Assembly: GCF_000420425.1 (NCBI RefSeq)
Contig: NZ_ATUX01000005.1
Coordinates: forward strand, 434,001-498,000
Source: Schaalia vaccimaxillae DSM 15804
Lineage (GTDB): Bacteria > Actinomycetota > Actinomycetes > Actinomycetales > Actinomycetaceae
DNA: 64,000 nucleotides
Reading direction: 5' to 3'
Below are positions 1-64,000 of this stretch, in pieces; the stretch's first letter is position 1; each line of letters opens with the position of its first letter. The position numbers were made by a program, and so were the translations under genes. The notes beneath the pieces were generated by a model. It saw only the letters and a list, made by a program, of their open reading frames with translations. It was not told the origin of the DNA and did no database searches.

Positions 1-1
1 C

Positions 2-1840
2 AAGCTGCGCGTCATCATCGTTGGCTCCGGCCTGGCCGGTGGCGCAGCCGCCGCCTCGCTGGGCGAAATGGGATACAACGTTGACTGCTTCTTCTACCAG
101 GACTCCGCTCGCCGCGCCCACTCAATCGCGGCCCAGGGGGGTATCAACGCTGCGAAAAACTACCGCAACGACAACGATTCGGTTTACCGACTCTTCTACG
201 ACACGGTCAAGGGCGGCGACTACCGCGCCCGCGAAACCAACGTCTACCGTCTGGCCGAAGTCAGCGCCAACATCATTGACCAGTGCGTCGCCCAGGGCGT
301 TCCCTTTGCCCGCGAATACGGCGGCCTCCTGGACAACCGCTCCTTCGGTGGCGTCCAGGTGTCGCGTACCTTCTACGCGCGTGGACAGACAGGTCAGCAG
401 CTGCTGATCGGCGCCTACCAGGCCCTCGAACGTCAGGTTGCTGCAGGTACCGTCACCGAATACCCGCGCCACGAAATGGTCGAAATCATCGTGGACGAGG
501 GACGCGCTCGCGGCATCGTTGCCCGCGACATGTCCACCGGCAAGCTCAACACCTACGTCGCTGACGCAGTCGTGCTGGCTACCGGCGGATACGGCAACGT
601 GTTCTTCCTATCCACCAACGCCATGGGCTGCAACGCCACCGCCATCTGGCGCGCGTACCGCAAGGGCGCCTACTTCGGTAACCCCTGCTTCACGCAGATC
701 CACCCCACCTGCATCCCCCAGCACGGCGATCAGCAGTCCAAGCTGACCCTGATGTCCGAGTCTCTGCGTAACGACGGACGCATCTGGGTGCCCAAGAAGG
801 CTGAGGACTGCGAGAAAGACCCGCGTCAGATCCCCGAAGAGGATCGCGACTACTACCTCGAACGCATCTACCCGGCCTTCGGCAACCTGGTTCCCCGTGA
901 CATCGCGTCACGCCAGGCCAAGAACATGTGCGACGAAGGGCGCGGCGTTGGTCCGAAGATCGACGGTGTCGCTCGCGGCGTCTACCTCGACTTCTCCGAA
1001 GCCATCCAGCGTCTGGGCAAGGCAGCGGTGTCCGCCAAGTACGGCAACCTCTTCGATATGTATGAGCGCATCACGGGTGACAACCCCTACGAGGTGCCCA
1101 TGCGTATCTACCCGGCCGTGCACTACACCATGGGTGGCCTCTGGGTTGACTACGACCTCGAATCCAACCTGCCCGGTCTTTACGTCACCGGCGAGGCAAA
1201 CTTCTCCGACCATGGCGCCAACCGCCTGGGTGCTTCGGCACTCATGCAGGGCCTGTCGGACGGCTACTTCGTCCTGCCCAACACGATCAACGACTACCTG
1301 TCCAAGAGCTTTGGTTTCAACAAGCTTGATGAGAACTCGCCTTCTGTGGTCGAGGCTCTGGCCAGCGCGCAGGATCGTGTCGATCGCCTAATGTCAACCA
1401 ACGGCACTCGCTCGGTGGATTCCTTCCACAAGGAACTCGGCCACATCATGTGGGAGTACTGCGGCATGGAGCGCACCGAGGAAGGCCTCAAGAAGGCCAT
1501 CGGCATGATCCGTGAGCTGCGCAAGGACTACTGGCGTGACGTTCGCGTTCCCGGCAAGTCCATTGGCGAGCTCAACCAGTCCCTCGAGAAGGCCGGCCGG
1601 GTTGCCGACTTCATGGAACTGGGCGAACTTATGTGCATCGACGCCCTCCACCGCGAGGAGTCCTGCGGTGGTCACTTCCGTGCAGAATCCCAGACCCCCG
1701 AGGGCGAGGCGCTGCGTCACGACGACCAGTTCCTCTACGTCGCGGCATGGGAGTGGGGCGGAGAAGACCAGCCCCCGATCCTGCACAAGGAAGACCTCAT
1801 CTACAACAACATCGAGCTGAAGCAGCGGAGCTACAAGTGA
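2..1840 (+). CDS. sdhA: Succinate dehydrogenase/fumarate reductase flavoprotein subunit (5' end outside window)
   Basis: Flavoprotein subunit that interconverts succinate and fumarate at the inner membrane face. The reading frame is open from base 2, so the start lies upstream; the first methionine at 68 is internal because the FAD dinucleotide motif GSGLAGG is encoded before it. [10 protein letters not shown] carries the histidine expected to hold FAD covalently. HYTMGG and [12 protein letters not shown] match the substrate and capping-domain motifs. The stop overlaps the GTG start of sdhB, so the two are translationally coupled. The cytochrome b subunit is expected just upstream. Direction (respiration or fumarate reduction) cannot be read from sequence. 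Confidence 0.95.
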
Positions 1841-2580
1841 ACCTGACACTGAAGATCTGGCGCCAGAACGGTCCCGAGGACCGCGGCGCAATGCACGAAT
1901 ACCAGGTGAAGGGAATCTCCGAGGAGTCCTCCTTCCTGGAGATGCTCGACGTTCTGAACGAAGAGCTCTTCGCACGCGGTGAAGAACCCATCGCCTTTGA
2001 CTCTGACTGCCGTGAAGGCATCTGTGGCCAGTGTGGCATCGTTATTAACGGTGTTGCCCACGGCCCGGAGGTCACCACGACCTGTCAGCTGCATATGCGT
2101 ACCTTCAACGACGGTGACACCATCACCATTGAGCCTTGGAGGGCCGAAGCCTTCCCGGTCATCAAGGACCTGGTTGTCAACCGCTCTGCCCTGGACCGCA
2201 TTATCCAGGCCGGCGGCTACATCTCCGTCAACACCGGCGCAGCCCCGGACGCACACGCCACCCCGGTGCCCAAGCAGTACGCAGAGCGCGCCTTCGAAGC
2301 TGCCGCTTGCATCGGTTGCGGTGCCTGCGTGGCTGCCTGCCCGAACGCGTCGGCGATGCTCTTCACCTCCGCGAAGGTCACCCATCTTCAGCTTCTGCCC
2401 CAGGGCAAGCCGGAGAACTACAAGCGCGTCGTCAATATGCTCAACCAGATGGACGAGGAAGGCTTCGGCACCTGCTCGAACATCGGTGAGTGTGCGGCGG
2501 TGTGCCCCAAGGAGATTCCGCTCGACGTGATCTCGACACTGAACCGCCAGCTCGGCAAGGCCGCCCTCAAGGGCGTCTGA
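1837..2580 (+). CDS. sdhB: Succinate dehydrogenase/fumarate reductase iron-sulfur subunit
   Basis: 247-residue electron-transfer subunit passing electrons between the flavoprotein and the membrane quinone site. Cys58, Cys63, Cys66 and a further Cys near 83 form the plant-type [2Fe-2S] site. [12 protein letters not shown] (Cys158-168) gives the [4Fe-4S] site, and Cys213, Cys219 and Cys223 supply the last cluster. I chose GTG at 1837, which overlaps the sdhA stop and has GGAG six bases upstream; the open frame extends further upstream but only inside sdhA. A strong hairpin follows, so the operon ends here. Confidence 0.95.
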
Positions 2581-2592
2581 GCTCAAGCGACG

Positions 2593-2646
2593 TGAGGCCA
2601 TCGAGGCCCCGGCCGGAGGATTTCCAACGGTCGGGGCCTCGCCTCA
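2593..2646 (+). terminator. Terminator after sdhAB
   Basis: A 12-bp stem (2603-2614 with 2629-2640, one G-U pair) is enclosed by a second pairing of TGAGGC (2593-2598) with GCCTCA (2641-2646), followed by a short T run. It lies 13 bases after the sdhB stop. Confidence 0.8.
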
Positions 2647-2746
2647 TTTCAGCCACCCCATTGCGCCAACGTGACCGCATCCGTTTTTTGCTGCGTGCGC
2701 GGGGGAGTACCATCACGAAAGAACACTGCCTCAGAGGAGAAAACCC

Positions 2747-3001
2747 ATGACCGATCAAACGCTCGACGCGACCAACAGCGGTACATACAAGGCGGGCACC
2801 CACATCGGCATAGGAGCTATGGTCATCTTCGGTCTGATCTCACTCGCTCTCCTCATCGGAGTCATTTTCGGCCCCGCAGACATCAAACCCATGGCTGACT
2901 CGCTCTTCCCCTGGTCCCTGGGAGCTCTAGCAATTTCTGGCATCGGCATGCTCATCGCCAATAGCAAACACAAGCCAACCGCTGACGAGGACGAGAACTG
3001 A
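2747..3001 (+). CDS. Small two-helix membrane protein of unknown function
   Basis: 84-residue protein with a good ribosome site (GAGGAG, ending about 9 bases before ATG). Two hydrophobic stretches are visible, about residues 22-44 and 52-70, separated by a short polar loop (ADIKPMAD). The C-terminus is charged and acidic (ADEDEN). I do not recognise a family. It stands alone between the sdhAB terminator and the tsaD promoter, so it is probably a monocistronic unit. The function is unknown. Confidence 0.7.
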   Translation: MTDQTLDATNSGTYKAGTHIGIGAMVIFGLISLALLIGVIFGPADIKPMADSLFPWSLGALAISGIGMLIANSKHKPTADEDEN

Positions 3002-3027
3002 CATTCGCCGGGGCGTGCCGGTGGGCC

Positions 3028-3033
3028 TAGACT
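3028..3033 (+). promoter_or_regulatory. -10 box for a probably leaderless tsaD transcript
   Basis: TAGACT sits seven bases before the GTG of tsaD and there is no ribosome site between them. That spacing places the transcription start at or next to the start codon. The same arrangement recurs at guaB, DUF3017, DUF1349 and lacI in this window. Confidence 0.55.
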
Positions 3034-3040
3034 GGCCCTC

Positions 3041-4111
3041 GTGCAAGAACCACTCATCCTCGGAATCGAATCCACCTGCGACGAAACCGGCATCGGCCTC
3101 GTACGCGGCTGTGAGCTGCTGGTTGACCGAACCGCCACCTCGATGGACCAATACGCCCGCTACGGTGGGATCATCCCCGAGATTGCCTCACGCGCTCACC
3201 TTGAGTCCTTTCTGCCCACGCTAGAAGCGGCCCTAGATGAAGCACGCGTCAGTCTTGATGAGGTTGATGCCATTGCTGTTGCTGCGGGTCCCGGACTCGT
3301 TGGATCGCTGACCGTTGGTATCTGCGCTGCCAAAGCTCTCGCCTCATCTTTGGACAAACCCCTGTATGGCGTGAATCACGTTATCGGTCATCTTGCCGTC
3401 GACAAACTCGCGGATGGTCCTTTGCCCGAACCTTTCATTGGTCTTGTTGTTTCAGGTGGACACTCCAATATCCTCCTCGTCGAAGACATTGCTACGAATA
3501 TTGTCGAGCTCGGCGGCACCCTCGACGATGCGGCAGGCGAGGCCTTCGACAAAGTGGGACGCCTCCTGGATTTGCCCTACCCCGGTGGCCCCCATGTGGA
3601 TCGCCTCTCTCAGTCGGGTGACCGCGATGCCATCCGATTCCCCAGGGGACTGTCTGCAGGCAAAGACAAAGAACGCCACAAATACGACTTCTCATTTTCC
3701 GGCCTCAAAACTGCGGTCGCTCGCTATGTCGAGGGCGCGCACGAACGTGGTGAGACCATTCATGCGGAGAATGTGTGCGCAGGTTTCTCCGAAGCCATTA
3801 ACGATTCCCTCACCTCAAAAGCTGTTCGTGCCGCCCTCGATACGGGATGCGACACCATCGTCGTGGGCGGGGGATTTAGTGCGAACTCGAGGCTACGCAG
3901 CCTGCTCAGTCAGAGAGCCGACGCTGCGGGAATCACAGTGCGCATGCCACCTCTACGTTTCTGCACCGACAACGGCGCGCAGATCGCTGCGTTGGGATCA
4001 GAATTAGTGCGTGCAGGCGTTGAGCCATCAGACTGGGACTTCTCCCCAGATTCGGCAATGCCTCTCACTCAGACGTCGATGCTGCCCCGTGGGAAGGGCG
4101 GTAGCCACTGA
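3041..4111 (+). CDS. tsaD: tRNA N6-threonylcarbamoyladenosine transferase TsaD
   Basis: Transfers the threonylcarbamoyl group to A37 of ANN-decoding tRNAs (t6A synthesis, with TsaB, TsaE and TsaC). The 356-residue length is typical. The N-terminal motif LGIESTCDET and the metal-binding HxxxH (His113, His117) are present, followed by SGGHSNI and the late motif TDNGAQIA. The start is GTG. The final 47 bases overlap the 3' end of the convergent YbdK-type gene. No tsaB or tsaE is directly adjacent; they are presumably just elsewhere on the chromosome. Confidence 0.95.
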   Translation: MQEPLILGIESTCDETGIGLVRGCELLVDRTATSMDQYARYGGIIPEIASRAHLESFLPTLEAALDEARVSLDEVDAIAVAAGPGLVGSLTVGICAAKALASSLDKPLYGVNHVIGHLAVDKLADGPLPEPFIGLVVSGGHSNILLVEDIATNIVELGGTLDDAAGEAFDKVGRLLDLPYPGGPHVDRLSQSGDRDAIRFPRGLSAGKDKERHKYDFSFSGLKTAVARYVEGAHERGETIHAENVCAGFSEAINDSLTSKAVRAALDTGCDTIVVGGGFSANSRLRSLLSQRADAAGITVRMPPLRFCTDNGAQIAALGSELVRAGVEPSDWDFSPDSAMPLTQTSMLPRGKGGSH

Positions 4112-5264
4112 GGAAGTCCTCAGCCTCAATGGGATGGCCCGCGCGGTGTTCGGCGCGCATATGGCTGACCACTGCTCCCAGGCCCTCTTCTGAGTCAAAA
4201 GCCGCGGCCACAGCCCGCTGGCGTTCATAGGCGGCCCCGACTTCGAGGATTGTCAGAACGTTGGACAACTCGCGCTCGCAATCCAAGTGACGGGCGACGG
4301 GCACCAGCTTAGCAACATGTTCGCCAATGGTGTCTCGTGCGCATTGGGTGGCCCCTTGGGCATCGACGATGAGATCCGCGTCGAGACCATAGCGGGCTGA
4401 CCGCCACTTATTTTCTGCCACAAACCAGTCTGGAAGAGATTCCAATTCCTCGCCCGCATCCAGGCGCCTGGAGAGAAATTCAACGAGGCAATGGGTCAGG
4501 GCTGCGAAAGCTTCGACCTCGAAGATATTGGTGGCAGCATCGAAAGCACGGACTTCAATGGTGCCCAAGGCCGGGGAGGGGCGAATATCCCAGCGCACTT
4601 CGTCAAAGCCGGACACGATTCCTGCCGTGATCATTGATTCCGCGTAAGATTCCAAGTCTTCCCAGGTGTCGAATTGGCGGGGAATACCGGCGGTGGGGAG
4701 CTGCTGGAAGACCATAGCTCGGTTCGATGCGTAGCCGGTGTCGATGCCAGCCCAAAAAGGCGAGGCCGCGGCCAGCGCCTGCATATGTCCTAGATGAGTG
4801 GTCATAGCTGATTGCAGAGGTAGTACCTTGGCGCGGTCCTCGACTCCTACGTGGACGTGAACCCCGTACAGCAGCATCTGGCGTCCCCAGTATTGGGTTC
4901 TCTCGACGAGTTCGGCGTAGCGACGTGAATCGGTGACAAGTTGGTGAGCTGGACGAGCAAAAGGGTGGGTGCCAGCAGATGCAAGGTCGATGCGTAGGGA
5001 GTCGGTAATCGGTTCAAGAAAAGCGATGGTGTCGGTGAGGTCTTTGATGCACTCAGAGACTTTGGTGCGCGGCTCAGAAGTGACTTCGACCGTGTTGAGC
5101 AACATTTCGCGGTGGACGTTGGGATGTAAATTCCCGTTCACCGTGGCGCGCTCAATGACGGCATCGGCGCTTTGGCGTAGGTCGTTTGAGTCCTGGTCAA
5201 CGAGTTGAAGTTCCCACTCAACCCCGAGGGTTGAACGGGCTGATGCCGCGAATCCCATGGTCAT
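4065..5264 (-). CDS. YbdK-type carboxylate-amine ligase (glutamate-cysteine ligase family 2)
   Basis: 399-residue member of the GCS2 family, whose tested members have weak glutamate-cysteine ligase activity or related ATP-dependent amide ligation. Family motifs visible are GVEWELQLVD at the N-terminus, NTVEVTSEP, GVHVHVGVED and a conserved RPSPALGTIEVRAFD segment. AAGGGG lies seven bases before the first ATG; a second ATG is two codons later. The physiological substrate is unknown, and actinobacteria of this type usually make mycothiol rather than glutathione. The 3' end overlaps tsaD. Confidence 0.85.
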   Translation of the reverse strand: MTMGFAASARSTLGVEWELQLVDQDSNDLRQSADAVIERATVNGNLHPNVHREMLLNTVEVTSEPRTKVSECIKDLTDTIAFLEPITDSLRIDLASAGTHPFARPAHQLVTDSRRYAELVERTQYWGRQMLLYGVHVHVGVEDRAKVLPLQSAMTTHLGHMQALAAASPFWAGIDTGYASNRAMVFQQLPTAGIPRQFDTWEDLESYAESMITAGIVSGFDEVRWDIRPSPALGTIEVRAFDAATNIFEVEAFAALTHCLVEFLSRRLDAGEELESLPDWFVAENKWRSARYGLDADLIVDAQGATQCARDTIGEHVAKLVPVARHLDCERELSNVLTILEVGAAYERQRAVAAAFDSEEGLGAVVSHMRAEHRAGHPIEAEDFLSGYRPSHGAASTSE

Positions 5265-5319
5265 GGCGTCCCCTTCCGTCTCCTGGCCTGTCGTGGGCTC
5301 AGAAGACCTATGTGAAGTC

Positions 5320-6564
5320 TCATCTCTTGGCGATAATTGCGCGATGGCGTCCCGCGATTCGAGTCAAGATGACAACACCATGTTCGGGACCGTTCAGTTT
5401 GAGACTCGACCGCAATTGAGCGGGGTCAATATCGGCGCCTCGTTTTTTTATTTCGACAACACCGATGTCATGGCTGCGAAGCGCCGCCGAAATTGCTTTG
5501 GAGCGCAGTGGCACAACGTCAAGAACTTCGAAACGCTGTATGAAAGGCGAGTCGGGGATGCTGTCGCCGGTCATGTAGGCGATATTCTCGGTCAGAAGGT
5601 GAGCGCCTAGAAGTTCTGCGAGGTGGGCGACACCGCCCGATCTAATGACAGCATTGTCAGGCTCTGACACATAACGCCCGATGGGGCCTGTGACTGCTTG
5701 AGGATTGGGTGCGTTGGCGGCATCGATAATGCTGTCCGCAAGCAGGTGGGCTTGCCCGTTACGGATCACGAGGGCGGAGCGCCCAGGCCCTTCGGGGCTT
5801 AAAGGCGGTGTCCACACTGCGGCTTCGACGAGTTCGCCATCGATACTGATCCACTGGGCGTGGCAATCTGTGGGCAAGAGTTGGTGATCAATACCGGGGG
5901 CAAGTTTGACCCCAATACTTTCGATATCTGAGCGCCACGACAGAACGTGGGAGAGGGGAGGGGACCACTGTTCTGGGTCCATGAGGCGCTTTGATCCTCG
6001 CGTTGCGGTGCTTCTGCGCGCCGGATCAGCGAAGATAGCGTCGATACCTCGTTGCCGTAGTTCGCTCATAGTCAGGTCCATGACATCGCCAAGTTCGACT
6101 TGAGCGTCGGGCAAGGCGCGCAAATTTGCGGCGGCTGCAGCTGCGGCGTCCTTGTCAATGTCGATAGCCAGAACGCGCAGGCCTAAACCTGCAATGGCCA
6201 GAGAGTCAGATCCGATGCCGCACCCTAGGTCTGCAACGTAGGTGGTACCGCCATTTTTGAATCGCTGGGCGTGCAGTGCTGCAACGATCATCCGGGTTGC
6301 TTGTTCGAGGCCATCGCGGGTGAAAACCATCGAACGAGCGAACTCGCCGAACTTTGATTCGGCGTGGTCGCGCAGTGCCAGTTGGCCCAGTAATGCTGCC
6401 GCTAGTTCGCCGGGGATTCCTGCGTCTCGAAGGGCCTGTCCGAGGGCGAGTGGATCCATTTGCCGGCGACGCGGGTCTTTTTCCAGAGTTTGGAGGAGTT
6501 CCCAGCCGGGGGATTCAAGGATCGCTGTTAGGTGTGAGGCCACAGCTAAATTGTGGCACGGCAT
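5320..6564 (-). CDS. Class I SAM-dependent methyltransferase with THUMP-like C-terminal domain
   Basis: About 414 residues. The central motif VADLGCGIGSDSLAIAG is the SAM-binding motif I, and IFADPARR gives a motif IV-like (N/D)PP-type site; the C-terminal half resembles the THUMP-like domain of this actinobacterial family. The target (RNA or other) is not known. The frame is open up to 6780, but that would run through the groES CIRCE operator and promoter, so I place the start at ATG 6564; GTG 6543 is possible. The ribosome site is weak. It is divergent from groES. Confidence 0.75.
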   Translation of the reverse strand: MPCHNLAVASHLTAILESPGWELLQTLEKDPRRRQMDPLALGQALRDAGIPGELAAALLGQLALRDHAESKFGEFARSMVFTRDGLEQATRMIVAALHAQRFKNGGTTYVADLGCGIGSDSLAIAGLGLRVLAIDIDKDAAAAAAANLRALPDAQVELGDVMDLTMSELRQRGIDAIFADPARRSTATRGSKRLMDPEQWSPPLSHVLSWRSDIESIGVKLAPGIDHQLLPTDCHAQWISIDGELVEAAVWTPPLSPEGPGRSALVIRNGQAHLLADSIIDAANAPNPQAVTGPIGRYVSEPDNAVIRSGGVAHLAELLGAHLLTENIAYMTGDSIPDSPFIQRFEVLDVVPLRSKAISAALRSHDIGVVEIKKRGADIDPAQLRSSLKLNGPEHGVVILTRIAGRHRAIIAKR

Positions 6565-6597
6565 GTTCGCTGGCGTGTTCTCGCAGGGCTGATCTTG

Positions 6598-6630
6598 GCT
6601 TTGGCACTCGGCTTGCTCGAGTGCCAAAGC
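6598..6630 (+). promoter_or_regulatory. CIRCE operator (HrcA site) for groES
   Basis: The sequence TTGGCACTC, nine bases, GAGTGCCAA is a CIRCE element and the arms extend to a perfect 12 bp each (6598-6609 and 6619-6630). CIRCE is the binding site of the heat-shock repressor HrcA. It overlaps the promoter for groES. Confidence 0.92.
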
Positions 6631-6641
6631 CCGCTTAGACT
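6613..6641 (+). promoter_or_regulatory. Predicted groES promoter
   Basis: TTGCTC at 6613-6618 and TAGACT at 6636-6641 are separated by 17 bases. The -35 box lies in the CIRCE spacer, so HrcA binding would block polymerase. The implied leader is close to 100 bases. Confidence 0.65.
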
Positions 6642-6745
6642 CATTGACGAAGCGGTGCATAGCCGCCCAGCAGGTCCCTATCCTGACCCCCGCGACGGCA
6701 GGATTCAGGGACGGTTCATCTTTTGACAAGAAAGGGAGCACGACA

Positions 6746-7042
6746 GTGTCGATCTCCATCAAACCCCTTGAGGACCGCATCGTCCTTCGTCAGGTCGAGG
6801 CAGAAAAGACCACTGCTTCCGGCCTGGTTATCCCCGATACAGCCAAGGAAAAGCCGCAGGAAGGCGAAGTTATCGCCGTGGGCCCCGGCCGCATCGACGA
6901 CAATGGCAACCGCGTCCCCGTCGACGTCAAGGTCGGCGACGTCGTGATCTACAGCCGCTACGGTGGCACCGAGGTCAAGTACGACGGCCAGGAATTCCAG
7001 ATCCTGTCGGCTCGCGACGTCCTCGCAGTTGTCGAGCGCTGA
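6746..7042 (+). CDS. groES: Co-chaperonin GroES
   Basis: 98-residue 10-kDa chaperonin that caps GroEL. It begins [15 protein letters not shown], has the mobile-loop region around [11 protein letters not shown] and the roof segment [10 protein letters not shown], and ends in [15 protein letters not shown] at 6746 follows AGGGAG; the open frame upstream runs through the operator and is not coding. GroEL is not adjacent: a terminator follows and the next gene is on the other strand. Regulation by HrcA through the upstream CIRCE is strongly implied. Confidence 0.96.
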
Positions 7043-7067
7043 AGCGTTCCTCGCAACACCTTCTGAT

Positions 7068-7102
7068 AGCAGTGGCCCCGCCAATGAGGCGGGGCCACTG
7101 CT
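7068..7102 (+). terminator. Terminator after groES
   Basis: A perfect 15-bp stem (7068-7082 with 7088-7102) with a five-base loop. It also faces the 3' end of the convergent CcdA-like gene and may serve both. Confidence 0.88.
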
Positions 7103-7128
7103 CTATGTGTTCGTAAGAACAACCGTCA

Positions 7129-7956
7129 TTAGTCTTTGCGGCGAGGTCGCATGAGGTACATCGCCAATACCGCTAGGGCGGCTGCGAGCGCGACGAGCCA
7201 CCACGGCAAGTAGGTGCCCAGTTCAAGGGCCTTTTGTTCCCACGCAATCAGCGTCTCGGTGCCGACGAGGGCACCCAGGGGATTCGAAGGCCCAACAAAG
7301 GCCAACACCAGACCGATGACAATGAAAAGAGTTCCCGAAACAACATTCGTCCACGTCGTGTCGCGACCTAAGAAGCGGACTGGACGAGGCCGTAACCAGG
7401 CCCTCTCAGAGGCCTGGGTTGATTGCCAAATCAGAGCTAGGACGAATAGTGGAACGGTCATACCGGTTGCGTACAGAAGCATCATGACCAGTCCCTCAAC
7501 AGCAGATCCTCCAATGCCAGCCGCAAGAAGAACGGCACCGAGAACGGGACCGGCGCACCCCACTCCCGCAAAACCATAGGTTGCCCCCAAGAGGTAGACG
7601 GCCGCGGGGCTTGCCGAATCTGTCTGGTCACCACCAGTGCTCTTGGATGAACGTCTTAACTTCGGCATTTCGATAGCGAAAACCTGCACAACTCCCAAGA
7701 CGATAATGAGTAGGGCGCCGATCCTGGTCAACGTAAACATGTGGTCGTGCAGGAAAGAACCGATGAATCCGGCTCCAATTCCCAGAGGTACCAAAACTGT
7801 GACAAGTCCCAGCCAGAACACGCCGGTACGCATTAGTAGGGTGGTTCGTGACGTGAAGGCGTACGCAAAGAACGCGGGCAGAATCATCACCGAGCAGGGA
7901 GCGAATAGGGTCAGGACTCCACCCAGTAGGGCCGCAATAGGAGCAATGGTGGTCAT
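7129..7956 (-). CDS. CcdA/DsbD-type membrane electron carrier
   Basis: 275-residue polytopic protein with about six membrane segments. Two conserved cysteines sit in family contexts, LFAPCSVMILPAF near the N-terminus and GVGCAGPVLGAV in the middle; this pair relays reducing power across the membrane. Its ATG overlaps the stop of the DsbA-like gene (ATGA), so the two are coupled and probably work together on extracytoplasmic disulfides. The C-terminus is basic (MRPRRKD). Whether it reduces the DsbA-like partner or a cytochrome c pathway protein is not shown. Confidence 0.85.
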   Translation of the reverse strand: MTTIAPIAALLGGVLTLFAPCSVMILPAFFAYAFTSRTTLLMRTGVFWLGLVTVLVPLGIGAGFIGSFLHDHMFTLTRIGALLIIVLGVVQVFAIEMPKLRRSSKSTGGDQTDSASPAAVYLLGATYGFAGVGCAGPVLGAVLLAAGIGGSAVEGLVMMLLYATGMTVPLFVLALIWQSTQASERAWLRPRPVRFLGRDTTWTNVVSGTLFIVIGLVLAFVGPSNPLGALVGTETLIAWEQKALELGTYLPWWLVALAAALAVLAMYLMRPRRKD

Positions 7957-8825
7957 GCTGCGTCCGGATTCGAAGCTTGCTCCATGATGGTGGCACGGAT
8001 GTCAGCTACGGCGTTCTGAGTGAGTCCGGAGATAACTGCGTCCCCAATGATCATGAAGGGGGTGCCTTGGATGCCAATTGAGTGGGCGTACTGTTTGGAT
8101 TCTTCAACCCTGGTGACGGTCTGCTGTGAAGTCATTGTTGCCTGGAATTTGTCCAGATCGGGAATCTGCGCCTGTTGCGCGTAGGTCATCAGCAGTTCGT
8201 TGGTGTATTCGGGGTGGTCGTTAGGATCGGCGGCTGCGTAGACGATGTCGTGGAACTCCCAGAACTTACCTTGCTCTGCAGCGGCGATGCCGGCTTGGGC
8301 AGCTAGGGGTGAGGTCTGTGTAATTTGGGCGAGGTCGCGCCATTCGATGCGTAATGTGCCATCTTCGACCAGATCGGTCAGCTCAGGGCCGACATTATGA
8401 GCAAAGTGCGTGCATACCGGACAAGAAAAATCCGAGTACAGAACCATGACGACCTTTGCGTCGACATCTCCCATTGCTTGACCATCGGAAGGATCGCGGC
8501 GAATCTGCTCACGAATGAGATTGAGGACCTCCGGGTCGTCGGTGGCCTGAGATGCAGTGCCGCCGGCGGGTGCAGCTTGCTCAGACTCAGACGTTTGTTG
8601 CGTTGCAGGAGTTGACGCCGACTGGGCTGCGAGCAATTCAGCCTGGAGTCGTCCACGGTCTGCGACGAGGAACCCAATGGCCAGAACTAGTACCGCAATA
8701 ATCGCCACGAGAATTCCTGTCAGAGAGGAACGTTTCGCGGTGAACGTTTGAGAGGCTGTGTTAACTGCTGGCGTGTCCGAAGGGGGTACGTCGCGAGATG
8801 GCTGTGAAGGCGGCGTGGTGGTCAT
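7953..8825 (-). CDS. Membrane-anchored DsbA-family thiol-disulfide oxidoreductase
   Basis: 290 residues. A proline-rich cytoplasmic N-terminus is followed by one membrane helix (about 35-55) and an extracytoplasmic thioredoxin-fold domain. The active site is CPVC (Cys135, Cys138) in YSDFSCPVCTHF, with the cis-proline segment GTPFMI near the C-terminus. AGGAACG precedes the ATG. It is co-transcribed and overlaps the CcdA-like gene. Likely substrates are secreted or pilus proteins, as in other Actinomycetaceae, but that is inference. Confidence 0.88.
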   Translation of the reverse strand: MTTTPPSQPSRDVPPSDTPAVNTASQTFTAKRSSLTGILVAIIAVLVLAIGFLVADRGRLQAELLAAQSASTPATQQTSESEQAAPAGGTASQATDDPEVLNLIREQIRRDPSDGQAMGDVDAKVVMVLYSDFSCPVCTHFAHNVGPELTDLVEDGTLRIEWRDLAQITQTSPLAAQAGIAAAEQGKFWEFHDIVYAAADPNDHPEYTNELLMTYAQQAQIPDLDKFQATMTSQQTVTRVEESKQYAHSIGIQGTPFMIIGDAVISGLTQNAVADIRATIMEQASNPDAA

Positions 8826-8877
8826 AGGTCGTTCCTGTCGTCAATTGATCGTCCCCAAGTGTGCCACGGGCGCAGAA

Positions 8878-8906
8878 GTGGCGTCGCACAGTGAGTGCGA
8901 CGCCAC
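8878..8906 (-). terminator. Terminator after whiB
   Basis: A perfect 12-bp stem with a five-base loop lies 27 bases after the whiB stop and between the two minus-strand transcription units. Confidence 0.75.
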
Positions 8907-8932
8907 CTGTTGCTTTGGTTGTTATGGGGAGG

Positions 8933-9232
8933 TTACGAGGCGCGGCGTGACGAGTTACGTGCGCTGCGCACGTGTTCGCGCCGTTCCTCTTCGGTCATGC
9001 CGCCCCAGATTCCATAGGGTTCCTGAGCCGCTAGTGCGTACTCGCGACACTGATCGATGACTGGACACGTTGCGCAGATAGCTTTGGCGTTTGCTGCTCT
9101 GCGACGGCGGGTTGAACCGCGCTCGCCCTCGGGATGGAAGAAAAGCTCTGTATCGAGGTCGCGGCAGGCGCCGTCGTACTGCCAATCCCACGCGTCGATC
9201 ATGGGCCCGGGGAGTCGGGAAACGTCGGTCAT
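8933..9232 (-). CDS. WhiB-family iron-sulfur transcription factor (WhiB3/WhiD-like)
   Basis: 99-residue [4Fe-4S] regulator. Four cluster cysteines (Cys23, Cys53, Cys56, Cys62) are followed by the turn GIWGG and a basic C-terminal tail for DNA contact. The N-terminal LPGP...WDWQ and FFHPEGERG segments resemble WhiB3/WhiD more than WhiB1. Such proteins sense redox state or NO and act with the primary sigma factor. GAGAGG lies six bases before ATG. A divergent promoter region separates it from the MerR gene. Confidence 0.92.
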   Translation of the reverse strand: MTDVSRLPGPMIDAWDWQYDGACRDLDTELFFHPEGERGSTRRRRAANAKAICATCPVIDQCREYALAAQEPYGIWGGMTEEERREHVRSARNSSRRAS

Positions 9233-9551
9233 CGGTGCCTCTCTATCCTGCTGCTCTGTTTGGGAACTTCCTGACGAGTGCAGCGAGGTAACACTATCGA
9301 ATTGTGCACAACTTATTCAAGACCGTTCCAAAAATTGCAAGCAAATTCCCAGAAACCTTCTTCAATCTGTGAAAACACTGAACATTCGGGGCTGTTGCTT
9401 TGAAGAAAAAGTGCGCGAGAGCCTGAGGGATCGCGCTCAAACGATCGCGGCTTGCGTTTCAAGTGGCGGACCTGTGCTCAACGACTGAGAATCTAGGAGA
9501 CAGGCTCGCGCAACCCCTGCTTGAGGCGAGCGAGACGACGAGGGAGGAAAC
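9233..9551. other. Intergenic region between whiB and the MerR gene
   Basis: About 320 bases with no supported gene; the small frames here are shadows. The centre (about 9290-9400) is more AT-rich than its surroundings, as expected for divergent promoters. I could not define convincing -35/-10 pairs. Confidence 0.5.
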
Positions 9552-10484
9552 ATGCCCAGAGCCCATCTGGTCACAACGGTGCCGCAGGTGCCCCTCACCG
9601 TCAGCGCAGTATCCGAAAAGCTTGGTGTATCCGCATCCACTTTGCGCACTTGGGAACGGCGATATGGCCTTGGACCCGGCCATCGACAAGCCGGTACTCG
9701 ACGCCGCTACCTGCCCGAGGATGTCGCTCGTCTGACGCGCATGGTTGAGCTCATGCGCACCGGAGCCAGCGCAGCCGCAGCTGCCGCGGTGGTTCTGGCA
9801 GGACACGTCCCAGCGGTGGACCACAAGAATCAAAGCGTTCCCCCGAAGTGCACATCCGACCTCGCCAAGGTGGCGAGGGCAACAAACATCGAACGAGTGG
9901 CCGAGTGTCTTGAGTCGGCAGTCGCAGACTACGGTCTTGTCCACACGTGGACCCGACTCGTGGCGCCAGCGATGGAAACTTTGCGAGCAGACGAAGACGG
10001 AGAGATTCCTGCCGCGGGCCCGTCCTCGGTGTTGACATGTGCGCTCATGAACGTGCTCCGTGAAATCTACGAACAGCGCCCGCCCTCGACGCTCAGCCCC
10101 GTGCCCAACATTGTCATCATGACGGATATGTCGCATTCTTTGCCCGCCCAAGTCGTCGGCGTTGCACTCGCTTGGTACGGAATGCAGATTAAAATTCTGC
10201 GGACTGAAGGCCTCCAAGGTGTTTCAGGACTCGAGCGTTTCAGTCGACACGTACAAGCTAACGGGGCCAGCCTGGCAATCGTTATGGGAACCGGAGCATC
10301 GTGTTCCCAATTTGTCAGCGGGCTGACTGACTCTTACGACATCGACGTCGTGCTGGTCGGTGCTGATACGCCTCAGGTACTCGACAATCGGGTGACGAGA
10401 GTACGTACTGCGGGCGCGTGTGTTGAAGAAGTCATCGCACAACTGGCACCCGATGATGAAATCCCTAGTGCTCTAACCCACTGA
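9552..10484 (+). CDS. MerR-family regulator with a degenerate B12-binding-like C-terminal domain
   Basis: 310 residues. The N-terminal winged helix contains VSEKLGVSASTLRTWERRYG and RRRYLPEDVARL, as in the MerR/LitR/CarH group. The C-terminal two thirds has the layout of a helical region followed by a Rossmann-like domain, but I do not see the cobalamin ExDxH motif, so vitamin B12 binding is doubtful. GGAGG precedes ATG. The target genes are unknown. It is divergent from whiB and stands alone. Confidence 0.8.
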   Translation: MPRAHLVTTVPQVPLTVSAVSEKLGVSASTLRTWERRYGLGPGHRQAGTRRRYLPEDVARLTRMVELMRTGASAAAAAAVVLAGHVPAVDHKNQSVPPKCTSDLAKVARATNIERVAECLESAVADYGLVHTWTRLVAPAMETLRADEDGEIPAAGPSSVLTCALMNVLREIYEQRPPSTLSPVPNIVIMTDMSHSLPAQVVGVALAWYGMQIKILRTEGLQGVSGLERFSRHVQANGASLAIVMGTGASCSQFVSGLTDSYDIDVVLVGADTPQVLDNRVTRVRTAGACVEEVIAQLAPDDEIPSALTH

Positions 10485-10552
10485 AAAACTGGCTCTAATG
10501 GTACCGTGAAGCCTGACCGCTGAAGGCGAAGACGCAGGTGGGAGGCCGACTC

Positions 10553-11812
10553 ATGGATATGCCTTGGGATGATCCTGCGCTCATTACGTCATTCGACGAA
10601 GAAATCGAAGCCCTGGTAACTTTCGCTGGGCAGTCGCGAGCTCGTATTGGTTTTGGCTCCCTCCTCGCTGACGGGCGCATTGATCTGGGCCAACCCATTG
10701 AACTGTGGATCACTGCCCGCATGACCTATGTGTTCTCCCTTGCTGAACTCTTAGGAATTGGCGGAGCACGTGAGTTAGTCGATCATGGTTTGAAAGCCCT
10801 GTCCGGTCCCTTCCGCGACGAAGTCAACGGTGGGTGGTATAGCGCAATCGTTCCGTATTCTGATGACGAGGCCGCTCCCGTGCCGAAAGCCAGGAAAGAA
10901 GCCTACGCTCACGCTTTCGTTGTTCTTGCTGCCTCTGCGGCCGCGCAGGCAGGACACGACGGCGCGAGGAATCTTCTTCATGATGCCCTCAATGACCAGG
11001 AAGAACACTGGTGGGACCCATCGTGGGGGCGAGTCCGCGATAGCGCGAATGTCGACTTTTCACGGTACTCCACCTATCGGGGCATGAATGCGAATATGCA
11101 CACGGTAGAGGCTTACCTCGCTGCCTGGGAAACAACCGGAGACAGGGTGTGGCTCGACCGAGCGCGAGCAATCCTACGGTGGATCAGCGAACTGAACTCA
11201 CGTGGCGGTGGCCGCCTCGTTGAACACTTCGACGACAAATGGCTCCCAACCCCCGAGCTCAACGCGGACCGTCCCGCAGATCCCTTCCGCCCATACGGGG
11301 TGACCCCTGGGCACGCCTTCGAATGCTCCCGCCTTCTCCTCGCTGCTCACGCGGCCCTTGAAAATATTGGAGAAAAGCCGGGGGCGTGGATGAGCCAGGC
11401 CGCCAAGGATCTCTACGAACGAGCATCCAAAGATGGATGGGCCGAGGACGGAGTTGCAGGATTCGTATATACCACCGACTACGACGGCCGCCCGGTTCTG
11501 CGTCTGCGCATGCACTGGGTTGCGTGTGAGGCGATCTGTGCGGCGCTGGCGATGGGACGACACGAACTTGCGGATGGAAACAGCGAACAGGCATTGAGTT
11601 GTGCACACGACTTTGCCACCTGGCTGTCGTGGGCTGACGAGTATTTACATGATGCGCCAGGGCATTGGATACACGAATTGGCTGAAGAAGGAGGCCGGTC
11701 AACTGTTATCTGGCCGGGCCGCCCCGACGCCTATCACGTCATTCAAATGCTGCTGATGGCGCGTACTCGACCGGGTGTTGGATTTGCAGCCAGCCTTGTA
11801 CGTTGTCCGTGA
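10553..11812 (+). CDS. AGE-family sugar epimerase/isomerase (YihS/mannose isomerase type)
   Basis: 419-residue (alpha/alpha)6-barrel protein of the N-acylglucosamine 2-epimerase family, which includes YihS-type aldose-ketose isomerases and mannose isomerases. Recognisable features are RMTYVFSLAE, NANMHTVEAYLA, TPGHAFEC and RMHWVACEA, which carry the barrel histidines and arginines. I chose ATG 10553 because GGAGG lies seven bases before it; GTG 10538 lies upstream of that site. The substrate is unassigned; mannose/fructose or glucose/fructose conversion would be typical. Confidence 0.85.
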   Translation: MDMPWDDPALITSFDEEIEALVTFAGQSRARIGFGSLLADGRIDLGQPIELWITARMTYVFSLAELLGIGGARELVDHGLKALSGPFRDEVNGGWYSAIVPYSDDEAAPVPKARKEAYAHAFVVLAASAAAQAGHDGARNLLHDALNDQEEHWWDPSWGRVRDSANVDFSRYSTYRGMNANMHTVEAYLAAWETTGDRVWLDRARAILRWISELNSRGGGRLVEHFDDKWLPTPELNADRPADPFRPYGVTPGHAFECSRLLLAAHAALENIGEKPGAWMSQAAKDLYERASKDGWAEDGVAGFVYTTDYDGRPVLRLRMHWVACEAICAALAMGRHELADGNSEQALSCAHDFATWLSWADEYLHDAPGHWIHELAEEGGRSTVIWPGRPDAYHVIQMLLMARTRPGVGFAASLVRCP

Positions 11813-11862
11813 GACATCCCACCAGTGCTTTATCTGGCGGGTCTGTCTGTTGATCTGCGCCC

Positions 11863-13395
<1,533 letters not shown>

Positions 13396-13412
13396 TTTTG
13401 ACTGCCTGAGTC

Positions 13413-13444
13413 GGACCCCCGTCGCCCAACGGTGACGGGGGTCC
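13413..13444 (+). terminator. Terminator after guaB
   Basis: A 14-bp GC-rich stem (13413-13426 with 13431-13444, one G-U pair), a four-base loop, and a following ACTTTTG. Confidence 0.88.
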
Positions 13445-13519
13445 CACTTTTGACTGTGGTCTACGACTAAACTCAGCTTCAGTGGAATCAATTCCTTCAC
13501 CTGCGATAGGGGAGTAGGC

Positions 13520-14209
13520 ATGCTCATTCTCATCGACCACGCGAATGTTCAAGAGATCGAAAAGGTTCAGGAATACCTGCCGATCGACGGAGTGACGACA
13601 AATCCGACGATCTTGTATCGCGAAGGGCAAGAGCCGTTGGAATTGCTCAAGCGGATTCGCGATGCCATTCCTCAAGACGCGCAGCTGCACGTGCAGATCG
13701 TGTCCCAGCATCACGAAGCCATGGTTGCTGAAGCCAAGGCTTTGCGCTCTGCGATCCGCGGCAATCTCTACATCAAACTTCCTGTGACTCGCGAAGGCTT
13801 CAAAGCTATCCCTCGCATTGTGCAGGAGGGAATGAAAGTCACCGCCACGGGTATTCACTCGTCCATGCAAGGTTTTATGGCAGCCAAAGCCGGAGCCTGC
13901 TACGTGGCGCCCTACGTCAATCGTATGGATAACTACGGTATTGACGGTGTGCGCGTTGCCTCCGAGATTCACCGGATGCTCAAGACCTATGAATTTGAAT
14001 CCGACGTATTGGCAGCGTCTTTTAAGAATTCCGAGCAGGTCATTGAACTTATCCGCCAGGGTGTCTCGGCTGTCACCGCTGCTCCTGACGTCCTTGAAGC
14101 CCTTATTAAGAATCCAGCAACTGACGCGGCGATCGCCGACCAGAACCGGGACTTCGGCAATCTTATTGGCGAAAAGCGCACCTGGTTGGACCTCATTAAC
14201 GAGGCGTAA
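13520..14209 (+). CDS. Transaldolase-family aldolase (fructose-6-phosphate aldolase-like)
   Basis: 229-residue short transaldolase-family protein. The Schiff-base lysine is Lys86 in YIKLPVT; DGVTTNPTI at the N-terminus and KVTATGIHS also match the family. Its length fits the small FSA/TalC group rather than classical transaldolase of about 320-370 residues. The reaction is either cleavage of fructose 6-phosphate to dihydroxyacetone plus glyceraldehyde 3-phosphate or transaldolase proper; sequence alone does not decide. Convergent with the exonuclease gene, with a two-base gap. Confidence 0.82.
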   Translation: MLILIDHANVQEIEKVQEYLPIDGVTTNPTILYREGQEPLELLKRIRDAIPQDAQLHVQIVSQHHEAMVAEAKALRSAIRGNLYIKLPVTREGFKAIPRIVQEGMKVTATGIHSSMQGFMAAKAGACYVAPYVNRMDNYGIDGVRVASEIHRMLKTYEFESDVLAASFKNSEQVIELIRQGVSAVTAAPDVLEALIKNPATDAAIADQNRDFGNLIGEKRTWLDLINEA

Positions 14210-14211
14210 GT

Positions 14212-14928
14212 TCAGCGGTTGTGGATTGGCCAACTGGGATCAATGTTGGCTTCCCGCCCCTTAGAACGTAGGTAGTCAGCAAAGTTTCTTGCCCACTTTG
14301 CGTGTTCTTCCACCTGGTATTGGTGAAGTTCGCGTGTGGTTTTGGCGGCGAGCTCAGGGAACTTTGCCGCCATGCCCGCCAGCACATCCAGCGTCATTGC
14401 CACATCAACTTCTGCCGTGTGTGCATCCGGGGAAGCGCTGACTCCGTAGACGGGAGCCATATCGACCAAGGTTTTCTTACCACGACGGAATCGATCAAGA
14501 GCACGGTCAAGCGTCAACGGATCAATGACGAGCATGGGATCGACGCCCAGGCGCTGATCGAAGGTGGGCAGACCGTGGCGTTCAAGCTCACGATCGACCA
14601 GCGTGATGTCATAGGGGGCGTTAAAGGCAACCACGGGATAGCCTCTGCGCCAATGTTCGACCAGGCTGGAAGCGAGTTCTTCGAGCACTTCCTCAACTGG
14701 GCGTCCGTGCGTGCGCGCGTGCTCGGTCGTAATCCCGTGAACATCGGAGGCCTTCTGTGGGATCTCCACACCGGGATCAGCTAACCACGTGTGTTCCTGA
14801 TCCGGTCGGGAGGGCTGGGCGCCTCCAATGCGAAGCACGAGGGCGGCGGTGACGAGCCGGTCCTCTTGGGGATCAACTCCGGTGGTTTCGGTATCAAAAC
14901 CCATCCACGGGTCACTGGACCAAGTCAT
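14212..14928 (-). CDS. DnaQ-like 3'-5' exonuclease (DEDDh)
   Basis: 238 residues. Exonuclease motif I is DTETTG near the N-terminus, motif II lies in AFNAPYD and motif III has the histidine form (HTAEVDVAMT), giving the DEDDh set. GGAGG is close before ATG 14928; the longer frame starting at 14988 lacks such a site. It resembles actinobacterial stand-alone exonucleases rather than the polymerase III epsilon subunit, so a repair or RNA role is possible. Divergent from guaB3. Confidence 0.85.
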   Translation of the reverse strand: MTWSSDPWMGFDTETTGVDPQEDRLVTAALVLRIGGAQPSRPDQEHTWLADPGVEIPQKASDVHGITTEHARTHGRPVEEVLEELASSLVEHWRRGYPVVAFNAPYDITLVDRELERHGLPTFDQRLGVDPMLVIDPLTLDRALDRFRRGKKTLVDMAPVYGVSASPDAHTAEVDVAMTLDVLAGMAAKFPELAAKTTRELHQYQVEEHAKWARNFADYLRSKGREANIDPSWPIHNR

Positions 14929-15030
14929 TGTTCCTCCTTCAGGTGTCTTAAGTGTGCACCGAAGCGCCCTCATCTTCGGACTCGGCACGGTTGTTATGAT
15001 GGAAAGTTCCGGCGCCGATAGGATCAGAAC

Positions 15031-16161
15031 ATGAGTGACGAAGTGGAAATCGGACGAGGAAAACGCGGACGCCGCGCCTACAGCCTGGATGACATCGCGT
15101 TACTTCCAGCCCGACGTACGCGTGATCCTGAGGACGTCAACGTGGGGTGGCAGATTGACGCCTATCATGCGCAGATCCCCATTATGGCAGCCCCTATGGA
15201 CTCGGTCATGAGTCCCGAAACAGCCATTCACTTTGGCAAACTTGGTGGAATCGGTGTCCTTGACCTCGATGGTTTATGGACGCGCTACGAAGATCCTGAA
15301 CCCATCCTGGCTGAAATTGCCCACCTTGGTGAGGAAGAATCTATCGCCAGATTGCAGCAGCTGTATTCTGCACCCATTCAACCATCGCTCATCACCGCAC
15401 GCCTCCAGCAAATTCGCGAGGCCGGGGTGATCGTCGCTGGAAAACTCTCTCCTCAACGCACCCAGCAGTATTGGCGAACTGTTGTCGATGCCGGCGTGGA
15501 CCTCTTCGTCATTCGCGGGTCAGTTGTGTCGGCTGAACACGTGTCCTCTCGTGCAGAACCCCTCAATCTCAAGCGTTTCATCTACGAACTCGACGTCCCC
15601 GTCATCGTCGGTGGAGTATGTACCGACACGGCAGCGCTGCACTTGATGCGCACCGGAGCCGCGGGCGTCCTGGTGGGATTCGGTGGGGGAGCTGCCCACT
15701 CGACGCGCAGATCATTGGGTGTCCACGCTCCTATGGCAACTGCGATTGCAGATGTGGCCGCGGCGCGCCGAGACTACATGGATGAGTCTGGTGGACGCTA
15801 CGTTCATGTCATCGCTGACGGCGGTATTGGGCGTTCAGGAGATCTGACCCGAGCGATTGCCTGCGGCGCTGACGCAGTGATGCTCGGTGCTGCTCTCGCT
15901 CGGGCCAAGGAGGCCCCTGGGTTGGGGTGGCATTGGGGGTCTGAGGCTACTCGACCCGATCTGCCGCGAGGCAGGCGCGTGCATGTGGGAACGTCGGGAA
16001 GCCTCGAAGAAATCCTGTACGGCCCGTCCACACGGGCCGACGGTTCACTGAACTTTGTGGGGGCGCTCAAGCGCACCATGGCAAGCACGGGATTCAGTGA
16101 AGTCAAGGATTTGCAGAAGGTTCAAGTGGTGGTTAGTCCCTATTCACCTAGCGAGAACTGA
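15031..16161 (+). CDS. guaB3: GuaB3-family IMP dehydrogenase-like protein
   Basis: 376 residues, an IMPDH/GMPR barrel without CBS domains, typical of the GuaB3 group found in actinobacteria and cyanobacteria. It starts with a basic RGKRGRRAYSLDDIALLP segment; APMDSVMSPETA and IADGGIGRSGDLTRAIACGA are the conserved substrate-binding parts. The usual IMPDH catalytic GSICTTR loop is replaced by a different segment around GGGAAHSTRRSLG, so activity cannot be assumed. A TATGAT -10 box is at 14995-15000. Confidence 0.88.
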   Translation: MSDEVEIGRGKRGRRAYSLDDIALLPARRTRDPEDVNVGWQIDAYHAQIPIMAAPMDSVMSPETAIHFGKLGGIGVLDLDGLWTRYEDPEPILAEIAHLGEEESIARLQQLYSAPIQPSLITARLQQIREAGVIVAGKLSPQRTQQYWRTVVDAGVDLFVIRGSVVSAEHVSSRAEPLNLKRFIYELDVPVIVGGVCTDTAALHLMRTGAAGVLVGFGGGAAHSTRRSLGVHAPMATAIADVAAARRDYMDESGGRYVHVIADGGIGRSGDLTRAIACGADAVMLGAALARAKEAPGLGWHWGSEATRPDLPRGRRVHVGTSGSLEEILYGPSTRADGSLNFVGALKRTMASTGFSEVKDLQKVQVVVSPYSPSEN

Positions 16162-16238
16162 CGGTCCCGCTACCAAAAGACGGTGCAGGAACGCTGAGCT
16201 TGCCCTCGCCAACACAACGGCCATGACACGGAGGACAG

Positions 16239-16946
16239 ATGAAGTCGACACCGCATATTGACCCGCAGGCCCCCATTGCCGAGACAATCCTTTTGCCGGG
16301 GGATCCTTTACGTGCTGCCTTCGTTGCTCAGAACTACCTTGAAGACGTTCAGCAATTCAACTCTGTACGAAACATGCTCGGTTTCACTGGTACTTACGAG
16401 GGCGTCCCCGTTTCCATCATGGGGTCAGGAATGGGGATCCCCTCGATCTCACTGTACGCATGGGAACTCATCCACGTTTTTGGTTGTAAAAAACTCGTTC
16501 GCATTGGATCGTGCGGATCTTTGCAGCCTGACGTCAATCTCTACGACATCATCATCGGGCAGGCAGCTTGTTCTAACTCATCTTTCGTCGACCAATATGG
16601 GATCCCTGGAAATTACGCGCCTATTGCCTCCTTCCGGCTCATTGAAGCCGTTAGGGAACTGGCCAAAACCTCCAATATCGCTACACATGTGGGCAACGTC
16701 TTGTCCTCAGACACCTTCTACCACGCTGACGAGAGCTTCAATGAAAAATGGCAGAAAATGGGTGTCTTGGCCGTTGAAATGGAAGCGGCTGGACTGTATG
16801 CGACTGCCGCTCACGCAGGTGTTGAAGCATTGGGAATCTTTACGGTCTCTGACTCACTTGTCACCGGTGAAGCAGCCTCTGCCCATGAACGTCAGACTGC
16901 ATTCACCCAGATGATGGAACTAGCACTACCCCTGGCGAAAATCTGA
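16239..16946 (+). CDS. deoD: Purine nucleoside phosphorylase (DeoD type)
   Basis: 235 residues, hexameric DeoD type: phosphorolysis of purine (deoxy)nucleosides to base and (deoxy)ribose 1-phosphate. It shows LLPGDPLRA (phosphate), [21 protein letters not shown] and the late VEMEAAGLY motif that binds ribose. GGAGG precedes ATG. It is the first gene of deoD-deoC-mutase, with ten bases to deoC. The products feed the two downstream enzymes. Confidence 0.96.
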
Positions 16947-16956
16947 AGGAATCACT

Positions 16957-17610
16957 GTGAAGAAGAATGATGTTGCCCGGATGATCGACCACACCATCCT
17001 CAAACCTGAAGCCACCGCGCGCGACGTTGCCAGAATCGTCGACGAAGCTGCCACAATCGGTACCTTCTCCGTCTGTGTCTCGCCTTCGATGTTGCCTCTC
17101 GAGGTTCCTGCGGGCCTCAAAGTTGCCTGCGTTGTCGGTTTTCCTTCTGGCGCGGTCCACCCCTCGATCAAAGCCGCCGAGGCCGCGCAAGCCGTTGCTG
17201 ATGGAGCTGACGAAGTGGACATGGTCATCAACATCGCCCTCGTCAAAGAAGGACGCCGCGAAGACCTGGAAGCCGAAATCCGAGCCGTACGCGACGCCAT
17301 CCCTGCGCCTGGTCTCCTCAAAGTCATTATTGAATCGGCAACGTTGACCGACGAAGAAATTGTCATGGCATGCCAGGCCTCCGAGGCAGCGGGAGCAGAC
17401 TTCGTCAAGACCTCGACGGGATTCCACCCGGCAGGTGGAGCCAGCGTGCATGCGGTGGCTCTTATGCGCGCAACCGTGGGTGAGCGCCTAGGAGTGAAAG
17501 CCTCGGGTGGAATTCGTGACGCCCAAACTGCATTGGCGATGATCGAAGCCGGAGCCAATCGCCTGGGAATTTCATCCACATTGGCAATCCTCGAAGGGAT
17601 TGAGGGCTGA
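16957..17610 (+). CDS. deoC: Deoxyribose-phosphate aldolase
   Basis: 217 residues; cleaves 2-deoxyribose 5-phosphate to acetaldehyde and glyceraldehyde 3-phosphate. [12 protein letters not shown] is the N-terminal signature, the Schiff-base lysine is Lys151 in FVKTSTGF, and KASGGIRD carries the second catalytic lysine. The start is GTG after AAGGAATC. It sits between deoD and the phosphomutase, with one base between its stop and the next ATG, so the set is one operon for using nucleosides as carbon and energy source. Confidence 0.96.
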
Positions 17611-17611
17611 C

Positions 17612-19291
17612 ATGGCGGCTGCGTTAACCGAGCAAGCTCGTCTATGGGCCGAGCATGACCCAGATCCAGCGACCAAGAACCTTTTGCTTACCACAATCAA
17701 GAAAGCCGAGGACGGCGACCGTGCTGCAGCAGATGAACTGGAAGCGGCTATGGCCGGCCCCCTTGAGTTTGGCACTGCTGGCCTTCGGGGGGCGATGGGT
17801 CCAGGCGAATCCAGGATGAATCTTGCCGTCGTTATTCGAGCGACAGCGGGATTGGCCGCCTATCTTAAAGAGGCTGCCGGGCGTCATCCTCAGGTTATCG
17901 TCGGATGCGATGCTCGACATAGTTCAGCTCAGTTCGCCCAAGCAGCTGCAGGAGTTTTGTCGGCTGCGGGTTGCCGGCCCCTCATGCTCCCTCTGGCTCA
18001 GCCAACTCCGCTGGTTGCTTTCTCGATGCGCCACTTTGATGCCGATGCGGGCATTATGATCACCGCTTCACACAACCCGGCTCAAGACAACGGCTATAAG
18101 GTCTACTTGGGCGGCACCGTAGTAACTGACTCAGGACAGGGCGTTCAGATCGTGCCCCCTCACGACGCGCTCATCGCCGGGCACATTGCGGCGGCGCCGC
18201 CGGCAGATCAAATTCCTCTGTCCGATGATCTCATTGAACAGGTTGACCCCACTGAAGCCTACGTTGCCCGAGCCCTCGCCCTCGCACCCAATTCCGCTGG
18301 AAAAGATAACCTGAATATTACTGTTACTCCCATGCACGGGGTGGGAGGCGCCCTCGTCACACGAGTGCTGCGCGAAACAGGCTTCTCGAATGTGTCACTG
18401 GTGGCGCAGCAGGCCGAGCCGGATCCAGACTTCCCGACCGTCGCATTCCCCAACCCAGAGGAACCTGGAGCTCTCGACCTGGCCATGGCTCACGCCAGCC
18501 AACAAGGCAGTGACCTCATTATTGCCGTCGACCCGGATGCTGACCGGTGCGCCCTCGTAATCCCAGATCCCGACGAAGACAGCGCATGGCGTCAACTTAG
18601 CGGCGACGAATTCGGTGCAATCCTTGGTGAGTATGTGGCGTCGAATGCTCCCAAGGGGGCTGTGCTGGCAAACTCTATTGTTTCGAGCCGTCTCCTGGAA
18701 CGTATTGCAATAGGCCACGGCTTGGGATACCGGCACACCCTCACCGGCTTCAAATGGATTGCCCGCACACCAGGACTCCACTTCGGATACGAAGAAGCCA
18801 TCGGATATTGCTGCGATCCGCCGTACACGCGAGACAAGGATGGCATCACCGCAGCCTTGCTAGCTGCCACCCTCTTCGCGCAGCTCAAAGCCGAGGGCAG
18901 CTCGGGCGTTAGCGAGCTTGAGCGCATTGCACGCACCTACGGTTTATACGCCACATCGCCGCTCACCTTCCGGGTGAATAACCCCGAACAGATTGCCCAA
19001 GGTATGCGGCGTCTGCGCTCCCAGCCTCCCACCAGCTTGGCTGGTTCGCCCGTCTCAACAGTCGTTGACTTGAATGATGGTTGGGAGGGGCTTGAACCCA
19101 CCGACGGCCTCCTCGTTCTCACTCAGGCTGGCGATCGAGTCATTGCACGCCCTTCCGGTACAGAGCCAAAACTCAAGTGCTACATAGAAATTATCCTTCC
19201 GGTGCCCGCCAACCAAGAGGTGCCGTGGGAGGCTGCTCGTAAAAGGCTCGATGCTATTAAGGTAGAGTTCGCCGAGATCATTGGGATGTGA
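17612..19291 (+). CDS. Phosphohexomutase-superfamily protein, probable phosphopentomutase (PGM2/PgcA type)
   Basis: 559 residues. The catalytic phosphoserine is Ser153 in TASHNPAQDNG, the magnesium loop is DPDADRCAL, the sugar-specificity loop is GYEEAIGY and the phosphate loop RPSGTEPK. The family includes phosphoglucomutases, phosphomannomutases and PGM2-type phosphopentomutases. Placement directly after deoD and deoC argues for conversion of (deoxy)ribose 1-phosphate to the 5-phosphate. ATG 17612 has AGGG upstream; the TTG at 17600 would overlap deoC. No separate deoB is present. Confidence 0.9.
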   Translation: MAAALTEQARLWAEHDPDPATKNLLLTTIKKAEDGDRAAADELEAAMAGPLEFGTAGLRGAMGPGESRMNLAVVIRATAGLAAYLKEAAGRHPQVIVGCDARHSSAQFAQAAAGVLSAAGCRPLMLPLAQPTPLVAFSMRHFDADAGIMITASHNPAQDNGYKVYLGGTVVTDSGQGVQIVPPHDALIAGHIAAAPPADQIPLSDDLIEQVDPTEAYVARALALAPNSAGKDNLNITVTPMHGVGGALVTRVLRETGFSNVSLVAQQAEPDPDFPTVAFPNPEEPGALDLAMAHASQQGSDLIIAVDPDADRCALVIPDPDEDSAWRQLSGDEFGAILGEYVASNAPKGAVLANSIVSSRLLERIAIGHGLGYRHTLTGFKWIARTPGLHFGYEEAIGYCCDPPYTRDKDGITAALLAATLFAQLKAEGSSGVSELERIARTYGLYATSPLTFRVNNPEQIAQGMRRLRSQPPTSLAGSPVSTVVDLNDGWEGLEPTDGLLVLTQAGDRVIARPSGTEPKLKCYIEIILPVPANQEVPWEAARKRLDAIKVEFAEIIGM

Positions 19292-19308
19292 ACTCAGTTC
19301 GGCTTTGT

Positions 19309-19386
19309 CAGGAAGGAGACGGCGTCCCTCGGGGAAGATTTGGGCGTCCCTCGCGGGGAGGGCAAGCTTGGCAGGAAGGAGACGGC
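19309..19386. repeat. Intergenic 22-bp tandem repeat pair inside a 15-bp direct repeat
   Basis: Two adjacent 22-base units beginning GCGTCCCTCG (19322-19343 and 19344-19365) are flanked by two identical copies of CAGGAAGGAGACGGC (19309-19323 and 19372-19386). Three related 22-base units occur at 38558-38623, so this is an interspersed family. It lies between the mutase stop and the cupin gene. Confidence 0.8.
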
Positions 19387-19451
19387 CAGGCCAGATAGCA
19401 TGTCCCCAGGATGCGGCTACCGGCCGCCACGGGCCTTGAGGAAGGGCGAAC

Positions 19452-19823
19452 ATGACTTTGAGCAATGATTCGAATACCGAAGCCACTACTCCCATCATGA
19501 CGGAGCTTTCCAACATTGCGTCAATGATCCAGGTCAACGAGGGCGCCACCGTTTCGCGTACCGTCATGCACGCCCAGGGCATGCGCCTAGTGCTCTTTAG
19601 CTTCGATACCGGCGAATTGCTGAGCGAACACACCGCTGCCATGCCGGTCATTGTCCAAACCCTTGAAGGCAGCCTAGAAATCACAGCTGATGGGCGCACA
19701 GTCATTCTCAAGCCAGGCGACGTCGTTCATTTTGGAACCCGTCTGCCTCACGCCGTTAAAGCCCTGGAACCGTCAAAGATGGCTCTGTACATGCTCGATC
19801 AGCGTGAACGCCCGAAGGCCTGA
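19452..19823 (+). CDS. Small cupin-domain protein
   Basis: 123 residues, single double-stranded beta-helix domain. The cupin motifs are seen as MRLVLFSFDTGELLSEH and the later GDVVHFGTRLPHAVKAL; two histidines that often bind metal are present. GAAGGG precedes ATG. The DUF456 gene starts three bases after the stop, so they are co-transcribed. The ligand and the reaction are unknown. Confidence 0.8.
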   Translation: MTLSNDSNTEATTPIMTELSNIASMIQVNEGATVSRTVMHAQGMRLVLFSFDTGELLSEHTAAMPVIVQTLEGSLEITADGRTVILKPGDVVHFGTRLPHAVKALEPSKMALYMLDQRERPKA

Positions 19824-19826
19824 TTC

Positions 19827-20309
19827 GTGGAACCTTTTGGAACCTTCCTGGTAGGTCTGGCCATCGCTGTTGGCGTGGTGGGAGCCGTTATCCAGATCTT
19901 GCCCTCGGGCATCATTATCGGTGCTGCAATTCTCATCTGGGCGATCATGTGGAATAACACCGCAGCCTGGATTGTTTTCGCAATCGCGGCAGTTGTCTTG
20001 GCTGTGGCGATGGTCCTCAAATATGTGGTGCCCGGCAAACGCCTGGTGGCCTCGGGGATTCCCAAGACCACCTTTGTCGCAGCAATTGTTGGTGGCGTCA
20101 TCGGATGGATCGTAGGGCTGCCCCTCGGATTTGTAGTGGGCATCGTCGGGGGAACCTACGCCGCTGAATACCACCGCACCCGATCCGGGCAGGAAGCGTG
20201 GGCGTCAACCAAAACTGCTTTGGCTGCCATTGGCTTGACCGTCATCATCGAGTTAATTGCAGCACTGACAGCGGCCACAGCCTGGGGTATCGGCCTGTTC
20301 TTCGTCTAA
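19827..20309 (+). CDS. DUF456-type membrane protein
   Basis: 160 residues, almost entirely hydrophobic with about four or five membrane segments and glycine-rich turns (GGVIGWIVGLPLGFVVGIVGG), as in the DUF456 family. The start is GTG with GAAGG upstream inside the cupin gene. The function of the family is not known. Convergent with the SdpI-like gene. Confidence 0.7.
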   Translation: MEPFGTFLVGLAIAVGVVGAVIQILPSGIIIGAAILIWAIMWNNTAAWIVFAIAAVVLAVAMVLKYVVPGKRLVASGIPKTTFVAAIVGGVIGWIVGLPLGFVVGIVGGTYAAEYHRTRSGQEAWASTKTALAAIGLTVIIELIAALTAATAWGIGLFFV

Positions 20310-20348
20310 ATGACGTCCCGCACCTCAGTAAGCCCGGGCAGGGGCGGT

Positions 20349-20735
20349 TTAGCGCCGCTGCTCCAAAGAATTGAGGGCAACCCGCTGAGCCAGCAGATAC
20401 AAGGCGATGGTGACGATCAGTCCCGTTATCAGCAGGACCTGGATCATACGGTGACTGTCTTGTCCCATGGCCACTGCCACAGCCAGGCAACCAATTCCGT
20501 GAAAGAGGCTGAGAACACCGGCCATTGCCAGGAAAGGCCAGGCAGCTTTATGCGCCGTATTCCAGGCGTCCTGGGACTCTTTGACCTCATCCTTCTTAAA
20601 ACCCCACCGTGAACCGAATTTGAGGGTCCCGATATTCGATTCGTAGGCGGTGGTTCCCAAAATTGCGGCTATTACTAGGAAGAGGATTGCACCGACAAGG
20701 CCGAGCAGATTGAGATTCTGGAGGTATTCGGGCAT
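20349..20735 (-). CDS. SdpI-like membrane protein
   Basis: 128 residues with three predicted helices (about 10-30, 65-90 and 97-117). The segment LKFGSRWGFKKDEVKESQDAW followed by a hydrophobic helix resembles the SdpI family, whose founding member gives immunity to the SdpC toxin in Bacillus. No toxin gene is nearby, so an immunity role is not supported here. It starts six bases after nadE and is co-transcribed, with GAAGGGA within the nadE end. Confidence 0.65.
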   Translation of the reverse strand: MPEYLQNLNLLGLVGAILFLVIAAILGTTAYESNIGTLKFGSRWGFKKDEVKESQDAWNTAHKAAWPFLAMAGVLSLFHGIGCLAVAVAMGQDSHRMIQVLLITGLIVTIALYLLAQRVALNSLEQRR

Positions 20736-20741
20736 CGGGCG

Positions 20742-22847
20742 TCAGTTCCCTTCAGTGGAGTTGGGTGCATCGACAATATCTGCGACGGTCGCTTCGAGTT
20801 CTGCGACCCAGTCGTCGGCCGAAATATCAGAAGGCATCCTCCAGTCACCACGTGGCGACAATGAGCCTCCGGCCATGACCTTGGGGCCATTGGGCAGAGT
20901 GGAACGCTTGAATTGCTGGGAGAAGAACCGCCACAGGAAGAGTTTTTCCCACTTGATGATCTCTTCGAGCGTGTACGCCGCCTTTTCATCTTGAGGGAAG
21001 GATGCTGGCCACGCGCCTGCCTCAATATCTGACCACGCATGATGCGCGAGGAAGGCAATCTTGGAGGGCCGATAGCCGCGGCGCAGCATGTAGAAGAGGT
21101 TGAAGTCCTGCAGGTTGTACGGGCCGATCTTATCCTGCGTGGACTGCATCTTTTCTCCCGGCTTGGCCGGCACCAACTCCGGCGAGATCTCAGTGGACAA
21201 AATTGAACGTAAAACCTCAGATACCGCGGGCTCGAATTGTTCGGTGTCTGCCACCCAGCGGATCAGATGCTGGATCATCGTCTTGGGAACACCCGCGTTC
21301 ACTCCGTAGTGGGCCATATGGTCGCCCACCCCGAAGGTGCACCATCCTAAAGCGAGTTCTGACAGGTCGCCGGTGCCCAAAACGATGCCACCATTGTGGT
21401 TGGCGATCCTGAACAGGTAGTCGGTGCGCAGTCCAGCTTGAACGTTTTCAAAGGTCACATCGTAGGAGGCTTCGCCCTCGCCGTAAGGGTGACCAATGTC
21501 GGCGAGCATCTGGCGAGCAGCGGGGGTGATGTCGATTTCTTCGAAGGAGGTGCCCAGCAGCCTGCACAACTCAGTGGCGTTGTTCTTGGTGTGTGCGCTG
21601 GTGGCAAAGCCGGGCAGTGTGTACGCCAGGATGTCAGTGCGAGGCCGGCCCAGTAGGTCCATGGCGCGCGCGGCTACAACGAGGGCGTGCGTGGAGTCCA
21701 AACCGCCGGAGATACCAATGACAATCTTTGGATTGCCAATCGCGCGTAGGCGTTGGACTAACCCTGAGACTTGAATCGAGTAGGCCTCGTAGCAGTCTTG
21801 GTCGAGCTTGGCCGCATCGTCAGGAACGAAGGGGAAACGGTCAACGACGCGCATGAGCCCCAGGTCGATGCGCGGCGGCTCAAGGGTGATTTCAACGGGA
21901 TGGTGGAAAAGCCCGAACGGTGAATGCTCATCGGCCATGGGTGTTGGCACATTGTCAGCGAAGGACCCCTGTCGTTTGCGTTCGCTGGCCAGGCGATCCA
22001 GGTCGACGTCGGCGTAGGTGATGACGCGGCCGCCACTGACGAAACGTTCGCCTTCGGCCAGGAGGTCTCCGGCCTCGTAAATCATGGTTTGCCCATCCCA
22101 GGCCAGATCTGTAGAAGACTCGCCTTCGCCGGCAGCCGTGTATACGTAGGCGGCGTTGAGGCGAGCCGAAGCTGCGCGCACGTTCATGCGACGATCGTCC
22201 GCGCGTCCCACTGTGATAGGCGAGGCCGAGAGGTTGGCGATCACCGTTGCTCCAGCTAGGGCTGCGGCCGAAGCTGGGGAGACGGGGACCCACAGGTCTT
22301 CGCAGATTTCAGCACTCACAACGAAGCCTGGCAGGTCTGTGGCTTCGATGAGTAGTGGGCCAAATGGCGCGTAGAAGTCGTCTTCGCCCTGCCATGTGGA
22401 CACGTTAATGATGCTGGGCGTGGAGGCGTCGGGGACCGCAAAATGACGGTGTTCGTAGAACTCCCCGTAGTTCGCCAGATTCCGTTTGGGAATGACACCG
22501 AGCACATCGCCTCGGTGAATGGCGACGGCGCAGTTGTACAGGCGTGCGCCAACTTTAACGGGAGCGCCAACAAGGAGGACGGGAAGAAGATCTTTAGATG
22601 CGTCAACGATTCGAGCTAACGCGGCGTCAACTTGGTCCAGCAGGACATCGGATAACAGGATGTCGTCAATGGAATAGCCGCTGATGCTCAACTCTGGAAA
22701 AACCACTAGAGCGGCACCATTCTCAGCTGCTTCTTTTGCCACGGAGATGATCTCGTCGGCGTTGACCAGAGGGCGGGCTGGGCGTACGGGTACGGTGGCC
22801 GCGGCGACGCGGGCGAAACCCTGGTCATAGAGCGAGTGGAAATTCAC
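20742..22847 (-). CDS. nadE: Glutamine-dependent NAD+ synthetase
   Basis: 701 residues; amidates nicotinic acid adenine dinucleotide to NAD using glutamine. The N-terminal nitrilase domain holds the Glu52-Lys121-Cys182 triad (VVFPELSISGY, IPKRNLANYGEF, EICEDLWVP) that releases ammonia. The C-terminal ATP-pyrophosphatase domain has the P-loop SGGLDSTHAL. GTG 22847 has GAGGAGG a few bases upstream; the open frame reaching 22874 is not needed. Confidence 0.96.
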   Translation of the reverse strand: MNFHSLYDQGFARVAAATVPVRPARPLVNADEIISVAKEAAENGAALVVFPELSISGYSIDDILLSDVLLDQVDAALARIVDASKDLLPVLLVGAPVKVGARLYNCAVAIHRGDVLGVIPKRNLANYGEFYEHRHFAVPDASTPSIINVSTWQGEDDFYAPFGPLLIEATDLPGFVVSAEICEDLWVPVSPASAAALAGATVIANLSASPITVGRADDRRMNVRAASARLNAAYVYTAAGEGESSTDLAWDGQTMIYEAGDLLAEGERFVSGGRVITYADVDLDRLASERKRQGSFADNVPTPMADEHSPFGLFHHPVEITLEPPRIDLGLMRVVDRFPFVPDDAAKLDQDCYEAYSIQVSGLVQRLRAIGNPKIVIGISGGLDSTHALVVAARAMDLLGRPRTDILAYTLPGFATSAHTKNNATELCRLLGTSFEEIDITPAARQMLADIGHPYGEGEASYDVTFENVQAGLRTDYLFRIANHNGGIVLGTGDLSELALGWCTFGVGDHMAHYGVNAGVPKTMIQHLIRWVADTEQFEPAVSEVLRSILSTEISPELVPAKPGEKMQSTQDKIGPYNLQDFNLFYMLRRGYRPSKIAFLAHHAWSDIEAGAWPASFPQDEKAAYTLEEIIKWEKLFLWRFFSQQFKRSTLPNGPKVMAGGSLSPRGDWRMPSDISADDWVAELEATVADIVDAPNSTEGN

Positions 22848-23026
22848 TGGTTGCCTCCTCGGTGGCTTCCTCAATGTCCGCTTTGGATCATACGGGAATC
22901 GCCTGCCCCATGGTCATTGGGTACTAGACGTCGGCTTAGGTCCGTGCTCGGCCTCGTTGTTGGAACGAGGACGCGGCCTCGTGAGCGGCGCGACGCCGAA
23001 ACCCAGCGTTATGCTTCCAACCCCAC

Positions 23027-23076
23027 TGATCCGCGCCGATGCCTGCTGGTATACGGACAGGCGTCGACGCGGATCA
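23027..23076 (-). terminator. Long hairpin downstream of ackA, probable terminator
   Basis: A 19-bp stem with two non-canonical positions (23027-23045 with 23058-23076) and a 12-base loop. It lies 40 bases past the ackA stop. A smaller 7-bp hairpin is at 22952-22970. No U tract follows. Confidence 0.6.
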
Positions 23077-23116
23077 ATGGATCTCGATATGAAATTTCAG
23101 GCAGACGCGACAGACA

Positions 23117-24313
23117 TCAGGAAGCGAAAGGCTGCGCCAAGCGCGCGATCGCTAATTCCTCATTCGTCGGGTAGACCACCAGCATCACCGTGGAATCGGG
23201 CTTGGAAATAATGCGCGGTTCGCTGGAACGCGCAGTGTTCTTCTCTTCGTCCATCTTGACGCCGAAAGGAGCCAAAGCCTCAGCCAACTCCGAGCGGATC
23301 GCCGCATCATTTTCACCAATACCAGCGGTGAAAGTAATGACGTCAAGGCCGCCAAGCTCAGCCGTGTAAGAACCCACGTACTTGAGCAGACGATTGATGT
23401 AGACGTCCATGGCTGCGCGCGCACGCTTTTGTGCTTCGGGAGCCGCGTCATTGTTAATCATTTCGCGCACCGAACGCATGTCGGCTTCACCAGTCAAGCC
23501 TTTCATGCCGGACTTCTTATTGAACAGGGTGTCGATTTCATCAATGGACATGCCCATGCGCGCCAGGTGGAACACCACCGCAGGATCAATGTCGCCAGTG
23601 CGAGTACCCATAACCAGGCCCTCGAGCGGCGTCAGACCCATTGAAGTGTCAATCGGCTTGCCATTGAGGTTGGCGGACACGGAGGCGCCATTGCCCAGGT
23701 GCAACACGATCTGCTTGAGATCGTCGCGGTCGAGCATCTGGCAAATCTCGCGCGAAATGAACTGATGAGAGGTGCCGTGGGCGCCGTAACGACGGATCGA
23801 ATACTTCTTCGCAGTCTCAGCTTCCAGCGCGTAAGTCGCCGTCTTGGCGGGCAGCTGCTGGAAGAACGCCGTATCAAAGACAGCAACATGGGGGATGTCT
23901 GCCATGAGTTCACGAGCCACGTCAATGCCCTTGAGGTGGGCCGGGTTGTGCAGGGGAGCCAGCGGACACAGCTCTTCGATCTTGTCGCGCACCTCGTCGG
24001 TGATCAGGGCCGGGCCGTCGAAGAACTCTCCGCCCTGGACGACGCGGTGGCCCACAGCCACAACGTTGGCTTGTGCCAAGGTAGGGCCCTTCGTGTCAAA
24101 GAGGCGCAAAACCTCACGCATACCGACCTCGTGGTCGGGCACGGGCAGACGTTCTTCGGTGACCTGGTCCCCGTGAACATGCTTAATGTCGCCCATCGCC
24201 TCGCCGATACGCTCGACGATGCCCTTGGCAACTGCGTCGCCGGTGGCCGGGTCAACGAGCTGGTACTTGATGGAAGAAGAACCGGAGTTAATGACGAGGA
24301 CGGTCGTAGACAC
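23117..24313 (-). CDS. ackA: Acetate kinase
   Basis: 398 residues; converts acetyl phosphate and ADP to acetate and ATP. The N-terminal VLVINSGSSSIKY, the GHRVVQGG motif, APLHNPAH and the ATP-binding HLGNGASV and GTRTGDIDP segments are all present. GTG 24313 has AAAGG seven bases upstream. It follows pta on the same strand and the pair makes ATP from acetyl-CoA during fermentation. Confidence 0.97.
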   Translation of the reverse strand: MSTTVLVINSGSSSIKYQLVDPATGDAVAKGIVERIGEAMGDIKHVHGDQVTEERLPVPDHEVGMREVLRLFDTKGPTLAQANVVAVGHRVVQGGEFFDGPALITDEVRDKIEELCPLAPLHNPAHLKGIDVARELMADIPHVAVFDTAFFQQLPAKTATYALEAETAKKYSIRRYGAHGTSHQFISREICQMLDRDDLKQIVLHLGNGASVSANLNGKPIDTSMGLTPLEGLVMGTRTGDIDPAVVFHLARMGMSIDEIDTLFNKKSGMKGLTGEADMRSVREMINNDAAPEAQKRARAAMDVYINRLLKYVGSYTAELGGLDVITFTAGIGENDAAIRSELAEALAPFGVKMDEEKNTARSSEPRIISKPDSTVMLVVYPTNEELAIARLAQPFAS

Positions 24314-24374
24314 GTTAACGCCTTTCAATGAACTGGAAGAGTGGGATACAGAAGAAGAGTAATGGACGAGGACG

Positions 24375-24400
24375 GGCTCGGGTTCACACGAACCCGAGCC
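24375..24400 (-). terminator. Hairpin between pta and ackA (attenuator or processing site)
   Basis: A perfect 11-bp stem with a four-base loop eight bases after the pta stop, with no U tract. It could partly terminate or stabilise the pta message while ackA is read through. Confidence 0.5.
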
Positions 24401-24407
24401 ACGCGCC

Positions 24408-25901
24408 TCAGCCCTGAGCTTGGATTGCTGTCAGAGCAACGGTATTGACAATGTCTTCGACCAGGGCACCTCGCGACAGGTCGTTGACCGGCTTATTGAG
24501 CCCCTGCAAGACCGGACCAACGGCAACGGCGCCGGAGGAACGCTGGACAGCTTTGTAACCGATATTGCCCGCCTCAAGTGAGGGGAAGACAAACACATTG
24601 GCGTGTCCAGCAACGGCAGAATCGGGCAGCTTGGTGGCGGCCACCGCCGAATCTACAGCCGCATCGAACTGGATCGGACCTTCGACAGCCAACTCGGGGG
24701 CCTTCTCGCGCACAATCTTCGTGGCTTCAATGACGGCGTCAACGTCAGGACCAGAACCGGAAGAGCCGGTCGAGTAAGACAGCATGGCGACCTTCGGGTC
24801 GACGCCGAACTGGGCGGCAGTGTGCGCCGAAGAGATCGCGATGTCCGCCAACTGTTCGGGGGTCGGGTTCGGGTTGACCGCACAGTCGCCAAAGGCCCAC
24901 ACGCGATCCTTCATCAGCATGAGGAAGACAGACGACACAATGGACACTCCCGGCGCCGTCTTAATGATCTGGAAGGACGGGACAATCGTGTGGGCGGTGG
25001 TGTGAGCTGCGCCCGAGACCATGCCGTCGGCATCTCCCATGTGCACCATCATGGTGCCAAAGTACGAAACGTCGGCGACCTTCTCGCGGGCCTGCTCAAC
25101 GGTGACGCCCTTCTTTTCGCGCAAACGCGCAAACTCGACGGCGTACTGTTCGCGCAACTCGGGGTCATTAACGGACACGACCTTCGCCTGGCTCAAGTCG
25201 ATCCCCAGTTCAGCGGAACGCGAAGACACGTGGTCGGCGTCTCCGACCAAGATGATGTCGGCAATCCCGCCCTCGATAATCTGCGCTGCAGCTTGCAGGA
25301 CACGATCATCCTCGGGTTCGGGCATCACGATGCGCTTGCGGTCTGCGCGCGCACGGTCAATAAGGTCAGCCTGGAAGGACAGGGGAGTGACCGTGTTAGG
25401 AGCTTCAGTTTCGAGCAGACGCGAGACGGCCTCGTCATTGAGCGGCAGCGACAAAATCGGCAGCTCAGTGTCAATGTTGGCGTTCGAGGACACAGCAACG
25501 GCCACGACCTTGGCCTCGTGTCCCTTGGCGCGAGCGACACCCACTTGCACTTCCTGGGCCAACAGCTCTGCGCCGACTCCCTCGCCATCGAGGGCGAGGA
25601 CGACGCCTGCCTGAGCAGAGGCAGCCAGGTCCAGTGACCAGCCAACGGCATCAAAGGTGCGTGCGTCAGCCTGGTCCAAAGCGTCGACGAGGACGAAATC
25701 AGAGTCAGCTGCGCGCACGGCCTCGACTGCGGCGGGAAGAGCCTGGGTGGGGGAGGTAGCGGCTTCGCGAGCGTTGGTGCCTGCGAAGACGTCAAGACGG
25801 GTTAGGGTGCCGCGGGTCTGGAGGGCCTTGGCGAGTTCGTCGCCGACCTGGGTAGCGGTGTCAGCGGATCCGGGTCCTACGACGATGTAGCGGGAAGTCA
25901 C
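24408..25901 (-). CDS. pta: Phosphate acetyltransferase
   Basis: 497 residues; makes acetyl phosphate from acetyl-CoA. The catalytic PTA domain covers about residues 180-497 (RKRIVMPEPEDDRVLQAA, GDADGMVSGAAHTTAHT, SYSTGSSGSGPDVDAV, VFPSLEAGNIGYKAVQR). The first 175 residues resemble the BioD-like N-terminal region, but there is too little length for the DRTGG regulatory domain found in the 700-residue E. coli enzyme. GTG 25901 has GAAGGAG upstream; the longer open frame is not supported. Confidence 0.94.
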   Translation of the reverse strand: MTSRYIVVGPGSADTATQVGDELAKALQTRGTLTRLDVFAGTNAREAATSPTQALPAAVEAVRAADSDFVLVDALDQADARTFDAVGWSLDLAASAQAGVVLALDGEGVGAELLAQEVQVGVARAKGHEAKVVAVAVSSNANIDTELPILSLPLNDEAVSRLLETEAPNTVTPLSFQADLIDRARADRKRIVMPEPEDDRVLQAAAQIIEGGIADIILVGDADHVSSRSAELGIDLSQAKVVSVNDPELREQYAVEFARLREKKGVTVEQAREKVADVSYFGTMMVHMGDADGMVSGAAHTTAHTIVPSFQIIKTAPGVSIVSSVFLMLMKDRVWAFGDCAVNPNPTPEQLADIAISSAHTAAQFGVDPKVAMLSYSTGSSGSGPDVDAVIEATKIVREKAPELAVEGPIQFDAAVDSAVAATKLPDSAVAGHANVFVFPSLEAGNIGYKAVQRSSGAVAVGPVLQGLNKPVNDLSRGALVEDIVNTVALTAIQAQG

Positions 25902-26138
25902 GGAAGCTCCTTCAATCACGTGAAAATGTGCACGACGGTTTGCATCGCGTGAATATCGTAGCGCCGCGCATGTGACAAAGACGCCGCTGAATCTGGAATC
26001 GACGAAACACTTGCAGTCCGTGAACGTATGGGCACCGTCGGATTTCCAATTGGACACTCTGGGGTACCGATGCCAATGACAGTTGCTGTGTGGTGAAGAC
26101 CTCGAAAGAAAAAGACACTATTCGATTCAGGAAAGGCA

Positions 26139-26759
26139 TCAGTGTGAATCCACGGTGATGCCGTGGCCGACAAGAAGTACGTTGACAGCTTCGTCCCAAA
26201 GGTCGATAAGGGACAAGGAAGGGTCACGCAGCCACTGCTCCTCGAGGCCTCCCATGAGAGCAAGAAGCTCGCGACTCAGTGCTTGTGCATGATCGGTTTT
26301 TGTAAACATCCCTTCGAGCAGGCGCAGTGACCACGCATCTCTCGCGATGAAGTAGTCATGGCTGGGATGCTCGACTGCGAGGGACTCATTGCGCAAGATT
26401 GCGTACAGGCGCACGATCATCGGTTGGGTCTCATTATGTTTAACGAGGGCGTGCAACATTTTGACGGCGGTGTGAACAGATAAGTTAGCTTGCCCTGATT
26501 CGACAGTTTCCCAGTCGATGTCTCCGCCGACTTTAGCCATGACTGCAAGGTCGCGATCATCACGGTCGTCAAGGACCATCTGAAGTACTTGCTCCTTCGA
26601 GCCAATGTGGTGGAGGAGGCCAGCATTTGACAGACCACATTGTTGGGCGAGGGCGGCAATTGTGAAGCCGAAATAGCCCTTGAGGGAGATTAGCCGACTA
26701 GCTTCCTCGACGATGCTCGTGACGCGGTCTTCCGCCTTCAATCGGATTCGCTTAGTCAT
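26139..26759 (-). CDS. TetR-family regulator
   Basis: 206 residues. The N-terminal helix-turn-helix is ISLKGYFGFTIAALAQQCGL followed by LLHHIGSKEQVL. The C-terminal ligand domain is typical in size but unassigned. AAGGAGGG is just before ATG. It lies downstream of the GH3-symporter operon on the same strand, separated by a hairpin, and is the likely ligand-controlled repressor acting at the palindrome at 30476-30497. The inducer would be a glycoside or its product; that is inference. Confidence 0.88.
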   Translation of the reverse strand: MTKRIRLKAEDRVTSIVEEASRLISLKGYFGFTIAALAQQCGLSNAGLLHHIGSKEQVLQMVLDDRDDRDLAVMAKVGGDIDWETVESGQANLSVHTAVKMLHALVKHNETQPMIVRLYAILRNESLAVEHPSHDYFIARDAWSLRLLEGMFTKTDHAQALSRELLALMGGLEEQWLRDPSLSLIDLWDEAVNVLLVGHGITVDSH

Positions 26760-26782
26760 TTCCACCCTCCTTGTCTGTCCGA

Positions 26783-26826
26783 GTTGTCGTGGCGGGCAGA
26801 AATCAAGTATTGCCCACCACGACAAC
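26783..26826 (-). terminator. Hairpin between the GPH symporter and tetR genes
   Basis: A 16-bp stem with one G-U pair (26783-26798 with 26811-26826) and a 12-base loop, starting 16 bases after the symporter stop. Probable terminator, with no strong U tract. Confidence 0.6.
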
Positions 26827-26841
26827 GTGGCTGCTTCGATC

Positions 26842-28278
26842 TTAGGAGTTTTGGACTCCCATCTCGCGCAGCTTCTTATTTGCTTCGAAGACTCGGAAGG
26901 GGAGGAACAGTGCGAGCCTCAGCAGTGCCAGTAGGATGGAAATGCCTAGGTAGGCAAGTATTGTCACTTGAAGCACTGTTTCTGACTGGTAAGACAGGGC
27001 AGCATCGAATCCGGCTGCTCCGAGAAGCCAACCGACTGCCGCTGCTCCGATTCCCTGACCAACTTTGATTCCAATCGACGAGGCTGAGAAAGTTAGACCT
27101 TGAAGCTCGTTGCCCTTGCGTAGCTGGATGTTGTCGCCAACGGCCGCTACGTATGCCATGAAGGTTCCTAAGAAAGATGCGTTGCCAATGGCTGCAATTA
27201 CCAAGGCCCCGAGAAGACCCGGCAGGCTGTCTTGGAAGAACCACCCCAGTCCGTAGCCGATCGCTGAGATCGCTGATGAGATGACGTTAACGCGCCAGAC
27301 TCCATACTTCTGAGTGATTGTTGGAAGGAATGCCAGGACAACCACCATGGGTGCAAAGGCTGCCGTGGTCAGTGGGCCGAGGTAGTTTCCGTTGCCAAGG
27401 ATGTAGGTTGCAAAGTAAACGCCCGCTCCACCGGTGAGACCGTTGTTGATATAGAAAAGCGTAGTGATGCCTAGGATCATCAGGAAGTAGGGATTGCGCA
27501 CGACAGTTGCGATGTCGGTTCCGATGCGGCGCGATGACAGGGGGTGGCGCGTGGTCTTCTCGAACTTGATCTTGTGTTTTTCTGCCGCCGCTTCTTCTTT
27601 GGTCCAGGTCTTGAGTTCTTTGAGAGAGAAGAAAGAAATCAGCAGAAGTACGACAATGACGAGTCCATAAAGGCCACCTACGGCTGCCCATCCCTTTGAT
27701 CCTTTGCCGAAAATATCGACAAGCTTGAGGGTAACGCTGGAGATTGTCAGTACTGCCAGGATCGTGAAGATGAAGCGGATTGACCCCATAGATACACGGG
27801 TCGGCTCATGCGTGGTACTCAGAGCGACTAGCGCGTTGTAGGAGATATTCGCGGCGGTGTAGAAGAAGGTGCCGATGAGTAGGTACAGCACGAAAAAGTA
27901 TCCTGCGCGGGCTGATTCGGATAGGCCCTGCGGCACGTTGAACAGCATGAAGGTCCCCACCGCTAAAGGAAAGGTTGACCAGAATAGCCACGGTCTAGCT
28001 TGCCCCCAGCGTGTGCGGGTGCGGTCGAGGAGAAGCCCGAAGACGAGGTCGGAGACGCCGTCGGTGAGACGTGCGACGAGCATGAGGGTCCCAAGGATTG
28101 TTGCACCTACTCCCACGTAGTTCGTCATATAGAACATGGCGAATGAGGAAATAAAAGTCCAAGAGAAATTCATTCCGGCATCGCCTAGGCCATAGCCGAT
28201 CTGCTGGAGTAGGGAGAGTCGTGGGCCTCCTTGCTGGGGACGAGTCGAGTGTGCCTGTGAATCGAGTAAGGTTGACAT
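26842..28278 (-). CDS. GPH-family glycoside/pentoside/hexuronide:cation symporter
   Basis: 478 residues with about twelve membrane segments. The early IGYGLGDAGMNFSWT and the loop DGVSDLVFGLLLDRTRTRWGQARPWLFW are hallmarks of the GPH family within the major facilitator superfamily. It begins nine bases after the GH3 gene and so belongs to the same transcript. The likely job is import of the oligosaccharide or aglycone glycoside that GH3 hydrolyses in the cytoplasm. Confidence 0.9.
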   Translation of the reverse strand: MSTLLDSQAHSTRPQQGGPRLSLLQQIGYGLGDAGMNFSWTFISSFAMFYMTNYVGVGATILGTLMLVARLTDGVSDLVFGLLLDRTRTRWGQARPWLFWSTFPLAVGTFMLFNVPQGLSESARAGYFFVLYLLIGTFFYTAANISYNALVALSTTHEPTRVSMGSIRFIFTILAVLTISSVTLKLVDIFGKGSKGWAAVGGLYGLVIVVLLLISFFSLKELKTWTKEEAAAEKHKIKFEKTTRHPLSSRRIGTDIATVVRNPYFLMILGITTLFYINNGLTGGAGVYFATYILGNGNYLGPLTTAAFAPMVVVLAFLPTITQKYGVWRVNVISSAISAIGYGLGWFFQDSLPGLLGALVIAAIGNASFLGTFMAYVAAVGDNIQLRKGNELQGLTFSASSIGIKVGQGIGAAAVGWLLGAAGFDAALSYQSETVLQVTILAYLGISILLALLRLALFLPFRVFEANKKLREMGVQNS

Positions 28279-28287
28279 GATTACACC

Positions 28288-30446
28288 TCACTTTGAAATG
28301 AGCAGGCGAATTGCTTGTTCGTCGTGAGCGTGGAAAGCGACTTCGAGCTCAATTTCTCCGTCTTCAAGGACGATTGCGCCGACATTCCGATCCCAAGAAC
28401 CTAGCTGCGTGAGGCGTACGGGAATTGATGCGTTGGCGCTGGAAGCCGCCGGGACCTCGACGGTGGCGAAGCCGAGAAGCTGGCTCTCTTCGGCATGACG
28501 ACCTCCGCGTCCGTATACCTGGACAACCTGGATGCCATCGCGTTCGCCGGTGTTGGACACCTTGACGTGCATGGTCAGGATACGGTCGGCTCCCTGTCCG
28601 ACTGAGCCAATAATCTCGGCGGTGTCTAGGCGGTAACTCGTATATGACAGACCCCAACCGAGTGGATAGGCCGCTTTGACGCCGAGGCGGTCAAGGAGTC
28701 TTTGTCCGTGCCAGCGGTCGTAAGTGACAGTGGTGGCGTCGCGATCGAATGCAGGCAGGTGCTCCTCGCTTGTTGGAATGGAGAATGGCAGGCGGCCAGA
28801 AGGGTTGACAGAGCCTCGAAGAACGTCGGCGAAGGCGTGTCCGCCCTCCATTCCGGCGTACCAGAGCATGAGGATTGCTGGGACTTGCTTGCGCCAACGC
28901 TCCATCATGATGGTTCCTGCGCCTACGAGGGCGACGATGGTACGAGGATTGGCATCTGCGACTGCGAGGATAATCTCTTCGTCGATGTCTCGTAAAGCTA
29001 GGTGAGAGCGGTCGCCACCGTATCCAGCGGTCATGATGACGTTTGCCTCACCGGTCGGGATCTCGCTTCCTTCGGGGAGTTCAGGATATAGAGCAGTGAG
29101 GATGGGATCGTCCATTGTGTCTCCGCCGACCCATTCGCCTTCATCATGCTTTGTAAAGCCTGCGACAATAATGGCAATTTCGGCCTCGGCAGCAGCCTTG
29201 GCTGCCGCTTTCGGATCGTCTTCGCAGACATGGATGATCTTTGCTTTGGGGTACGCAGCGCGGATTCCTTCCAAGGGGGTCACGTGCGAGGGTGGACGTA
29301 CCATCGAGGAGCCGGAATCGCCCATATTCTCTGCTGTGGCAAGGCGTCCGATGACCGCGATCGAGGCTGGACTGTGTGTCAGGGGAAGGATGGAGGTCCC
29401 GTCAATTTCCTCGTTTTTGAGCAGGGTGATGGCGCGGTTGGCGACTTCCCGTGCGAGAAGGCGGTGCTCATCAGAAGCTAGAAGTGAGAGGTCTTCGGGA
29501 ACTTCGTCACGTTTGGCGTAGGAACGTATTTGTGCGGCGATGAGTCGGACGCCGGAGCGGCGTACGTTGTCCCACGAGGCTTCACCCGACTGGAGGGCGT
29601 TGGTGAGGTGCTCTGCGCGCTGTTGAGTGAAGGGTCCTCGAGGTCGAGGCCGGCCTCAAGCGACTTCGCTGCATTACGCAGGCCCCAAATGAAGTCTGAA
29701 ACGGTAATGCCGTCCCAGCCCCACTGGTTGCGTAAGACCTCTGTGAGAAGGTGATGGTTTTGGCCAGCCCATTGCCCGTTGACAGAGTTGTAGGCACTCA
29801 TAATCGCTGCGACGCCCTCATCGACGGTGCGCTTGAAGTGTGGTAAGTACTGCTCGTGGAGGTCTTCTTCACTGATTGTGACATCAACTTCGAAGCGTTT
29901 GTTTTCCATTGAATTGAGTGCGTAGTGCTTAGCGCAGGCCATGGCGTGACGCTGAATACCTCGGGTGAGCGCAGCTCCCATTTCGCCCAAGATGTAGGTG
30001 TCTTCACCGTAGGTTTCCTGGATACGTCCCCAGGCTGGATGGCGGGGCAAGTTGATGTATACGCCACCGAAGAAATTGCCACCGACAGCGCGGACCTCAG
30101 TGCCGATTGCGTCACCCACGCGTTCCTCTAGGTCTGTGTCCCATGTGGCTCCTCGGGCCATGGATACGGGGAAGGCTGTGCCGTTTGCGCTGACGCATCC
30201 ACGGGGGCCGTCAACAAATCTGGTGCCCGGGATGCCTAAGCGGTCAATCTGGCCGTGGACATATGGAGCGGTGTTATAACCGATCTGCATCATTTCAGTC
30301 ATCCCCTGCCAGAAGGGGGTGTCTCCGTCAAGTAGTGAGAGTTTTTCTTCGCTGGTCAGCTGGTTGTAGAGCTTTTCTGCTTCAGTGAAGGCGTCGTTTC
30401 CTTGTTTGACAGCTTGAACTGCAGTTTCGAACGGTGTTGCCACCAT
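28288..30446 (-). pseudogene. GH3 beta-glycosidase gene with a one-base frameshift
   Basis: The two halves of one glycoside hydrolase family 3 protein are in different frames. The N-terminal half has DGPRG, KHYALN and the nucleophile aspartate in TVSDFIWG. The C-terminal half has the second sheet domain and a fibronectin III-like end. The frame is lost at the CCC run on the coding strand (29632-29634): reading GACCC as GACCCC restores LEDPFTQQRAEHLTNALQSG. The span is 2159 bases, one short of 720 codons. No signal peptide is seen, so the enzyme would be cytoplasmic. ATG 30446 has AAAGGAG upstream. It may be a true pseudogene or a sequencing error. Confidence 0.85.
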
Positions 30447-30475
30447 GAGGATCTCCTTTGATCTACAGCATTGCA

Positions 30476-30497
30476 ACCTACCGACTAATCGGTAGGT
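30476..30497 (-). promoter_or_regulatory. Palindromic operator for the GH3-symporter operon
   Basis: ACCTACCGA, four bases, TCGGTAGGT: perfect 9-bp arms typical of TetR-family operators. It sits just downstream of the predicted -10 box and about 30 bases before the GH3 ATG, so repressor binding would block initiation. The TetR gene at 26139 is the natural candidate. Confidence 0.75.
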
Positions 30498-30501
30498 AAT
30501 A

Positions 30502-30532
30502 ATTTTAATTCCTTCCCCGACGTGACTGTCAA
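30502..30532 (-). promoter_or_regulatory. Predicted promoter of the GH3-symporter operon
   Basis: On the minus strand a consensus TTGACA (30527-30532) is followed after 17-19 bases by ATTAAA or TAAAAT (30502-30509). The palindromic operator follows directly. Confidence 0.65.
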
Positions 30533-30557
30533 GAGCTTTCGTGTCAGCAAGACCCGC

Positions 30558-30563
30558 TAAGGT
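30558..30563 (+). promoter_or_regulatory. -10 box for a probably leaderless DUF3017 transcript
   Basis: TAAGGT lies seven bases before GTG 30571, matching the spacing at tsaD and guaB. Confidence 0.45.
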
Positions 30564-30570
30564 GTGCAGC

Positions 30571-30864
30571 GTGATGGAACAGAGCACAGTTAAGCGACTG
30601 GTCGTTTGGGGTGAGAAAGCATCGATGCTTGTTGTGCTCGCGGGTGTTGCATCAGTGGTCCTCCTGCTACTTCTGGATCATCCTCACCGTGCTGTCCTGA
30701 GTGTTGTTGTCATGCTGATCGCAATGGCGATCTTGCGCCTGGTGATTCCGGGTAGACCCTGGTTTGCGTGCCGCAATCGGTGGATCGACAGTGCAGTGAT
30801 GGCGGCAGTGGCTCTTGCCATGTGGTACTTATCGCCTTTTACTGCCACGATCGGACTGGGCTAA
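30571..30864 (+). CDS. DUF3017-type small membrane protein
   Basis: 97 residues with three membrane helices (about 14-34, 40-58 and 74-92), basic at the ends of helices. Size, layout and position beside a TCA-cycle dehydrogenase gene fit the actinobacterial DUF3017 family. GTG 30571 and ATG 30574 are adjacent possible starts. The function is unknown. It is divergent from the GH3 operon and 120 bases upstream of icd. Confidence 0.65.
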   Translation: MMEQSTVKRLVVWGEKASMLVVLAGVASVVLLLLLDHPHRAVLSVVVMLIAMAILRLVIPGRPWFACRNRWIDSAVMAAVALAMWYLSPFTATIGLG

Positions 30865-30987
30865 GTCCCTGGTTACAACCTGTTCCGAACCTGGGCGCAG
30901 CCAACGTCATTGGCTTCAATCCAGTAACCTCAGTGTTGAGATCAAAGGGTGTATGCACCCGTGGCTGAGCTGAGCGTTGGAGGAACG

Positions 30988-32205
30988 ATGTCAACCATTA
31001 AGGTTGCTGGGCCCGTTGTTGAACTCGACGGTGACGAGATGACTCGTATCATATGGGCCTTTATTAAGGAACGTCTGATCCATCCTTACCTCGACGTCGA
31101 TCTGCGCTACTACGACCTGTCGATTCAAAACCGCGACGCGACAGACGACCAGGTCACTATTGATGCTGCCAACGCGATTAAAGAACACGGCGTCGGCATC
31201 AAGTGCGCCACCATTACCCCCGATGAGGCCCGCGTCGAAGAATTCGGCCTCAAGAAAATGTGGAAGAGCCCTAACGGTACGATCCGCAATATCTTGGGCG
31301 GTGTCATTTTCCGTGAGCCCATCATCATGTCTAATGTGCCTCGCCTGGTTCCGGGCTGGACCAAGCCGATTGTTGTTGGTCGTCATGCGTTCGGTGACCA
31401 GTACAAGGCCACCGACCTCAAGCTGGCGGGCGCCGGTACCGTCACCTTGACCTTCACGCCCGAAGACGGGTCCGAACCCATCCAACACGAGGTTGTGCGC
31501 ATTCCCGAGGGCGGCGGTGTGACCATGGGAATGTATAACTTCAACGAGTCCATAGTTGACTTTGCACGTGCGTCCTTCGCCTATGGTCTCAAGCGCGGAT
31601 ACCCGGTTTATCTGTCCACCAAAAACACCATTCTCAAGGCCTATGACGGCGCTTTCAAGGACATCTTCGCCGACGTCTATGAGCACGAATTCAAGGCAGA
31701 TTTCGAAGCTGCGGGCCTGACCTATGAGCATCGCCTCATTGACGATATGGTCGCTTCTGCTCTCAAGTGGGAGGGCGGCTACGTGTGGGCCTGCAAGAAC
31801 TATGACGGTGATGTGCAATCCGACGTTGTGGCTCAAGGATTCGGTTCGCTGGGTCTGATGACTTCGGTTCTGATGACTCCTGACGGTCGCACCATGGAGG
31901 CGGAGGCCGCTCACGGCACCGTCACTCGCCACTACCGTCAATACCAGGCCGGCAAGGAAACGTCGACCAACCCGATCGCGTCGATCTTCGCGTGGACACG
32001 GGGCTTGGCCCACCGCGGCGCCCTCGACTCCACACCCGAGGTCGTCGGATTTGCTAATACCTTGGAGAAGGTCGTGATCGACACGGTCGAGGGCGGCCAA
32101 ATGACGAAGGATTTGGCCATGCTTATTGGCTCTGACCAGGAGTGGCTCAACACTCAGGCATTCTTGTCGGCGTTGGATGAGAACCTGCAAAAGGCTTTGG
32201 CCTGA
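30988..32205 (+). CDS. icd: NADP-dependent isocitrate dehydrogenase (homodimeric, eukaryote-like type)
   Basis: 405 residues; oxidative decarboxylation of isocitrate to 2-oxoglutarate. [41 protein letters not shown] and [15 protein letters not shown] are signatures of the type II enzyme related to the mitochondrial and cytosolic eukaryotic forms, not of E. coli Icd. GGAGG is close before ATG 30988. Together with sdhAB and mdh in this window it indicates at least a partial TCA cycle. Confidence 0.95.
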
Positions 32206-32328
32206 CACAGGTTTCTTACTGAACGGGCTCATCCCAGAGTCCGTTATGTGAGCAAAGAAAAGGCAAAGGGCATGGATGGCGCATGCTTGACCTGATCCCA
32301 TCACTACAAGTGCTAGGTAGCAGTCAAC

Positions 32329-33660
32329 ATGCGCACTTTCTTCAAGAACTCCGGCATCCTTGTCTGGGTCATTACGGCGATCGTTCTCGCCCTGATCCTC
32401 GGCTCGATCAAGATCGGTGACAACCACCTGATTCCCGTTGGTATCGGGCGAATCTTCGCAACCTTCTCCGACCTATTCAGCCAATTTCTGAGCTTCTCCA
32501 TTCCGCTCATCATCATCGGCCTGGTCACCCCCGCGATCGCGGACCTGGGTCGAGGAGCAGGCCGATGGCTCGGCATCACCGCAGCCATCGCTTACGGCTC
32601 GACGCTCTTCTCTGGTTTCTTGACCTACCTGGCCTGTGCTGCGGTTCTGCCGGGGCTGCTAGGAGCTGAGGGATTAGAGGACGTTAAGGAGCCAGGCAGC
32701 TCGCTGGCCACCTACTTCACCGTTGAAATGCCTGCGCCCGTTGGCGTCATGACGGCGCTTCTGCTGTCCTTCGTCATCGGTATTGGCCTGGCGATGGTCC
32801 CCCGTGGTGTGATGCGCAAGGGCTTCATTGAGTTCCGCGCCATCATCACCAAACTCATTGAGCGCATCATTATTCCGCTGCTGCCCCTGCATATCTTCGG
32901 CATTTTCTTGAACCTGACTTACACGGGCGAAGCCTGGGACATCATGCACACGCTGCTGCGCGTCGTCATCGTTGTTCTCCTGCTTGAAGTGGTCATTCTC
33001 GGTATTCAATACGGTGTTGCCGGTGCTATCGCCAAGAAGAACCCCTTCAAGGCCCTGGCTACCATGATGCCCGCCTACCTGACGGCACTGGGCACTTCAT
33101 CCTCGGCGGCAACCATCCCTGTGACGCTACGCCAGACGAAGAAGAATGGTATTTCTGACGCAGTTGCTTCTTTCACTGTCCCGTTGTGTGCGACCATCCA
33201 CCTGGCTGGTTCAACCTCGAAGATCTTTGCTTTCGCTTTCGCGATTGCTCTGACACAGAACATTGACGTATCGCTAATTCAGTGGGTTGGCTTCATCTTC
33301 ATGCTCGGTATCACTATGATCGCTGCCCCCGGTGTTCCTGGTGGAGCGATTATGGCGGCCACAGGCCTGCTGGCCTCGATGCTTGGATTCAATGAGGCTC
33401 AGGTTGCTTTGATGATCGCCACGTACATCGCTCTCGACTCCTTCGGTACTGCCACCAATGTCACCGGTGACGGAGCGATTGCGCTAATCATTGACAAGAT
33501 TTCGCAAGGCCGCATCGGTCGCGCTGCCGATCCGGAAAATACCAAGGATCTGGCGTTCGACGGCATGAAGTACCTGGATCGCGTATCGGTCGACGGTGTA
33601 GTGACCTCTGAAGAGCTTGCTGAATCCGCTGCCCGAAATGGAGCAGAAGCTCTCGGCTAA
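32329..33660 (+). CDS. Dicarboxylate/amino acid:cation symporter (DAACS/GltP family)
   Basis: 443 residues with eight helices and two re-entrant hairpins expected. The serine-rich hairpin motif GTSSSAATIPVTL and the substrate/sodium motif FGTATNVTGDGA are clear. Such proteins take up glutamate, aspartate, serine or C4-dicarboxylates with Na+ or H+. The C-terminal tail is long and acidic. The ribosome site is weak (AGGTAG). A terminator follows. The true substrate cannot be read from sequence. Confidence 0.9.
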   Translation: MRTFFKNSGILVWVITAIVLALILGSIKIGDNHLIPVGIGRIFATFSDLFSQFLSFSIPLIIIGLVTPAIADLGRGAGRWLGITAAIAYGSTLFSGFLTYLACAAVLPGLLGAEGLEDVKEPGSSLATYFTVEMPAPVGVMTALLLSFVIGIGLAMVPRGVMRKGFIEFRAIITKLIERIIIPLLPLHIFGIFLNLTYTGEAWDIMHTLLRVVIVVLLLEVVILGIQYGVAGAIAKKNPFKALATMMPAYLTALGTSSSAATIPVTLRQTKKNGISDAVASFTVPLCATIHLAGSTSKIFAFAFAIALTQNIDVSLIQWVGFIFMLGITMIAAPGVPGGAIMAATGLLASMLGFNEAQVALMIATYIALDSFGTATNVTGDGAIALIIDKISQGRIGRAADPENTKDLAFDGMKYLDRVSVDGVVTSEELAESAARNGAEALG

Positions 33661-33677
33661 CCTATCCCCAAGAAAAT

Positions 33678-33718
33678 AATGCCCCGGGTAGATGAATTTG
33701 AGCATCGCCCGGGGCATT
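33678..33718. terminator. Bidirectional terminator between symporter and DUF1349 genes
   Basis: AATGCCCCGGG (33678-33688) pairs with CCCGGGGCATT (33708-33718) around a 19-base loop between two convergent genes. Confidence 0.7.
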
Positions 33719-33762
33719 GCCCTATTAACTCAGCGTTCTAGCTGGAATCCGCAGATACGTCA

Positions 33763-34344
33763 TCAGTGAAGGGATACATCAGGTTCGCCTACGCTGCACT
33801 CGTGGAAAGTGACTTTCAGTCCTGAACGGCTCGGCGCGCACAGGTATAGGCCTGCACGTACAGGGCAGGTTGGTGTCCAAGGTGCGAGCCGCAGAAGACT
33901 TAACGGCTGGCCATCAATTCCTGCGCGTAGGGTGATGGCATCCCCCGTCCAAGATGCGCGTACTCGAATACGTTGCCCAGCCATATCGGGACGCGGAGTA
34001 ACCGACCAGTCGGACATAGTGCGGGTGACCACGGCACCGAGCTGGGGTGCGCCATCTGAGAATTCGACACCAGCCTTGATCCATTCTGACTCGGAGGCTT
34101 CGATGAACAACCCAGCTTGGTCGAATTTTCTGGTGTAGTCGGCAGTGAAAACGACATCGATGGCTTTGCCTTCTTCGAAGGGGGCGACGAGGGCGTGAGC
34201 GGTGTGCAGGGTGAACCCGTAGGAAGTGGTCCTCCATGCATCAGATTTTTCAATGGCTTCGACGACGAGGGAACCATTCTCGAGGGCTTGGACTGCGACG
34301 GGCGCGGTTGTCCATTCGCCCACCCAACTTGCTGCGTGTGTCAT
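33763..34344 (-). CDS. DUF1349-type beta-sandwich protein
   Basis: 193 residues. The pattern ADYTRKFDQAGLFIEASESEWIKAGVEFSDG...LGAVVTR is typical of DUF1349/YeeV-like concanavalin-fold proteins that may bind sugars. No signal peptide or membrane segment is seen. I chose ATG 34344 because a TATGAT box lies seven bases upstream on the coding strand (leaderless style); an upstream ATG pair at 34356 overlaps that box. The function is unknown. Confidence 0.75.
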   Translation of the reverse strand: MTHAASWVGEWTTAPVAVQALENGSLVVEAIEKSDAWRTTSYGFTLHTAHALVAPFEEGKAIDVVFTADYTRKFDQAGLFIEASESEWIKAGVEFSDGAPQLGAVVTRTMSDWSVTPRPDMAGQRIRVRASWTGDAITLRAGIDGQPLSLLRLAPWTPTCPVRAGLYLCAPSRSGLKVTFHECSVGEPDVSLH

Positions 34345-34484
34345 GAACGACATCATACCTGTAGCGTGGTTTCGACAACGAGCTTCGCAGTGTCAGCCCA
34401 GGTGCTGTTTAGTAGAAGGGACAATAGACTTGAATTGGTTCGACACGCAACGAGTGCGCGTCACAGGAAACGGAGAATCCAGGC

Positions 34485-36764
34485 ATGGAATCCACTAGCC
34501 AGTCCACCACCGCTCAGACCAAGATTGGTGTCCTCACCTCCGGCGGCGATGCCCAAGGGATGAATGCAGCAGTGCGAGCCGTTGTCCGCACGGCCCTTGC
34601 CCGTGGCGCGCAGCCATACGCTGTACTTGAAGGCTGGTCTGGGGCAGTCAAAGGCGGCGACGCTATCAAAAAGATGGAATGGTCTGACGTCTCCAGCATC
34701 CTCCAAGAGGGCGGAACCGTTATCGGAACCGCACGCTGCCCTGAGTTCCGGGACTACGAAGGCCGCCACGCAGCCGCCAAGCATCTCATTGAACACGGCA
34801 TTGACCGCCTCGTTGTCATTGGGGGTGACGGCTCCCTGTCAGGCACAGACGAGTTCCGCAGCGAATGGCCCCAACACATGAATGAACTGGTTGACGAGGG
34901 CATCATTAACCGCGAGGTGGCAGACGCACACCCCGCCCTTATTGTCGTTGGACTAGTTGGATCGATTGACAACGACATGGTTGGCACCGACATGACCATC
35001 GGAGCCGACACTGCCCTCCACCGTATCCTTGACGCCCTCGACCAACTGACCAGCACCGCGGCCTCACATCAACGTTGCTTCGTCGTCGAAGTTATGGGAC
35101 GCCACTGCGGATACCTGCCGCTTATGGCTGCAGTCGCCGGTGGTGCCGACTACGTTTTCACTCCGGAAAATCCCGCAGCCCCCGGCTGGGAAGACGATTT
35201 GGCTGAACACCTGCGTTTGGGCCGAGAAGCTGGGCGACGTGAATCCCTCGTCCTTGTCGCTGAAGGAGCAACCGACCGCGACGACAACCTGCTCACCACC
35301 CAGCACATTGCTGACGTCATTAAAGAACGCAGCGGCGAGGACGCGCGCGTCACCATCCTTGGCCACGTGCAAAGGGGCGGCACGCCCTCGGCCTACGACC
35401 GATGGATGTCCACACTATTGGGTTACGGTGCTGTCCAAGAGATCCTCAGCCGCGGCCCCGATGACATCCCATGCATCCTGGGTTTACGGCACAATCGGAT
35501 CACTCGCATTCCTTTGATGAAGGCTGTTAAAGACACGCGCGCCGTCAAAGACCTCATTGCCGCGGGCGACTACGAGGCCGCCCAGAATGCGCGCGGCCGT
35601 TCCTTCCGAACGATGGTCGACATTAACGCGATCCTTTCTACCCCGCCACAACTCACCCCGGCACCAACCGAATCACCCAGACGCGTAGGCATCCTGCACG
35701 CAGGCGGTCTTGCGCCCGGCATGAACACCGCGGCCCGCGCCGTAGTTCGCCTAGGTATTGCTCGAGGCTGGACCATGCTCGGCATTGAAGGATCCTGGAA
35801 AGGGCTGGCTGACAACAAGGTCAAGGAACTGACGTGGGCTGACGTCGAGGGCTGGGCTTTCAAGGGCGGTGCGGAGCTGGGAACCCGGCGCGAAGTACCC
35901 GAAATTGAGGAGTATTACGCGCTGGGCCGTGCCATTGAACGCAACGAGTTGGACGCCCTCATTGTCATCGGCGGGCTCAACGCTTATCTGGCTGTCAACG
36001 CCATGATAACTGAACGTGACCGCTATCCTGCATTCCGCATTCCGATCGTCCTCGTGCCCGCCTCGATTGACAACAATCTGCCCGGCTCGGAACTGTCGAT
36101 TGGCGCTGACACCGCGCTGAACAATGCAACGTGGGCAATCGATCGAATTAAAGAATCAGCGTCGGCTGCGCGCCGCTGCTTCATAGCCGAAGTTATGGGA
36201 CGGCGCTGCGGATACCTGACTCTCATGTCCGCGCTTGCAACGGGGGCGGAGTTCATGTACCTCAATGAGGACACTCCCACCCTGGACCAGATCGGCCAGG
36301 ATGCAAAGAAAATGGCCGAGTCTTTCAAGTCTGGGCGCAAGCTTTTCGTCACCCTAGTCAATGAGAATGCTTCGGCTTTCTATGACCGCGAGTTCCTGGC
36401 ATCAGTCTTCGAGTCCGCTTCCCAGGGGCTTTTCGACGTGCGTCACAGTGCACTTGGGCACCTCCAGCAGGGCGGGTCTCCCAGCCCCTTTGACCGTCTG
36501 CTTGCCACTCGCTTAGCCAACAGGGCGCTGGAACATATTCAGAACCAGTTCACCCGCGGCGAGTCTGAGGGCGTCTATATCGGCCAAGTCGGCAACCGGA
36601 TCGAGGCGCGACTGGTGAAGAATATGTTTGACGATCTTGACATTTCTAATCGCCGCCCCTTCGATCAGTGGTGGAGGGAGTTCACCGCGGTCCAGCGCAT
36701 CGTCTCGCTCAAAGATTCTGGAGCTGAGGCTGCGGCCATCAGCATCGGCGACGCACAGGATTGA
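34485..36764 (+). CDS. pfk: Double-length 6-phosphofructokinase (two fused PFK domains)
   Basis: 759 residues made of two tandem PFK domains (about 10-385 and 392-750), like eukaryotic enzymes and unlike the 320-340-residue bacterial PfkA. The N-terminal half keeps GGDAQGMN, GGDGSL, SIDNDM with the catalytic Asp, and VMGRHCGY. In the C-terminal half GGDGS has become GGLNA and the motif reads SIDNNL, so it probably binds effectors rather than catalysing. A TAGACT box (34425-34430) gives a short leader. It is followed by pgi at 45 bases, forming an upper-glycolysis pair. Confidence 0.88.
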   Translation: MESTSQSTTAQTKIGVLTSGGDAQGMNAAVRAVVRTALARGAQPYAVLEGWSGAVKGGDAIKKMEWSDVSSILQEGGTVIGTARCPEFRDYEGRHAAAKHLIEHGIDRLVVIGGDGSLSGTDEFRSEWPQHMNELVDEGIINREVADAHPALIVVGLVGSIDNDMVGTDMTIGADTALHRILDALDQLTSTAASHQRCFVVEVMGRHCGYLPLMAAVAGGADYVFTPENPAAPGWEDDLAEHLRLGREAGRRESLVLVAEGATDRDDNLLTTQHIADVIKERSGEDARVTILGHVQRGGTPSAYDRWMSTLLGYGAVQEILSRGPDDIPCILGLRHNRITRIPLMKAVKDTRAVKDLIAAGDYEAAQNARGRSFRTMVDINAILSTPPQLTPAPTESPRRVGILHAGGLAPGMNTAARAVVRLGIARGWTMLGIEGSWKGLADNKVKELTWADVEGWAFKGGAELGTRREVPEIEEYYALGRAIERNELDALIVIGGLNAYLAVNAMITERDRYPAFRIPIVLVPASIDNNLPGSELSIGADTALNNATWAIDRIKESASAARRCFIAEVMGRRCGYLTLMSALATGAEFMYLNEDTPTLDQIGQDAKKMAESFKSGRKLFVTLVNENASAFYDREFLASVFESASQGLFDVRHSALGHLQQGGSPSPFDRLLATRLANRALEHIQNQFTRGESEGVYIGQVGNRIEARLVKNMFDDLDISNRRPFDQWWREFTAVQRIVSLKDSGAEAAAISIGDAQD

Positions 36765-36809
36765 CCTGTACTCTTCTCACCGGAAGACTTTCGATTCTCA
36801 GGAGCACTT

Positions 36810-38486
36810 ATGACAGACAACCAGGTGATCGACCCGACCAAGACTCCCGCGTGGGATGCCCTTGATGTTCGGGCTGACGCATTCGATCCGGACCTGCGCA
36901 CCTGGTTCGCCCAGCAACCGGACCGCGCGGCTGCATGGACGAGGACGGCTGCAGACCTGCACGTCGACCTGTCGAAGAATCTCATTGATGAGGGCGTTCT
37001 AGCCGACCTGCTGGACCTCGCCGAACAGACCGGCGTCCTCGAATTACGGGACCGCATGTATTCGGGCGAGCACATTAACGTCACTGAGGATCGCGCGGTG
37101 TTGCACACGGCTTTGCGTCGCCCCGCCGACGATGAGCTGACGGTTGACGGCCAGGATGTGATTGCAGACGTCCACGATGAGCTGACCAAGATTTACGACT
37201 TTGCTGAGCGCGTACGCAGTGGCGAATGGACTGGTGTTACCGGCAAGCCGGTTGAAACAATCCTCAATATCGGTATCGGCGGCTCTGACCTGGGTCCGGT
37301 GATGGCGTATGAGGCTCTCAAGCCTTTCGTGTCCGAGGGGCTGACCTGCCGCTTCATTTCCAATATCGACCCCACGGATGCGGGGGAGACCACCAAGGAC
37401 TTGGACCCGGAAACAACGCTGGTCATTGTCGCATCCAAGACTTTCACCACTTTGGAAACCATCACCAATGCGAAGGTGGTACGTCAGTGGTTCCTAGATG
37501 CTTTGCGTGAGCGCGGTCTGGCCCAAGGTGACGATGGCGCTGCACAAGCGATTGCCAAGCATTTTGTTGCTGTGTCTACTGCGCTGGATAAGGTCGCCGA
37601 GTTTGGCATTGATCCAGCTAACGCTTTTGGTTTTTGGAACTGGGTGGGCGGACGCTACTCGGTGGATTCAGCCGTGGGATTGTCACTGGTCTTGGCTATT
37701 GGTACTGATGGTTTTGCGGATTTCCTTGAGGGATTCCATGCGATGGACCGCCATTTTGCCGAGGCTGCGCCAGCAGACAATGTTCCCCTGCTCATGGGTC
37801 TGCTCAACGTCTGGTACTCGAACTTCCTGGGTGCGGACACTCACGCGGTGCTGCCGTATTCGCAGTACCTGCATCGTTTCCCCGCCTACCTGCAGCAGCT
37901 CACCATGGAATCAAATGGTAAGTCAGTGCGACGCGATGGGGCACCGGTGACTTATGAGACGGGTGAAGTGTTCTGGGGTGAGCCGGGCACGAATGGCCAG
38001 CATGCGTTCTATCAGCTGATCCACCAGGGCACCCGCATGATTCCCGCGGACTTTATTGCTTTTGCGAACCCGGCATGGCCGCTCAAGGATGAAGACGCGG
38101 ATATGCACGAGTTGTTCTTGTCGAACTTCTTTGCGCAGACCAAGGCTTTGGCTTTCGGCAAGACCAGTGATGAAGTTCGGGCTGAGGGAACGCCGGAGCA
38201 TATTGTTTCAGCCCGCGTGTTTACTGGAAACCGTCCGACCACGTCGATTATGGCTCCTTCCTTGACGCCGCGGGTTTTGGGCGAGCTTATTGCCTTGTAC
38301 GAGCACATCACTTTCGTAGAGGGGGCTGTGTGGGGCTTGGATTCATTCGACCAGTGGGGTGTTGAACTGGGCAAGGTCTTGGCCAAGCAGATTCTTCCGG
38401 CGATCGAGGGCGATGAGGCTGCGCTGGAGGCGCAAGATTCGTCGACCCGGGCACTCATTGAGTATTACCGCGCGAATAGAGCCTGA
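36810..38486 (+). CDS. pgi: Glucose-6-phosphate isomerase
   Basis: 558 residues; interconverts glucose 6-phosphate and fructose 6-phosphate. Motifs visible are [19 protein letters not shown], the phosphate-binding [23 protein letters not shown] and the C-terminal QWGVELGK, which carries the catalytic Gln-Lys region. AGGAG precedes ATG. It is co-transcribed with the phosphofructokinase and ends in a terminator-like hairpin. Confidence 0.97.
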
Positions 38487-38502
38487 ATCCCTATCTGATC
38501 GA

Positions 38503-38534
38503 CGAGGCCGATCCACCTGTGTGGGTCGGTCTCG
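38503..38534 (+). terminator. Terminator after pgi
   Basis: A 14-bp stem with two G-U pairs (38503-38516 with 38521-38534) and a four-base loop, followed by TTGCTTG. It lies 16 bases after the pgi stop. Confidence 0.7.
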
Positions 38535-38557
38535 TTGCTTGACTGGTAGAGCGATGT

Positions 38558-38623
38558 GCGTCCCTCGGGGGAGTTTTGGGCGTCCTTCGCGGGAGTTTTG
38601 GGCGTCCCTCGGGGCGGGTGGGG
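38558..38623. repeat. Three tandem 22-bp repeats related to those at 19.3 kb
   Basis: Units at 38558-38579, 38580-38601 and 38602-38623 begin GCGTCCYTCG and the first two end GAGTTTTGG; the third is degenerate at its end. The core TCCCTCG/CGGGA is imperfectly self-complementary. Together with the pair at 19322-19365 this is an intergenic repeat family. Confidence 0.85.
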
Positions 38624-38755
38624 CTTGGTGACAGGTGCGTCAGCACCGACGACTTTGGCGTGTCACCGACACGCAGATCCGTAACCTAAGGCTCGGAACG
38701 CGCACACAACATGCGCGAACCAGTCCAACACAGGAAAGACCATCAAGGAATACGC

Positions 38756-39364
38756 ATGTCGGAACCAAGTCAGACTCGAACAACGAACGCACTGTCCGTG
38801 AAATCTCTGGTCACCATCGGAGTCTTCGCAGCGATCTACTTCGTTGTCCTCGCGGCATGCACCATGATGTCGATGATCTCGCCGGCATTCCACCTCGTGG
38901 GAATCACCCTCTCGACCCTCGTCAACGCCTTCGTCGTCATGGCCCTGCTCGCCCGCTGCCCAGCAATGGGCACACTGACCATCCTCGGGGCCGTCGTTAC
39001 CGGACTCATGACCCTCATGGGGCAATTCTGGGTCTCCCTGATCCTCGGAATTGGCGCAGGCTTACTCGCTGACATCACTCGCCGCCTCATCGGACCTGCC
39101 AGCAAAATAGGCTCAGCCATTTCATACGGCATCTTCCAGCTTTGGCTCATCGGCCCACTCCTTCCTGTGGTTCTTACCCCTGAAGCGTGGTTCGCGCGCA
39201 TTACCGTGCGCAGGGGAGCCGACTATGTTGCCGCCATGGAAGCCCTCTTTACGCCCACAAACCTCATCATTTTCCACGTGGCCAACGCTCTCCTGGGAAT
39301 CCTCTTTGCGTTGCTGGCGGCAAAGTCTCTCAAACGGCACTTCCAGAAGTCCTCTATCCTGTGA
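38756..39364 (+). CDS. MptD-like (Trep_Strep family) ECF transporter substrate-binding S component
   Basis: 202 residues with about six helices. The S-component layout, an N-terminal SVKSLVTIGVFAAIYFVV segment and the small-residue helix faces resemble the MptD/Trep_Strep group whose ligands are unknown. ATG 38756 has AAGGAA upstream; the frame extends to 38711 without a good site. Its stop overlaps the EcfT start (GTGA). The ligand is not predictable and no riboswitch was recognised in the leader. Confidence 0.8.
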   Translation: MSEPSQTRTTNALSVKSLVTIGVFAAIYFVVLAACTMMSMISPAFHLVGITLSTLVNAFVVMALLARCPAMGTLTILGAVVTGLMTLMGQFWVSLILGIGAGLLADITRRLIGPASKIGSAISYGIFQLWLIGPLLPVVLTPEAWFARITVRRGADYVAAMEALFTPTNLIIFHVANALLGILFALLAAKSLKRHFQKSSIL

Positions 39365-40110
39365 CCGCTCCAGCCGCGTACGCTCCCGCACTCGCGACGA
39401 CGGGGCGCAAAGCTGCGCGTCCAGACGCCAGGACACGCCTCGTGCTCCTTCTGACGATCAACGTCGTAGCGCTGGGCCGTAGTACCTACCTGTGTGCCCT
39501 CGTGTGCGCTCTTCTCGTCCTCGTCCTACTGATCCTGGTTCGACGAACGAGGGCGGCCACAACCGTCGCTTTGGCAGTCACCATTGGTTCGACAGCGTAC
39601 TTCGCCCTCCCCATACTTTGGGATAGCCCGTGGGCTGCAATCGTTGGGGGACTCGGATTTTGGGCCACCCGATTCGGTATAGCTGCCGGCACAGGATTCT
39701 GGCTCCTGGCAACCACCACAGTCGGAGAACTCGCGGCCGCTCTTGAACGGCTCCGAGTCCCCAGGGCCATCGTCATTCCACTGACCGTCATGCTCAGATT
39801 CCTACCGCTCGTCGTCGAAGAACTGCGTGCCATTATCGACGCCATGCGTCTGCGCGGAGTCATCCCAGGGGTGGGCACCCTCATCACTCGGCCCATACGC
39901 GCGGTCGAATATGTCATGATGCCGCTTCTAGCAGCCATGATCCGCATGACTGATGACCTGTCAGCCTCAGCAATGCTTCGAGGGCTCGGATCCAAAACGC
40001 GACGAACCAGCATTATCCGCCTGGGTTTTGGCCCTATCGACGCCGTTTACCTGATCGTCATGATCGGTCTTGTTGCACTGCGAATGAGTGGATGGGACGT
40101 GCCATGGTGA
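39361..40110 (+). CDS. ECF transporter transmembrane component EcfT
   Basis: 249 residues with about five or six helices. The coupling region includes RAIVIPLTVMLRFLPLVVEE and the later MRLRGV and AMLRGLG motifs, which are the Ala-Arg-Gly type coupling helices that contact the ATPases. The start GTG overlaps the stop of the S component and the gene overlaps the ATPase start, so all three are coupled. Confidence 0.85.
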   Translation: MTAPAAYAPALATTGRKAARPDARTRLVLLLTINVVALGRSTYLCALVCALLVLVLLILVRRTRAATTVALAVTIGSTAYFALPILWDSPWAAIVGGLGFWATRFGIAAGTGFWLLATTTVGELAAALERLRVPRAIVIPLTVMLRFLPLVVEELRAIIDAMRLRGVIPGVGTLITRPIRAVEYVMMPLLAAMIRMTDDLSASAMLRGLGSKTRRTSIIRLGFGPIDAVYLIVMIGLVALRMSGWDVPW

Positions 40111-41621
40111 TACAGCCAAATGCCCTGGTGTGCGTCAAAGACGCATCTTTTACATACTCCTCGGCTCAAGCCGCAGCTTCCTGGATGGGACACCAAAAGG
40201 ATCCAGTCCACTCGCCCGCACTCCTCGGACTCAACTTGACCGTCGAACCGGGGAAAGTCATTTTACTGTGCGGTCCATCGGGCTGCGGCAAGTCCACGGC
40301 CCTGCGGTTGATCAACGGCTTGGCGCCAGAGTTTCACTCGGGAACAGCCGAAGGAGACATTGTTGTAGCAGGGGTTGACGTGATCTCCCAAGGCATGGCG
40401 GCAGCCGGTGGAGTAACGACAACCGTGTTCCAGAACCCGCGCACCCAATTCTTTACCACCGACGTCATCTCCGAGCTTGCCTTTGCTAGAGAAAACAGGG
40501 GTGACGAAGCAGAAACAATTCTGGCTGACGTTCGTCAGGCCCTGGCCGAACTTGGTATCGCCCACCTGGAAAACCGGCCGCTGGTCGCGCTGTCAGGTGG
40601 CCAATTGCAACGCGTTGCCTGCGCTCAAGCCATTGCCAGTGCCACGCCAGTGGTTCTCATGGACGAACCCACCTCGAACCTGTCGCCGGCAGGGATTGGC
40701 AAACTTGCTGGCGTCATCAAGACACTTAAAGACCGAGGAGTCGCCCTCGTCATCGCTGAGCATCGACTCCACTTCCTCAACGGTATCGCTGATGAAGTTG
40801 TCCTGATCGAGCACGGACGCACGCGTAGGCGATGGAGCGGCGATGAATTCTTCGCACTGTCAGATGAAGAACGCAGGGCCTTAGGGCTTCGAACTCTACG
40901 CAGCGTCGACCTCCCTCAGCCACATCGCAGGCACGATGGTCAGAGGCCTAGCGTGGACGCAGCTCAGGCACGCGAAACAGGTGTGTGGGTTGAGCGGCTG
41001 CGATTTTCCTATGGGAAAAAACTCGTCCTCGACCTTGAAGATCTTGCCTTCCCAGCAGGCCAGGTCAGCGCCATTGTTGGACCCAATGGCGCCGGAAAAA
41101 CGACGCTTGCCCGTGTGCTTTCAGGACTTGCTAAGCCGCATAAGGGCAGTCGCATCTTCATTGACTCCAAGGTGGCGAATCGTTTAGCGAGGACGGCTTC
41201 GACCTCGTTCGTCATGCAAGATGTCGGCCGCCAGCTCTTTGCAGAAACAGTTCGACAAGACATCACTTTGGGCTCCGACCCACAGCACCTGTCAAGCAAG
41301 GACGTCGACGACCTGCTTGAACGTTTTGACCTGGCAGATGTCCAAGATCGACACCCCCTCACTCTCTCGGGTGGACAGCGGCAACGCTGCGCGATTGCGG
41401 CGGCCATTGCCAAGGGCGCGCGTATTCATATCTTCGACGAACCCACCTCAGGCGTTGACTATCGTCACCTGCGTGCCATTGCCGCGCACCTGCGTGAACT
41501 GGCTCAAAGCGGTTGCGTGGTCATCGTTATTACCCATGACGCTGAACTCATTGACGAATGTGCCGACGAGGTTCTAGTTCTTCGTGCTGTGACTACGACG
41601 GGGGGTGTAGAGTCCCGTTGA
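40104..41621 (+). CDS. ECF transporter ATPase with two fused ABC domains
   Basis: 505 residues containing both ATPase halves (EcfA and EcfA') in one chain. The first domain has Walker A GPSGCGKST, signature LSGGQLQR and Walker B VVLMDEP. The second has GPNGAGKTT, LSGGQRQR and IHIFDEP. ATG 40104 overlaps the EcfT stop; ATG 40092 is also possible. The last 48 bases overlap the convergent lacI gene. The fusion implies a dedicated (group I) ECF transporter for the adjacent S component. Confidence 0.92.
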   Translation: MVIQPNALVCVKDASFTYSSAQAAASWMGHQKDPVHSPALLGLNLTVEPGKVILLCGPSGCGKSTALRLINGLAPEFHSGTAEGDIVVAGVDVISQGMAAAGGVTTTVFQNPRTQFFTTDVISELAFARENRGDEAETILADVRQALAELGIAHLENRPLVALSGGQLQRVACAQAIASATPVVLMDEPTSNLSPAGIGKLAGVIKTLKDRGVALVIAEHRLHFLNGIADEVVLIEHGRTRRRWSGDEFFALSDEERRALGLRTLRSVDLPQPHRRHDGQRPSVDAAQARETGVWVERLRFSYGKKLVLDLEDLAFPAGQVSAIVGPNGAGKTTLARVLSGLAKPHKGSRIFIDSKVANRLARTASTSFVMQDVGRQLFAETVRQDITLGSDPQHLSSKDVDDLLERFDLADVQDRHPLTLSGGQRQRCAIAAAIAKGARIHIFDEPTSGVDYRHLRAIAAHLRELAQSGCVVIVITHDAELIDECADEVLVLRAVTTTGGVESR

Positions 41622-42617
41622 ACCGCGTATCAAAAGTTGGGAAGGGACCACTCTGCGTTGTATAGGAGCGGACGGATTCTCAATGCGTTCGAGGAGTAGA
41701 TCAACTAGAGAACGGCCGACGGTTTGGAAATCTTGATGAACCGTTGTCAGAGGTGGGACAGCGTATTCTGCGAGAGAGATTCCATCAAAACCTGCGATTG
41801 ATACCTCATCGGGAACGCGCCGTCCGGCCTCATTCAAGGCTCGGATTGCCCCAAATGCCATCTCGTCGTTGGCGCTGAAAATAGCAGTGATATCTGAGTG
41901 TCGTGAGAGCTGTTGCGCCGCGCAGTAGCCAGACTGTGCGCTCCAGTCGCCATAGATGATAGGCCCTGGTGTTATACCGGCTTCCTCAAGGGTCATTTTC
42001 CAGACATGCAGGCGTGTATCTGCCGATCTCGATTCTGATGGTCCTGCGATGTGAGCGATAGTGCGATGACCCTGCTCTAGAAGATGAGTGATCAGAAGTC
42101 GAGTCCCCTGGATTTGATCTGCTGTGACCGAGGGGAAGTCGTCGATGAGGCGGGAGTCGGATACGACTGTGGGGAGTGAGCGGGGGATGGACAACGAGCC
42201 GCTGGTGGCTGAACCAGCTTGAACGATGATGAGGCCGTCAATTGCCTGGTGGCTGAGGTGAGTGCTCGCTTCTTCAAGTGCAGATGTTTCTGGATGGGAT
42301 ACTTGGAGGAGATTGACGGAATAGTGGTGTTCTTCGGCTTGTGCTGCGATTCCTGCGGTGACGAGGTTTTCGCCTGTCCGTTCGAGATTTTGGGTAATGA
42401 CGCCGATCGTGTGGAAGGTGCCAGAGCGCAGTGCGCGTGCGGCACGGTTTGGTGCGTAGCCGAGCTGATTCATGGCGATCAGCACTCGTGAACGGGTGGA
42501 TTCCTTGACATTGGGAGCCTGGCGGGACACACGTGACACCGTTTGAGCGGAGACACCTGCTAATCGTGCGACATCTTCTATTGATGGAGCATGCCCTTGG
42601 GGCGGTGTGGGGGTCAT
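41574..42617 (-). CDS. LacI-family regulator of the beta-galactoside operon
   Basis: 347 residues. The N-terminal [20 protein letters not shown] is a LacI helix-turn-helix, with the hinge helix [10 protein letters not shown]. The C-terminal periplasmic-binding-like domain ([32 protein letters not shown]) should bind a galactoside or related sugar. ATG 42617 has TACTCT six bases upstream, suggesting a leaderless start. It is divergent from the ABC-lacZ operon, so it is the likely local repressor acting on the sites in the shared intergenic region. Confidence 0.9.
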
Positions 42618-42651
42618 GATCTGAGAGTAGCAGATCAAGAATCTCCTACAG

Positions 42652-42669
42652 TTGATAACGTTGCCATAA
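42652..42669. promoter_or_regulatory. LacI-type operator candidate 1
   Basis: TTGATAACGTTGCCATAA is an imperfect palindrome centred on AACGTT, about 35 bases upstream of the lacI start. It shares the ACGTTGCCA half with the reversed copy at 42799. Confidence 0.55.
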
Positions 42670-42798
42670 TGCTTATGGTGATAGCCGATCAGCGAGTAGG
42701 TCTCCTATTTTTCTTGTAAAAAGAGCGATAAATCATTATTTACTGTTTATCAAAGTGTTATCTGAAAGCTTTAAATTAGGATTGATCATGATGTATTT

Positions 42799-42812
42799 TG
42801 GCAACGTAAACA
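42799..42812. promoter_or_regulatory. LacI-type operator candidate 2
   Basis: TGGCAACGTAAACA carries TGGCAACGT, the exact reverse complement of the half site at 42658-42666. It is about 100 bases upstream of the binding-protein gene. The spacing of about 145 bases between the sites could allow looping. Confidence 0.5.
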
Positions 42813-42903
42813 TTTTGGTGACGGTTGGCAGTTCCTCGGTGACAACGTGGTTGCCTGACTAGGACTAGCCGCCCGGCCAACAAACAGATCAAGGAGCTTG
42901 ACG

Positions 42904-44204
42904 ATGAGCATCTCGCGAAAAGCAATGTGTGCAATCAGTGCCGCTGCTTTATGTATGACGACCGCCGCATGTGGATCTAATGCGACCACCTCAGGGCAGA
43001 GCGCCACAGATGCGGGCGAAACCTTACGGTGTGGGCCTGGGATCCAGCTTTCAATATCTATGCCCTTGAAGAGGCAGAGAAGATCTACCAGAAAGAGCAT
43101 CCTGATTTCTCACTCAATATCGTCGAAACCCCGTGGGATGATCTTCAGCCGAAACTCACAACGATCGCTCAGGCCTCACAGATCGATCAGTTGCCGGACA
43201 TCTTCCTCATGCAGAACTACTCCTTCCAGAAAAATGTCACGAACTACCCGGATATTTTCTCGTCCTTCGAGGACGGCAAAGTTGACTTTTCACAGTTCCC
43301 CGAGTCTGTAGTCGCCTCTTCTGTCGTTGACGGAACCCACTACGGACTGCCTTTCGACTCCGGAACGGCAATTTCGGCTCTGCGTACCGATGTCCTCGAA
43401 GAAGCTGGGTACACGATTGCCGACTTCACCGACATCACGTGGGACGAGTACATCGCCAAAGGCAAGGACGTCCTGGCAAAAACGGGTAAGCCTCTGATGT
43501 CAACAATGGCGGGTAACTCCGACCTCGTCATGATGATGTTGCAGTCGGCTGGGCGAGGACTCTTTGACAAAGACGGAAATGCCACCATTGCCGACAACGA
43601 TGCTCTTATCGAAGTCTCGCGAATCTACAAAGAACTCATTGATACTGGTGTGCTCCAGATAGTCAACTCCTGGGATGAATACATCGGCTCCTTCGTCAAC
43701 GGCAATGTTGCTGGCACAATCAATGGAGTGTGGATCGCTGCTAGCATCCAAAAAGCTGAGGATCAATCCGGACACTGGGCCGTAACAAATCTCCCGTCAC
43801 TATCCAAACTTGACGGAGCTACTAACTACAGTGCCAACGGTGGCTCATCGTGGGCTATAAGCTCCAATGCGAATGTAGCTTTGGCTCAGGACTTCCTCGC
43901 GTCGACATTCGGTGGATCAGTCGAACTCTACGACACGATTCTGCCCCAAGCTGGTGCCATCGCTAACTGGATTCCTGCAGGTGACTCTCAGGTCTACGCG
44001 GAGCCGCAAGAATTCTTCGCAGGACAAAAGGTCTATTCCGAAGTTGTCGCATACGGTGCTCAAGTCCCGTCAGTGATTACCGGCGTTTATCACACCGAAG
44101 CAAGGGACGCCGTGAATACAGCACTCACACAGATCGCCTCAGGCGAGGACCCGGTCAAAGCATTCCAAGAGGCCCAATCAACCGTTGAATTTGCAATGCA
44201 GTGA
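42904..44204 (+). pseudogene. Sugar ABC transporter binding lipoprotein, frameshifted near codon 41
   Basis: The gene starts at ATG 42904 (AAGGAG seven bases upstream) with a lipoprotein signal ending TTAAC (Cys23). At about 43025-43029 the frame breaks: the signal peptide frame gives GETLRCGPGI, while the rest (VWAWDPAFNIYALEEAEKIY onward, to 44204) is in another frame. Adding one A to make TTAACG restores GETLTVWAWDP. The span is 1301 bases, one short of 434 codons. The mature part is a normal extracellular sugar-binding protein (family 1 type). As read, no exported protein would be made; a sequencing error is equally possible. Confidence 0.85.
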
Positions 44205-44210
44205 TAGCTT

Positions 44211-44249
44211 CGCGGAGTCGGCGTATCCGATATAGACGCCGACTCCGCG
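44211..44249 (+). terminator. Hairpin between binding protein and permease genes
   Basis: A perfect 14-bp stem (44211-44224 with 44236-44249) with an 11-base loop. Such structures in sugar ABC operons usually protect the binding-protein message or partly terminate it, giving more binding protein than permease. Confidence 0.6.
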
Positions 44250-44274
44250 TCGCTCCCCTTAATCGGAGGTCAGT

Positions 44275-45222
44275 ATGAAAGGGCGAAGCGACAAGCCCAC
44301 GATGAGGTTCACCAATAAAAAGGCAACCTCGCAGGCACAGTCCCCTATGCGGCGAGGACAAGCCCTGACGAGCTGGTCATTCCTCATTCCAGCCTCACTC
44401 CTCATTCTGTTCACGAGCTTTTCGCCAATGGCCGAGGCCTTCATTCTGTCTTTCAAAACCGGCAAAGGAACTCGGCTCCACTTCGCTGAGCCACTCTGGT
44501 CCAACTATCTGCGGCTCCTCAACGACGACATCTTCATAATGTCGCTGAAAAACACGATGATCTACCTCATGATCCAGGTCCCGATCATGCTCTTCATCGC
44601 ACTCGTACTAGCAGTTATTCTCAACCGCCCTGGCCTCAGATTCAAAGGACTCTGGAGAACAGCAATATTCCTTCCCTGTGCAGTCTCCTTAGTCTCCTAC
44701 TCCCTCGTATTTCGAACCCTGTTTGCCACCGATGGCTTCGTGAATGATCTTCTCGTGTCCTGGAACCTTATCGACACTCCGATCAACTGGCTTGGACAAG
44801 CCGGAACAGCCCGCATGGTCATCATTCTGGGGCTGTTGTGGCGGTGGACCGGCTACAACATGGTCTTCTATCTGGCAGGTCTACAGAACATCGATCCGTC
44901 CACCATCGAGGCGGCACGCATCGACGGAGCCAACCCGATCCAAATCTTCTGGCACATCATCATCCCGCAACTCAAACCGATCATTCTCTTGACAGCAATC
45001 ATGTCAACGAATGGAACGCTCCAGCTCTTTGACGAATCGTGGAACCTTACCAGAGGAGGCCCTGCCTACGGAACCATGACCATGTCGCACTACCTGTACG
45101 AGCTTTCCTTCCAGAAAAACCCCAACTTTGGTTATGCGGCTGCACTGTCATACGTCATCCTCATCCTCGTCGCAGTCCTCGCTCTCATTCAAATGAAAGT
45201 TGGTGATCGACGTGATTCATAA
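44275..45222 (+). CDS. Sugar ABC transporter permease (MalF type)
   Basis: 315 residues with six helices after a basic cytoplasmic N-terminus. The EAA loop is EAARIDGANPIQIFWHIIIP near residue 215-235, which contacts the ATPase. GGAGGT precedes ATG. It overlaps the start of the second permease. No ATPase is encoded here, so a shared MsiK-type ATPase elsewhere is expected, as is usual in actinobacteria. Confidence 0.93.
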   Translation: MKGRSDKPTMRFTNKKATSQAQSPMRRGQALTSWSFLIPASLLILFTSFSPMAEAFILSFKTGKGTRLHFAEPLWSNYLRLLNDDIFIMSLKNTMIYLMIQVPIMLFIALVLAVILNRPGLRFKGLWRTAIFLPCAVSLVSYSLVFRTLFATDGFVNDLLVSWNLIDTPINWLGQAGTARMVIILGLLWRWTGYNMVFYLAGLQNIDPSTIEAARIDGANPIQIFWHIIIPQLKPIILLTAIMSTNGTLQLFDESWNLTRGGPAYGTMTMSHYLYELSFQKNPNFGYAAALSYVILILVAVLALIQMKVGDRRDS

Positions 45223-46021
45223 AATTCGCCACGCTCCCGAGTACCTCTTCCTCGCCCTCACATCCGTCTTCTCCGTCTTTCCTCTCTACTTCATGGCGGT
45301 TTCGTCCACGAATTCCAGTCGCGAGGTGCTGTCAACAAAACTCACCCCAGGCACGCGACTCCTGGAAAACCTTGACACCCTCATGAAAACGCAAGACCTG
45401 GCGGGGGCTATGTGGCATTCGAGCCTCAACGCCATAGCCACAACGATCCTCGCGTTAGGCATTTGCTCGATCGCGGGGTACAGCTTCGAAATCTTTCATT
45501 CGCATACTAAAGACCGTCTTATGGGAATTTTGTTGGTTGCGATGATGATCCCACTGGCAGCAACGATGATTCCCTTGTTTCGGCTCTTTGCCAGAATCGG
45601 AATGGTTAACTCAACCTGGGCAGTCATTCTCCCAGCCATCTCGACTCCCGTCCTCATTTTGCTGTTCAGACAGTCATCACGATCTTTTCCTCACGAAATT
45701 CTTGAAGCAGCCCGGATCGACGGCCTGACGGAGTTGGCAATCTTCCTGAGGATCTACGTTCCCACGATGCGGTCGACTTACGCTGCCGCTGCTGTTATCA
45801 CTTTCATGACAGCGTGGAATAACTTCCTGTGGCCCAAGGTCATCCTTGTTGACAACGCCTATCAGACGATGCCAATGCTGGTCTCTAACCTATCTGCCGG
45901 ATATGTCACCGACTATGGGGTTCTCATGCTGGCAGTACTGATCGCGTCCCTTCCAGCAGTCATTGTCTTCTTGGTATTGCAACGCTCTTTCGCCAACGGA
46001 ATTACAGGAGCCGTCAAATGA
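45212..46021 (+). CDS. Sugar ABC transporter permease (MalG type)
   Basis: 269 residues with six helices. The EAA loop reads EAARIDGLTELAIFLRIYVP, and VFPLYFMAVSSTNSS is the typical first periplasmic segment. GTG 45212 follows GGTG at a reasonable distance; a TTG at 45200 is the alternative. Its stop overlaps the lacZ ATG (ATGA), so uptake and hydrolysis are translationally coupled. Confidence 0.92.
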   Translation: MIHKIRHAPEYLFLALTSVFSVFPLYFMAVSSTNSSREVLSTKLTPGTRLLENLDTLMKTQDLAGAMWHSSLNAIATTILALGICSIAGYSFEIFHSHTKDRLMGILLVAMMIPLAATMIPLFRLFARIGMVNSTWAVILPAISTPVLILLFRQSSRSFPHEILEAARIDGLTELAIFLRIYVPTMRSTYAAAAVITFMTAWNNFLWPKVILVDNAYQTMPMLVSNLSAGYVTDYGVLMLAVLIASLPAVIVFLVLQRSFANGITGAVK

Positions 46022-49000
46022 GACAGCAGCCCGATTCCTTTGACCCGGTAGTGGTGTCTGACCCGGAGATCTTTTCCATCAACCGTATGGCAGCCCATTC
46101 CGACCACTGTTGGTATGCCGATGAGGACGAGGCGGCTCGCTTCCAGTCCTCTTTCGTCACTGTTTTAGATGGGACGTGGAAATACCACCATGCATCGTGT
46201 CCGAGTGATCTTCCCGAAAACTTGGAACTGGCTTCGACCGACATTGCCTCATGGGAGGACATTGCCGTTCCAGGTCACATACAGCTCCAGGGATACGATC
46301 GCCCCCAATACGTCAACTATCAGTATCCGTGGGACGGACATGAAACCGTTGAAGCAGGGCAAGCCCCACGCCTGTACAACCCGATATCGACCTACGCGAC
46401 AAATGTGTATTTGCCTAGGCTCGGCATCGGAGAACGAATCTCTCTAGTTCTTGACGGAGCAGAGTCGGCTGTTGCCGTGTGGGTAGATGGAGTCTTTGTT
46501 GGCTACTCGACTGACTCTTTTACCCCTTCGGAGTTTGATGTCACGAACTTCGCGGATGGTTCGCACCACAGGCTCGTGTGCCGGGTTTGGAAGTGGAGCT
46601 CAGGTTCGTGGCTTGAAGATCACGATTTCTTCCGGTTCTCGGGTATTTTCCGATCTGTGCGCTTGTTGCGCCGGCCTCGTATCCATGTCGAAGATCTGGC
46701 CATCAACGTTCGGTTGAAACCAAACCTGGACACAGCGCAAGTGTCAATCGAGTGCACAGGGGCCGGAATGCACGAGGCCCGCATTCATGCCCATTTGACT
46801 GGCGTCGGAGATTTTCTCGAGGACGGGCGCAAGCTGGTCATTACCGTCACAGATCCGCATCTGTGGAGTGCTGAAGATCCTTATCTCTACCGAGCGATAG
46901 TCACGGTGGCTGACGAGAAGGGAGAAATTGTCGAAGTTATTACCCAAAACGTTGGTATTCGCAGTGTTGGCATTGAAGATGGTCTACTCCTGATCAACGG
47001 GCGACGCGCATTCCTCAAAGGGGTGAATCGTCATGAGTTTGGTCCCGGCGGGCGTGTCCCGGATGAGCAACTCCTTCTGGAAGATCTCAAAGCGCTCAAA
47101 CGTGTCGGAGTGAATGCCATCCGCGCCAGTCACTACCCGAACTCGTCGGCCTTCTATGACCTGTGCGATCGTCTCGGCTTCTACGTCATCGATGAGGCTT
47201 CGGTTGAAACACATGGAATGTGGGATCGAATCATCCGAGGACGAGCCAGCATCGAAGAAGCGATACCTGGCGATTCGTCGCGGTGGAGACCTGCTGTTCA
47301 AGACCGCTTGACCTCGATGGTACGTAGGGATCGTAACCACCCGAGCGTGATCCTCTGGTCACTTGGTAATGAATCTCTGGGGGGAAGTGTCTTCAAAGAC
47401 GTCGCCGACTATGTGCGCGGTATTGATTCTCGTCCTATTCACTACGAGGGCGTTCACTGGGATCCTCGCTATCCGGAGACGACTGACATTACCTCGCAGA
47501 TGTATACGAGTTCCAAAAAAGTCGAGCAATACCTGCGGCACAATGTCGATAAGCCGTTTATTCTGTGCGAGTTCGCTCATGCTATGGGGAATTCTTTCGG
47601 TGCGGTGGATCGCTATATCGATCTCATGAGGAAGATCCCGCACTTCCAAGGGGTCTTTGTCTGGGACTTCGCTGATCAAGCGCTGATGACGTATGACGAA
47701 GAAGGTCGCCCTTTCTGGGGCTATGGAGGGGATTTTGGCGAATCCCCACATGACGGCGACTTCTGCGGTAATGGACTGTTTTTCGCTGACCGCACCCCAA
47801 GTCCTCAGCTCCAGGCACTTAAAGCTATTTATCAGCCCCTCATCATTGGGATCGACCAGGGCGGTATTACTGTCGTCAATGAATTCGAAGTGACCAGAAC
47901 CAATATCTATCGCTGTGTGGTCAGTCTTGAACATCAAGGCACACTTCTTGAGCGTCATGACGTTGAGGTTGATATTGGCCCGACGGAATCTGTTCATTTG
48001 CCCCTCCCGTTTCAGCTACCTGAGACGCCGGGAGAATACGCAGTAGATGTGCGTTTTTTGAGAACACAGGCCTGCGAATGGGCGGAAGTCGGCACAGTCG
48101 TTGCGCGCCAGCAGCGTGTCGTGACGATCGGGCAGGAGTGTTCCAGGTTGAGCAAGATCGTGTCTTCAGCGTCGCTGCGGCCAGCGCCCATACTGGTGGA
48201 CTCTACACACAATATCGGTGTTCGGGGCGATGACTTTGAAGTGTTGTTCTCCCGGATTCATGGAGGAATTCAGTCGTATTTCAGTGGACAGTGGGGTCAT
48301 TCTTCACGCCAGCTTCTGAGGGGCATGCCCACAGTGAACATGTGGCATGCTCCAACATCGAATGAAAGAGGCTGGGGAGCTCCAATGATCGATGCCCAGT
48401 GGCTTGTTGCATCGAGATATTGGAAAGCTCGTGGAGATTTAGATCCGTTTTCAGTTCGCAGAGCAGATGATTGCGTCGAGGTCGAGTGGGTACTCGATCT
48501 TGGGTCGAATCCAACGTCGACGTGCCACATGCGTGCGCGCGTGTACGTCGATTCGACTCTGATCCTGTCGGCTCGTCTTGAAGCAGGAGAAGGCCTAGGG
48601 GATCCGCCAGAATTTGGCTTCCTTATTCCTGTCGATCCGCGACTGCGTCATTTGAAATGGTATGGCGAAGGACCTCAGGAAAGTGCAGTTGACCGTCGTA
48701 ACGGGGCCTTTCTTGGTGTATATGAAACTGATGTGGAATCTACGCTCACCCCATACTTACGTCCACAGGAATGTGGTTCTCGAACTGGTGTGAGGTGGGC
48801 GAGACTAACTGATGATGAGGGTTTTGGCATTGAGATTCTCTCCGATTCGACGATGGAGTTTTCCGCGTTGAAAGCCAGCCCTTTCGAAATCGAAAATGCA
48901 CAGCATCTCGACGAAATCGGGATTCACCGTAGGACATGGCTTCGTCCTGCACTCATGCGTCGAGGGGTTGGCGGGGACGACTCGTGGGGGGCGCAAGTAC

Positions 49001-49110
49001 ATGACGAATATCGACTTGCGGATGGTCCTCTGGACTTCACATGTGCGATGAGGATTATTCATCCGCAGAAGTACACAGGCATCCATGGCCCAGATCACGT
49101 TGCGAACTGA
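46018..49110 (+). CDS. lacZ: Beta-galactosidase (GH2, LacZ type)
   Basis: 1030 residues, the length and five-domain plan of LacZ. The acid/base is Glu452 in SLGNESLGG and the nucleophile Glu518 in LCEFAHAMGNS. GVNRHEFGPGGRVPDE, ASHYPNSSAFYDLCD and the later WGYGGDFGE are active-site segments. No signal peptide is present, so it is cytoplasmic and acts on galactosides imported by the coupled ABC permeases. The gene is somewhat less GC-rich than sdhAB or mdh, like the rest of this operon. Confidence 0.95.
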   Translation: MRQQPDSFDPVVVSDPEIFSINRMAAHSDHCWYADEDEAARFQSSFVTVLDGTWKYHHASCPSDLPENLELASTDIASWEDIAVPGHIQLQGYDRPQYVNYQYPWDGHETVEAGQAPRLYNPISTYATNVYLPRLGIGERISLVLDGAESAVAVWVDGVFVGYSTDSFTPSEFDVTNFADGSHHRLVCRVWKWSSGSWLEDHDFFRFSGIFRSVRLLRRPRIHVEDLAINVRLKPNLDTAQVSIECTGAGMHEARIHAHLTGVGDFLEDGRKLVITVTDPHLWSAEDPYLYRAIVTVADEKGEIVEVITQNVGIRSVGIEDGLLLINGRRAFLKGVNRHEFGPGGRVPDEQLLLEDLKALKRVGVNAIRASHYPNSSAFYDLCDRLGFYVIDEASVETHGMWDRIIRGRASIEEAIPGDSSRWRPAVQDRLTSMVRRDRNHPSVILWSLGNESLGGSVFKDVADYVRGIDSRPIHYEGVHWDPRYPETTDITSQMYTSSKKVEQYLRHNVDKPFILCEFAHAMGNSFGAVDRYIDLMRKIPHFQGVFVWDFADQALMTYDEEGRPFWGYGGDFGESPHDGDFCGNGLFFADRTPSPQLQALKAIYQPLIIGIDQGGITVVNEFEVTRTNIYRCVVSLEHQGTLLERHDVEVDIGPTESVHLPLPFQLPETPGEYAVDVRFLRTQACEWAEVGTVVARQQRVVTIGQECSRLSKIVSSASLRPAPILVDSTHNIGVRGDDFEVLFSRIHGGIQSYFSGQWGHSSRQLLRGMPTVNMWHAPTSNERGWGAPMIDAQWLVASRYWKARGDLDPFSVRRADDCVEVEWVLDLGSNPTSTCHMRARVYVDSTLILSARLEAGEGLGDPPEFGFLIPVDPRLRHLKWYGEGPQESAVDRRNGAFLGVYETDVESTLTPYLRPQECGSRTGVRWARLTDDEGFGIEILSDSTMEFSALKASPFEIENAQHLDEIGIHRRTWLRPALMRRGVGGDDSWGAQVHDEYRLADGPLDFTCAMRIIHPQKYTGIHGPDHVAN

Positions 49111-49174
49111 TGGTCAATTAGGACTGGTCTCCCTGCACAACACCCATGCGGGGCTTTAGGCTTGGGGTATGTGA

Positions 49175-50233
<1,059 letters not shown>

Positions 50234-50250
50234 TTGTCGATGGGCGTAAA

Positions 50251-50284
50251 AACGGCGGCGGCGAAAATCTGCGCCGCCGCCGTT
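50251..50284. terminator. Terminator between mdh and the convergent peptidase gene
   Basis: A perfect 13-bp GC-rich stem (50251-50263 with 50272-50284) with an eight-base loop. A serves-both position between convergent stops. Confidence 0.85.
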
Positions 50285-50290
50285 GCCGCA

Positions 50291-51898
50291 TCACATCGTT
50301 GGATCCATCTGGCAGGTGGCCCCAGCTTCGGGGACTTTTCCTTCCAGTAGGTAGGCAGTGGCTTTTTCGTCTGCACACAGTGAACGTCCGGAGAAGGAAC
50401 CGCCGTGTCCGTCTCCTTCAATGGTCAAAAGGTTAGCGTTGCCTAGCTGTTTGGTCAGTGAAACTGCGTGCTCGTAGGGGGTTGCATGGTCCCCAGTGAT
50501 ACCGACGACGAGAATCGGGGTTTTGACCTTTGATGCGTCAAAGTCCGTCAGGTCAGTGCCGGTTGATGGAACCGCCGCGCAGTCCAGGTTCTGGTGTGCG
50601 TATTCGCCAATCACTTCTTCGGTGAGTTCTGGACCTCCGACAAACTCGGGGACGCCGACTTCCTTCATATGATCAATCAGGCCGGAAACATCGGGTTTCT
50701 TTGGCGATGACGGGCACATCGCCAGGATGCCGGCCGTGCCGACGGCAGCGCCACCGTCCTTCATCAATTCGACGATCGAGTCAATCGATTCCTGGTCTCC
50801 TGCCTTTGCCTTGCCTAGCAGATCAAGTAGAGTACCCGGACCCATATACAGAGCCGTCGTCAAATAGTCTCTCAACGTTTTTCCAGTGAACTCTTCGCCC
50901 TCAGTAGGTTTGAGCGGGGCTTCATTAAGAGTATTGATGTAATCGAGCATCTCGCGTTCCGATGTAAACGGACAGGTGACAGGTTCCCCCTCGTCTGTGG
51001 TCAGCGTTGAACAGGAATCGGCCAACTTTCCGACGGCTTTCGAGACGGCGACCTGCTGATCGAAATTGCTCGTCAAGGAGGCCCACTGGGCATCGTCGGC
51101 TGAATCCAAGATCATGCGCCCAGCCTTGTCGGGGAACAGTGTTGCGTAGGTTGCTCCCAATAGGGTTCCGTAGGAATAACCGTGGTAGTCGAGCTGTTCT
51201 GCACCGCTGAGGACGCGTAGCATCTCCATGTCGCGGGCGACATGGGACGTACCCATGTATTGGGTGACAGGGTGCTTTTTGATGCATTCGGATAGGCGTA
51301 CGGCGCTTGCCTCGTCCGTGGTTTCGCAGTCCAGAGGGGCTGAGTTGCCGACGCCACGCGGATCGAACCCCCAGATTTCGTAGGCCTGCCTGATCTTGTC
51401 CATCTCTGGGAATGCTGGCATGGACATCGCGTGCGTGACGCCGCTGGCTCCGGGACCTCCGGGGTTGTTGAATAGTGGTTTGCCTTTGCCGTCTTTCGCG
51501 GTGGAGGGGATGCGTACGATGGCCAGGTCGACAGTCCGAGTATCGGTCGGATCTGCCCAGTTTATCGGTGCTTTGACAGTTCCGCATTGATAAGTTGAGG
51601 AATCGTTATGTCCGCTCGCGTCAAGTGCCTCTGTGACGTTTGAATCGAGTCCGTCCTGTTCAGTGCAGGTACGCCAGTCAATTTTTTGGGTGTAGAAGGA
51701 GGCGAAGTTTTCCTGCTGCCATGAATCGTCATGGGACTTGTCTGCTGCACTTGCCGATTGAGCCGTGGCTGAGCTGGGGATGCTAGCCGTGCATCCTGAT
51801 AGGGCAAGGATAGTGGCCGATGTGACGGCTGCGCCCTGAAGTAGTCGGCGGCGTCTGTCCGAGGGGGTGGTGCGGGGATTGGCCGTAATGAATGGCAC
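50291..51898 (-). CDS. Secreted lipoprotein alpha/beta hydrolase of the tripeptidyl aminopeptidase (TAP/Slp) family
   Basis: 535 residues. A basic N-terminus (DRRRRLLQGAA) and hydrophobic run end in the lipobox LSGC, so the protein is probably exported and lipid-anchored. The hydrolase domain has NNPGGPGASG (oxyanion region), the nucleophile elbow GYSYGT, the acid in GDHATPYE and the histidine in GDGHGG; cysteine pairs near the C-terminus match the TAP C-terminal domain. GTG 51898 has AAGGAGGG upstream; the open frame to 52099 is not needed. It probably trims peptides outside the cell. Confidence 0.88.
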   Translation of the reverse strand: MPFITANPRTTPSDRRRRLLQGAAVTSATILALSGCTASIPSSATAQSASAADKSHDDSWQQENFASFYTQKIDWRTCTEQDGLDSNVTEALDASGHNDSSTYQCGTVKAPINWADPTDTRTVDLAIVRIPSTAKDGKGKPLFNNPGGPGASGVTHAMSMPAFPEMDKIRQAYEIWGFDPRGVGNSAPLDCETTDEASAVRLSECIKKHPVTQYMGTSHVARDMEMLRVLSGAEQLDYHGYSYGTLLGATYATLFPDKAGRMILDSADDAQWASLTSNFDQQVAVSKAVGKLADSCSTLTTDEGEPVTCPFTSEREMLDYINTLNEAPLKPTEGEEFTGKTLRDYLTTALYMGPGTLLDLLGKAKAGDQESIDSIVELMKDGGAAVGTAGILAMCPSSPKKPDVSGLIDHMKEVGVPEFVGGPELTEEVIGEYAHQNLDCAAVPSTGTDLTDFDASKVKTPILVVGITGDHATPYEHAVSLTKQLGNANLLTIEGDGHGGSFSGRSLCADEKATAYLLEGKVPEAGATCQMDPTM

Positions 51899-52245
51899 GA
51901 AAGGTTCCCTCCTTCGAAATGGTGGTCTACGAACAACCAACTTTGAGTTCCTTCGTGGAACTGGGTCGGATTCGGCGTCTGACGAGCGCCAAGAAAAAAG
52001 GTAGAAGCCGGTCCTGAACTGTTCCTGAGAATATTCTGAACAATGTAGAAAAGCCTGTATTCCTGCGCTTTTCTCCCTATAAAAAGAAGTGGTTATCATT
52101 CTCTATTTCAACAAAAGTGCAGAGCTCAGCAGGTCGCACATGGGTGCATTTGGAGAATGCTGGATAGGACTTCGACAAACTGGACGACATCTGAGCCGTC
52201 GGGCGATCAGCCCGGCGTTACTACGTCAGCATTCAAGGAAATCTC
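51899..52245. other. Divergent intergenic region upstream of the isomerase gene
   Basis: About 350 bases with no supported gene. The region 52010-52130 is AT-rich and contains the 10-bp palindrome AGAATATTCT (52028-52037) inside a longer imperfect one (GTTC...GAAC). It is a candidate site for the SorC-type regulator encoded at 59.6 kb, but no second copy was found. Confidence 0.45.
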
Positions 52246-52725
52246 ATGGGCTTCAAGATTGTTGTCGCCGCCGATGCAGCCGGTGTCGAGTACAAGGATA
52301 TTCTCAAAAAGGACCTCGAGGCAGACCCAAGAGTCGATGAAGTCATCGACGCTGGGCTCGCTGTCGGTGAGGATGTTGATTACCCACATGTGGCTGTCAA
52401 GGCTGCGCGTATCGTTGCGGATGGACGAGCTGACCGTGGTCTTTTCGTGTGTGGCACCGGGATGGGCGTCGCCATGGCTGCTAATAAAGTTCCCGGTATT
52501 CGCGCGTCGGTTGCGCACGATTCCTTTTCCGTTGAGCGTTTAATTCTGTCAAATAACGCTCAAATCCTCACTTTTGGCCAAAGAGTCATCGGCATCGAGC
52601 TTGCGCGTCGGCTGACGCGAGAATGGCTCGGCTATGAATTTGACCCGAACTCGGCGTCCGCACCCAAAGTTGCGGCCCTTGAATCCTACGACGCAGGAGC
52701 GATTACCGAATCCACTGCCTGTTGA
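52246..52725 (+). CDS. RpiB/LacAB/EryI-family sugar-phosphate isomerase
   Basis: 159 residues with the family motif FVCGTGMGVAMAANK; Cys69 is the likely proton-transfer base. Compared with E. coli RpiB, the phosphate-site His10 is replaced by Ala11 (VAADAAG) and the ring-opening His99 by Ser102 (LILSNNAQ). Loss of the ring-opening residue fits an open-chain substrate such as a tetrulose 4-phosphate, as for EryI/DerI-type isomerases; this is inference. AAGGAAATC precedes ATG. It is the first gene of the 52-60 kb cluster. Confidence 0.88.
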   Translation: MGFKIVVAADAAGVEYKDILKKDLEADPRVDEVIDAGLAVGEDVDYPHVAVKAARIVADGRADRGLFVCGTGMGVAMAANKVPGIRASVAHDSFSVERLILSNNAQILTFGQRVIGIELARRLTREWLGYEFDPNSASAPKVAALESYDAGAITESTAC

Positions 52726-52736
52726 ACAAACTGTCT

Positions 52737-52774
52737 CCCTGTTACCTTCCGCAGATAAGCGGAAGGTAACAGGG
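52737..52774 (+). terminator. Strong hairpin between the isomerase and membrane-protein genes
   Basis: A perfect 16-bp stem (52737-52752 with 52759-52774) with a six-base loop, followed by GATAAAAATA. It may end a separate isomerase transcript or attenuate the operon. Confidence 0.75.
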
Positions 52775-52843
52775 GATAAAAATACCCCATCCATTCCGAT
52801 GCGGGCGATGGTGCCCGCATCCAGTCTTCAAGGACGAAGATAA

Positions 52844-53800
52844 ATGACACCTGACGCACTTATCACTTTTGCGGGCATGGACCTTTTCTGGATGCTCCTA
52901 GCCCTCGCTGGCGGCGCTTTTGGGGCCATGATTGGCGCTAACTATGCCTTCGGATTTACCGGCTTGACCATCCTCACAGGCTTTGCGATCGGTGCTGCTA
53001 CCGGTAATACGGCCTTCCTTGACTGGGTTTCCTTTGGTCCTGTCTTCGGCCCACACATTGGATTTGCTGGAGGCGTCGCGGGCGCGGCATACGCAGCCAA
53101 GAAGGGTTACATGCCTTCCGGTCGGGATGTCAACACTCAGCTTGTGGGCTTCGGCAAGCCCGATATTTTACTCGTCGGCGCTGTTTTTGGCCTTGGTGGT
53201 TACATTTTCAAGTCCCTTGTGTCCCTCATTCCCTGGTTTGGTTCCCACACCGACGCCGTTGCACTAACCGTTGTCACCTCTGGCATCGTTGCTCGCTTAA
53301 TGTTCGGTAAGACCGGTGTCTTCCACAAGCTCACGGCTCCCGAGGGCGACAAGCGTTGGCTCGACTGGCAAGAAACTCCCGGTCAACTCTTGACCGTGTC
53401 TGGTTTTGCTTCCCTTCTCGCATCCGGTGCTGCCGTCATGCTTGTTGGATACCTTGCACCCCTGGCCGCGGATGCCGCTTTTGTTCAAAATAACGCCCAG
53501 ATCATCCCATTCTCGATCTCTTCCGTGTGCATCTTCTTCGTTGCTATGGGCTACAAGTTCCCTGTTACCCACCACATGACGATCATCGCTGGCCTCGCTG
53601 CCATCCAATTCTTGACAATCACTGGATCTGGTTTCGCAGCAGTCCTAATTGGAACTTGCTTCGGTGTTGTTTCTGGTTTCGCTGGCGAGTATGCAGCTCG
53701 TTGGACAAACGCGCATGGTGACACCCACATCGATCCTCCGGCGGCTGTTATCTGGTTCATGACCACCGCCGTCTGGGGATCGGTTCTGATTTTCTCCTGA
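52844..53800 (+). CDS. Multi-pass membrane protein of unknown family, candidate transporter
   Basis: 318 residues, glycine- and alanine-rich, with roughly nine membrane segments by eye. Notable parts are GGAFGAMIGANYAFGF near the N-terminus, GPHIGFAGGVAGAAYAAKKGY, an internal hydrophilic stretch (APEGDKRWLDWQETPG) and YKFPVTHHMT near residue 235. I do not recognise a transporter family and see no ATPase motif. AAGGACG precedes ATG. Its position between an isomerase and kinases makes it the best candidate for substrate uptake in this cluster. Confidence 0.75.
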   Translation: MTPDALITFAGMDLFWMLLALAGGAFGAMIGANYAFGFTGLTILTGFAIGAATGNTAFLDWVSFGPVFGPHIGFAGGVAGAAYAAKKGYMPSGRDVNTQLVGFGKPDILLVGAVFGLGGYIFKSLVSLIPWFGSHTDAVALTVVTSGIVARLMFGKTGVFHKLTAPEGDKRWLDWQETPGQLLTVSGFASLLASGAAVMLVGYLAPLAADAAFVQNNAQIIPFSISSVCIFFVAMGYKFPVTHHMTIIAGLAAIQFLTITGSGFAAVLIGTCFGVVSGFAGEYAARWTNAHGDTHIDPPAAVIWFMTTAVWGSVLIFS

Positions 53801-53832
53801 TTCTCTAACACTTCGATCCAAAGGAACGACCG

Positions 53833-54705
53833 ATGGACGCCGCAGCTTCTCTTACCGCATGGCCCGAACGTCTCTACGACGCATATGTCTTCGACATGGA
53901 CGGAACGATCTACTTAGGTGATCAGTTTCTTCCCGGCGCTAAGCGTCTGGTCGAGGAGCTGCGCCGTCGTTCCATCCCTGTCCGATTCTTGTCGAATAAT
54001 CCCACCAAGGACCCTCAACAGTACGTTGAGAAGCTTGAGAGAATTGGTTTGCCTACTCCTATCGACGAGATTGCCAACACCGTCGTGACCATGACGCGCT
54101 GGCTCGTCGACAACCACCCTGGCAAAGTCGTCTACCCGATCGCAGAAGAGCCGCTGATCCGCGCCTTCCGCGAGGCTGGGATCCCCATGAGCGAGGACCC
54201 GGAGCAGATCGATATCGTCGTCGCCTCGTACGACCGCACCTTCGAGTACCGCAAGCTGCAGATCGCCTTCGACGCCATCTGGTTCCACAAGCGGGCGATC
54301 CTCGTCGCGACGAACCCCGACCGCTTCTGCCCCTTCCCCGGCGGGCGAGGAGAACCCGACTGCGCGGCCATCATCGCCGCCATCGAGGCCTGCACCGGCA
54401 CCACCTGCCAGTTCGTCGTCGGCAAACCGAATCCTGCAATGGCCGAGGCCGCACTCGGGGACCTCGACGTTGACCCGCGTGCATGCGTCATGGTCGGAGA
54501 CCGTCTGCTGACCGATATCGGCATGGCCACCAACACCGGGATGTTCTCGGCGATGCCGCTGACCGGCGAATCCACGCTCGAGGAGGCACTGGCCCTGCCC
54601 GAATCCGAACGACCCACCCACGTCCTCGATCGAGTCGACCGCCTGATCCCCAAGGCCATCTGGGATGAGCTCGGCTGGACCGAGGAGAACGACCCGATCA
54701 ACTGA
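53833..54705 (+). CDS. HAD-IIA (NagD/AraL-type) sugar phosphatase
   Basis: 290 residues. HAD motif I is VFDMDGTIYLG (Asp21, Asp23), motif II FLSNNPTK, motif III lysine VGKPNP and motif IV MVGDRLLTDIG, with the C2 cap between II and III. Family members such as AraL and NagD remove phosphate from assorted sugar phosphates and may relieve toxic build-up. AAGGAA precedes ATG. Base composition changes sharply near codon 85: the 5' part resembles its upstream neighbours and the rest is much richer in GC. Confidence 0.9.
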   Translation: MDAAASLTAWPERLYDAYVFDMDGTIYLGDQFLPGAKRLVEELRRRSIPVRFLSNNPTKDPQQYVEKLERIGLPTPIDEIANTVVTMTRWLVDNHPGKVVYPIAEEPLIRAFREAGIPMSEDPEQIDIVVASYDRTFEYRKLQIAFDAIWFHKRAILVATNPDRFCPFPGGRGEPDCAAIIAAIEACTGTTCQFVVGKPNPAMAEAALGDLDVDPRACVMVGDRLLTDIGMATNTGMFSAMPLTGESTLEEALALPESERPTHVLDRVDRLIPKAIWDELGWTEENDPIN

Positions 54706-54765
54706 TCCGCGGGAAACCGCACCCCTAACCGCCACGACGACGTGGCCCGACGAAAGAGGAAAACA

Positions 54766-56328
54766 ATGGTCAACCCCGGTTACGAAGGTCCTTATCTGAT
54801 GGGATTCGACTACGGCACGGAGTCGTGCCGTGCGGCCATCTTCGACCTCCAGGGGCACCCCATCGCCTTCGCCGCGACCCCCTACAAGACCTACCATCCC
54901 CGTCCGGGATGGGCCGAGCAGAACCCCCAGGACTGGTGGAACGCCATCGTCGCCTCCACCCGCAAGGTCCTCGATGAGACGGGCATCCCCGCTCGCGCGA
55001 TCTGCGGCATCTCCTATGACGCCACCACCATGACCGTCGTCGCCATGGACGAGAACGGCCATGAGCTGCGCAATGCGATCATGTGGATGGACGTGCGCGC
55101 AACCGACCAGTCCGCGCGTGCCGAAACCATCGACCACTGGGCCCGCCACTACAACGGCGGCGGTACCATGCCCGCCACCGCCGAGTGGTTCCCCTTCAAG
55201 GCGGCCTGGCTCAAGGAGAACGAGCCCGATGTCTACAATGCCGCCTATCGCCTGGTGGACGCACCCGAGTGGCTCACCTACAAGCTGACCGGCGAGTGGA
55301 CGCTCAACATCAACTCCGCCGCCCTTCGCATGTACTACAACCGCGACCACGGCGGCTGGCCCGTCGAGTTCTACGAGCACATCGGCTGCGGCGACGTCTT
55401 CGCGAAGCTGCCCGAGCGTATCCTCGACCTCGGCACCCCGATCGGCGGTCTGTCCACCTCCGCCGCCCAGGAACTCGGCCTGCTGCCCGGCACGCCCGTC
55501 GCCCAGGGCTGCGCGGATGCCTGGGCGGGCCAGATCGGCCTGGGCGTCGTCTCGCCCGGCAAGACCGCAGTCATCACCGGCTCGTCCCACGTCATCACCG
55601 GTCAGTCCGGCAAACCGCTGCACGGCGAGGGCTTCTTCGGCGGTTACACCGACGGCGTCCTGCCCGGCCAGTACACCTGCGAGGGCGGTCTCGTCTCCTC
55701 CGGCTCCACGCTCAAGTGGTTCAAGGACAACTTCTGTCGAGACCTGACCACCGCCGCCGAGCGGCTGGGCCAGAACCCGTACAAGGTCCTCGACGAACGC
55801 GTCCGCGACATGCCCCCCGGCTCGAACGGCCTCATCATCAACGAGTACTTCCAGGGCAACCGCACCCCGTACACGGACTCCAAAGCCCGCGGCATCATGT
55901 GGGGCCTCACCCTGGGCACGACGCCCGAGCAGGTCTACCACGCGATCGAGGAAGCGGTCTGCTTCGGCGTCGCGCACAACCTCAAGGCCTTCGCCGATGC
56001 CGGGTTCGAGGCCACCGAGCTCGTCGCCTGCGGCGGCGCCACCAAGTCGCGCGACTGGATGCAGATGCACTCCGACGTCACGGGCCTGCCCGTGACCCTG
56101 ACCGAGGTCGGCGACGCCGTGGTCCTGGGTTCGTGCATGCTGGCGGCGGTCGGCTCCGGCCAGTACCAGTCCATCGAGGATGCCGCGCGCAATATGGTTC
56201 GCGAGACCGAGCGCATCGAGCCCCGCATGGACGTCCATGACGAATACCAGTTCTATTTCGAGAAGTACATGGAGACCTACCCGCAGATGCAGGAGCTCTC
56301 CCACCAGATGGTCGATCACCTCGCGTGA
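54766..56328 (+). CDS. FGGY-family carbohydrate kinase 1 (EryA-like size)
   Basis: 520 residues. The N-terminal ATP/sugar motif is MGFDYGTESCRAAIFD and the C-terminal FGGY signature region includes ELVACGGATKSRDWMQMHSD. The catalytic aspartate is expected in QGCADAWAGQIG. FGGY kinases phosphorylate polyols or ketoses. Its length is close to erythritol, xylulose and glycerol kinases. ATG 54766 has AGAGG upstream; ATG 54742 lies before that site. It is followed at 18 bases by the dehydrogenase. The substrate is unknown. High GC. Confidence 0.9.
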   Translation: MVNPGYEGPYLMGFDYGTESCRAAIFDLQGHPIAFAATPYKTYHPRPGWAEQNPQDWWNAIVASTRKVLDETGIPARAICGISYDATTMTVVAMDENGHELRNAIMWMDVRATDQSARAETIDHWARHYNGGGTMPATAEWFPFKAAWLKENEPDVYNAAYRLVDAPEWLTYKLTGEWTLNINSAALRMYYNRDHGGWPVEFYEHIGCGDVFAKLPERILDLGTPIGGLSTSAAQELGLLPGTPVAQGCADAWAGQIGLGVVSPGKTAVITGSSHVITGQSGKPLHGEGFFGGYTDGVLPGQYTCEGGLVSSGSTLKWFKDNFCRDLTTAAERLGQNPYKVLDERVRDMPPGSNGLIINEYFQGNRTPYTDSKARGIMWGLTLGTTPEQVYHAIEEAVCFGVAHNLKAFADAGFEATELVACGGATKSRDWMQMHSDVTGLPVTLTEVGDAVVLGSCMLAAVGSGQYQSIEDAARNMVRETERIEPRMDVHDEYQFYFEKYMETYPQMQELSHQMVDHLA

Positions 56329-56346
56329 CCGGCGGGAAGAAGTGAC

Positions 56347-57717
56347 ATGTCAGTCGAACTGATCCAGCAGGCGCTCAAGACCGCCACGGATACCAAGGAC
56401 ATCGTGTTCGGACGCGACGTCCTCAAGGAGACCGGAGCAGTGTTCGCGCGCAACTTCCCGGGCAAGAAGGTGCTTGTCGTCGCAGACGGCAACACCTTCG
56501 CCGCCGCGGGTGACGCGGTCGTCGAATCGTTGACGGCAGCCGGCGTCGAGTTCGCCGAGGCGCCGTACGTCTTCCCGGGGACGCCCACCCTGTATGCAGG
56601 CTACGAGAACGTTGAGATCCTGCGTGAGCACATCCGCCCCCTCGAGGACGCGGTCGTGTGCTCCATCGCGTCGGGCACCCTCAATGACCTCGCCAAGCTC
56701 GCCTCCGGAGAACTGGGCCGCCCGTACATGAACGTGTGCACAGCGCCTTCGGTCGATGGCTACGCCGCGTTCGGTGCATCCATCGCCAAGGAAGGCTTCA
56801 AGATCACGCGCGATTGCCCGGCGCCGGTCGCGCTGGTCGCCGACCTCGACGTCATCGCCGCCTCTCCCAAGCGCCTGATCGCCACCGGCTACGGCGACCT
56901 CATCGAGAAGATCCCCGCGGGAGCCGACTGGATGCTCGCCGACGAACTCGGCATCGAGCCCATCGACGACTACGTGTGGAGCCTCGTCCAGGGGCCGCTC
57001 GCGGATGCGCTCAAGGACCCGGACAAGATCGGCGCGGGCGACCCCGAAGCGATCACCGGTCTGGCCGAGGGCAACATCATGTCGGGCCTGGCCATGCAGG
57101 CGGCCCAGTCCTCGCGCCCCGCATCCGGAGCCGGCCACCAGTTCTCCCACGTGTGGGAGATGGAGGGCCACGGTCTGGATTGGGAGCCGCCGCTGTCCCA
57201 CGGCATGAAGGTCGGTGTGGGAACTGTCGCTTCCTGCGCCATGTGGGAGGAGGCCCTCAAGCTCGACATCGCGGCTGTGGACGCCGACGCGGTGGTGGCG
57301 GCCGCCAAGACGGATGAGCAGGTCGAGGCGGAGGTCCGCGCTCTGCTGATCCCCAAGATCGCCGAGGAATCGGTCAAGCACTCGGTCGGCAAGAACCTCC
57401 AGGGCGAGGAGCGCAGGGCCCGCGTCGAGGCGATCAAGGCCGCATGGCCGCGCATCGTCGAGCGCGTCCGCCCGCAGCTCATCTCCGCGGACGAGGCGGC
57501 TGCGCGTCTGAAGGCCGTGGGCGCCCCGTACCACCCGGAGATGATCGAGGTCGACATGGAGCGGTTCCGCCAGACTCACGTCAAGGCGCAGATGATCCGT
57601 CCCCGCTACACGATCTTCGATGCGCTCAACGACCTGGGGCTGCTCAACACCGTCATCGAGAACCTGTTCTCGCCCGACGGCTACTGGGGCAAGCACCCGC
57701 ACAAGGAAGAGGCCTGA
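56347..57717 (+). CDS. AraM/EgsA-like glycerol-1-phosphate-type dehydrogenase
   Basis: 456 residues of the metal-dependent (Fe-ADH fold) sn-glycerol-1-phosphate dehydrogenase family. Nucleotide-binding segments are VCSIASGTLNDLAK and CTAPSVDGYAAFG. The metal ligands are the Asp in GYGDLIEK, a His in GAGHQFSHVWEM and the His in PLSHGMKVGVG. In Bacillus the AraM relative reduces dihydroxyacetone phosphate to glycerol 1-phosphate. Here, next to two FGGY kinases and an isomerase, it could oxidise a polyol phosphate to a ketose phosphate; that is inference. High GC. Confidence 0.9.
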   Translation: MSVELIQQALKTATDTKDIVFGRDVLKETGAVFARNFPGKKVLVVADGNTFAAAGDAVVESLTAAGVEFAEAPYVFPGTPTLYAGYENVEILREHIRPLEDAVVCSIASGTLNDLAKLASGELGRPYMNVCTAPSVDGYAAFGASIAKEGFKITRDCPAPVALVADLDVIAASPKRLIATGYGDLIEKIPAGADWMLADELGIEPIDDYVWSLVQGPLADALKDPDKIGAGDPEAITGLAEGNIMSGLAMQAAQSSRPASGAGHQFSHVWEMEGHGLDWEPPLSHGMKVGVGTVASCAMWEEALKLDIAAVDADAVVAAAKTDEQVEAEVRALLIPKIAEESVKHSVGKNLQGEERRARVEAIKAAWPRIVERVRPQLISADEAAARLKAVGAPYHPEMIEVDMERFRQTHVKAQMIRPRYTIFDALNDLGLLNTVIENLFSPDGYWGKHPHKEEA

Positions 57718-57737
57718 TCGGGCCCGATCCCGCTCGA

Positions 57738-57771
57738 GGTCCGCCGCGCCCGGCAACGGGCGCGGCGGACC
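57738..57771 (+). terminator. Hairpin between dehydrogenase and second kinase
   Basis: A perfect 15-bp stem (57738-57752 with 57757-57771) closed by a GCAA tetraloop. No U tract; possible terminator or message-stability element. Confidence 0.7.
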
Positions 57772-57869
57772 AGCATGGGTCGTCCGCATGCGGCCGACGA
57801 CCAATCGAATCGCTACCGCGCGGCGCTGATCGCCGCGCCTCCGGCTGAATCACAGAGAAGAGTTCGCAC

Positions 57870-59546
57870 ATGATCAACGAAGATCTTGAGAACACCTACA
57901 CCATCGGATTGGACTTCGGGACGCTCTCCGTGCGCGCCGCAGTCGTCCGCGTCAGCGACGGCGCGGTGCTGGCCGATGCCGTGCGCGAGTACCGGACGCC
58001 GATCATGGATCGCACCCTGGCCGTCGGAGACGGCCGCGCGTTGCCGCCCGATTTCGCGCTGCAAGTGCCCGCCGACTACCTGACTGCGATGTGCGAGGCG
58101 GTTCCCGAAGCGATCCTGCGCGCGAATATCAAGAAGGATCAGATCGTCGGGATCGGCCTGGACTGCACCTCGGCCTCGGTCCTGCTGACTGACTCTACGG
58201 GCACCCCCATGTGCGAGTATCCCGAGTTCATCAATGAGCCGCAGGCCTACCTCAAGCTGTGGAAGCACCACGGCGCCCAGGATCAAGCGGATCGGATTGT
58301 TGCGCTCGCGAAAGAACGCGGTGAGTCGTGGCTCGCCCGGTACGGCGGCATCCTGTCCTCGGAGATGCTCCTGCCCAAGGCGCTCGAAGCGTTCGAGAAC
58401 GCTCCCGCCCTGTACTCCGCGACGGCGGAGATCGTCGACCTCGTCGACTGGTTGACTTGGGAGTTGACCGGGACCCTTGCCTACGCGGCGGGCGACTCCG
58501 GCTACAAGCGCATGTATCAGGACGGGCACTACCCCGATCCCGAGTTCCTCGAGGGCCTGGCCCCCGGCTTCGGATCCGTCTTCTCGGAGAAGATGAGCCA
58601 TCCGATCGTCCCCCTGGGTTCGCGGGTCGGCGGGCTCATCGAGGTTTACGCCGAGGTGTTCGGGATCCCCGCGGGGACTGCGGTGGCGGCGGGCAACATT
58701 GATGCCCATGTGCAGTGCGCGTCCGTGGATGCGGTGCGGCCCGGGCAGATGACCGGCATCATGGGGACGTCCACCTGCTGGATCCTGCCGTCAGCCGAAC
58801 CGATCGAGGTTCCCGGGGTCTTCGGCTTGGTCGACGGCGGCGTCGTCGACGGGTCGTGGGCGTATGAGGCGGGCCAATCGGCAGTGGGGGATATCTTCGC
58901 CTGGTTCGTCGATCACTGCGTGCCCGCATCGTATTTCGCCGAGGCCGAGGAGCGCGGTGTGTCGATCCACCGCGTCCTTGGCGCCAAGGCGGCGCGCGAG
59001 GAGGTGGGCGAACACGGCATGGTCGCCTTGGACTGGTGGAACGGAAATCGTTCGACCCTGGTCGATTCGCGCCTGTCGGGCCTGCTCGTCGGGCAGACCC
59101 TGACCTCCACTCCGGAGCAGCAGTACCGCGCGCACTTGGAGTCGACGGCGTTCGGAGCCCGCGTCATCATCGAGAACTTCGAAGAATACGGAGTCCCCGT
59201 TGATGAGCTGCGCATCGCCGGCGGCCTCATCAAGGACGCCTTCCTCATGCAGATGTACGCCGACATCCTTCGCCGTCCGCTGCGCACCGCTAAGACCCTT
59301 CAGGCGGGCGCGCACGGGTCGGCGATCTTTGCGGCGGTTGCGGCAGGGGTCTACGAGGATGTGCCGACGGCGGCCTCTCACATGGGCGGTGTGTCGGAAA
59401 CCGCGTATAAGCCGAACGAAGAGCAGTCGCTCAAGTACGACAAACTGTATGAGCAGTACAAATACCTGTACGACCTGTTTGGGCGCGGCAATAGGGTGAT
59501 GCATACTCTCAAGGAGATCCGTTCTCAAGCTCTTGTTCGGCGTTAA
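57870..59546 (+). CDS. AraB-like ribulokinase (FGGY kinase 2)
   Basis: 558 residues, the length of L-ribulokinase. The N-terminal motif is TIGLDFGTLSVRAAVV, the middle has GNIDAHVQCASV and GIMGTSTCWI, and the C-terminal FGGY part includes ELRIAGGLIKDAFLMQMYAD. AraB enzymes accept several ketopentoses and pentitols. No arabinose isomerase (AraA) or ribulose-phosphate epimerase (AraD) is nearby, so L-arabinose is not the obvious substrate. AGAGAAGAG precedes ATG. GC falls to the background level in the last 50 codons. Confidence 0.9.
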   Translation: MINEDLENTYTIGLDFGTLSVRAAVVRVSDGAVLADAVREYRTPIMDRTLAVGDGRALPPDFALQVPADYLTAMCEAVPEAILRANIKKDQIVGIGLDCTSASVLLTDSTGTPMCEYPEFINEPQAYLKLWKHHGAQDQADRIVALAKERGESWLARYGGILSSEMLLPKALEAFENAPALYSATAEIVDLVDWLTWELTGTLAYAAGDSGYKRMYQDGHYPDPEFLEGLAPGFGSVFSEKMSHPIVPLGSRVGGLIEVYAEVFGIPAGTAVAAGNIDAHVQCASVDAVRPGQMTGIMGTSTCWILPSAEPIEVPGVFGLVDGGVVDGSWAYEAGQSAVGDIFAWFVDHCVPASYFAEAEERGVSIHRVLGAKAAREEVGEHGMVALDWWNGNRSTLVDSRLSGLLVGQTLTSTPEQQYRAHLESTAFGARVIIENFEEYGVPVDELRIAGGLIKDAFLMQMYADILRRPLRTAKTLQAGAHGSAIFAAVAAGVYEDVPTAASHMGGVSETAYKPNEEQSLKYDKLYEQYKYLYDLFGRGNRVMHTLKEIRSQALVRR

Positions 59547-59584
59547 TCTTCAGATGAGCGGATGGATTGGAGGAAGAACTTCTT

Positions 59585-60520
59585 GTGGAGAATTACCGTG
59601 AATTGCTCGCTCTGCGTGCCGCCGAGCTTTACTATTACGAGAACCTCACGCAAGGGGCTATTGCTGAGCGTATGAACTGTACCCGCTGGACGGTGGGACG
59701 CCTATTGGACGAAGCCAGGGAATCTGGCATCGTGCGAATTTCCATCAATCATCCTCGTGCCAGGATCCGAGAACTCGAGAATGAGTTGCGGGAGGCTTTC
59801 GGCCTACGTGATGCGGTAGTTGTCAAGGCGCAGGGGTCGGATGCCGCCACAGTAGGCCTCGTGGCGGCATCCGCTTCGGACTTCATTACGTCGCAGCGTC
59901 CTCGTCCCGGCTCGCTGGGTATCGCCTGGGGACGGACTCTCACTGCTGTTGCCAGGGCAATGCCCGATAACTGGACCTCCGGTCTGGAGGTCTATCAGAC
60001 GTACGGCGGTTTGGTCCGTTCGAATGATGATGAGGTGGCCGATTCGATTGGTCTGATGGCTCGTAGAGGCAGGGGAGTAGGACATATGCTTCCAGCCCCT
60101 GCTATTGTCACTGATGCAGAATTGGGTTTTCGGCTCCGACGTGAACCTTCGGTAGCGCGCACTCTTGCAGCCGGGCCCTCCTCGGACCTGATGATCTATT
60201 CACCGGGGGTTTTGGAAGCCGAGTCGGTTCTCGTTAAGTCAGGTTTTCTATCCGAAAATGGAATGGAACGGCTTCGTTCCATGGGGGCAGTGACAGATAT
60301 TTTCTCTCACTTCCTGGATGAGGATGGAAATCCGGTGTCGAAGGAATTGGAAGCGCGTACTATCGCAGTCTCTTTGGATGACATTCGACGCTCAAAGATG
60401 TTGCTGCTTGTTGCTTCTGGTCCTGCCAAAGTGAGACCGACTAGGGTTGCAGTGCGGTCAGGGCTTGCCCATGTCGTCATTACGGATGGGGATACTGCTC
60501 AGGGGATTCTCGACCTGTAA
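59585..60520 (+). CDS. SorC/DeoR-type sugar-binding transcriptional regulator (EryD-like)
   Basis: 311 residues. The N-terminal helix-turn-helix is YYENLTQGAIAERMNCTRWT followed by VGRLLDEA; the rest is the SorC effector domain (SLGIAWGRTLTAVARAMP, YQTYGGLV, GMERLRSMGAVTDIF). SorC proteins bind phosphorylated sugars; the erythritol regulator EryD is of this type and size. I chose GTG 59585, behind GGAGG; TTG 59567 is an alternative but overlaps that site. It closes the 52-60 kb cluster and is its likely regulator. Confidence 0.9.
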   Translation: MENYRELLALRAAELYYYENLTQGAIAERMNCTRWTVGRLLDEARESGIVRISINHPRARIRELENELREAFGLRDAVVVKAQGSDAATVGLVAASASDFITSQRPRPGSLGIAWGRTLTAVARAMPDNWTSGLEVYQTYGGLVRSNDDEVADSIGLMARRGRGVGHMLPAPAIVTDAELGFRLRREPSVARTLAAGPSSDLMIYSPGVLEAESVLVKSGFLSENGMERLRSMGAVTDIFSHFLDEDGNPVSKELEARTIAVSLDDIRRSKMLLLVASGPAKVRPTRVAVRSGLAHVVITDGDTAQGILDL

Positions 60521-60560
60521 AAATAGTGCGGCAGTGTGAGTGGGAGGGTTTCAGTCTAAA

Positions 60561-60576
60561 TTTGCTACGTTGCAAA
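60561..60576. promoter_or_regulatory. LacI-type operator upstream of the GH2 operon
   Basis: TTTGCTACGTTGCAAA is a 16-bp palindrome with a single mismatched pair, centred on ACGT, 30 bases before the GH2 start. It resembles the sites near lacI at 42.65 and 42.80 kb but is not identical. Confidence 0.65.
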
Positions 60577-60605
60577 AATGATGTGATCTATGCCATCATG
60601 TCCTT

Positions 60606-62447
60606 ATGGTGATCAAAGAAGATTCATCCGCGCCTTGGTTTGACGCAGAATACCCTCGTCCTCAGTTACGCCGATCCCAATGGCAGAACCTCAACGGTGA
60701 CTGGTCCTTTGCCTATGATCCCAACGATGTCGGTGTTGACGAGAGATGGTGGCTCGATCCATCACCTCTAGCGCAGAATATTCGCGTTCCGTTCCCTCCA
60801 GGAAGTTCGTTATCCACCGTCGTGGAGGAGGACTGTGATGTCGTGTGGTACGCACGCCATATCCGTATCGCGCATCTACCGTCTCCCACGGATCGAGTGC
60901 TGCTCCACTTCGAAGCCATTGACCATGAGGCTGACATCTGGATAAACGGGCATCACCTTGCCCATCACATCGGCGGATACACACCAATCTGTGTCGATAT
61001 GACGGCTGCCCTCGATGGTGCTGAAGCGCTTGTAGTCGTGCGGGCGCGAGACGAACGACTCAACATTGACCAGCCACGAGGCAAGCAGGACTGGCAGGTG
61101 CAAACGCATGGAATCTGGTATTGCCGATCTACCGGAATCTGGCGTGACGTGTGGACCGAGACAGTCCCCGAATTATCCATCGAATCGGTGACCTGGGGAA
61201 GTGATCTTGTAGCCGGGACCATCTCGTGCTCAATTGCGTTGCGCGGGCATCCCAAAGGGCAGGTCAACGTTGTTGTTGGAGATATAGATGCGCCCCTAGT
61301 GTGCGCGAGTGCTCCGATCGTATCGTCGCGAGTCGAACTCGTTCTCGAAGTTCCTGCTCTAAGGAATAAGCTCGAATGGGACACGCTGGTGTGGAGGCCA
61401 GATCATCCAGTTCTCTTCGATGCCAGTATCGATATTGTCGGACCTACGCACAAAGACCACGTAGTCACCTACCTTGGAATCCGCCAAGTTGATCTCTCCT
61501 GCGGATATTTAAGGATGAATAATGATCCCGTCTATGTACGCGCAGTTCTCGATCAAGGCTACTGGGAAGAATCATATTTCACTGCCCCCACCCCAAATCA
61601 TTTGCGCGCCGACCTCGAATGCGCTCAATCCCTAGGCTTCAACACTGTACGTGTACACCAGAGGACTCCAGATCGGCGTTACTTGGCATGGGCGGATCGT
61701 CTTGGCATTATGGTCTGGTCTGAATATGCCTCGGCCTACGCTTTTTCGCGCGATGCCATTGATCAGTTCGTTAGCGGGTGGAGCGAGATTGTCCGCCGGG
61801 ATCTGTCCCATCCCAGTATCGTCGCCTGGGTCCCCTTCAACGAGAGTTGGGGAGTGCCTGGCATTGTTGACGATCCGCGTCAGCAAGCCTTTGTTGATGG
61901 AGTCGTTGCTTTGACTCGTGCCTTAGATGGCTCCAGACCCGTTATTGCCAATGATGGCTGGGAACAACTTGATACTGACATCATTACGATTCATGACTAT
62001 GGGACAACCTATGGGCAACTCCTTGTCAACTATGCTGACGAGGCGGCAGTCGCCCAGACAATTGAGGGAATTGGACCCCAAGGGCGCACAATCCTTCTGC
62101 GTGGTGAATATGACGACCGCCCCGTCATGGTCTCAGAATTTGGGGGCATCGCCCTTAACCGTTCCGGTCCTCAAGCATGGGGCTACGGTGTAGTCGAAGA
62201 TTGGCAAGCCCTCGAAACTAGGGTTGCCGAACTCTTTGATGCTCTGTACCGTTCCCCCGCCATATCCGGTGTTTGTTACACCCAACTTACAGACACTGCT
62301 CAGGAAGCTAACGGTCTGTGTTGGGCTGACCGTAGCCCCAAGATTCCGACTGACAGAATCCGCCGATTCGTCAATCCCGCAGATCGACTGAATGAGCAGA
62401 TTAGACCTCGGACTATCCGTGAGATCAGCACCTTGGAGGACACATGA
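60606..62447 (+). CDS. GH2 beta-glycosidase (short beta-galactosidase/beta-glucuronidase type)
   Basis: 613 residues: sugar-binding domain, immunoglobulin-like domain and TIM barrel. The acid/base is Glu413 in VPFNESWGVPG and the nucleophile Glu511 in VMVSEFGGIA. No signal peptide, so intracellular. It differs from LacZ at 46 kb in size and barrel sequence, and specificity (galactoside, glucuronide, mannoside) is not clear. No clear ribosome site precedes ATG 60606. Its stop overlaps the following permease (ATGA), so it is coupled to uptake. Confidence 0.88.
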   Translation: MVIKEDSSAPWFDAEYPRPQLRRSQWQNLNGDWSFAYDPNDVGVDERWWLDPSPLAQNIRVPFPPGSSLSTVVEEDCDVVWYARHIRIAHLPSPTDRVLLHFEAIDHEADIWINGHHLAHHIGGYTPICVDMTAALDGAEALVVVRARDERLNIDQPRGKQDWQVQTHGIWYCRSTGIWRDVWTETVPELSIESVTWGSDLVAGTISCSIALRGHPKGQVNVVVGDIDAPLVCASAPIVSSRVELVLEVPALRNKLEWDTLVWRPDHPVLFDASIDIVGPTHKDHVVTYLGIRQVDLSCGYLRMNNDPVYVRAVLDQGYWEESYFTAPTPNHLRADLECAQSLGFNTVRVHQRTPDRRYLAWADRLGIMVWSEYASAYAFSRDAIDQFVSGWSEIVRRDLSHPSIVAWVPFNESWGVPGIVDDPRQQAFVDGVVALTRALDGSRPVIANDGWEQLDTDIITIHDYGTTYGQLLVNYADEAAVAQTIEGIGPQGRTILLRGEYDDRPVMVSEFGGIALNRSGPQAWGYGVVEDWQALETRVAELFDALYRSPAISGVCYTQLTDTAQEANGLCWADRSPKIPTDRIRRFVNPADRLNEQIRPRTIREISTLEDT

Positions 62448-63511
62448 AGATACGAATGGATGCGCGCACAGCAATTAACAACTTCTCCTTTGTCCTCCCG
62501 TTCCTTGTTTTCTATACCATCTTCATTATTTTCCCGGTGGTTCAAGCAGCTGTCATGAGTGGTTTCTCTTGGGATCTGCTCGGTGGTGCACCGCAATGGA
62601 GTTCGGGACGCAACTATGTCGATATGCTCGGTGGAACCGGACTGACCTGGGATATGAGTCATCGTTTGATCGAACGGCTTGTCCTTATCGTCTGTGCTCT
62701 TCTTTTGATGTTCAAAGGGATTCGTCGTGACTTAAGCATCGGTGGCTGGGTACTCGTCGCACTCCTCGTAGTCTGCGCCGCACTTTTAGGCATCCATCCG
62801 GGCGAAGGCGGATCGTGGAATGATCCGCGTTTCTATAATGCCCTTGAAAACACCGTCGTCTTCACGCTCGTTTCATCCCCGGTAATCGCTGGGATCGGTC
62901 TATTCCTTGCGATTATGCTGCACCGGCGTCACCGACTTACGGGCCTGTACCGGGCGATTTTCTTTCTGCCGTACATCCTTCCGGTGTCCGTAGCCACGCT
63001 GATCTGGGGCTACCTTTTCAATCCTTCGCGGGGCCTTGTTTCCGTCTTAACCGAATGGGTCGGGGTAGGAACGATCAATTGGTTGTCTGATCCGCGATTT
63101 GCGATGAGCGCGATCATCGTAACGACCGTCTGGTGGACAGTCGGATTCAATATGATTCTCTTCGAGGCAGGTCTTGAGGATATTGATCCTGTCCTCTATG
63201 AGGCTGCGGCCCTTGATGGAGCGGGGCCCTGGCGCCAATTTCGATACATCACTGTGCCCGGTCTCAAGCATGCGACACTTCTGGTTACAGTTACCCAGAT
63301 CATCGCTTCCTTCCAAATTTTTGGACAGGTGAATATTATGACCGCCGGTGGACCCGCAGGGTCGACGGATGTTCTGGTCCGCTACATTTATGAGACTGCT
63401 TTTCGTGACACGAGGCTCGGCTATGCCTCTTCGATGTCTCTCGTTCTCTTCGTTCTTATGGTAGTGATTTCCCTTGTTCAATTCCTCATGTCGAAGGGGA
63501 AAGAGCGATGA
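62444..63511 (+). CDS. Sugar ABC transporter permease (MalF type), GH2 operon
   Basis: 355 residues. The EAA loop is EAAALDGAGPWRQFRYITVP near residue 250. Between the first and second core helices there is an extra hydrophobic segment (about 80-115), making it longer than the 44.3-kb permease. The start overlaps the GH2 stop and its stop overlaps the next permease. Confidence 0.9.
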   Translation: MKIRMDARTAINNFSFVLPFLVFYTIFIIFPVVQAAVMSGFSWDLLGGAPQWSSGRNYVDMLGGTGLTWDMSHRLIERLVLIVCALLLMFKGIRRDLSIGGWVLVALLVVCAALLGIHPGEGGSWNDPRFYNALENTVVFTLVSSPVIAGIGLFLAIMLHRRHRLTGLYRAIFFLPYILPVSVATLIWGYLFNPSRGLVSVLTEWVGVGTINWLSDPRFAMSAIIVTTVWWTVGFNMILFEAGLEDIDPVLYEAAALDGAGPWRQFRYITVPGLKHATLLVTVTQIIASFQIFGQVNIMTAGGPAGSTDVLVRYIYETAFRDTRLGYASSMSLVLFVLMVVISLVQFLMSKGKER

Positions 63512-64000
63512 TGAGACCTCATGTGAACGTGACCACCCCGGTGGAAAATAGACGAACAAAAGCATTGAATCTGAGGGCTATTGCCTACCACACGATGATG
63601 GTATTTTTGGCCACTTGCTGGGTGATTCCGATGCTGTGGATGCTTTCGCTATCTTTATCCGACAATGTGCTGCTCAAGGCAGACTCGCAGCACTTACTGC
63701 CTCAAGGAATAACCCTTGGGAACTATCTTGATGTCCTGAGTACTGGGTTGACCGATACGTGGTTCATTAACTCAATGGTGGTCTCAATGGCGACGACCGT
63801 CATCACGGTTGTTATCTGCGCAATGGCAGGCTATGCCTTTGCCAAGCTCCCCTTCCCAGGCAGGATGCTGATCTATGTGCTGTGCTTGGCGGGGATGATG
63901 GTCCCCAAGGAAGCGATGTTCGTTCCCCTTTTCACGATGTTCTCCGACATTAGTATGCACAACACCTATTCGGCGCTCGTTTTACCTAGACTTGCCTTCC
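63508..64000 (+). CDS. Sugar ABC transporter permease (MalG type), 3' end outside window
   Basis: The frame starts at ATG 63508, overlapping the previous stop (ATGA), and stays open to the window end (164 codons). Translation gives a basic N-terminus, a first helix VFLATCWVIPMLWMLSLSLS, WFINSMVVSMATTVITVV, and MAGYAFAKLPFPGR, as expected for MalG-type permeases before the EAA loop. The binding protein of this system must lie downstream because none is upstream. Confidence 0.88.
   Translation, partial: MMRPHVNVTTPVENRRTKALNLRAIAYHTMMVFLATCWVIPMLWMLSLSLSDNVLLKADSQHLLPQGITLGNYLDVLSTGLTDTWFINSMVVSMATTVITVVICAMAGYAFAKLPFPGRMLIYVLCLAGMMVPKEAMFVPLFTMFSDISMHNTYSALVLPRLAF

Follow-up and report, generated by a model that had tools for sequence, protein, structure and literature searches.

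Organization of the locus

The window analyzed here is a 64,000-nucleotide stretch of Schaalia vaccimaxillae DSM 15804 (G000:C5:434001-498000, where G000 is the organism's own genome of 2.34 Mb in 13 contigs; other G numbers denote the genomes compared with it). It contains an operon that encodes, in order, an RpiB-type isomerase, a membrane-type protein, a HAD-IIA phosphatase, a first FGGY-family kinase (FGGY1), an AraM-like protein, a second FGGY-family kinase (FGGY2) and a SorC/DeoR-type regulator (Table 1). Judging from these protein families, the operon likely functions in the breakdown of sugar or polyol phosphates. The FGGY1 protein has its closest named matches in Pauljensenia, Schaalia and Actinomyces, and the AraM-like protein matches the NCBIfam glycerol-1-phosphate dehydrogenase model below that model's cut-off. 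The membrane-type protein has neither a Pfam nor an NCBIfam match; a protein of this type follows the isomerase and precedes the phosphatase in many Actinomycetaceae loci and in some Propionibacteriaceae loci.

Table 1. Features of the operon, and one GC peak outside it, in coordinates of the window
Feature	Position	Strand	GC3	Basis or remark
Malate dehydrogenase, other GC peak, outside the block	49226..50233	+	0.81	Own highly expressed codon model +42, best foreign model +16
RpiB/LacAB-type sugar-phosphate isomerase, 5' flank	52246..52725	+	0.54	Pfam LacAB_rpiB and NCBIfam TIGR02133 over cut-off
Membrane-type protein (by eye), 318 aa	52844..53800	+	0.58	No family match; operon member by synteny; native codon usage
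HAD-IIA phosphatase codons 1-76, putative native part	53833..54060	+	0.56 (codons 1-75)	Own codon model best
Left edge (support interval), HAD codons 75-88	54057..54096	+		Change-point analysis
HAD phosphatase codons 77-290, putative imported part	54061..54705	+	0.82-0.89	Codon model
FGGY-family carbohydrate kinase (FGGY1), within block	54742..56328	+	0.90	Pfam/NCBIfam searches, GC3, codon model
AraM / glycerol-1-phosphate dehydrogenase-like, within block	56347..57717	+	0.89	Pfam Fe-ADH_2 over cut-off
L-ribulokinase-like FGGY2 codons 1-540, putative imported part	57870..59489	+	0.78-0.85	NCBIfam ribulokinase over cut-off
Right edge (support interval), FGGY2 codons 488-552	59330..59525	+		Best 59,489/59,492
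SorC/DeoR-type regulator, 3' flank	59567..60520	+	about 0.53-0.54	Pfam Sugar-bind; own codon model best

A high-GC block with edges inside genes

The GC content of 400-base windows is 50-57% at 52.0-53.8 kb, 63-70% at 54.0-59.4 kb and 49-60% beyond 59.4 kb. Change-point analysis of third-position GC (GC3) delimits a block of about 5.4 kb from 54,060 to 59,490, with GC3 values of 0.55 before, 0.87 within and 0.52 after it. The three-segment fit sets the edges at 54,060/54,063 and 59,489/59,492 with a log-likelihood gain of 163.8; on a coarse grid the gain is 161.5, as compared with at most 12.2 across 200 shuffles on the same grid. An earlier note on this DNA had described a sharp high-GC block from 54,060 to 59,420 with edges inside genes. 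The GC windows and the change-point fit against shuffles establish that this block is real. Its left edge as first read is exactly the best-fit position, and its right edge as first read lies inside the support interval, with the best fit at 59,489. Both edges do fall within intact genes, those of the HAD phosphatase and the ribulokinase FGGY2, and a fit with the edges moved to the HAD start and the FGGY2 stop is worse by 30.0.

The two edges differ in sharpness. Shifting the left edge alone to the HAD start costs 21.5, and shifting the right edge alone to the FGGY2 stop costs 9.4 log units, which makes the right edge the weaker supported of the two; GC3 there is 0.78 in FGGY2 codons 491-540 and 0.41 in the last 18 codons. 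Taken whole, the HAD and FGGY2 genes have GC3 values of 0.78 and 0.83, respectively. The HAD gene's own GC3 step, from 0.55 to 0.86, has a p value of 0.0005 by shuffling (the floor of the test); of the 294 genes sampled from this genome, two rank above it, a 3,000-codon gene and an open reading frame of a second high-GC block (see below) whose start was probably called too far upstream. The terminal step in FGGY2 has a p value of 0.0035. FGGY1 has a separate step near its start, at codon 22 (p 0.001), and therefore a step inside a gene need not mean a breakpoint. The protein alignment with G011 is gap-free across the left edge.

Within the block, FGGY1 and the AraM-like gene have the top two GC3 values among 295 genes called in 400 kb of the organism's own genome. 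Third positions of the block (A 0.05, C 0.56, G 0.31, T 0.08) sit among those of G009, G011 and G008, so little amelioration is visible.

The locus in related genomes

The comparison set consists of 28 related loci. A DNA match is present in 107 of the 213 family genomes searched (own included), and 27 of these are in the comparison; the G014, G031 and G026 loci and a second G012 locus were used in the protein-identity comparison only. Of the 28 loci, 21 preserve the order RpiB, membrane protein, HAD, FGGY1, AraM and FGGY2, and in 11 of these SorC follows; on this account the recipient very likely had the operon already before any replacement. The operon is patchy in the genus, with any DNA match in 19 of 35 genomes (own included), several of these matches spanning only 26-92 bases.

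The block-minus-flank GC3 contrast is 0.33 in the window as opposed to -0.073 to 0.106 across the 28 loci, some of which include paralogous FGGY matches in this calculation because it preceded the masking of such matches. The earlier note had held that a GC profile shared by close relatives would speak against replacement; such a profile is absent, as the block appears in 0 of 28 loci. Within the genomes sampled, this contrast confines the GC3 step to the present lineage. In the relatives, GC3 along the operon mostly tracks each genome (0.44-0.67 in G034 and G032, 0.50-0.72 in G025, 0.77-0.93 in G009 and G011, and 0.88 and above in G008 and G079). The exception is G004, where the HAD gene alone is low, at 0.66-0.74 versus 0.94 and above.

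This G004 HAD gene (L126:8177-9052; G004:C17:278176-279051) has third positions of A 0.00, C 0.11, G 0.60 and T 0.28 amid C-rich neighbors, and its combined third-position G and T is the highest of 278 open reading frames called in 420 kb of G004. By eye, roughly nine codons at either end appear native, and in this genome no FGGY1 gene separates HAD from AraM. Neither a donor nor a cause of the patch was found; the best-scoring DNA match outside G004 among the 213 genomes is to G009 at 72%.

At the protein level, FGGY1 of the window is 90% identical to that of the lower-GC G025 versus 89% to that of G009, and the AraM-like protein is 81% identical to each. As a separate observation, the FGGY1 proteins of G079, G044, G052 and G042 (L189, L190, L191 and L192) are 81-83% identical to that of the window while rpoB is only 73% identical, which may reflect an older exchange of the operon between genera or simply a slower evolution of FGGY1.

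Codon choice in the block

Raised GC3 is also seen in the organism's own highly expressed genes, among them an EF-Tu-like gene (0.84), a likely 2-oxoacid dehydrogenase E1 gene (L140:6715-9168; 0.86) and malate dehydrogenase (0.81, separate from the block); the EF-Tu-like, E1 and SdhA-like genes were named by eye, and the E1 reading comes from its neighbors. GC alone therefore cannot decide between import and expression, and we used codon models in which codon choice is conditioned on the amino acid. The models of G009, G011 and G008 represent ordinary genes; those of G009 and G011, congeners of 65-69% GC, are built from 16 and 21 genes, respectively, and those of G044, G066 and G079 from 2 to 6 genes each.

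On the block, codon usage scored over the organism's own average is +248 for G009, +241 for G011 and +232 for G008, as compared with +133 for the own highly expressed set. The G009 model exceeds the highly expressed one by 115.6 (bootstrap 95% 70.5-159.6), and the G011 model does so by 108.1 (bootstrap 95% 74.7-144.4). For HAD codons 77-290 the G009 model scores +32 versus +12 for the own highly expressed model. The own average model fits the flanks; for RpiB the own-genome model is within 1.6 units of the best and ties with the G025 model. The own highly expressed model is the best one for the malate dehydrogenase, SdhA-like and likely 2-oxoacid dehydrogenase E1 genes. Codon choice in the block is foreign and unlike the host's highly expressed type, and the GC peak at malate dehydrogenase is explained by expression.

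These scores were also applied to single genes. The gene calls here, in the GC3 ranking, in the codon models and in G004 come from a simple codon-score script, and in high-GC DNA some of them are in the wrong frame or too long. A foreign-over-native score above 10 is reached by only 5 of the 566 genes, which were called in 800 kb: three whole block genes and two genes of the second block. Scored over its full length, the hybrid HAD gene is not flagged. Of the 33 genes in the highly expressed set, 3 fit a foreign model better, with a margin of at most 18.8, even though this set trained the highly expressed model.

Phylogenetic placement and the donor

For tree construction, one of two G040 loci was left out of the alignments and FGGY matches of less than 45% identity were masked; the trees contained 18 rows, or 12 or 13 rows, of the 28 in the alignment, window included. 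In the block tree the window falls into a supported set together with G009, G011, G025, G008 and G004; in the SorC tree its companions in such a set are G008, G025, G009 and G011. The window lacks a resolved place in the 5'-flank tree, where G011 is nearest by path, and likewise in the rpoB tree, beside G025, G008 and the group of G011, G004 and G009. Several block trees are weak, and neither the flank and block trees nor those of individual genes establish a conflict.

Placement tests were run with 12 relatives, with uncorrected p values and with each region on its own backbone. The block is placed best on G011 (AU 0.92) with G025 rejected (AU p 0.012), SorC is placed best on G025 (AU 0.89) with G011 rejected (p 0.024), and the 5' flank accepts G008 together with G025, G011 and others. 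The phylogenies across the edges appear weakly incongruent in a backbone-dependent manner, and this weak incongruence suggests a donor inside the same clade.

The block has no DNA match closer than 81% in the 213 family genomes; matches at that level, to G009, G011 and G079, span roughly its first 3.6 kb, and the ribulokinase part reaches 76% at most. We did not accept this 81% identity to high-GC relatives as evidence of a donor, since after correction for composition the fourfold sites are near chance: across the 12 relatives tabulated their identity is close to that expected from composition with a slight excess only. The largest excess, 0.19 of the possible range, is seen for FGGY1 against G079 and G044. 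Given the 81% match and this slight excess, we infer, from composition only, that the donor was an unsampled high-GC congener.

Proposed homologous replacement and its alternatives

The reading that best accounts for these results, to which we assign a probability of about 0.87, is the homologous replacement of a piece of roughly 5.4 kb by DNA from an unsampled high-GC congener. A fragment from such a congener, of about 65-69% GC, would have recombined homologously into the recipient's own copy of the operon, replacing resident DNA from approximately HAD codon 76 to approximately ribulokinase codon 540 and leaving both hybrid genes in frame. The block would then be imported and the flanks native, presumably by a single event. 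Homologous recombination is the simplest route because the edges lie in genes, the frames and the gene order are kept, the block is single-copy and a mobile signature is lacking. A search of the own genome found no second copy of the block, the only other match being 34 bases inside the block itself. There is no tRNA gene in 44,000-64,000, no repeat in 53,600-60,000 that would link one edge to the other and no recombinase or other mobile signature among 10 proteins scanned with Pfam and NCBIfam from 49,226 to 62,444. The gain of a genomic island was rejected on the lack of a tRNA, edge repeat or recombinase in these ranges and on the presence of the genes in relatives. The earlier note had likewise argued for replacement from a higher-GC relative and not island gain. 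Replacement as opposed to island gain holds, though with weak tree evidence, given the 21 of 28 collinear loci, the in-gene edges, the gap-free left-edge alignment, the single copy and the foreign codon choice; a higher-GC relative as the source agrees with the best fit of codon models from congeners of 65-69% GC, the donor being judged by composition only.

The fragment would have entered by natural transformation or by some other uptake that relies on homology. The own genome encodes homologues of ComEC and DprA, and since 10 and 11 of 14 control genomes do so as well, natural transformation is a possible route only. The papers listed by literature searches included none to the point, and the main text of a Schaalia odontolytica paper held no competence terms.

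It is very improbable that the history ran in reverse, with a whole high-GC operon arriving and its ends later being overwritten by native-type DNA, or that it involved more than one event. Composition alone gives neither direction nor event number, and the best-fitting foreign model is G011 for FGGY2 and G009 for HAD, FGGY1 and AraM. However, GC3 of FGGY2 is below that of FGGY1 in G009 too, the flank genes and their order are as expected of a vertically held operon, and two later overwritings are less parsimonious than one event.

Translational selection, by which a highly expressed operon core would have gained C- and G-ending codons in place, is very improbable for the block, and we rejected it there on the codon models while accepting it for malate dehydrogenase. 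In its favor are the gain of 133 of the highly expressed model over the average model on the block and the raised GC3 (0.81-0.86) of three own highly expressed genes. Against it, four foreign models (G009, G011, G008 and G066) beat the highly expressed model on the block by 79-116, the edges lie inside genes and relatives of similar GC at the locus show little contrast (0.007 in G025 and 0.035 in G034). An assembly chimera or contamination by a high-GC genome is scarcely credible, even in a 13-contig assembly, as both junctions lie in open, full-length, conserved frames (the left one gap-free), estimated contamination is 0.44% and no near-identical source exists among the 213 genomes.

A second high-GC block

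Contig C11 of the own genome has a second high-GC block (L143 7,678-13,189) with GC3 values of 0.59, 0.87 and 0.57 before, within and after it and a gain of 147. It covers most of a GH3-like gene as well as esterase-like, oxidoreductase-like and GH10-like genes (all named by eye), and these genes together with a preceding GH43-like gene are collinear in G011. Codon models mark the esterase-, oxidoreductase- and GH10-like genes as clearly foreign (G008 +211 over the own average). The GH3 part is fit better by the own highly expressed model than by any foreign model, for which reason the left edge of this block may not be a breakpoint. Two blocks of about 5.5 kb with in-gene edges in a sampled third of the genome, along with the HAD patch in G004, raise the idea that homologous exchange across large GC gaps, affecting this operon and sugar-utilization clusters generally, is commoner in this genus than elsewhere; we consider this doubtful.

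Comparison with known systems

The locus is a clear example of in-place patching of a metabolic operon, by DNA some 7-11 GC points off that of its host and with hybrid genes at both ends. It also allows import and expression-driven codon bias to be separated within one region, by comparison of the block with malate dehydrogenase. Screens for whole-gene transfer would misread such hybrid genes, as did our gene-level scan in leaving HAD unflagged. The general view of bacterial recombination is unchanged by this case.

Mosaic operons reportedly arise by xenologous gene displacement in situ, in which foreign orthologues are said to replace operon members while gene order is kept. The event described here is similar in that resident operon members would have been replaced with their order kept, but differs in that the likely donor is a close congener and the piece begins and ends inside genes. 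In naturally transformable bacteria, kilobase tracts recombine homologously between related species. The block resembles these in being a tract of a few kilobases with in-gene ends, neither of which shows signs of a mobile element, whereas its uptake route is one that we infer. The type of event is already known, namely displacement in situ with intragenic breakpoints, and the operon is a good specimen of this process. Breakpoints that interrupt genes and cut protein-coding regions are described for within-gene lateral transfer by Chan et al. 2009 (PMC2639706); the edges reported here likewise cut protein-coding regions but were detected by a change in composition and not as phylogenetic breakpoints.
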